From a virus: a stretch of 27,012 nucleotides of DNA. Below, in pieces: positions 1 to 27,012 of the stretch (the first letter of the stretch is position 1; each line of letters opens with the position of its first letter). The notes under the pieces are model-generated. The model did no database searches, had not been told where the DNA came from, and was given only the letters and a program-made list of their open reading frames with translations. The stretch covers positions 1 through 27,012 of the IMG/VR virus record IMGVR_UViG_3300030451_001513. One strand, written 5' to 3'. Both the position numbers and the translations under genes were made by a program.

Positions 1-2
1 AC

Positions 3-353
3 GCACTGGATAATTTGACCAGAGAAAATTTTTCGAGTATAAAAGTGCCCTCCTTTGCTTTTTGTGCCGAGGGTAGAAGTATTCAGTATCAGGTTCAGTA
101 TATCAAAGGAGGAAGTATTATATCCAGAGAGGAATGGTATACTCTATATGATGAACTGGTTGAGAGAGATAGTGAATACAGTTTTACAGATTATAAAAGA
201 AAGAACTTCATCAAGTATCATGGTAACATCTATCCAGTAGATCTGAACAGTTATAGCAAGACACCTGTTGAAGTACGTCGTACCCTGTGGAAAAGAGAAG
301 AAAAGATGCCAAAGACATTATTCAATCAACAGGGAGAGAAGATATTCTACTAG
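3..353 (+). CDS. 3' end of an unrecognised gene (partial, start outside window)
   Basis: The reading frame is open from the first bases of the window to the TAG stop at 351-353. No ATG codon occurs in it until close to the C-terminus. A TTG at 15-17 is the only early start-like codon, so I read this as the C-terminal ~116 residues of a protein that starts upstream. The visible part is soluble, rich in Lys, Glu and Tyr, with no membrane segment and no motif I recognise. It ends tail to tail with the 69-aa minus-strand gene, and the two stop codons lie on opposite strands of one CTAG. Function unknown. Confidence 0.6.
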   Translation, partial: ALDNLTRENFSSIKVPSFAFCAEGRSIQYQVQYIKGGSIISREEWYTLYDELVERDSEYSFTDYKRKNFIKYHGNIYPVDLNSYSKTPVEVRRTLWKREEKMPKTLFNQQGEKIFY

Positions 354-559
354 GGTTTTATAATAAAGTACTTGTTCAGTACAGCAACCTGTTCATCATA
401 CTTAGCAATGGTATTGAGTTCTTTCTCGATTGCTTCTGTGATATCTGAATGTTCACCGATACCAGCAGGGTTGGATAGGTAGACTTCTACGTTTGCTACA
501 TGCTTGGCAATGTCTCCTTTTGCATGAGCGAGTAATGCGTTGACTAATTGATCTCTCAT
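350..559 (-). CDS. Conserved-looking small soluble protein, 69 aa
   Basis: This 69-residue protein begins MRDQLVNALLAHAKGD and has no membrane segment. It is alpha-helical in character, and its second half is acidic with a Glu-rich stretch around residues 43-57. From memory it resembles a small ORF common in cyanomyoviruses, but I cannot check that here and know of no assigned function. It is the last gene of the minus-strand block. Its ATG overlaps the TGA of the 31-aa membrane protein (ATGA), which suggests coupled translation. Its stop overlaps the stop of the convergent plus-strand gene. Confidence 0.85.
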   Translation of the reverse strand: MRDQLVNALLAHAKGDIAKHVANVEVYLSNPAGIGEHSDITEAIEKELNTIAKYDEQVAVLNKYFIIKP

Positions 560-651
560 TGTGAATTACGTGCATCAAAGTACTTTTGCATTGTAGCACC
601 ATACCATATCAGTACAGATACTTCAGCGAGAATGATAAAGGGTATAATCAT
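556..651 (-). CDS. 31-aa single-span membrane miniprotein
   Basis: The ORF reads MIIPFIILAEVSVLIWYG and continues to a polar tail of about 12 residues ending NSQ. Residues 2-19 form one hydrophobic segment with an acidic residue (Glu10) in the middle. Both ends are ATGA overlaps: its ATG lies over the TGA of the 136-aa gene and its TGA lies over the ATG of the 69-aa gene. This exact nesting between two good genes is the main reason to call it. Function unknown; a membrane-associated role is inferred only from hydrophobicity. Confidence 0.7.
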   Translation of the reverse strand: MIIPFIILAEVSVLIWYGATMQKYFDARNSQ

Positions 652-1058
652 TTTGTATATGCTTGGATAAGTGGGTTATTGAGGACAGCAGGATCTGCTA
701 GTGAAGGTTCATAGTCTTCTGGTAACTGAAAGTCTATGTAATTATAGTCTCCTCTTCTCTTCTGATCTTCAAGTTCGATGAGGATTGTTGCTGTTGCACC
801 AAGATCATCTACCGCTTGTGCCATACGTCTGAATCCTGTGCCCACGATGAATTGTCCCACGACAACTGCAAGTGTCGCAGTTCCCCAGAAATAATAGTAG
901 AAGGAAGACTTGACTTGTGCCTTTGCTTTTGTATAAGCATTCGGTTTCAGATGAGCAGTACTCATCAATGGTTCTCCTGCTGCTTTTGCAGCATCACTTG
1001 CAGCCTTCAGTCCCGCTAATGCTTGGACGTCAGATTGGAATCCTTTTTTGGACTTCAT
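648..1058 (-). CDS. Membrane protein of unknown function, 136 aa
   Basis: The N-terminal ~50 residues are Ala/Lys-rich and probably helical. They are followed by one hydrophobic segment at about residues 52-75 (YYYFWGTATLAVVVGQF region) and a C-terminal part of ~60 residues that is acidic and Pro/Tyr-containing. I do not recognise the family. The layout suggests a single-span protein with soluble domains on both sides of the membrane. It begins 35 nt after the 79-aa gene, and a plausible sigma-70-like promoter fills that gap. It is followed by an ATGA overlap with the 31-aa gene. Cyanophage-type hypothetical proteins of this kind usually lack an assigned function. Confidence 0.8.
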   Translation of the reverse strand: MKSKKGFQSDVQALAGLKAASDAAKAAGEPLMSTAHLKPNAYTKAKAQVKSSFYYYFWGTATLAVVVGQFIVGTGFRRMAQAVDDLGATATILIELEDQKRRGDYNYIDFQLPEDYEPSLADPAVLNNPLIQAYTK

Positions 1059-1082
1059 TATAAACTTGTTGTGTCTCTCTAT

Positions 1083-1111
1083 ACTATAACACCTTATTCG
1101 TCATCTTGCAA
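1083..1111 (-). promoter_or_regulatory. Putative sigma-70-like promoter for the 136/31/69-aa genes
   Basis: On the minus strand TTGCAA (1106-1111) is followed after exactly 17 nt by TATAGT (1083-1088). This matches the bacterial consensus at 4 of 6 and 5 of 6 positions. It ends 24 nt before the ATG at 1058, in the only real gap of the local gene block. The -35 box lies inside the end of the 79-aa gene. The spacing and position are good, but the region is AT-rich and chance matches are possible. Confidence 0.45.
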
Positions 1112-1333
1112 CATAGATGTATCATCTATTTTATCTGGTTTCTTAAATACTAAAAGTTCTTCTCCGTACTTCACTCCTTCCATTTCGGGATGTGGTGCCG
1201 GAACTTTATATGGTGATTTAGGTTTATTGACTTCTCGGAAGACTTCTCCCATACTACGGAAAAAGAATGCAAACGTCATTCCTGCAAGTGCAAAGAATCC
1301 GAGTAGATATACTGTAATGAAAATGGTGTTCAT
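1094..1333 (-). CDS. 79-aa membrane protein of unknown function
   Basis: An N-terminal hydrophobic segment (about residues 4-26, MNTIFITVYLLGFFALAG onward, very rich in Phe) is followed by Arg28 and a charged, Pro-rich soluble tail of about 50 residues ending in an acidic stretch. This is the pattern of a short signal-anchor protein. I have an impression of similar ORFs in cyanomyoviruses but cannot name a family. Its ATG overlaps the TGA of the 36-aa gene (ATGA), and a 35-nt gap with a promoter-like sequence follows it. Confidence 0.8.
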   Translation of the reverse strand: MNTIFITVYLLGFFALAGMTFAFFFRSMGEVFREVNKPKSPYKVPAPHPEMEGVKYGEELLVFKKPDKIDDTSMLQDDE

Positions 1334-1440
1334 TTCTGTTTTTTTCTATTTTCCCATGCTATGAATGCTTTATAACCTAAGTAACCTCGTGCCAAGTCCA
1401 CTGCTACGAACGTTATACATCCGATCAGTATGACTTCCAT
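1330..1440 (-). CDS. 36-aa single-span membrane miniprotein
   Basis: The ORF begins MEVILIGCITFVAVDLARGY and ends in a basic tail (RKKQK). Residues 3-14 are strongly hydrophobic, then Asp15 and Arg18 interrupt the segment. The ATG at 1438-1440 overlaps the TAA of the nuclease gene by one base (TAATG). The TGA overlaps the ATG of the 79-aa gene (ATGA). The two-sided overlap supports it as a real gene. No function can be assigned. Confidence 0.65.
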   Translation of the reverse strand: MEVILIGCITFVAVDLARGYLGYKAFIAWENRKKQK

Positions 1441-1937
1441 TACTGTATCAACTCTGGTAATGGATCTCCCTCGTCAGGCGGGAGCGTACCTCTTCTCATC
1501 CGTAAGTCTCTCAACTCATCGAAGTCTTTCTTCTTTGTTCCACCATCATACGGCCATGCATAACCTTCACCGATCATTTCCTCATTGAGTGATACAGTAG
1601 CATCCCCAACATATAACCAACCAAGAAGCCGACCATACTTACCCACGCCACCTTTGAGTTCGGTTCTGATAATAAGTTCATCTTCTCCTTTTATAGTATC
1701 TTCAAGTTTCTTCTTCAACCAGTTAGTCGCATCTATACCCAGTGCCTTCTCTTCTAGATCTCTTGTCCTCTTCTCAGGAGTATCAACTCCGGCAACCCTC
1801 ACTCTCTCCTTCTTCATCAAATCAAATCCCAAGTCAATCGTCACATCTATAGTGTCGCCATCGACAACTCTGTTGACTTTGACTACACGAAAGTTATAAC
1901 AACTCTTACGACTTGGTGGAACCATCACTCCCATCAT
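1440..1937 (-). CDS. Staphylococcal-nuclease-like (SNase/thermonuclease fold) protein
   Basis: SNase-family proteins are Ca-dependent phosphodiesterases that cut DNA and RNA. The diagnostic positions of the staphylococcal enzyme are present in order: VVDGDTI at 24-30 (Asp28 corresponds to Asp21), RVAGVDTPE at 47-55 (Arg47, Asp52 and Glu55 match Arg35, Asp40 and Glu43), and YGR at 101-103 (Arg103 matches Arg87). The catalytic set therefore looks intact. At 165 aa it has about the size of the mature enzyme. There is no signal peptide, so it should act inside the infected cell or virion. The start is MetMet at 1937/1934; an AAGGAG at 1942-1947 sits 4 and 7 nt upstream, favouring the second ATG. 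A role in host nucleic acid breakdown or recombination is inference. Confidence 0.85.
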   Translation of the reverse strand: MMGVMVPPSRKSCYNFRVVKVNRVVDGDTIDVTIDLGFDLMKKERVRVAGVDTPEKRTRDLEEKALGIDATNWLKKKLEDTIKGEDELIIRTELKGGVGKYGRLLGWLYVGDATVSLNEEMIGEGYAWPYDGGTKKKDFDELRDLRMRRGTLPPDEGDPLPELIQ

Positions 1938-2034
1938 TCATCTCCTTATAAGCCATACTCAGTATATAGTAGATATACCAAGACACGATTATGAGCAGAA
2001 TTGCTATCATCCAGATGACTCCCCAGACTATCAC
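1906..2034 (-). CDS. 42-aa membrane miniprotein with GTG start
   Basis: The GTG start (2032-2034) overlaps the TGA of the SGNH-like gene above it as GTGA. The protein is one long hydrophobic helix (residues 2-25, IVWGVIWMIAILLIIVSWYI) followed by a short polar tail rich in Ser, Asp and Lys. Its 3' end runs 32 nt into the nuclease ORF in another frame, and the ribosome binding site of the nuclease gene lies inside it. That arrangement would couple the two genes. A GTG start makes it less certain than its neighbours, but the strong membrane pattern and the coupled start support it. Function unknown. Confidence 0.6.
   Translation of the reverse strand: MIVWGVIWMIAILLIIVSWYIYYILSMAYKEMNDGSDGSTKS
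1942..1947 (-). promoter_or_regulatory. Shine-Dalgarno sequence of the SNase-like gene
   Basis: AAGGAG on the minus strand lies 4 nt before the ATG at 1937 and 7 nt before the in-frame ATG at 1934. It supports starting the nuclease at one of these codons and not at the later Met at residue 5. It is embedded in the coding sequence of the 42-aa membrane protein. Confidence 0.6.
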
Positions 2035-2813
2035 AGCATCTTCTCCACAATCGGTTTCATGAATTTTACAATATCAATACTTCCCTGCTTCGTCGGATGG
2101 AATGAATGAGGGTTTACCATTCCTTTTCTCTGTAGCAAATCAATCCGATGGCAGTCATCAAACCAGTCTGAGAAATGGAACTTGTCTTTATTACCTCTCC
2201 AACCATTTCTTCGTGCCAGAGTCGTACACATATCTTCTTCTAATGCAGGATTTGGTATGACACCAGTAGTATTCAGTGTCTCAAAGAATGCATAGGGCAC
2301 TCCGAGTGCATCAAAATAGTGCTGCCAATGAAGTATATTGTTTGTCAAGTCTCTCAGAAATACTTTTTCGTCAAAATGTTCCTTGAAATAAGCAAAAGTA
2401 TCGAAACCAGTCTTCTCCCTTTCTCTCAATCGGTTAGTAGGATCGTTTTTTGCTTGATTGAATGACACAGATGAGTAACTTTTGAGTCTATTGAACCATA
2501 ATTCATCACGATAGATGGATGTAATACCCCATAGGACAGCAGTATTTTCCCAATCTACCTCATTTTCTGCAAAATATTTGGTTGCACGACGGAATTGTGA
2601 CTGATTTGATGACCCACCCTTAGAAATATTGATGTTTGTAAGGTTCAATTCATCACAAAGTTTGAGTCTCCAACATGTATCATCTACATAATCTCCTTTT
2701 CCACCTTCTTTTTTGAATTTTGCCTTGTATGTTGCCTTGTCGACAGGGTTTTCTGCATCATAATATGACCCAATACCAAAAACCCAACTGCATCCGAGTG
2801 TTATAAGGTTCAT
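2031..2813 (-). CDS. SGNH/GDSL-hydrolase-like protein, copy A (260 aa)
   Basis: The N-terminal beta strand and turn MNLITLGCSW resembles SGNH block I, with Ser9 as candidate nucleophile. GGSSN at 66-70 resembles block II, and HPT at 239-241 resembles the block V His. SGNH proteins are esterases, acyltransferases or related hydrolases, often acting on acetylated sugars. Two usual features are missing: where GxND is expected there is WGITS (95-99), and the residue three before the His is His236, not Asp. The neighbouring paralogue shares these changes, so this may be a distinct subfamily, a Ser-His dyad enzyme or a non-catalytic fold. No signal peptide is seen. The start overlaps the previous stop (ATGA), and the stop overlaps the GTG of the 42-aa gene. 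Confidence 0.7.
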   Translation of the reverse strand: MNLITLGCSWVFGIGSYYDAENPVDKATYKAKFKKEGGKGDYVDDTCWRLKLCDELNLTNINISKGGSSNQSQFRRATKYFAENEVDWENTAVLWGITSIYRDELWFNRLKSYSSVSFNQAKNDPTNRLREREKTGFDTFAYFKEHFDEKVFLRDLTNNILHWQHYFDALGVPYAFFETLNTTGVIPNPALEEDMCTTLARRNGWRGNKDKFHFSDWFDDCHRIDLLQRKGMVNPHSFHPTKQGSIDIVKFMKPIVEKML

Positions 2814-3589
2814 ATTTTGATTACTTCGTCGAATAACTTTGCTATTCTAGCATGTGCTTCACGAGTTGGGTGGTATGAGTAAGGATTTACTAATTCTTTC
2901 TTCTCTAAAAACCTCATTCTTCTACTATCATCGTTGTTGAACTGCGAAACATGGTACTCATCAGGGTCATAATTATCAAATTCAAGGTCTTCACATAGTA
3001 TAGACATCAAATCTCTGTATTTTCTATCATTGAACAGCATCCTATCTACAGGAATAGGGTAGTCATGATGGTTGAATGTGTCAAACCAGTAGTTTTCAAC
3101 ACCTAATCCCTCAAAAAAGAGGTTCCAATGTCTCATCTTATGTGAAAGTTCTTTGATTTTTTGCTTTTTATCGAAGTGCCACTCCAAATGATTGTTGACA
3201 TCAAACCTTTTATGCTTCATATTGACATCTCGATTCATTCCATGACCATATAATACGTTCTGATACCCTGCTTTACCTTCATGGTTCTTTGTCAACCATA
3301 CCTCATGCCTGAAAACTGAGGTGATACCCCATAATACTATGACTCTTTCTCTAGGTTTCTTCTTGAAGTAGGTGGTTGCTCTACGAAACTGTCTATCATT
3401 ACTACTACCCATCTGTGAAAAGTTGAGATTAGTGCACTTCCACTTCTTTGTAAGCAATCCTCGGAAGGATAATTCATCACAGAGGATGTCATCATCATTT
3501 TTATCCTTATATTCTTCTTTATTCATGCCTTTCTTGTATGCCACACCGACACCACGAGTCCATGAACAACCTAATGTGACTAATAACAT
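2810..3589 (-). CDS. SGNH/GDSL-hydrolase-like protein, copy B (259 aa)
   Basis: This is a diverged tandem paralogue of the next gene downstream. Shared landmarks in the same order are TLGCSW (5-10), GSSN followed by QFRRAT (61-72), VLWGITS (85-91) with Arg and Glu soon after, and NPYSYHPT (235-242). Like copy A it has GITS in place of GxND, and a non-acidic residue (Tyr237) three before the His. I start it at the ATG at 3589 and not at the TTG 6 nt upstream, because the ATG start aligns directly with copy A. A hydrolase or acyltransferase acting on a surface glycan fits the neighbouring sulfotransferases, but substrate and activity are unknown. Confidence 0.7.
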   Translation of the reverse strand: MLLVTLGCSWTRGVGVAYKKGMNKEEYKDKNDDDILCDELSFRGLLTKKWKCTNLNFSQMGSSNDRQFRRATTYFKKKPRERVIVLWGITSVFRHEVWLTKNHEGKAGYQNVLYGHGMNRDVNMKHKRFDVNNHLEWHFDKKQKIKELSHKMRHWNLFFEGLGVENYWFDTFNHHDYPIPVDRMLFNDRKYRDLMSILCEDLEFDNYDPDEYHVSQFNNDDSRRMRFLEKKELVNPYSYHPTREAHARIAKLFDEVIKI

Positions 3590-3696
3590 GGACAACTCAT
3601 CATTATTTTGAAGGATCTCTGATATTTGTCCTTGAACAACTTACGAAACATGATCATTGTCATGATATGTGTCTGTTGAAATGCTATTTTTTCCAT
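3580..3696 (-). CDS. Possible 38-aa ORF between sulfotransferase and SGNH genes
   Basis: This short ORF starts MEKIAFQQTHIMTMIMFRKL and bridges the gap between the sulfotransferase stop (overlap 13 nt) and the SGNH copy B start (overlap 10 nt). It is Met-rich and basic, with no clear membrane segment. The bridging position would suit a coupled gene. However, it has no convincing ribosome binding site and no recognisable family, so it may be a chance ORF in an untranslated spacer. Confidence 0.3.
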   Translation of the reverse strand: MEKIAFQQTHIMTMIMFRKLFKDKYQRSFKIMMSCPCY

Positions 3697-4661
3697 GATG
3701 AAGGTAGATACCCAAAGGTATTTTTGAAATCTGTGTAATATCTAGCCATGTAAAGGTGAGCACTATGCAAATCCTGCTCTTCTAGGTCATCTATATCACT
3801 TTCCCACTGATCTTGTAGGAATGGGAGGTGAGGAGCACGACTTCCCATGTTGGGAACGTAACAATTGTCATGAAGTTTTGTAATTTTATACGACAAAAAG
3901 TTACTTAGTGCTTCGAGTTGCTCTTTTTCTTGATTTTTATCCCACAAATCTTCCATTATAGTAACATAAGTATTTTCTACACCGAATACAGAGGCAAATT
4001 TACTGTATGCTCCGGAGAAATCACATAAAGAACTACAACAATCCTGTTTTAGAAGGTGAAAGAACAGTTGTTTGTGTAATTTCTTGCGAATTAGGAATCT
4101 AGTCTTCATATCTTCCTTATGTTCGACGGAATATTCAAATTTTTTGTTCAATAAACTACCAACTTCCGAAAAATAGCGTCTTACTGGGTCACGAAACTGA
4201 AAAGTGACCTTTACATTGAAGTGTTCTCGCAATTTAGGAGCAACCTCCGCCCAAAATTCGTATGGAAGTGCATAATTTCCGTTTGTGAAGTCGCAAACTG
4301 CTGCATAAGTGTCTTTTACTGTCTCCCAATGACTCTTCCAGTAAGAAATGTAGTTTTCTATTGACGGAGGACATGCCAAATACGGGTCTAGCGGAGTTCT
4401 GACCGCAAATTTGTTTTTTTGCGACAGGTATTGACCCCAAGGATGATTAGAAGGACGCTTATTGTATAAATTTTGACCAGAACAGTATATTTCTTTGAAA
4501 TGATCTTCGTATTTTGGATATTCGCATAATCTTTTGAGATACCAGTTCTCTTTCAGGTGTCCCATGTGTGCATATTTGTTATCAAGCGTCAAAGTATAGT
4601 GGAAGGGAGTGGTCGCTGCCCATCCTACGCCAGGATTCAATAATAATGTTGGTTTAGACAT
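3684..4661 (-). CDS. PAPS-dependent sulfotransferase-like protein, copy 1 (325 aa)
   Basis: Sulfotransferases of this fold move sulfate from PAPS to a hydroxyl or amino group, often on a carbohydrate. The N-terminal motif NPGVGWAATTP (9-19) fits the 5'-phosphosulfate binding loop, though the usual Lys of PKSGTT is absent. FRDPVRRYFS at about 156-165 fits the 3'-phosphate binding motif (Arg and Ser). A second sulfotransferase starts head to head 181 nt away and shares many positions, including YVP..G..AP and DQWESDI near the C-terminus. Copy 1 has about 25 extra residues after the 3'-phosphate motif, with a CC-containing stretch. There is no signal peptide or membrane anchor, so it should be cytoplasmic in the infected cell. 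Substrate unknown. Confidence 0.78.
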   Translation of the reverse strand: MSKPTLLLNPGVGWAATTPFHYTLTLDNKYAHMGHLKENWYLKRLCEYPKYEDHFKEIYCSGQNLYNKRPSNHPWGQYLSQKNKFAVRTPLDPYLACPPSIENYISYWKSHWETVKDTYAAVCDFTNGNYALPYEFWAEVAPKLREHFNVKVTFQFRDPVRRYFSEVGSLLNKKFEYSVEHKEDMKTRFLIRKKLHKQLFFHLLKQDCCSSLCDFSGAYSKFASVFGVENTYVTIMEDLWDKNQEKEQLEALSNFLSYKITKLHDNCYVPNMGSRAPHLPFLQDQWESDIDDLEEQDLHSAHLYMARYYTDFKNTFGYLPSSWKK

Positions 4662-4674
4662 ATATACAGTAGTT

Positions 4675-4842
4675 ATGGTGGAACAAATGTCCTATGACGT
4701 CTACCTAGATAATGAGATTGTTTTTTCTGTATTGACAAAGAAGCAAGCAGAGGAAAAACGTGACCAAATGCAACAAATGATTATGGCAGGACTGAAAACT
4801 GATTATACTGCCGAGCAAATCTCGATAAAGTATCACTCGTAA
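4675..4842 (+). CDS. 55-aa small protein (YDVYLDNE motif)
   Basis: The protein begins MVEQMSYDVYLDNEIVFSVL and is followed by a charged helix with Lys/Glu/Gln. I place the start at the ATG at 4675, 13 nt after the divergent sulfotransferase start. The open frame extends further upstream, but that part only mirrors the sulfotransferase gene. An internal Met at residue 5 is also possible. The stop overlaps the ATG of sulfotransferase copy 2 by one base (TAATG). The opening motif resembles that of the 53-aa protein at 8089, so both may belong to one family of small beta-strand-first phage proteins. Function unknown. Confidence 0.7.
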   Translation: MVEQMSYDVYLDNEIVFSVLTKKQAEEKRDQMQQMIMAGLKTDYTAEQISIKYHS

Positions 4843-5735
4843 TGAAACCCACCCTATTTCTGAATGTTGGAACCGGATGGTCTGGTACAACTCCATTATA
4901 TTATACATTAGGGTGGTACAATAAGTATTGTCACAGTGGTCATCGCAAAGAGAAGGGTTATTTGTGGTTGATGGACTTATCTGAGACCAGAAACACATTT
5001 GAGAGGGTCAAATTCTACAAACAATTCTTTGGACCTTCAAAACAATCAACTACGAACCGAAAACCGAAGATATTCACACATGAGTCGAAATATATTGGTG
5101 GAAATTGGACAGAAGATGAAATAAAGTATTTTTGGAGTCCTCCATTTACGATAGAGAAGTATATTGAGTATTATATCAAGCATTGGGACTTTATAAAACA
5201 CGATTACAAGGCAGTGAGTGATTTTTCCAATCCTAACGGACAATGCTCTCCAGAATTTCTGATGAAGTACGCTCCAGCACTCAAATCCGTGTTTGACGTA
5301 AAAATTCACGTTGTCTTCCGTGATCCATTACGCAGATTGTGGAGTTTGCGTCAAAAACAAAATCCTAAAGACCCAGTTAGGCAATTTATGAAGATGGGAG
5401 TCGATTTTGGGTATGTACAGTTCTTTCTAAAGTTTGTAGAAGCGTTTGGACTCGAAAATTGCCATATGACGATTATGGAGGAATTTTGGAATGGGGAAAC
5501 GAAGGAATTATCGGATTTTATCGATTATGAGATAAAGGAAGTGCACCCAAACGCATATGTGCCCGATGTAGGTCCTAATGCTCCTAGAATCCAATATTTG
5601 GACGATCAGTGGGAGTCTGATATCATGCATATGCCAAAAGAGGTAAAAGAGTACGGATTGAACATGTTGAAACCCGTCTATATACATTTCAAGGATTACT
5701 TCGGTGATCTTCCCGAACAGTGGAGTAAATTATGA
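4842..5735 (+). CDS. PAPS-dependent sulfotransferase-like protein, copy 2 (297 aa)
   Basis: The N-terminal loop NVGTGWSGTTP (8-18) is the candidate 5'-phosphosulfate site. FRDPLRRLWS at about 158-167 is the candidate 3'-phosphate site. Conserved blocks shared with copy 1 include NKY.H.GH.KE near residues 27-37, TIMEEFW in the C-terminal half, and DQWESDI. It is shorter than copy 1 because the region after the 3'-phosphate motif is compact. It sits in a tight run of the 55-aa gene, this gene, a 47-aa gene and a carbamoyltransferase, joined by 1-4 nt overlaps, so these products are probably made together. Different acceptors for the two copies are likely given their divergence, but this is inference. 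Confidence 0.8.
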   Translation: MKPTLFLNVGTGWSGTTPLYYTLGWYNKYCHSGHRKEKGYLWLMDLSETRNTFERVKFYKQFFGPSKQSTTNRKPKIFTHESKYIGGNWTEDEIKYFWSPPFTIEKYIEYYIKHWDFIKHDYKAVSDFSNPNGQCSPEFLMKYAPALKSVFDVKIHVVFRDPLRRLWSLRQKQNPKDPVRQFMKMGVDFGYVQFFLKFVEAFGLENCHMTIMEEFWNGETKELSDFIDYEIKEVHPNAYVPDVGPNAPRIQYLDDQWESDIMHMPKEVKEYGLNMLKPVYIHFKDYFGDLPEQWSKL

Positions 5736-5875
5736 TCTGGCCATTGAATAGAATCGCTACATGGTGGAAACTAAAGAAGATTAGAGAAGAAGACCCGTAT
5801 ATTTACGAAGATGACGAATATGACGCAATGTTGGACGAAGATAACGACTATGAGGATTTGAGTGAAGGAAGATGA
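5732..5875 (+). CDS. 47-aa acidic protein
   Basis: The ORF begins MIWPLNRIATWWKLKKIREE. An N-terminal amphipathic, Trp- and Lys-rich segment is followed by a very acidic tail (about residues 19-46, mostly Asp, Glu and Tyr). The ATG overlaps the sulfotransferase stop (ATGA), and its TGA overlaps the carbamoyltransferase ATG (ATGA). The two-sided overlap and the strong composition pattern make it a real gene in my view. The Trp-rich basic head could touch a membrane or nucleic acid and the acidic tail could mimic DNA, but neither is shown. From memory similar short ORFs occur in cyanomyoviruses. Confidence 0.75.
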   Translation: MIWPLNRIATWWKLKKIREEDPYIYEDDEYDAMLDEDNDYEDLSEGR

Positions 5876-7251
5876 TTGGTTTCTCCGAAGGATTCCATGA
5901 TAGTGCTGTTGCGTGTGTCAATGGCGGTGTAATTACCTATGCCACGCATGGAGAACGTTTTTCGAGAAAAAAGCACGACAAAAAGTTGTGTATAGAAGCT
6001 GCTGCGACTGCTCAAGCATTAAATATCTTTGATGACGTAATATCCTTCTATGAGAAACCTCTACCCAAGAGAATCCGCCAATTTACCGCAGGACAGAAGG
6101 CATGGAGGCGAAATAGAGAATTATGCATGCAACCAACGCATTATTGCGAACATCACATGTCTCATGCTGCTGCTGCGTTTCAGACCAGTGTTTTTGATGA
6201 AGCAGCATGTGTGGTGGTCGATAGTATCGGAGAATGGGACTGTAGTTCGATCTGGACTGCAAAAATGGTTGATGGTAAGGCAAAATACAAAAAAGTATGG
6301 AATATGCGATATCCCAAGTCAATTGGACTGTGGTATTCCGCATTGACGAAATGGGCGGGTTTGAGACCGTTAGATGAGGAATATATCTTCATGGGCATGG
6401 CAGCGTACGGAGAAGCGAAGTATATTGACGAAGTTTCCGCATTATTGCACCAAAACAACCATAAGGGCATAAAAGAGTTACATGGTGCTCCGCACGACAT
6501 TGCAAAGAGTGCAGAAGTGGTTTTAGAGTATGAATTGAAGAAAATCTTTGAAATAGCACTAACTTACTCAAATAACATCTGCTATGGCGGTGGAGTCGCT
6601 CTCAACTGCGTTGTAAACACCAAACTAAGGGAAATGTGCAATTTATGGATTATGCCGAATCCAGGCGATGCTGGAGGTGCCTTAGGAGCAGCATTGATTC
6701 CATATGGCGAAAAAGTTCAATTCTCGCCATTCTTAGGTTATAATATCAATAGAAAACCAGATCCTAATGAAATCGTCGCAAAACTCCTCTCAGAAGGAAT
6801 CGTGGGGGTTGCAAATGGCCGTAGTGAGTTTGGTCCTCGTGCTCTCGGTAATCGAAGTCTATTGGCGGATCCACGCAAAATTTCAACAAAACACCAAGTA
6901 AATGCGATAAAAAGGCGTCAGAAGTTCAGACCTTTCGCTCCTGCGATATTAGAAGAGTATTGTACCGATTATTTTGAAATGCCAGGACATTCGAGATATA
7001 TGTCGTATGTTTATCAATGTAAGCGTCCACACGACATTCCTGCGGTTCTACACGTCGATAATAGTGCTAGAGTACAAACTGTACCAGAATCATCAGAATC
7101 CATCCTCAGGGAGATCCTAGAGGTGTGGTATGAGCATACAGGTTGTCCTGTGCTTTTGAATACGTCATTGAATATAAGGGGTATGCCTATGGTAAATGAC
7201 TTTTGTGACGCACTCAACTTCTCCGCAAAGTACCGCGTTGACGTATACTAA
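5872..7251 (+). CDS. NodU/CmcH-family O-carbamoyltransferase (459 aa)
   Basis: This family uses carbamoyl phosphate and ATP to place a carbamoyl group on a hydroxyl of a sugar or other small molecule. The N-terminal Kae1-like domain shows GFHDSA (7-12), ERFSRKKHD (28-36) and the metal-binding HHMSH (94-98, HxxxH). It also has YGGGVALN (about 238-245) and a glycine-rich NPGDAGGALGAA (about 263-274). The C-terminal YrdC-like domain shows FGPRALGNRSLLADPR at about 320-335 and LLNTSLNIRGMP near 426-438. All landmarks are present, so it looks complete, though shorter than many bacterial members. It follows the sulfotransferase and 47-aa genes in one coupled run. Carbamoylation of a glycan or small host metabolite is the inferred role. 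Confidence 0.92.
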   Translation: MIGFSEGFHDSAVACVNGGVITYATHGERFSRKKHDKKLCIEAAATAQALNIFDDVISFYEKPLPKRIRQFTAGQKAWRRNRELCMQPTHYCEHHMSHAAAAFQTSVFDEAACVVVDSIGEWDCSSIWTAKMVDGKAKYKKVWNMRYPKSIGLWYSALTKWAGLRPLDEEYIFMGMAAYGEAKYIDEVSALLHQNNHKGIKELHGAPHDIAKSAEVVLEYELKKIFEIALTYSNNICYGGGVALNCVVNTKLREMCNLWIMPNPGDAGGALGAALIPYGEKVQFSPFLGYNINRKPDPNEIVAKLLSEGIVGVANGRSEFGPRALGNRSLLADPRKISTKHQVNAIKRRQKFRPFAPAILEEYCTDYFEMPGHSRYMSYVYQCKRPHDIPAVLHVDNSARVQTVPESSESILREILEVWYEHTGCPVLLNTSLNIRGMPMVNDFCDALNFSAKYRVDVY

Positions 7252-7266
7252 ATAACGCAGTATAAT
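7238..7266 (+). promoter_or_regulatory. Strong sigma-70-like promoter before the glycosyltransferase-like gene
   Basis: TTGACG (7238-7243) is separated by exactly 17 nt from TATAAT (7261-7266). These match the bacterial consensus at 5 of 6 and 6 of 6 positions with optimal spacing. The -10 box ends 20 nt before the ATG at 7287, so the leader would be very short. The -35 box lies inside the last codons of the carbamoyltransferase gene. A late-type CTAAATA motif lies in the spacer. Confidence 0.65.
7247..7254 (+). promoter_or_regulatory. Possible T4-type late promoter motif (ACTAAATA)
   Basis: ACTAAATA overlaps the carbamoyltransferase TAA stop and lies about 32 nt before the next ATG. It fits the NATAAATA late motif of T4-like phages at all but one position (C in place of A at the second). 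It sits inside the spacer of the sigma-70-like promoter, so the gene could be read both early and late. Confidence 0.4.
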
Positions 7267-7271
7267 GAATT

Positions 7272-7283
7272 GAAAGATCTTTC
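7272..7283 (+). other. 12-nt perfect palindrome in the short leader
   Basis: GAAAGATCTTTC is its own reverse complement and ends 3 nt before the ATG at 7287, covering the expected ribosome binding region and the expected transcription start of the promoter above. It could be a small operator or structured leader, or chance in AT-rich DNA. Confidence 0.3.
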
Positions 7284-7286
7284 GGA

Positions 7287-8054
7287 ATGGCAAAAGGATT
7301 CAAAGTGGTCACCACACCACCAGCAAATAGTGGTAAAACAGAAAAGTCTAATGAGTTTTCTATAGAAGCAGCAAGAGAGTTAGTCAAGGGCAAAACTTTC
7401 ATATTCTGTTTACCAGGTAGAACTGTTTCATACGTCTATCTAAAAAACTTTGTACAGTTAGCATTTGAGATTGTACAGAAGGGCGGTACTCTACAAATAT
7501 CGCAAGACTACTCATCTATGGTAAACTTTGCCAGATGTAAGTGTCTAGGAGCAAATGTTCTCAGAGGTCCTGATCAGTTACCATGGGATGGTAAGTTGAA
7601 GTATGACTATCAGTTATGGATCGACAGCGACATCGTATTCGGTCTAGAACAGTTCTATAGACTTCTTTGGATGGATAAGGACATAGCAGGTGGTTGGTAC
7701 GTCACAGAGGACGGAAACACCACATCCTGTGCACATTGGATGGAAGAAGAAGATTTCAAAGCAAATGGTGGTGTAATGAACCACGAGATGTTAGATGGTA
7801 TACAAAAGAGAAGAAAACCATTTACAGTTGACTATTCTGGATTTGGTTGGTTGCTAATCAAGCATGGTGTGTTTGAGAATGAACAAATGAAGTATCCATG
7901 GTTTGCACCACAGATGCAAGTATTTGAATCTGGTGAAGTACAAGACATGTGTGGAGAAGATGTATCATTCTGTTTAGATGCACAGAAAGCAGGATATGAA
8001 ATATGGGTAGATCCTAAATGCAGAGTCGGTCACGAGAAGAATAGAATAATCTAA
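7287..8054 (+). CDS. GT-A-fold glycosyltransferase-like protein (255 aa)
   Basis: GT-A glycosyltransferases use a DxD motif to hold a metal and a nucleotide sugar. Here DSD stands at 113-115 after a hydrophobic strand (YQLWIDSDIVF). GGWY follows at 135-138, SGFGWLLIKHGVF at 184-196, and GEDVSF at 223-228. A final GHE has His249 as candidate third metal ligand. This order matches the family well. The N-terminal ~30 residues are polar and variable. No membrane segment is present. It has its own promoter region, including a near-consensus sigma-70 type and a late-type motif, unlike its coupled neighbours. It may glycosylate a virion protein or act with the carbamoyl- and sulfotransferases. The acceptor is unknown. 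Confidence 0.75.
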   Translation: MAKGFKVVTTPPANSGKTEKSNEFSIEAARELVKGKTFIFCLPGRTVSYVYLKNFVQLAFEIVQKGGTLQISQDYSSMVNFARCKCLGANVLRGPDQLPWDGKLKYDYQLWIDSDIVFGLEQFYRLLWMDKDIAGGWYVTEDGNTTSCAHWMEEEDFKANGGVMNHEMLDGIQKRRKPFTVDYSGFGWLLIKHGVFENEQMKYPWFAPQMQVFESGEVQDMCGEDVSFCLDAQKAGYEIWVDPKCRVGHEKNRII

Positions 8055-8088
8055 TTCTCTATATACGATTGAGTATGCAAATATAGGA

Positions 8089-8250
8089 ATGGACGACAGA
8101 TACGATATCTACGTCGACGGGGTCAAGACACATGAGAGCATATCCGAAGAAGAAATGGAAGAAGTCACTCAAGATTTGGCAGACGAATTCTACGAAAACG
8201 GTTGGCCACACCCCAAAGATGTAGAAGTAAGATACCTAGGACATGAATAG
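8089..8250 (+). CDS. 53-aa acidic small protein (YDIYVDG motif)
   Basis: The ORF starts at ATG 8089, preceded by ATAGGA as a possible ribosome binding site, and ends at TAG 8248-8250. The sequence opens MDDRYDIYVDGVKTHESISE and continues acidic, with a GWPHP turn and a final beta-like stretch (VEVRYLG). The opening motif is similar to that of the 55-aa protein at 4675. The stop codon's G is the first base of a terminator stem, so transcription appears to end here. Function unknown. Confidence 0.72.
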   Translation: MDDRYDIYVDGVKTHESISEEEMEEVTQDLADEFYENGWPHPKDVEVRYLGHE

Positions 8251-8273
8251 GGTTCCGTGCGAACCCTTTTTTT
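8250..8273 (+). terminator. Intrinsic terminator
   Basis: GGGTTC (8250-8255) and GAACCC (8261-8266) form a perfect 6-bp stem around a CGTGC loop, followed directly by seven T residues (8267-8273). It closes the 7287-8250 unit and insulates it from the late baseplate unit that starts just downstream. Confidence 0.9.
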
Positions 8274-8286
8274 GTGGCACTAAATA

Positions 8287-8294
8287 GATAAATA
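8287..8294 (+). promoter_or_regulatory. T4-type late promoter (GATAAATA) of the baseplate operon
   Basis: GATAAATA matches the NATAAATA late motif of T4-like phages and lies 28 nt before the GTG start of gp25 and 13 nt after the terminator. A second, weaker copy (ACTAAATA, 8279-8286) lies directly upstream. Position and spacing agree with the motif before gp8. Confidence 0.65.
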
Positions 8295-8322
8295 TACCGA
8301 GAACTCCTTCCACGACGGAATA

Positions 8323-8727
8323 GTGCCACTACAGAGAACATCAGAACCATTCAGAGATATATCTTTGACCTTCAAACGTCATCCTGTGACGAATGATATT
8401 ATAATGCTAAAAAATGAAGATGCAATCAAACGTGCAGTGCAGAACCTTGTACGCACCCAGATTGGTGAGCGATTTTTCAATACTGATTTAGGCACTAGAA
8501 TTACTTCTTCTCTATTTGAATTAGCAAATGATGATTATATTGAACCAATTCAAACTGAAATAGAAATGGTCATAAACCAGTATGAACCAAGAGTAATTTT
8601 ACAACAAGTCGTAGTAGAAAGCAGACCAGAACAAAATGCTTTGGATGTTTCTATACAATACAAGATTGTGGGACTAAATTCACCCTCACAGAATGTCCAA
8701 TTTATTTTAGAACCAACTAGGTTATAA
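8323..8727 (+). CDS. gp25: Baseplate wedge subunit gp25
   Basis: gp25 is the conserved small wedge protein that joins the baseplate to the contractile sheath and helps begin sheath assembly. At 134 aa its length is right for the family. The family pattern is visible: an early DISLTF strand, a polar loop, KNEDAIKRAVQNL, then GERFFNTDLGTRI (about 46-58) and a C-terminal beta hairpin around VVVESR and DVSIQYKI. The start is GTG at 8323. It is the first gene of the late unit, with a late motif 28 nt upstream. Its TAA overlaps the gp6 ATG by one base. Identity is from motif memory and from being adjacent to gp6. Confidence 0.92.
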   Translation: MPLQRTSEPFRDISLTFKRHPVTNDIIMLKNEDAIKRAVQNLVRTQIGERFFNTDLGTRITSSLFELANDDYIEPIQTEIEMVINQYEPRVILQQVVVESRPEQNALDVSIQYKIVGLNSPSQNVQFILEPTRL

Positions 8728-10781
8728 TGGCACTACAGCAATTTACAAACTTAAACTTTGAGGATATAAAGTCATCCATAAAGGATTACCTTAGAGCAAA
8801 TACTCAATTCAAAGATATGGATTTTGAAGGGTCTAACCTTTCTATCCTAATTGACATATTAGCGTATAACTCATATACGACAGCATACAATACCAATATG
8901 GCGATCAATGAGACATTCATTGATAGTGCCACTCTAAGAGAGAATGTAGTATCATTAGCAAGAAATATAGGTTATGTTCCAAGATCTAGAAGAGCAGCGA
9001 GAGCAACTGTCAATTTCAATGCATCAGGTATAACATCCACAACAAAACAGATAACATTTCAACCAGGTGTAATTGCAAACGGTACAGTATCAAATATAAA
9101 CTATGTCTTCTCTCTACCTGAGGCTGTGTCATTCAATGCCTTCAATGGAGCATCTAGAGGTATGATGGTAATATATCAAGGTCAATATGTTACTAACTCA
9201 TATGTTGTAGACAATAACAATCCTAGTGAGAGATATGTTTTACCTAATGATGGTATAGACACTTCTACAATTAGTGTAAAGATAAGGAATAGTGCTTCTG
9301 ATAATACAACAACAAGTTATGAGTTAGTAGATAACATTATAGGAATTACATCAACATCTAATATCTACTTGTTACAAGAGACAACAGATGAGAAGTACGA
9401 ACTCTTATTTGGTGATGATGTATTCGGTAAAAAATTAGATTCAGGAAATATAATTGATATTAGTTACATAAAGACTAATGGTAAAGCAGGAAATGGTATA
9501 GAAAACTTCAATTTTGCTGGTCTTATAAAAGATGAAGATGGTGCTGATGAAACAGACTTTAGAATGTTCCTTTCTGCTAATGAAAAATCTGCTAACGGTG
9601 ATGAGATAGAACCAGTAGAGTCTGTCAAATACTATGCTCCACGTTTATATGCAGCACAGCATAGAGCAGTGACTGCTAATGACTATGAAGCGATCTTACC
9701 ATCAATATATCCAAATATAGAATCTGTGAGTGCCTATGGTGGTGAGGATCTCAATCCACCACAATTTGGTAGGGTATTCATAGCAGCAAAACCAAAGAAT
9801 GGTTCGTTCTTGTCAGAACTAACAAAGAAGCAATTACTCAATTCACTGAAGAATTATTCCATAGCAGGAATAGTTCCATCATTTGTGGATCTAAAATTCT
9901 TGTATGTGGAGATTGATTCGTATATTTACTACAACTCAAACTTTGTAGGTGATCCTGATAATCTAAAGACAGATGTGATAACTTCACTATCACAATATGC
10001 ATCAGGCACTGAACTCAATAAGTTTGGTGGCAGATTTGCTTATAGTAAAGTATTGTCAGTTATAGACAATGTAGATACTTCTATCACCTCTAACATAACG
10101 TTAGTAAAAATGCGAAGGAATATCAATACTAAGATAAACCAATTCGCACAATATGAATTATGTTTCTTGAATCAGATATATGCACCAAATGAGAAATACA
10201 ATATTCACTCAACTGGATTCAATGTATCTGATGTGGTGGGTACTTGTTACTTTAGTGATATAAAGGTCAATGAGGACTCAGGAACACTATTCATGTTCCA
10301 GATTCTAAATGATGAGAGCATCAAGGTTATATCAAATAACTTTGGACGTATTGATTACAAGGAGGGTGAGATAGTATTAGACACAGTAAACATCACATCA
10401 ACAATAGAGAATGATGATGTAATTGAGGTAGAAGCAGTACCTCAGTCTAATGATGTTCTTGCTAAAAACGAATTGTACTTACAGTTTGATATATCAAAGA
10501 GTGACTTCTACACAAGGATAGATAGCATCTCTACTGGTGCTAATACATCAGGTTCTAGATATCTTCCAGAGTCAAGTTACTTTGCAGATAAAAAGGTTAG
10601 AGGAGCAATTATCACAAGTACTACTACAGAAACAACTTTAGTGGGATATGTGAATGGGCAACCATATTATGGAGAATTCCATGTTATGGCAGGAGGAAAC
10701 AAGATGACAGGTGCAACACATACAGTTGCAAGTCAGCAGATTACTGATACAGCACAGACAACAAGCAATAGCGGATACTAA
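8727..10781 (+). CDS. gp6: Baseplate wedge subunit gp6 (Baseplate_J-like)
   Basis: gp6 forms the ring of the baseplate wedge. The N-terminus is typical: an LNFEDIKSSIKDYLRANTQF-like opening, then a SNLSILIDILAYNSYTTAYN helix region (about 32-50) and the IGYVPRSRRAARA turn (about 81-93). The central part includes the Baseplate_J-like YGGEDLNPPQFGRVFIA (about 335-352). At 684 aa it is close to T4 gp6 (about 660 aa). It is joined by TAATG overlaps on both sides, to gp25 before and to the giant gp7-position gene after, so the wedge proteins are likely made in linked amounts. No defects are seen. Confidence 0.93.
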   Translation: MALQQFTNLNFEDIKSSIKDYLRANTQFKDMDFEGSNLSILIDILAYNSYTTAYNTNMAINETFIDSATLRENVVSLARNIGYVPRSRRAARATVNFNASGITSTTKQITFQPGVIANGTVSNINYVFSLPEAVSFNAFNGASRGMMVIYQGQYVTNSYVVDNNNPSERYVLPNDGIDTSTISVKIRNSASDNTTTSYELVDNIIGITSTSNIYLLQETTDEKYELLFGDDVFGKKLDSGNIIDISYIKTNGKAGNGIENFNFAGLIKDEDGADETDFRMFLSANEKSANGDEIEPVESVKYYAPRLYAAQHRAVTANDYEAILPSIYPNIESVSAYGGEDLNPPQFGRVFIAAKPKNGSFLSELTKKQLLNSLKNYSIAGIVPSFVDLKFLYVEIDSYIYYNSNFVGDPDNLKTDVITSLSQYASGTELNKFGGRFAYSKVLSVIDNVDTSITSNITLVKMRRNINTKINQFAQYELCFLNQIYAPNEKYNIHSTGFNVSDVVGTCYFSDIKVNEDSGTLFMFQILNDESIKVISNNFGRIDYKEGEIVLDTVNITSTIENDDVIEVEAVPQSNDVLAKNELYLQFDISKSDFYTRIDSISTGANTSGSRYLPESSYFADKKVRGAIITSTTTETTLVGYVNGQPYYGEFHVMAGGNKMTGATHTVASQQITDTAQTTSNSGY

Positions 10782-13700
10782 TGATAGAAACCTCGTTATC
10801 TAGAGTCAAGATCAATGAAGTAGTTCAGAGTCAAATACCTGAATTCATTGATGCCGATAATCCTAACTTCGGTAATTTCTTAAAACAATATTATCTCTCT
10901 CAGGAATTCCAAGGGGGACCTGTTGATATTGCTGAGAATTTAGTAGATTATAAAGGTTTAGACTTTCTAAACAATAGGAACCTAATCGGATTCACTTCAC
11001 TATCTCAATATCTCAGAGGTAAAGAAGATACGATATATGTTGACTCTACAGACGGGTGGCCAAACTCTTACGGTTTGTTGAAAATTGATAATGAGATCAT
11101 TACTTACACAGGTATAGGAAAGACAACATTTACAGGTTGTATAAGAGGTTTCAGTGGTATAGAGAATAATAAAAAAACCAATCAACCAGAATATCTAACA
11201 TTTACAAAAACAGGTATAGGAACACATGGTGCTAATTCACGTGTAGAGAATCTTAGCACTGTATTTCTACAAAATTTCTATAAGAAACTAAAAACACAGG
11301 TGCTACCTGGTTTTACTGAGAGAAGTTTACATGGAAAGGTTTCTAAGGGTAATTTTATAAGACAGGCAAAAGACTTCTATCGTACGAAGGGAACAGAAGA
11401 AGCATATCAGATATTATTTGGTGCACTGTATGGTGAAAAGGTTGAGATGATTCAACCAGCAAAGTTTTTGATCAAACCATCAGATGCAGATTACATTAGA
11501 ACAGAAACTATAATTGCAAAACAGGTTCAGGGTGATGCTCAAAAATTATCTGGACAAACATTGTTTCAGAACACTAACCCACAGACCAGTGGGTCGATAT
11601 ACAACGTAGGTAGTAGTATAATTAATGGTGAAACATATTACAGTTTCGCTATTTCTGAAGGAACAACCTTTGGAAAATTTGTTCAAAAGAATAAAACCTA
11701 TGTTACATCAAGTACTCCAGTTGGATCTACTGTTATTAATGTTGATAGCACTGTGGGCTTCGACACCTCAGGTAAATTCAATATTGGGAACGTTTCTTAC
11801 TCGTATACAGGAAAGAACTACACACAGTTCACGGGCATAACAAGCACAGGAACTCTTATAGGGTTAGGTACTACAATCACACAAGGACCTGACGCTTATG
11901 TGTATGATAATAATACCTTAGTGACTGTTGAGATAGTAGGATCTCTTACTAAATTCAACGGTTCTGCTTTGAACCAAGTAGAAGATAGTTCTATAAATGT
12001 AAAGACTGTTGGAAAGGAACAGGATAGTCTAAGATGGTCTAGTTGGATTCATAATGTATCTCCCAAGTATAATGTTGTAACCTTTAGAACTCTATCATCA
12101 TCAAGTTATGAGTTGACTCTGAATGCAGAGCACTCATTGTACTTTGGTGACGAGATAGAAATAGTAGATGCAGATGGTGTAATACTGAATGGATCAGTTG
12201 TAGCACTACTATCTGACACTAGAGTATCTGTAACATGTGGAACACTATCAGAACTGAAGGAATATTATGTACGACGAAAAATCAAGACTAATCTCGGTGC
12301 CTCTGCTGACATACAGAACAGTTACTCTGATTCTTCAGAGAATGTGTTTGTTGCGTCCAACTCCATCCCTCACTGGACAATCAATCCACAGAAAAGAATA
12401 AGATTATTTGATACTGTCAATGAGTCATTAGGTACAACAATCAATATTGCAGATCATAATTACTATGATGGTGATCTTGTTACTTACACAGTAGCGGTAG
12501 GAAATAAACTTACTAACTTCAATGTAGGTGAGTCATATTATGTAAAGAGACTTACTCCAAATAGCATTGCTCTTGCATATACTCCTGAGAATATTAGAAG
12601 TGGAAAATATATAACTGCGTTTACATCTACAGACTTAGCATCTCTTTCAGTTCATAATCTTACACCAAGTCTCTTTTATAGTACTGAGATAGGACCTCAA
12701 AAACTATTACGTAAATTCCCTAAACCAGTATATGCTGACGACCATGAGAAGACTAAACAGGGTGGAGTAGGTTTATTTGCTAATGGTGTTGAGATATATT
12801 CATACAAAGCAACAGACACTGTAAACTTTGGAACATTAGAAAGTGTTGATGTTCTTAACACTGGTGATGATTATGATGTTATAAACCCTCCTAGTCTATC
12901 TGTGACACAGGTAGGACATTCTGGGGTCGGAGCATCTGTTATAGCACAGATGAGTGGAGAACTTACCGATGTTCTTGTAGAAACACCAGGTTTAGATTAT
13001 TTGGAGACTCCAACAGTATCAATCGTAGGTGGAAACAATAAAGATGCAGTTGTAAAAGCAGTTATGAAGATTGCTCCAATCACATTGGAGTTTGACAGCA
13101 CCTCACAAGGAGGTATCGTAAATACTGCGACTGATAGATTTGTATTCTCAGACCCTCATGGATTAGTAGATACAGAAGAGATTATATACACCACCAATAG
13201 TAGTACACCCATAGGGATAGGAACTACACCTGGCACATTAGTTGATACATCTCCATACTTTGTAGTAAAAATCAACGACCATGAGTTCTTCCTATCAGAG
13301 TCTAAGAATGAAGCATTGTTAGGTATAGGAACTATTCCTATATCACAGAATGGTGGTGGATTACATCAGTTCAAAACAACTCGTAGAAGACTTACTGTAG
13401 ATAAAATTGGTATAGAAAATTCTGGATTATTCTACAATAGAAGACTAGAGACTATATCTGGTATAAACACTTATATTGACCATATCAATATTGATAGACA
13501 TGGTTTTGAATCAGGAGAGAAGATAAAGTACTCTTCATCTATAGGAGCTGCTGCTGGTCTAACAAATAACTCAGAATATTATGTTATAAAGATTGATGCA
13601 AACTCCTTTAGATTATCATCATCAGAAGATCTTTCAGACCATGTTGATATAACATCTACAGGTAGTGGTGTACATACATTCCAAGATCCTCCCATCAACA

Positions 13701-16700
13701 TTGTTATCAATGGTAGACAGGGAATTAGTACATTCAATGCTACAGCACAACCATTGATACGTGGTAAGATTATAGGAGCACATGTCAATAATAAAGGAAC
13801 TGACTTTGGATCTAAGGTTATAAACGATGACTTCAAACCAGATGTCACAGCAGTCATAGGTGACAAAGCATTCTTACAACCATTCATTATCAATGGTAGA
13901 GTAGATCAAATAATAATCAAATCAGGTGGTGAGAACTTTGTCAGTATCCCTGATATAATAATCACTGGTGATGGTGTAGGTGCAAAGGCAAAGGCAGTTG
14001 TATCTGGTGGTAAGATAGTTGCAATCAATATGATTGAAAAGGGTGCAAACTATACACAGTCAGCAACAACTGTAAAAGCAGAAACACCTGGTGATGGTGC
14101 TATATTCTCATCTAATGTAAAAGAATGGACAGTCAATCAGGTAGAGAGATATGCAAAGATAAATGACGTCATGCCTGATGATGGATTCTATGAGGTTCAA
14201 CGTGATTCTGAATTAGGTAACCCATATGTAAACTATTATGTTCCTCGTAATCTAAGAACATACCTAGGTGACAATGGAAGTGAACACTCTCCTATCTTGG
14301 GTTGGGCATATGACGGTAACCCAATCTACGGTCCTTACGTTTACAAGGAAGCAGATGGTGGTGGTGGATTAGATTATATCAAGTCATCTTACGATAAGTT
14401 GACTGGTGAAAGAACTAACGGACCTTCTATCTCAGAATATCCTTCTGGATTCTTTGTAGAAGATTTCACATACACACCTGGTAAAGGTGATCTAGATGAG
14501 CACAATGGTAGATTTGGTGTAACACCAGACTATCCAAATGGAGTATATGCATACTACACAACTGTACAACCATCTCAAGTTGCTAATGCTGGTAACCCAT
14601 TCAACCGTGCTAGAGTTCCAGTATTCCCATATGTAGTGGGTGACTCATACAAATCTAAAGTTGAACCACTAAATCTAGGGTATGACTTTGATCAAGATGT
14701 AGATCCTGTATCATACGGTTTAATTAGAAACGTCAAACCTTACAATATCAATGATTATGAATTTATCTCGAATTCTCAGAAGAACACAAAACTCGCTTCC
14801 AAAATCATACGTGCAAGCAGTGGTAGTGTTAGTGGAATTGACCTTATCGATGGCGGTAGCGAGTATCGTGTTGGTGACGCTCTATTATTTGATAATGAAA
14901 GAACCGATGGATTTGGTGCAATTGGATCTGTTCTCAAAATTTACGGACCACAACTCAATAATATCACGACAACAGTACAACGGTTACCAGACACAACTTT
15001 TATATACACTCCTGGACAGATTACAGGTATAACAACTGTACCTCATGGATTCCTTACTGGAACAGATGTAAACATAAGAAATGTATCTGGAACAGAGCAT
15101 GATGTAATACAGGGTATGCATAGAATTACAGTTCCTAGAGTAATCTCAGGAATTGCAAGTGCTATAGAAACATTAGGTGGTGGTGGCAACTCAGGTCTTA
15201 CTACCAGCATCAGACTTGTTGATGATGTGAACAAATTCAAAGTAAATGACATCATTAGAATTGATCATGAAGAGTTGAAGATATTTGGTATTGACACATT
15301 ACAGAATGAGATAGATTGTCTAAGAATACAAAATGGAACTGCTGGTACAGGACACACAGTATTCAGTAAAGTTGAGAAGTTAGTAAATGAATTTACATTC
15401 CCACTATCAGGTTGCCCAGAAACACCTGTAGATTACACAGTTTACTTTGATGCTGCAAATGTAGTTGGTGCTGGTTTATCAGCAGGAGCTGGTATAGGTC
15501 ATACTATTACATCACAAGATTTTGGTACACGTAAGATACCAACACAGACAATCTTCTTACCAAGACATAGTATTCAGCATGGTGAGAAACTTTCATATTC
15601 ACCTGGTGCTGGTACAACTATTTCATATCAGGCACCTGGCGTTGGTACTGCATCTGGTTGGTCTGCACCTTTACCATCAGAAGTATATGGTTATGTTATA
15701 GATCAGAATCTAGTAGGTATCGTAACAACTGTTGCTGGAATTAGATCATCCTCAGAAAGAGTCTTCTTCTACCCAGACCAGACTGGTATTGGTAACACAC
15801 ACTTCTTCCAGACTGTCAGAGGACAAATCACAGGTGACATAGACATTGTCAAGGTTACTGCTACAACTAATGAAGAACATACCCTGAGACCCCTTGATAT
15901 CATTGACTTGTCAGTGGTCTCTACTGGTACAAGTTCTCTTAGTATGTCTTATAATTCTGCTACTAGATTTGTAAGTATAGGTTCATCTATCAACCCACTC
16001 ATAAAGGTTAGAGAAGGTGACTTGTTAGAATTTGATGTTTCTAATGGTTCATTACAGAATACTAAATTAGAGTTTTACGAAGACTCAGAGTTCAAGAAGC
16101 AATTTGTAGGATCTGGTGTTTCTGCTATGGAGATTACATATACAGCAGCACATGGTGAAGCTGGTGGTAAAGCATCTATAAGATTCACACCACAAGCACC
16201 TAAGGTTGTATATTACAAACTGGCATCTCAAGACGTATCAAAAATTATTGAAACTAATAAAGATATTGATGATTATACTAAGATAATTGTTATACCTAGT
16301 GAGTTCACTGGTAAGGGCACAATCAGCTCAGTAACCAGCAACTCCTTTGATTACTTTATAGATCAAGAAGCAGAAAGAGTAGGTTATACTACCAACACTG
16401 CTGTGATGTCATATACAACTCAATCACAGAACGATCACGGTCCTATAGCACAAGTTCAACTTGTGTCTGGTGGTGTAGGGTTCAAAGATATACCTCAAGT
16501 TTCAGTAGCGAGTACAACTGGTAGATCAGCACTCATAGAAGCAAGAGGAAATGATATTGGTAGACTTGATGAAGTTCAACTTATAGACATTGGTTTTGAT
16601 TATCCTTCTGATAAGACACTAAAACCACAGGCAGCAATGCCACAGGTTGTATTCCTAAAAGATAACTTCTCAGTTGACACTGTAGCAATTACATCTACAG

Positions 16701-18985
16701 GTGGTAAGTATCTGACTGCACCTGACCTTGTTTTATTCAATACTAAGACAAAACAAGAAAATAGTCTTACTCAATTCAGAGCAGAGTTGAGTGGATCATC
16801 AGTATCTGATGTACAGGTAATCAGTGGTGGTGGTAACTTGAGAAGTGGTGATAACAGTCTATTCTCTGTCAATAATACTAACGGTGTTGGTATTGTTACC
16901 GTCACATATAGTGCTCCTACAGTCACTGTGACACTACAGACACCAACCACTGGATACGATGCAAGTAATCCTATACCATTTACAGTTGGTGATAGAGTTT
17001 TTGTTGAGAACGTAGGTGTGACAACAGGTCATGGATATAATTCATCAACTTATGGATATGAGTTCTTTACATTGAAATCAGTCAATCAAGCGACTGGATT
17101 AGTCAACCAAGCAACTATACAATATGATGTAGATGTAGATCCTGGTAATTATGATCTTGGTACATATGGTTCAGTATCTAATGAGAAGGATGTTGCTAAG
17201 TTTGATGTTGGTCTAAAAGAAGGTGAGTTCTTCAAAGGTGAGACTGTTACTACATCTAGAGGAAAGGTAGCAAAGGTTATTACTGGAGAAGGTAAATCAA
17301 GAAACGTTCTACGTGTTGATAATATAGTTGGATTCAGTACAGGTGACAGTCTAATAGGTCAGTTATCAAATGCTGGTGGTACTATCGACAAACTAGCAGA
17401 TTATGAAGGATCATTTGATGTAGGTGTATTCCACAGTAAACCATTTGGATGGGAAAAAGATACTGGTAAATTATCTAACAGAGATCAAAGAATACAAGAC
17501 AATGATTATTATCAGCAGTTTGCATATTCACTAAGATCACAAGTTGGTATATCATCATGGGGTGAACCAGTTGATTCACTTGCACACCCTGCTGGATTCA
17601 AGAAACACTCTGATCTTCTTATATCATCTGTACCTGTAGGTCTTGGTAGCACTGGTAATGGTATCGTTGCTATAGGAACTGCTTCTGCATCTGTTGTTCT
17701 TATAGACGGTGAGGGTGCACTCAAGAATTATCATGATTACGATCTTGTATATGAGAACCCTGCTCCTGACTTATCTGTAAGTAATGAGGTGGTGTTCAAG
17801 TCTACTAGATTTGACCAATCACTTGTATGTCTGACTAACCGTGTACTAGAGATAGATGATATTTCACCACAGTTCTACTCAGATCCTAACCTATTGAGAG
17901 TTGTTGAAATTGATGCTTTTGATATTGCTAATCCCTCAGGTCCTCAGGCAATCAAATATCATGCACAAGTTGTTCTTGATGCTGCATTACAGTTAGCATA
18001 CAACACAACACAGTATTGTGAATTTACTGTATTCCATAATGGATCTGATGCTTATCTAAACCAATACTCAGACTTGTCTGACTCGTTTGATCTTGGTGAG
18101 TTCATACTCCAGCAGAATGGTAATATTATATCTGTGTCATTCAGTCCTTATAATACCACCTTGACTTATGATGTTACTTTCTATAAGGAGATCATAGGAA
18201 AGCAGGTCAGCACAGGTACTACCTCATACTCTAACGTTGTCAAGTCTGGTGTAAGTTCTGTATTTGCATCAAGTGGAAGTCCATCAACTGTGACATTACA
18301 GGACATTGATGGATCAGAATTCAAATCAGGTAATATTATAGTTGTTCACACTGGTGCTGATGATAAGGAGATTGAAGAATACAACTTCTTAGCAAATGGT
18401 GCTGGTATGTTATACACTGACTTTGGTAACATGGACAGTGGTGACAAGGTAGGTAGTTTTGATATTATACAGAATGCTGGTGTAATCAAACTTAGATATA
18501 CACCTAACGCTAACACAGCAGTCACAGTGCAGACATTGACCACTATGGTTGGTGTAGCAACAACTGCTACAGGTGCCAGCGTTGATAATATTGATATTGG
18601 AGATGCTCAGTTACATGCAACTAGAACAGAGATATCTGCTTCTGGTTCTCCTACAGAGACAACTCTATCAACAAAATCATTCAGTAACTTTACATCATTC
18701 AAGTATTTTGTAGAAATACATAATACTACTGACAATAAGTATTCTTGCTTCAATGTGGCAGCGAATGCTTTCGATAGTCGTATCAACTTCAACGTTTACA
18801 ATAATCTGTCTACAGCAGATAATCCTAAACGTGATATACGTGCTATGAACATGGTTGCTAGTGGCACCAACGCACTCTTACGATTTACTCCAGCAGCAAG
18901 CAAAGCATATGTTGTACGAGTTTCTGAAATAAGAATAGACAAACCAGATAACGTCGCAGACGACAACACGATAACACTCAGCTAA
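10781..18985 (+). CDS. Giant baseplate/tail structural protein in the gp7 position, with YHYH-type domain (2734 aa)
   Basis: The N-terminal ~240 residues look like a wedge anchor: MIETSLSRVKINEV, a FGNFLKQYYLSQEFQGG helix near 29-45, and a KGTEEAYQILFGALYGEKVE helix near 204-223. The middle is built from two types of beta-rich repeat (see repeat entries). At 1174-1186 stands GWAYDGNPIYGPY, with NGRFGVTPDYPNG near 1242-1254, together a YHYH-type domain although the literal YHYH residues are replaced. The last ~360 residues hold three diverged copies of a ~105-aa module. T4 gp7 is about 1030 aa, so this is roughly 2.6 times larger. Its place between gp6 and gp8, with TAATG overlaps, argues for a gp7-like role. 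Parts may reach outward like a fibre or contact the host, which is inference. Confidence 0.8.
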   Translation: MIETSLSRVKINEVVQSQIPEFIDADNPNFGNFLKQYYLSQEFQGGPVDIAENLVDYKGLDFLNNRNLIGFTSLSQYLRGKEDTIYVDSTDGWPNSYGLLKIDNEIITYTGIGKTTFTGCIRGFSGIENNKKTNQPEYLTFTKTGIGTHGANSRVENLSTVFLQNFYKKLKTQVLPGFTERSLHGKVSKGNFIRQAKDFYRTKGTEEAYQILFGALYGEKVEMIQPAKFLIKPSDADYIRTETIIAKQVQGDAQKLSGQTLFQNTNPQTSGSIYNVGSSIINGETYYSFAISEGTTFGKFVQKNKTYVTSSTPVGSTVINVDSTVGFDTSGKFNIGNVSYSYTGKNYTQFTGITSTGTLIGLGTTITQGPDAYVYDNNTLVTVEIVGSLTKFNGSALNQVEDSSINVKTVGKEQDSLRWSSWIHNVSPKYNVVTFRTLSSSSYELTLNAEHSLYFGDEIEIVDADGVILNGSVVALLSDTRVSVTCGTLSELKEYYVRRKIKTNLGASADIQNSYSDSSENVFVASNSIPHWTINPQKRIRLFDTVNESLGTTINIADHNYYDGDLVTYTVAVGNKLTNFNVGESYYVKRLTPNSIALAYTPENIRSGKYITAFTSTDLASLSVHNLTPSLFYSTEIGPQKLLRKFPKPVYADDHEKTKQGGVGLFANGVEIYSYKATDTVNFGTLESVDVLNTGDDYDVINPPSLSVTQVGHSGVGASVIAQMSGELTDVLVETPGLDYLETPTVSIVGGNNKDAVVKAVMKIAPITLEFDSTSQGGIVNTATDRFVFSDPHGLVDTEEIIYTTNSSTPIGIGTTPGTLVDTSPYFVVKINDHEFFLSESKNEALLGIGTIPISQNGGGLHQFKTTRRRLTVDKIGIENSGLFYNRRLETISGINTYIDHINIDRHGFESGEKIKYSSSIGAAAGLTNNSEYYVIKIDANSFRLSSSEDLSDHVDITSTGSGVHTFQDPPINIVINGRQGISTFNATAQPLIRGKIIGAHVNNKGTDFGSKVINDDFKPDVTAVIGDKAFLQPFIINGRVDQIIIKSGGENFVSIPDIIITGDGVGAKAKAVVSGGKIVAINMIEKGANYTQSATTVKAETPGDGAIFSSNVKEWTVNQVERYAKINDVMPDDGFYEVQRDSELGNPYVNYYVPRNLRTYLGDNGSEHSPILGWAYDGNPIYGPYVYKEADGGGGLDYIKSSYDKLTGERTNGPSISEYPSGFFVEDFTYTPGKGDLDEHNGRFGVTPDYPNGVYAYYTTVQPSQVANAGNPFNRARVPVFPYVVGDSYKSKVEPLNLGYDFDQDVDPVSYGLIRNVKPYNINDYEFISNSQKNTKLASKIIRASSGSVSGIDLIDGGSEYRVGDALLFDNERTDGFGAIGSVLKIYGPQLNNITTTVQRLPDTTFIYTPGQITGITTVPHGFLTGTDVNIRNVSGTEHDVIQGMHRITVPRVISGIASAIETLGGGGNSGLTTSIRLVDDVNKFKVNDIIRIDHEELKIFGIDTLQNEIDCLRIQNGTAGTGHTVFSKVEKLVNEFTFPLSGCPETPVDYTVYFDAANVVGAGLSAGAGIGHTITSQDFGTRKIPTQTIFLPRHSIQHGEKLSYSPGAGTTISYQAPGVGTASGWSAPLPSEVYGYVIDQNLVGIVTTVAGIRSSSERVFFYPDQTGIGNTHFFQTVRGQITGDIDIVKVTATTNEEHTLRPLDIIDLSVVSTGTSSLSMSYNSATRFVSIGSSINPLIKVREGDLLEFDVSNGSLQNTKLEFYEDSEFKKQFVGSGVSAMEITYTAAHGEAGGKASIRFTPQAPKVVYYKLASQDVSKIIETNKDIDDYTKIIVIPSEFTGKGTISSVTSNSFDYFIDQEAERVGYTTNTAVMSYTTQSQNDHGPIAQVQLVSGGVGFKDIPQVSVASTTGRSALIEARGNDIGRLDEVQLIDIGFDYPSDKTLKPQAAMPQVVFLKDNFSVDTVAITSTGGKYLTAPDLVLFNTKTKQENSLTQFRAELSGSSVSDVQVISGGGNLRSGDNSLFSVNNTNGVGIVTVTYSAPTVTVTLQTPTTGYDASNPIPFTVGDRVFVENVGVTTGHGYNSSTYGYEFFTLKSVNQATGLVNQATIQYDVDVDPGNYDLGTYGSVSNEKDVAKFDVGLKEGEFFKGETVTTSRGKVAKVITGEGKSRNVLRVDNIVGFSTGDSLIGQLSNAGGTIDKLADYEGSFDVGVFHSKPFGWEKDTGKLSNRDQRIQDNDYYQQFAYSLRSQVGISSWGEPVDSLAHPAGFKKHSDLLISSVPVGLGSTGNGIVAIGTASASVVLIDGEGALKNYHDYDLVYENPAPDLSVSNEVVFKSTRFDQSLVCLTNRVLEIDDISPQFYSDPNLLRVVEIDAFDIANPSGPQAIKYHAQVVLDAALQLAYNTTQYCEFTVFHNGSDAYLNQYSDLSDSFDLGEFILQQNGNIISVSFSPYNTTLTYDVTFYKEIIGKQVSTGTTSYSNVVKSGVSSVFASSGSPSTVTLQDIDGSEFKSGNIIVVHTGADDKEIEEYNFLANGAGMLYTDFGNMDSGDKVGSFDIIQNAGVIKLRYTPNANTAVTVQTLTTMVGVATTATGASVDNIDIGDAQLHATRTEISASGSPTETTLSTKSFSNFTSFKYFVEIHNTTDNKYSCFNVAANAFDSRINFNVYNNLSTADNPKRDIRAMNMVASGTNALLRFTPAASKAYVVRVSEIRIDKPDNVADDNTITLS
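12445..13682 (+). repeat. Module type A repeats in the gp7-position protein (about three copies)
   Basis: The pattern is HG..[TS]GE.I.Y, a variable loop, [EP]YYVIKI..N.F.L, another loop, then G.G.H.F. Clear copies lie at about 13144-13380 and 13490-13682, and a weaker one at about 12445-12660. The same pattern recurs twice in the 955-aa protein. It is a protein-level repeat; DNA identity between copies is low. Confidence 0.65.
12832..16740 (+). repeat. Module type B repeats in the gp7-position protein
   Basis: A short beta unit with the pattern V..I.I...G..Y...P.I.I.G.G.GA.A.A.V..G.V recurs at about 12832-13030, 13897-14056, 14830-14895 and 16440-16740 (several units in the last). Single units also appear in the 955-aa protein (about 20460-20520) and gp8 (about 22624-22740). 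The Gly-x-x-Tyr turn (SGGENF, KGANY, GGSEY, GGVGF) is the best landmark. Confidence 0.65.
17900..18960 (+). repeat. Three diverged C-terminal modules of the gp7-position protein
   Basis: Segments at about 17900-18220, 18240-18540 and 18640-18960 share one layout: a beta strand naming a bound pair of residues, a [FY]..F.NG or N-A-A turn, an acidic strand (DLGEF, KVGSF, DIRAM), a Gly/Asn turn, then I.[VL][RS][YF][ST]P and a closing hydrophobic strand. Copies two and three both begin with a S.SGSP..[VT]TL motif. Confidence 0.55.
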
Positions 18986-21852
18986 TGTCATTTCAATTAG
19001 GTTCCGTAAATAGACAGTTCAACACAGAGTCAGAGACTTTTGTACAGTCTTTCAATCTGACTCATGATGGTGATCCATTGTTTCATAAAAAGTTTGATGG
19101 GTCTGATAACGCACAAGTATTGTTAGGTGATGATTCTTTTGTTATCAAAAATCATTTCTTTATAACTGGAGAGCAAGTAAAATATCAGGCAGACACAGAC
19201 TTATCTGGTAGACCAGTAGGTATACAACATGGACTGAATGGGGTTGGTGCTGCAACCACATTGCCACAAGATGTATTTGTTATCAAAGTAAGTGAAAATA
19301 ATTTTAAGGTTGCTGCAACTAAAGCATTAGCAAAGGCAGGAAGTCCTATTGGTCTGACAACTGTTGGTGCTGGTGTAACACATACGTTTACATCAATAGA
19401 CAAGAATTCAAAGTGTGTAATAGCGATTGATGATATCATACAGTCACCTGTATATAAGAGAAATGGTTCAACAACAACATTAGTGAATATCGCTAATAGA
19501 GAAGCGAATGTCACAGATGCTTCATTCATGAAACAGTATGATCTTCTACAGATCAACGATGAAATAGTTCGTATTGCTGCTCTTCATTTCAATGGTGTAC
19601 AGAATAAATTATTGCTAGACAGAAACTGGATGGGTACTACAAAGCAGGGACACTCTGCTGGTGATACTGTGCAGTTAGTTTTTGGTGATTATAATATTGT
19701 AGATGATAAGATAACATTTGCTGATGTACCATTTGGTGGTACAAGACAAACTGTAGGTATTGACTCCAGTGATTTTGTTGGTAATACGTTTGGTGTTTTG
19801 ACTGAAGTTTTCCAGACTGGTACTAAGGTAAAAATTAGAAGTTTGAACCCACCATCACCGTTAGTTGCAAACGATGATTATTTCATCATAACAAACGCTG
19901 CAAATAACTTTTCTTTTGCTGCTACAAAAGGTGAGGCATTGGTTGGTATTGCTATTACTTTAACAAATGCTGGTATAGGAACTCACAAACTAATCGTTGC
20001 TGACATTGTAGAGGGTTCTTCTTTCCATGGTAGACAATTTATCAGATCTGACTATGCTGGTAATGTTATATTAGATGATATATCACAGAATTTTACAGGT
20101 ATAGGAAAGACATTTACACTTACAGAAGGTGGTAGTAATACTACTGGTATCACTAGCGACTTTGGTGCTATATTGATAAACAATATCTTCCAGAAACCAG
20201 AGGTAGACTACAACTTCTTGAGTTCTCCATCACCAGGTATTACGTCTGTGAGATTTACTGGTAATGAAGCACCTGGCGTTACAGAGGTATTGTCAGATGA
20301 TGATGTAAATGCTAACAGACTTCCAAGAAAAGGTATATTAGTATCTGTTTCTAACTCAGAAGGACTAGGATATCTGCCAGGTCAGTATGATGACATAAGA
20401 TTAGAGAGTTCAAGTACTGGTATAGGTGCATCTATTGCAGTAGAAATAGGTGTTGGTAATAGTATTTCAAGATTTAGACTACAAAATCCTGGTTTTGGAT
20501 ACACAACTGGTGAGAATTTGAATGTTGTAGGTATACCAACCATATCATCTTATGGTTCAGACTTCTCAGCAGCACAATTTACTGTCGTAGATACAGCAGA
20601 TGATGAGTTTACTGGGTTTGTATTTGGTAAATTACAAGTTCTTGATGATATATCTGATCAATTTGATGGTAGGAAGAAGATATTTACTCTAAGAGAGAAT
20701 AACATAACGATTAGTATCGAAAAAACTGAAGGATCAATATTAAGTTTACAAGATGTACTGATGATATTTGTGAATGACACCCTACAAAAACCAGGTGTGG
20801 CATACAAATTTGAAGGTGGTACACAAATAGAGTTTTTAGAACCACCAGTTGAGGGTTCTGTCTGTCAAATACTATTCTACAGAGGTACTGATAAAGATAT
20901 TTCTACAACAACATCTCTACAGACAATCAAAACTGGTGATGGTCTGTCAATTAAGAGACAAGATGAGAGAATAGTTAGAGGTATTTTAGCAAGAGACTCC
21001 TTACAGACTACAAACTATAAAGGTGTCAACATATCTGCTACAAAAATACCAAGAAGACCAGTTATGTGGTCTAAACAACAAGATGATTTGTTTATTGAAG
21101 GTGTGAAGGTAAGTAAATCAAGAGATATGTACGAACCAAGAATATTCCCTGCTACAAGATTGATAAAATCAGTGGATACTGGTGACTCAACAGCGTATGT
21201 AATGGGTGGTACATTAGCGTTCAAGAAAACTGAGACGAATACTGGTTATACTCCGACTACAGACTTCCCTATCAAGATTGTAGATGATAATTTTGAAACA
21301 GGATTTGGTTCTACTACATTTGAGATGAAACTTGATAAACAAACATCTGCAAATATTTTTGGAGATGAGGGTAATATCATAGGTGTTGGTGTAGCAGCAT
21401 CAAGACTATCAATGCATCTGTATCTACCAACAGATAACTCATTGAGAAGCACTCGTTTTGGTGGTTTGACAAAAACTGGTATCCAAACGGGTGATTATAT
21501 GATGGTGAGTAGATCTAATGTTGGTACTGGATTGACATCTAAAAATAGTGCTGATAATGCTATTGTTGGTATCGCAACAGAATTTATTGATGGAGTTTAT
21601 CAGATTGCTGATATAGAAGATGTTACCGCACAGATAGTCAGAGTTCACGTCAATATTGAGACAGGTCATGGACTCAACTTCACAGGTCTCAGTAGTGCTA
21701 TAGGTAATTACTACGGGTCTTATTCTTGGGGTAAAGTTGTCACAGGATCTATTGGAACCTCCTTCGCAGTCAACACTTTGGACGGTGTTACTGGACTATC
21801 CACTGCACCACAAGTCATCAGAGATGAAAAATTACTTGTGGATTACCCATAA
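18985..21852 (+). CDS. Virion structural protein between the gp7 position and gp8 (955 aa)
   Basis: I do not recognise a named family. The N-terminus (MSFQLGSVNRQFNTES) leads to two module A copies at about residues 53-136 and 266-336. A LLQINDEIVRI strand near 182-192 is followed by a WMGTTKQGHSAGD turn. One module B unit (RFRLQNPGFGYTTGE, about 496-510) follows. The region TLRENNITISI to LQKPGVAYKFEGG (about 568-615) resembles an assembly or attachment domain occurring twice; an earlier FTLTEGG..LINNIFQKPEVDYNF lies at about 375-412. The protein has no membrane segment. It starts with a TAATG overlap to the giant gene and its stop lies inside a late promoter motif. It is probably a wedge-region or tail-surface component. 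Confidence 0.8.
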   Translation: MSFQLGSVNRQFNTESETFVQSFNLTHDGDPLFHKKFDGSDNAQVLLGDDSFVIKNHFFITGEQVKYQADTDLSGRPVGIQHGLNGVGAATTLPQDVFVIKVSENNFKVAATKALAKAGSPIGLTTVGAGVTHTFTSIDKNSKCVIAIDDIIQSPVYKRNGSTTTLVNIANREANVTDASFMKQYDLLQINDEIVRIAALHFNGVQNKLLLDRNWMGTTKQGHSAGDTVQLVFGDYNIVDDKITFADVPFGGTRQTVGIDSSDFVGNTFGVLTEVFQTGTKVKIRSLNPPSPLVANDDYFIITNAANNFSFAATKGEALVGIAITLTNAGIGTHKLIVADIVEGSSFHGRQFIRSDYAGNVILDDISQNFTGIGKTFTLTEGGSNTTGITSDFGAILINNIFQKPEVDYNFLSSPSPGITSVRFTGNEAPGVTEVLSDDDVNANRLPRKGILVSVSNSEGLGYLPGQYDDIRLESSSTGIGASIAVEIGVGNSISRFRLQNPGFGYTTGENLNVVGIPTISSYGSDFSAAQFTVVDTADDEFTGFVFGKLQVLDDISDQFDGRKKIFTLRENNITISIEKTEGSILSLQDVLMIFVNDTLQKPGVAYKFEGGTQIEFLEPPVEGSVCQILFYRGTDKDISTTTSLQTIKTGDGLSIKRQDERIVRGILARDSLQTTNYKGVNISATKIPRRPVMWSKQQDDLFIEGVKVSKSRDMYEPRIFPATRLIKSVDTGDSTAYVMGGTLAFKKTETNTGYTPTTDFPIKIVDDNFETGFGSTTFEMKLDKQTSANIFGDEGNIIGVGVAASRLSMHLYLPTDNSLRSTRFGGLTKTGIQTGDYMMVSRSNVGTGLTSKNSADNAIVGIATEFIDGVYQIADIEDVTAQIVRVHVNIETGHGLNFTGLSSAIGNYYGSYSWGKVVTGSIGTSFAVNTLDGVTGLSTAPQVIRDEKLLVDYP
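19141..19992 (+). repeat. Two module type A copies in the 955-aa protein
   Basis: Copies at about 19141-19392 and 19780-19992 show TGE.V.Y or TGTKVKI, then FVIKVSENNFKVA or YFIITNAANNFSFA, and end GAGVTHTF or GIGTHKL. They match the copies at 13144-13682 in the preceding gene. Confidence 0.65.
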
Positions 21853-21855
21853 ATA
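21848..21855 (+). promoter_or_regulatory. T4-type late promoter (CATAAATA) before gp8
   Basis: CATAAATA matches NATAAATA exactly and overlaps the TAA stop (21850-21852) of the 955-aa gene. It lies 24 nt before the gp8 ATG, a spacing like that before gp25. It would give gp8 and the DUF4815-type gene their own late transcript. Confidence 0.65.
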
Positions 21856-21879
21856 GATTGATAGAAATTAATTAGGTAA

Positions 21880-23409
21880 ATGCCAGCGATTATAACTGAT
21901 CAGATTAGAGTGCTGAATGCTGAGAACTTTGTCAGTGGGATATCAACCACGGATAATTCGTATTATGTTTTCATAGGATTGCCTAATGCAACCACTGTAG
22001 CGTCTGACTGGAACACCAATACTCCTTCCCCCATTGACAATTTTGATGAACATGATAATGTTTATGATACTTTGATTAGTGCGAAGAAGATAAATTCAGC
22101 AGACGTATTGAGAGTTATAAGAAAAAGAGAATGGACAACCGGTTCAATTTACGAGATGTATCGCCATGATTATAGTATCAATAATACAACACCTCAAACG
22201 AGTTCCACAAGTTTATATAATAGTAATTACTACGTTATCAACTCTGATTTCAGAATCTATGAGTGCATCTATAATGGTGCTGCACCTTCCAACTCTGGAA
22301 AAGGTATTATCTCATTACAAGAACCTCTTCATACAGATTTGCAACCTAGACTTGAGAGTGATGGATATATTTGGAAGTATCTTTTCACAATCAAACCTAG
22401 CGATATTATAAAATTTGATAGTGCAGACTTTATACCAGTTCCAGCAAACTGGAAAACTTCTACTGACACAGCAGATGTAAAGAATGCTTCTGTAGATGGA
22501 AAGATTGAAGTTATCACAATAGATGATATAGCAAGTGCTTCATACCAGTTCACTGGTACTAAAAATAATGTGCCTATCAGAGGTGATGGTTCTGGTGGTT
22601 TAGCATCAGTGACATTTACCAATGGTAAACCAACTGCTGTTCAGGTAACAAACGGAGGTTCAGGATACACATTTGCTACTTTGGATTTAGATGCTGTTGT
22701 TACAGGATCAGGAGCATCTTTCTCAGTTATCATACCACCACCTGGTGGACATGGTGCTGATGTCTATCGTGAACTAGGATCTAACAAGGTTCTTGTTTAC
22801 AGTAGAATTGAAAATGCTGATGTAACTAACCCTGACTTCCCAACTGGAAACCAATTTGCAAGAATTGGAATCATCAAGAATCCTGAAGTCAATGGCAGTA
22901 CAAACATACTGACAGATCCTAGTGCTACTGGGGTTTATGGATTACGACTTGCTGGTGCAGCGTCAACAACAATGACCGTTGAAGTTGATGGTATTGTAAG
23001 TCAAACTGTAGGAACAGGTGCTACTGCTTTAGGTAGAATCGTCAACTACGATCCAGCAACTCAAGTATTGCAGTATTGGCAGGATAGATCAGTTGCTTCT
23101 GGTGACGCAACTTCCCTTTCCCAATTTGCACTAAATAGATTCACGGCTTCCCCTGCTACAGGCGGGAGTTTGAACGTTGTTGTAAAAACAACAGGGGGTA
23201 CAGAAACCCTTGCAATTGATAATACGTTTACAGGAGTTTCTACTACAGTAAACAATAGAGCATATTATTTCGGTCAAACATTTACCTCTGGTATTGCTTC
23301 CCCAGAGATTAAGAAGTACTCAGGAGATATTATCTACCTTGATAATAGACCTGAAGTCACAAGAGCAACTAACCAACGTGAAGATATAAAAATTATCTTA
23401 GAATTCTGA
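21880..23409 (+). CDS. gp8: Baseplate wedge subunit gp8
   Basis: gp8 is a wedge protein that forms a dimer and bridges gp6, gp7 and gp10 in T4. Landmarks resembling T4 gp8 appear in order: an early SYYVFIGLP strand (about 27-35), VIRKREW (about 80-86, T4 has VIPRRDW), an IYECIYNG strand (about 126-133), and DGYIWKYLFTI (about 159-169, T4 has DGYVWEYLFEI), followed by a FIPVP strand. At 509 aa it is much longer than T4 gp8 (334 aa). Part of the extra length is a module B unit (VQVTNGGSGYTFATL, about 254-268) like those in the two preceding genes. The ATG is 27 nt after the previous stop. Confidence 0.85.
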   Translation: MPAIITDQIRVLNAENFVSGISTTDNSYYVFIGLPNATTVASDWNTNTPSPIDNFDEHDNVYDTLISAKKINSADVLRVIRKREWTTGSIYEMYRHDYSINNTTPQTSSTSLYNSNYYVINSDFRIYECIYNGAAPSNSGKGIISLQEPLHTDLQPRLESDGYIWKYLFTIKPSDIIKFDSADFIPVPANWKTSTDTADVKNASVDGKIEVITIDDIASASYQFTGTKNNVPIRGDGSGGLASVTFTNGKPTAVQVTNGGSGYTFATLDLDAVVTGSGASFSVIIPPPGGHGADVYRELGSNKVLVYSRIENADVTNPDFPTGNQFARIGIIKNPEVNGSTNILTDPSATGVYGLRLAGAASTTMTVEVDGIVSQTVGTGATALGRIVNYDPATQVLQYWQDRSVASGDATSLSQFALNRFTASPATGGSLNVVVKTTGGTETLAIDNTFTGVSTTVNNRAYYFGQTFTSGIASPEIKKYSGDIIYLDNRPEVTRATNQREDIKIILEF

Positions 23410-23413
23410 TACG

Positions 23414-26400
23414 ATGCCACAGAACACCAACCTAAACGTCAGTCCATATTTCGACGATTTTGATTCTGAAAAGAATTATAACAAAGTCCTATTCAAACCC
23501 GGAACTCCCGTTCAGGCAAGAGAACTAACGACTTTGCAATCTATTTTGCAAGGGCAAATAGAGAAGTTTGGAAAACATATATTCAAAGAAGGGTCAATAG
23601 TTATACCTGGTAAGTTCAACTATGACTTTGACTACACATATGTCAAAATAGAATCTACATTTTTTGGTGTTCCTGTAGAAGGCTATTACTCACATCTTGT
23701 TGGACTACGTATCAAAGGTAAAGACTCTGGTGTTACAGCGAAGGTTATAAAAGTATTATCACAGACAGATTCTGTAGAGCAAGCAACAACTCTTTATATC
23801 AAGTATGAGGGTAGTTCTGATGATTTGACTCGTGAAACATTCCTTGATGGTGAAAATCTGATTACATTATCTACGTTCACCTATGGAGTAACAACAATTG
23901 AAGAAGGATCTGACTTTGCTACTGCGACTACTTCAAATGCTACTGGTACTGGTAGTGCTTTTACAATTGTCAGAGGTGTATTCTTCGCTAGGGGTGCTTT
24001 CGTAGAAGTAAAAACTCAATCTATGATACTAGATCAGTATGATAATACTCCTAGTTATAGAGTTGGTTTCAATGTTGTAGAGAGTATTATAACTGCTGTA
24101 GATGATGATACTTTATACGATAACGCTGCTGGATTCAGTAACTTTACTGCACCTGGCTCTGATCGTCTGAAGATTGAACTAAAACTTACTAAAAAACTTA
24201 CAACAGATTTCAATGATGAGAACTTCATTGAACTGATGAGGGCACATGAAGGTGAAGTAAGAAATATTGTTGATAGAACTGTATATTCTGAGTTGGCAAA
24301 GGAGTTTGCACGTCGTACATACGATGAAAGTGGAAACTATTATGTCACTAAGTTTGATATAGAAGCAAAAGAATGTCTGAATGATAGGTACTCTACTTTC
24401 GGTCAGTTTACTTCAAATCAAATTACAGAAGATGGAAACAAACCATCAAAAGATTTACTATGTCTCCGCATAGGTCCAGGTAAAGCATTTGTGAAGGGAT
24501 ATGAGACACAAGTGATGGGTAACGCATTTGTTGATGTTGTAAAACCCAGAACTACCAAGACTATTGAGACAAGAGCAATACCTTTCGTAGCAGGAAATAG
24601 ACTTAGACTAAACAACGTATTAGCTGGTGCTCAAATCAAAATGGACACCACAGATACTATAGAACTTAGAGATGCAAGACTAGAATCTACTAAATCCAAC
24701 TCTGTTGGTAATGTGATTGGTAGAGCAAGAGTGTATGATTATAAACTTCAGAACTCCGGTTATAGCAATGATTCATCAGTATATGAGTTGTTCATGTATG
24801 ACATCGTAACTGATACATCAATCACAATCAACAACGCAATATCTCTAAATGCTCCTGCACTTATAGAGGGTTCTAGATCTGGTGCTAGAGGTATGCTGAA
24901 GACTGACGTTTCTAATTCAGCAACACTAACACTATCTGAAACTTCTGGTAAGTTTGTAAATGGTGAACAGATTATAATAAATGGTGTATCACAAGGTTTC
25001 ATCATAACTGCTACTACAGAGTATGATATATCTGATGTAAAATCAGTCAGAGGAACTGGTGGTGGTAGAACATTCACTGCTGACGTTTTACTAGAAACAA
25101 AAACAGATTTTGGAGCAAGAGGATTTTCAATCAGTGCTCCATCTGGTGGTGTAAGCACACTATCATCTAGTGGTACAGGTTGGGCAAAATTCTTGAAGGT
25201 TGGTGATATCATAGAATACACTCAGAGTGGTGTAAACCTTCCTTGTTACCATAAAGTTACTGCTATAGCTGCTACTGGTCTAACTGCAACTGTAGATGAT
25301 GTTGCTGACGTATCAAATGTATGTGATGGTACACTACCAACAGGTGCTATTGCAGTCAGTGGATTGAAAGTTGTTTCTGGTCTTCTAAGAGAATCAAAAG
25401 ATGCTTTCTTATCAGCAGATATGCCACACAATTATGTTGCGTCTGTTGATCTTACTGATTCAACTCTCTTTGTTCGTGAAGAGGTGGTAAATCAAACCTC
25501 TAATAGTGGAGGTCAGATGGATCTACCTTCATTGATAGGTACAGAATTTGTGTATGCAGGATTTGATGAGGAAAGATATAACATCATGTACAATGATGGT
25601 AGTGTAGAGGATCTAAAATCTGACCAATTTGTATTGACTAATGGTGGTAAGGGTGCAACTATATCTGGTTTGACTGCTAACCAATCATCTAATGTTGATG
25701 TACATGTAACTAAACAGAAGTCTAAAGTTACATCTAAATCAAAGACACTTGTAAAGTCAGGTGAATTGGTGGTTACTGGTTCTAAGAATGCTGGTGCATC
25801 TGGAGATGGTTCTGGTCTTACAACAAGTGCAATATATGGTAAGAGAGTACAAGATAGAGAGATATCATTAGACGTTCCTGATGTTGTTGAAGTTCATGCT
25901 GTATTTGAATCATCAAATGAGGGTGATCCAACAATACCAAAGATTACTATGGCATCTTTCACAGGTCCTAGTAGTAACAACTCAGATATTATCGTTGGAG
26001 AGGTAGGTATAGGTAAGTCCTCAGGATGTTCAGCGTACGTTCTAGCACGTTCTGGTGCAGATGGGGTAGAAATATGTGTCAAGAACTCTAAGACCTTCAT
26101 AGAGACCGAGGAGATATCATTTGACACCTCTGGTGTAAAAGCAAATATCTCTGTTGTCTCACCTGGCGATCCTAATATTCGTTCAAACTTCTTATTAGAT
26201 AATGGTCAGAGAGATGAGTATTATGATTTTGGACGTCTGGTAAGAAAAGGAACTGCTGCTGAACCAAATGGTAGATTGAAAATCTACATGGATCACTACA
26301 CTATAAATTCTGAGGATTCTGGTGATCTAGTTACAGCATCATCTTATGAAAAGGCACAATATGATTCTGTTCCTACATTGAATGGTCAGAGAAATACTGA

Positions 26401-27012
26401 TATCATAGATTTACGTCCACGTGTTGCTAATTACAGTGGTTCTAGATCTCCATTTGAGTTTGCTTCAAGAAACTTTAGTGCTACTGGTCAGTCATGTGCT
26501 GTTTTAGAGAGTAATGAGAATATAACATTTGATTATGACATCTATCTTGGTAGAAAGGATAGGTTATACATCAATCCTAATAGTAGTTTTACTGTTGTAG
26601 AAGGTACACCAAGTGAAAACCCTGTGTTACCTGATGTTATCAACGGTAGTTTCTTACTAGCAGATATTGAGTATTCACCTTATGTGTATAACGCTCGTGG
26701 TGAAGTCCAAATCAACTACAAAGCAAACAGACGTTATACCATGAAAGATATTGGTAAGTTAGAGACTAGAATTGAGACATTAGAAGAGGTTACATCTCTA
26801 TCACTTCTTGAGACTAAGACATCTGCACTTACTATCAAAGATCCAACCACTGGTCTTGACAGATTCAAGAACGGTTTTGTTGTAGATCCATTCAACAATT
26901 ATGATATAGCAGATAAGACACAGACAGAGATAAAATTTGAAGTAGATGGTGGTAAACTTACTGCAAGAAAACATCGTGATGCTATAGATCTTCTTATGGG
27001 GTCAAATACTGT
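23414..27012 (+). CDS. DUF4815-type virion structural protein, 5' part (at least 1199 aa; 3' end outside window)
   Basis: The ATG at 23414 lies 4 nt after the gp8 stop, and the frame stays open to the window end. The N-terminus has the DUF4815 signature: an YFDDFDSEKNYNKVLFKPG strand-turn, VQARELTTLQSIL, then QIEKFGKHIFKEGSIVI (about 8-67). Near the visible end a helical segment, RRYTMKDIGKLETRIETLEE (about 1107-1126), looks like a coiled coil. Its wording is, from memory, typical of this family in T4-like marine phages. The middle is beta-rich with repeated GxG turns. Such proteins lie at the baseplate-to-fibre region and may be tail-fibre or receptor-related, but the role is not settled. 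It is likely co-transcribed with gp8. Confidence 0.82.
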   Translation, partial: MPQNTNLNVSPYFDDFDSEKNYNKVLFKPGTPVQARELTTLQSILQGQIEKFGKHIFKEGSIVIPGKFNYDFDYTYVKIESTFFGVPVEGYYSHLVGLRIKGKDSGVTAKVIKVLSQTDSVEQATTLYIKYEGSSDDLTRETFLDGENLITLSTFTYGVTTIEEGSDFATATTSNATGTGSAFTIVRGVFFARGAFVEVKTQSMILDQYDNTPSYRVGFNVVESIITAVDDDTLYDNAAGFSNFTAPGSDRLKIELKLTKKLTTDFNDENFIELMRAHEGEVRNIVDRTVYSELAKEFARRTYDESGNYYVTKFDIEAKECLNDRYSTFGQFTSNQITEDGNKPSKDLLCLRIGPGKAFVKGYETQVMGNAFVDVVKPRTTKTIETRAIPFVAGNRLRLNNVLAGAQIKMDTTDTIELRDARLESTKSNSVGNVIGRARVYDYKLQNSGYSNDSSVYELFMYDIVTDTSITINNAISLNAPALIEGSRSGARGMLKTDVSNSATLTLSETSGKFVNGEQIIINGVSQGFIITATTEYDISDVKSVRGTGGGRTFTADVLLETKTDFGARGFSISAPSGGVSTLSSSGTGWAKFLKVGDIIEYTQSGVNLPCYHKVTAIAATGLTATVDDVADVSNVCDGTLPTGAIAVSGLKVVSGLLRESKDAFLSADMPHNYVASVDLTDSTLFVREEVVNQTSNSGGQMDLPSLIGTEFVYAGFDEERYNIMYNDGSVEDLKSDQFVLTNGGKGATISGLTANQSSNVDVHVTKQKSKVTSKSKTLVKSGELVVTGSKNAGASGDGSGLTTSAIYGKRVQDREISLDVPDVVEVHAVFESSNEGDPTIPKITMASFTGPSSNNSDIIVGEVGIGKSSGCSAYVLARSGADGVEICVKNSKTFIETEEISFDTSGVKANISVVSPGDPNIRSNFLLDNGQRDEYYDFGRLVRKGTAAEPNGRLKIYMDHYTINSEDSGDLVTASSYEKAQYDSVPTLNGQRNTDIIDLRPRVANYSGSRSPFEFASRNFSATGQSCAVLESNENITFDYDIYLGRKDRLYINPNSSFTVVEGTPSENPVLPDVINGSFLLADIEYSPYVYNARGEVQINYKANRRYTMKDIGKLETRIETLEEVTSLSLLETKTSALTIKDPTTGLDRFKNGFVVDPFNNYDIADKTQTEIKFEVDGGKLTARKHRDAIDLLMGSNT

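Follow-up and report, generated by a model that had tools for sequence, protein, structure and literature searches.

The window analysed here is the first 27,012 nucleotides of a 59,402-base viral record (IMG/VR IMGVR_UViG_3300030451_001513). Between positions 2031 and 8054 it carries all six open reading frames that an initial annotation had read as two sulfotransferases (ST1 and ST2), two SGNH-like proteins (SG1 and SG2), a carbamoyltransferase (CT), and a glycosyltransferase (GT). With their flanks, the features are:

1440..1937, minus strand: SNase-like nuclease (PF00565, 2.2e-11; phrog_452, 1.3e-68)
2031..2813, minus strand: SG1, SGNH-fold family member, 260 aa (GCSW block I, HPT block V)
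2810..3595, minus strand: SG2, SGNH-fold protein, 261 aa (TTG start, 4-nt overlap with SG1)
3684..4661, minus strand: ST1, PAPS-type sulfotransferase with predicted glycan-sulfotransferase fold, 325 aa (AlphaFold2 model, profile)
4662..4841, no strand: divergent ST1/ST2 gap of 180 nt where the island's two arms part (from ORF coordinates)
4842..5735, plus strand: ST2, sulfotransferase family member, 297 aa (same HMM family as ST1)
5872..7251, plus strand: CT, NodU/TobZ-type O-carbamoyltransferase, 459 aa (Pfam, PHROG, and PDB matches)
7238..7266, plus strand: sigma-70-like promoter upstream of GT, TTGACG-17-TATAAT (11/12 consensus positions)
7287..8054, plus strand: GT, core cyanophage gene T4-GC 102, 255 aa (phrog_1574, 5.7e-110; DSD motif)
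8249..8267, plus strand: terminator-like hairpin and T run in the GT/gp25 interval (the region has 5 sites of this type; shuffles have 4.7)
8288..8294, plus strand: late-promoter-like motif ATAAATA ahead of the baseplate operon (motif scan)
8323..8727, plus strand: gp25 baseplate wedge, right boundary of the island (PF04965, 2.7e-15; phrog_261, 4.7e-47)

The SNase-like nuclease, the next gene of a named family to the left of the island in the window, belongs to the flank and lies outside the set. On the right, the locus has the GT-gp25-gp6 order of T4-like cyanophages (Kyanoviridae). SG1, SG2, and ST1 are transcribed leftward and ST2, CT, and GT rightward, two opposite directions that rule out a single operon of six genes. 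We regard all six as real genes, since dN/dS against seven related loci is 0.04-0.59 for each island gene found (0.05-0.34 for SG1 in the four relatives where it was found, 0.08-0.14 for ST2 in all seven); SG1 and SG2 were not found at 3 of the 7 loci, on contigs that are short on the SG side.

Fold, profile, and kept residues all bear out the reading of two genes as sulfotransferases. The AlphaFold2 model of ST1 (pLDDT 92.3, pTM 0.92) is nearest to the heparan sulfate 3-O- and N-sulfotransferases (VIA-align Z 15.7-17.1, 224-237 residues aligned), among them 3-OST-3 (1t8t; Z 17.1, 227 residues, 3.3 Å) and NDST1 (1nst; Z 17.1, 232 residues, 3.3 Å); bacterial 3rnl scores Z 16.7 and is also matched by profile (4.5e-8), while heparan sulfate 2-O-sulfotransferase, another glycan enzyme, reaches only Z 10.4. 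ST2 is 35% identical to ST1 and shares its HMM family. Among 126 full-length ST copies, i) the loop GxGWSATTP keeps G11 in 126 and T or S at position 17 in 126, and from its position after model strand 1 and the known motif we take it to be the 5′-phosphosulfate (5′-PSB) loop; ii) Arg157 (120 copies) and Ser165 (119 copies), both present in ST1, are presumably the 3′-phosphate-binding residues, judging by profile alignment to 3rnl and the known motif; and iii) Glu38 (117 copies) may be the counterpart of the 3-OST catalytic Glu. Neither ST1 nor ST2 matches a Pfam family above cut-off or a PHROG at E 0.001; at E 0.1 Sulfotransfer_1 is found in 11 and Sulfotransfer_3 in 10 of 63 homologues (best 5.1e-7). 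Predicted fold and residues, rather than Pfam, support placing ST in the PAPS-dependent sulfotransferase superfamily, glycan type. The phage proteins, known from sequence and model, share the fold of 3-OST and NDST over 224-237 residues and keep the Arg and Ser of the 3′-phosphate motif, but at 10-14% identity.

Copies of ST elsewhere might point to another substrate. The record carries two further ST genes at 35.5-37.3 kb; in this phage an ST pair lies between long tail-fibre-like genes, one with a sub-threshold Mtd_N match (2.3e-5), and a relative has three ST genes at the corresponding place. This proximity, together with matches of the ST model to tyrosylprotein sulfotransferases (Foldseek ranks 2, 4, and 5; Z 11.3-12.4), might suggest that ST sulfates tyrosine or other side chains of the tail fibres, with CT and SG doing unrelated jobs; but the match to the heparan sulfate 3-O- and N-sulfotransferases is clearly the stronger one, ST is accompanied by CT and SG, and we consider protein sulfation unlikely.

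The SGNH-like reading also holds, in fold and in the kept Ser and His. The SG2 model (AlphaFold2; pLDDT 93.3, pTM 0.91) is nearest to GDSL, carbohydrate-esterase, and TesA folds at Z about 14 (VIA-align: 4rw0, Z 14.6, 160 residues, 3.1 Å; carbohydrate esterase 7tog, Z 14.4, 175 residues, 3.0 Å), and SG1 is 34% identical to SG2 and belongs to a common HMM family. Structure prediction with Foldseek search, proposed as a check on the assigned families, returned them for the ST and SG models, but with modest TM-scores (among the 50 matches listed, and normalised to query length, no higher than 0.51 for ST or 0.43 for SG). Homologues of SG match known families in profile searches, unlike SG1 and SG2 themselves, which reach no Pfam cut-off and match no PHROG at E 0.001. 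Ser11 of block I is kept in 172, His242 of block V in 162, Gly63, the candidate Gly of block II, in 158, and Asn66 in all of 178 full-length copies, and both SG1 and SG2 have the nucleophile Ser and the block V His; Asn66 lies within a GxSN loop, which we take not to be the usual place of SGNH block III. Asp three residues before the His occurs in 2 of the 162 copies that have the His and in neither window protein (Tyr239 in SG2, His in SG1). Lacking this usual Asp, SG does not fit a canonical GDSL esterase with a Ser-Asp-His triad, and its activity is uncertain; we file SG only as SGNH-fold proteins with a probable Ser-His dyad.

CT proved to be the carbamoyltransferase it had been called, with both Pfam domains above cut-off (PF16861, 178.1 bits against 27, 1.4e-52; PF02543, 120.2 bits against 24, 1.7e-34), a match to phrog_1601 (2.7e-89), and PDB matches to novobiocin carbamoyltransferase (9s2t, 8.2e-52), GdmN, and TobZ. 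H94, H95, and H98 (HHxxHA, which we take to be the metal motif) and G321-PRALG-326 (GPRALG, its role likewise presumed) are invariant in 7/7 aligned phage CTs. Among the matches listed for other named phages, those with coverage of 80% or more are 27-38% identical to CT, and ST or SG appears at 0 of 5 named-phage CT loci (about 9 kb read on each side); in AG-345-D19, by comparison, a CT 65% identical is adjoined by ST and SG. The best-scoring cellular CT found (45% identical) lies on a delta-proteobacterial MAG contig beside a Sulfotransfer_1 protein and four glycosyltransferases. CT, ST, and SG nevertheless rarely meet outside the clade described below, since, of 80 bacterial loci surrounding relatives of CT, one matched the ST profile and seven the SG profile.

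The nearest PDB relatives of CT, antibiotic O-carbamoyltransferases, and the match of the ST fold to polyketide-enzyme sulfotransferase domains (Z 13-14) are what one might expect if the set tailored a small soluble compound or signal, in the manner of Nod-factor decoration by NodU (carbamoyl) and NodH (sulfo), rather than a glycan of the virion or surface. Of 36 clusters of other ORFs in or beside the arrays, however, the 10 tested included no recognisable gene for making a scaffold, and the heparan sulfate enzymes are the better match to ST; a small-molecule product thus seems to us an unlikely one.

The glycosyltransferase reading of GT is weakly backed: D113-S-D115 is invariant in 18/18 aligned copies (mean column identity 85%), but no PDB sequence matches at E 0.01, phrog_1574 is of unassigned function, the glycosyltransferase PHROG phrog_34859 is matched weakly (1.2e-5), and Pfam GT8 is found in 1 of 18 copies at E 0.1. 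GT is probably a GT-A glycosyltransferase, judging by its motif. In all four cultured cyanophages read, GT adjoins gp25 without the rest of the island, and there is no ST or SG near it within the stretch read; GT is a core cyanophage gene that anchors the island but lies outside the travelling set.

Because GT and CT adjoin here, and a phage-type CT from a sewage metagenome carbamoylates hydroxymethylcytosine in vitro (PMC8670742), we also considered DNA base hypermodification, in which CT would carbamoylate hydroxymethylcytosine and its neighbours would decorate the base further. In PMC8670742 the pairing of CT with PF00303 (thymidylate synthase/hydroxymethylase) is confined to modified contigs, and the passages on the modifying CT mention neither sulfotransferases nor SGNH proteins; PF00303 was found in 0 of 8 records, mostly fragments (seven of the lineage or near kin, and P-SSM2), as against 9 of 14 control genomes. 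We disfavour this reading as very improbable.

The six genes had been proposed to act together on one glycan, a reading to be refuted if related phages carried them independently of one another. The independence of GT beside gp25 contradicts a six-gene unit; ST, SG, and CT do co-occur, but GT and CT also occur without the others, and the set is therefore CT plus variable ST/SG arrays, not six genes. In a GT-anchored scan (at least 597 matches, of which the best 80 were kept), CT, SG, or ST lies beside GT in 26/26 rows where GT is 78% identical or closer and in 0/54 rows at 73-76% identity, 39 of the latter having at least 1.5 kb upstream. An ST-anchored scan added 16 new loci on 15 contigs, with SG in 14 and CT in 8. 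Where CT lies near GT and 8 kb upstream could be read, 31 of 31 contig groups have SG, 29 have ST, and 29 have both, and 0 of 8 groups lacking CT carry SG or ST, most of the pooled contigs having been found through ST, SG, or CT queries. On a gp6 tree (quick method, 68 versus 41 rows) the island is explained by one change (SH-aLRT 100), and 0 of 500 shuffles were as low. We conclude that, in a single clade of uncultured cyanophages, CT, ST, and SG form a hypervariable island directly upstream of GT, with CT a fixed member and ST and SG varying. The 31 groups show 25 different gene orders; paralogs inside one array have a median best identity of 32-35%, suggesting that they are old, and for genes with a same-contig paralog the nearest kin is on a different contig in 98 of 111 ST and 148 of 165 SG.

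Such variability invites the view that the arrays are loose cargo, an exchange pool at an insertion hot spot whose genes do not act on one molecule. Gene order and number are indeed hypervariable; copies also occur beside tail-fibre-like genes, in a second array beside nrdB (where a phosphomannomutase-like gene, PF03332, 6.1e-22, lies among SG genes), and at other sites; and other gene types lie in or beside arrays, including an epimerase in three contigs, a UDP-sugar dehydrogenase in one, and genes with no clear glycan link (radical SAM, 2OG oxygenase, HpcH aldolase, and an uncharacterised 386-aa protein in 14 contigs). Nevertheless, each gene tested is under purifying selection, nearly all arrays read to 8 kb hold the same three families, and island genes occur in every clade row of the GT scan just described; we find the loose-cargo view rather doubtful.

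Regulatory motifs are informative chiefly at the right edge. Sigma-70-like matches across the whole region are no more numerous than in shuffles (22 versus 22.7), but TTGnnn-16..18-TATAAT lies within 90 nt of GT in 58/77 island loci versus 4/50 others, and the promoter ahead of GT is thus conserved in the island clade; TATAAT is not enriched at ST (14/148) or SG (12/192) starts relative to random positions (264/3080). ATAAATA, which we take to be the T4-type late promoter core, has only two matches in the window against 9.36 expected, one of them ahead of gp25, where it lies within 90 nt upstream in 66/77 island loci and 39/50 others. A motif scan found none in the ST1/ST2 gap, and the motif is rare at ST (3/148) and CT (1/70) starts, so that a purely late virion role is not favoured.

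What the analysis shows directly is predicted folds, kept residues, coding constraint, co-occurrence, restriction to one clade, array diversity, and the GT/gp25 promoter layout; substrates, joint action on one glycan, and a biological role we infer. We think it reasonably probable that the island serves combinatorial glycan tailoring and is peculiar to this lineage of uncultured cyanomyoviruses, and a shuffled glycan-tailoring system at work inside the infected cell is the most likely reading. Gene context also speaks for it: on the sugar side, the phosphomannomutase-like gene, the epimerase and UDP-sugar dehydrogenase genes of some arrays, and the cellular CT with its sulfotransferase and glycosyltransferase neighbours; on the tail side, the ST genes at tail-fibre-like genes. 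The modest TM-scores, the missing Asp of SG, the rarity of the three families together outside the clade, and the array genes with no clear glycan link count against it. The phage enzymes would be soluble and made in the host cytosol during infection; ST would draw on host PAPS for sulfate and CT on host carbamoyl phosphate for carbamoyl, each transferring its group to hydroxyls of a sugar chain that the neighbouring core GT may supply or extend; SG would take acyl groups off that chain or shift them; and, CT being constant across phages, each phage's own choice of old, diverged ST/SG paralogs would give it its own decoration pattern. PAPS must come from the host, since APS kinase is absent from 8/8 phage records searched. 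The product of the set would be one sulfated, carbamoylated, perhaps acylated glycan, as the initial annotation supposed; joint action is not required of CT and GT, because both occur in named phages unaccompanied by ST and SG. The acceptor could plausibly be a virion or tail-linked glycan, or, with slightly less probability, a host surface polysaccharide (in receptor or superinfection control); that it is something else has a smaller but real chance.

We wish to raise, tentatively, a broader possibility: that a lytic marine phage lineage might possess a combinatorial sulfation code, in which pooled old ST/SG paralogs are recombined beside a fixed CT and a fixed core GT so that each genotype would decorate the virion or the infected cell with a glycan of its own, the phage equivalent of heparan sulfate patterns or O-antigen serotypes. 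Rhizobial NodU, NodH, and NodL add carbamoyl, sulfate, and acyl groups to a single sugar chain, and we have likened the island to this set by analogy, not membership; unlike the Nod-factor set, the island ORFs tested include no recognised chitin-oligomer backbone gene, and SG has the SGNH fold, which we take to differ from that of NodL.

Among phages, LPS gene clusters have been described in the large cyanophage genomes P-SSM2, S-SM2, and S-SSM7, where the authors weighed stuffer DNA against functional linkage (PMC3037559). Like the island, these are cyanomyovirus clusters of sugar-related genes of putative function, but they lie near hli03 or phoH in another clade, whereas the island is CT with multi-copy ST/SG beside GT-gp25; the text of that paper on LPS clusters does not mention a sulfotransferase. 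Nol/NodU-like carbamoyltransferases of cyanophages (T4-GC 303, 721, 1350), of the same family as CT, are among genes in four genomes of that 2010 set (PMC3037559). Sulfotransfer_3 proteins in two OM43-phage-type viral genomes are said to resemble one of cultured cyanophage S-SRM01, and their role in phage genomes was called unclear; the passages describing them do not present arrays with SGNH and carbamoyltransferase genes, unlike the island (PMC10580990). Sulfotransferases also figure among the viral metabolic genes listed in two virome papers (PMC12285232, PMC13079714).

Here an entire clade keeps, and constantly rearranges, glycan-type ST and SGNH proteins around one CT. The island may decide the outside look of virus or host cell, and, should the acceptor lie on the virion or the host surface, the genes of the array would let one read how phages and ocean cyanobacteria contend over that surface. 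Nearly the same families in differing combinations on related genomes make natural pairs for comparison. A psbA-type gene (PF00124), a further mark of T4-like cyanophages, occurs in close kin, with matches in 3 of the 10 records examined (AG-345-D19, G003, and G004), but not in the window's own fragment.

All six genes that the initial annotation placed at 2031-8054 and read as a possible glycan-decoration cassette are present in the window as open reading frames at those coordinates, and dN/dS against relatives indicates purifying selection on each. The kind of locus was rightly called and its membership was not: what we find is a shuffled island of sulfotransferase (ST) and SGNH-fold (SG) genes, anchored by a carbamoyltransferase gene (CT) and inserted in one uncultured cyanophage clade beside a core gene for a probable glycosyltransferase (GT), and we regard this island as a putative phage glycan-modification locus. 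GT itself is rejected as a member of any travelling set, on two grounds: i) it is a core gene in the cultured phages S-SSM7, P-SSM2, S-T4, and S-SRM01, where it adjoins the baseplate wedge gene gp25 without the island genes; and ii) a GT-only scan of viral contigs, limited to the top 80 of at least 597 matches, shows CT, SG, or ST beside GT in 26/26 cases where GT is at least 78% identical, and in 0/54 where it is 73-76% identical (39 of these 54 having at least 1.5 kb of upstream sequence, and 27 at least 3 kb).

Our pooled loci are biased, many of their contigs having been found via CT, ST, or SG, and the GT scan tests the association more fairly. When pooled loci with an identical gene in common were merged (185 loci, 131 groups), SG was present in all 31 contig groups with 8 kb of upstream sequence in which CT lies no more than 3 kb from GT, ST in 29, and both in 29; ST or SG occurred in none of the 8 groups with 8 kb upstream and no CT. 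Groups lacking CT within 3 kb of GT include four with island genes: L118, where CT is further off; L136 and L150, which have less than 1 kb of upstream sequence and contain SG; and L144, where CT is inverted. All four were counted as island-bearing in a tree of gp6 (109 rows, quick method, contigs with at least 400 residues of gp6), which places island-bearing contigs on one side of a single branch with support 100. L144 has GT but carries gp25 and CT in the opposite orientation, reflecting either a rearranged genome or a chimeric assembly. Among the best 80 of 113 matches, an ST-motif scan yielded 16 new loci on 15 contigs, with SG in 14 and CT in 8.

ST and SG profiles found nothing in the four cultured-phage GT loci, nor in five carbamoyltransferase loci of other named phages. 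A tblastn search of named phages with a single SG protein found no match either, and is insensitive: it missed the two SG genes that the SG profile found on the named L001 contig of Marine virus AG-345-D19, so that only the profile tests speak for the absence of SG from named phages. AG-345-D19 is the one named record in which we saw a single contig bearing all three families, in the order ST(-) SG(+) SG(+) CT(+); plate AG-345 is entered under the extracellular sort gate of a single-cell survey (PMC6122165). Co-occurrence of the three families is rare outside the clade: of 80 bacterial loci around CT relatives, 1 gave a match to the ST profile and 7 to the SG profile. Searches of one open-licence library on cyanophage or marine phage sulfotransferases, carbamoyltransferases, and SGNH proteins turned up no account of the island.

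The arrays are highly variable. The 31 groups display 25 gene orders, and the 9 kb next to GT can contain as many as 6 ST and 8 SG genes. The best same-contig identity has a median of 34.5% for ST and 31.5% for SG, indicative of old paralogs, and reaches 70% in only 6 ST and 12 SG genes; these low values reject a mainly recent origin by tandem duplication. The nearest relative lies on another contig for 98/111 ST and 148/165 SG genes (3 ST and 1 SG copies outside contig groups are omitted from both the identities and these counts). In locus L025, where gp6 and GT are 99.2% identical to those of the window, an extra SG gene sits between CT and GT. The pattern looks like exchange from a pool rather than fresh duplication. 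Members of the families are also found elsewhere: at 35.5-37.3 kb the window's 59,402-base record has an ST pair flanked by long tail-fibre-like genes, a 192-kb relative has three ST genes at the corresponding place, and the nearest long relative (L209, at about 107-112 kb of G001) carries a second array after nrdB, consisting of SG, ST, SG, SG, a phosphomannomutase-like gene, and SG. The arrays also contain radical SAM, 2OG oxygenase, and aldolase genes, and it is therefore possible that the island is unlinked cargo whose genes have no joint action.

Several further genes accompany the arrays or other ST genes. A radical SAM-like gene (L064 7198-8451, with homologues in 12 contigs; 2.3e-6, slightly below the Pfam cut-off) recurs in or beside the island, and one array (L107 2882-3841) includes a Sulfotransfer_2-type protein (9.9e-6) outside the ST family as profiled. 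P-loop proteins with the motif TGPQGSGNHL (L022 6995-8402; L207 3641-4276 and 8691-9371) lie near tail-fibre-like and ST genes; two of them had no match in Pfam, and they are conceivably remote kin of sulfotransferases or kinases.

Profiles and structural models bear out the families first assigned to CT, ST, and SG. By its sequence, CT belongs with the O-carbamoyltransferases of the NodU/TobZ type. Pfam assigns no family to the window ST proteins; at E 0.1, their homologues touch Sulfotransfer_1 (11/63) and Sulfotransfer_3 (10/63), and the family profile matches sulfotransferase 3rnl (4.5e-8) and heparan sulfate 3-O-sulfotransferases. The ST model (pLDDT 92.3) is nearest to heparan sulfate 3-O- and N-sulfotransferases (Z 15.7-17.1), followed by polyketide (13-14), tyrosylprotein (11-12), and heparan sulfate 2-O (10.4) sulfotransferases. 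Sulfation of tyrosine by ST is possible, but by Z the tyrosylprotein fold falls below the heparan sulfate 3-O/N enzymes; by Foldseek E-value it ranks second. SG homologues at E 0.1 touch two GDSL families (20/85 and 19/85) and DUF6071 (33/85), and for the SG model (pLDDT 93.3) the matching folds, at Z about 14, are those of GDSL, TesA, and carbohydrate-esterase proteins; neither this model nor that of ST reaches more than a modest TM-score in Foldseek. Among distinct full-length copies (126 ST of 270-345 residues and 178 SG of 185-285, selected from 255 ST and 315 SG hits, some of them fragments at contig ends or from overlapping loci), the SG nucleophile Ser and the His are conserved, and the canonical triad's Asp occurs in 2 of the 162 copies that have the His and in neither window SG gene. 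The glycosyltransferase reading of GT is only weakly backed: the protein is highly conserved with an invariant DSD, and its glycosyltransferase matches are weak.

That the acceptor is a sugar is supported by the ST fold class, by sugar-nucleotide genes that some arrays contain or adjoin, and by the cellular CT neighborhood: the best-scoring cellular CT that we found, from a delta-proteobacterial MAG, shares its contig with four glycosyltransferases and a Sulfotransfer_1 protein. We propose that each phage would deploy its own selection of soluble enzymes inside the infected cell, which would put sulfate and carbamoyl groups on a sugar chain and remove or re-add acyl groups; that the acceptor may sit on the virion, given the tail-fibre-like neighborhood, or on the host surface; and that PAPS would be supplied by the host, because APS kinase is absent from 8/8 phage records (the control, Synechococcus elongatus, has one). 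Hypermodification of DNA by CT is disfavored, since the published carbamoyltransferase acting on DNA goes with PF00303 (PMC8670742), and PF00303 is lacking in 8/8 records here.

We also considered a host origin of ST. Remote ST relatives (E 0.001 or better, best 2.3e-23) occur in 43 of 300 genomes of a Prochlorococcus genome's family, and SG relatives in 5; the three host regions examined contain no array. On L279, a gamma-proteobacterial MAG contig that may itself be viral, a CT 40% identical to that of the window lies near SGNH-like genes, a radical SAM gene, an epimerase, and an APS-kinase-like P-loop protein (PF01583, 2e-7).

Three signals in the window bear on regulation:

8249-8267, terminator-like hairpin between GT and gp25
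8288-8294, ATAAATA late-type motif after the hairpin and before gp25
21849-21855, ATAAATA directly before a 509-residue open reading frame at 21880

The latter two are the window's only copies of ATAAATA (9.36 expected), a motif whose late role we assume from T4. Late co-expression of the island with the baseplate operon is disfavored, as the hairpin and the first motif lie between them. ATAAATA precedes gp25 in 66/77 island loci and 39/50 others, and GT in 0/77 and 1/50; a TTG-TATAAT promoter-like pair precedes GT in 58/77 island loci versus 4/50 others. Upstream of island genes, ATAAATA is found for 3/148 ST, 16/192 SG, and 1/70 CT (random 90-mers, 16/3080), and TATAAT for 14/148, 12/192, and 11/70 (random, 264/3080); promoter and terminator hits in the region are not commoner than in shuffles. 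The island would thus lie mostly outside the late operon. All 16 SG genes with ATAAATA are left of CT, and many are orthologs of one another; some of the SG genes may belong to the late class.

The window's record is viral, with a T4-like gp25-gp6 order. Photosystem reaction-centre genes (PF00124) are present in 3/10 records, namely two relatives and AG-345-D19, and the lineage therefore most likely infects cyanobacteria; the window's own fragment has none. Rfam and tRNA scans of the window gave no matches. A small protein at 1094-1333(-) has a match to phrog_275 (1.2e-8) and a sub-threshold match to DUF2973 (0.0026). The second carbamoyltransferase of AG-345-D19 (L131 15926-17403) is split into two open reading frames, the gene for the C-terminal domain lying ahead of that for the N-terminal domain.
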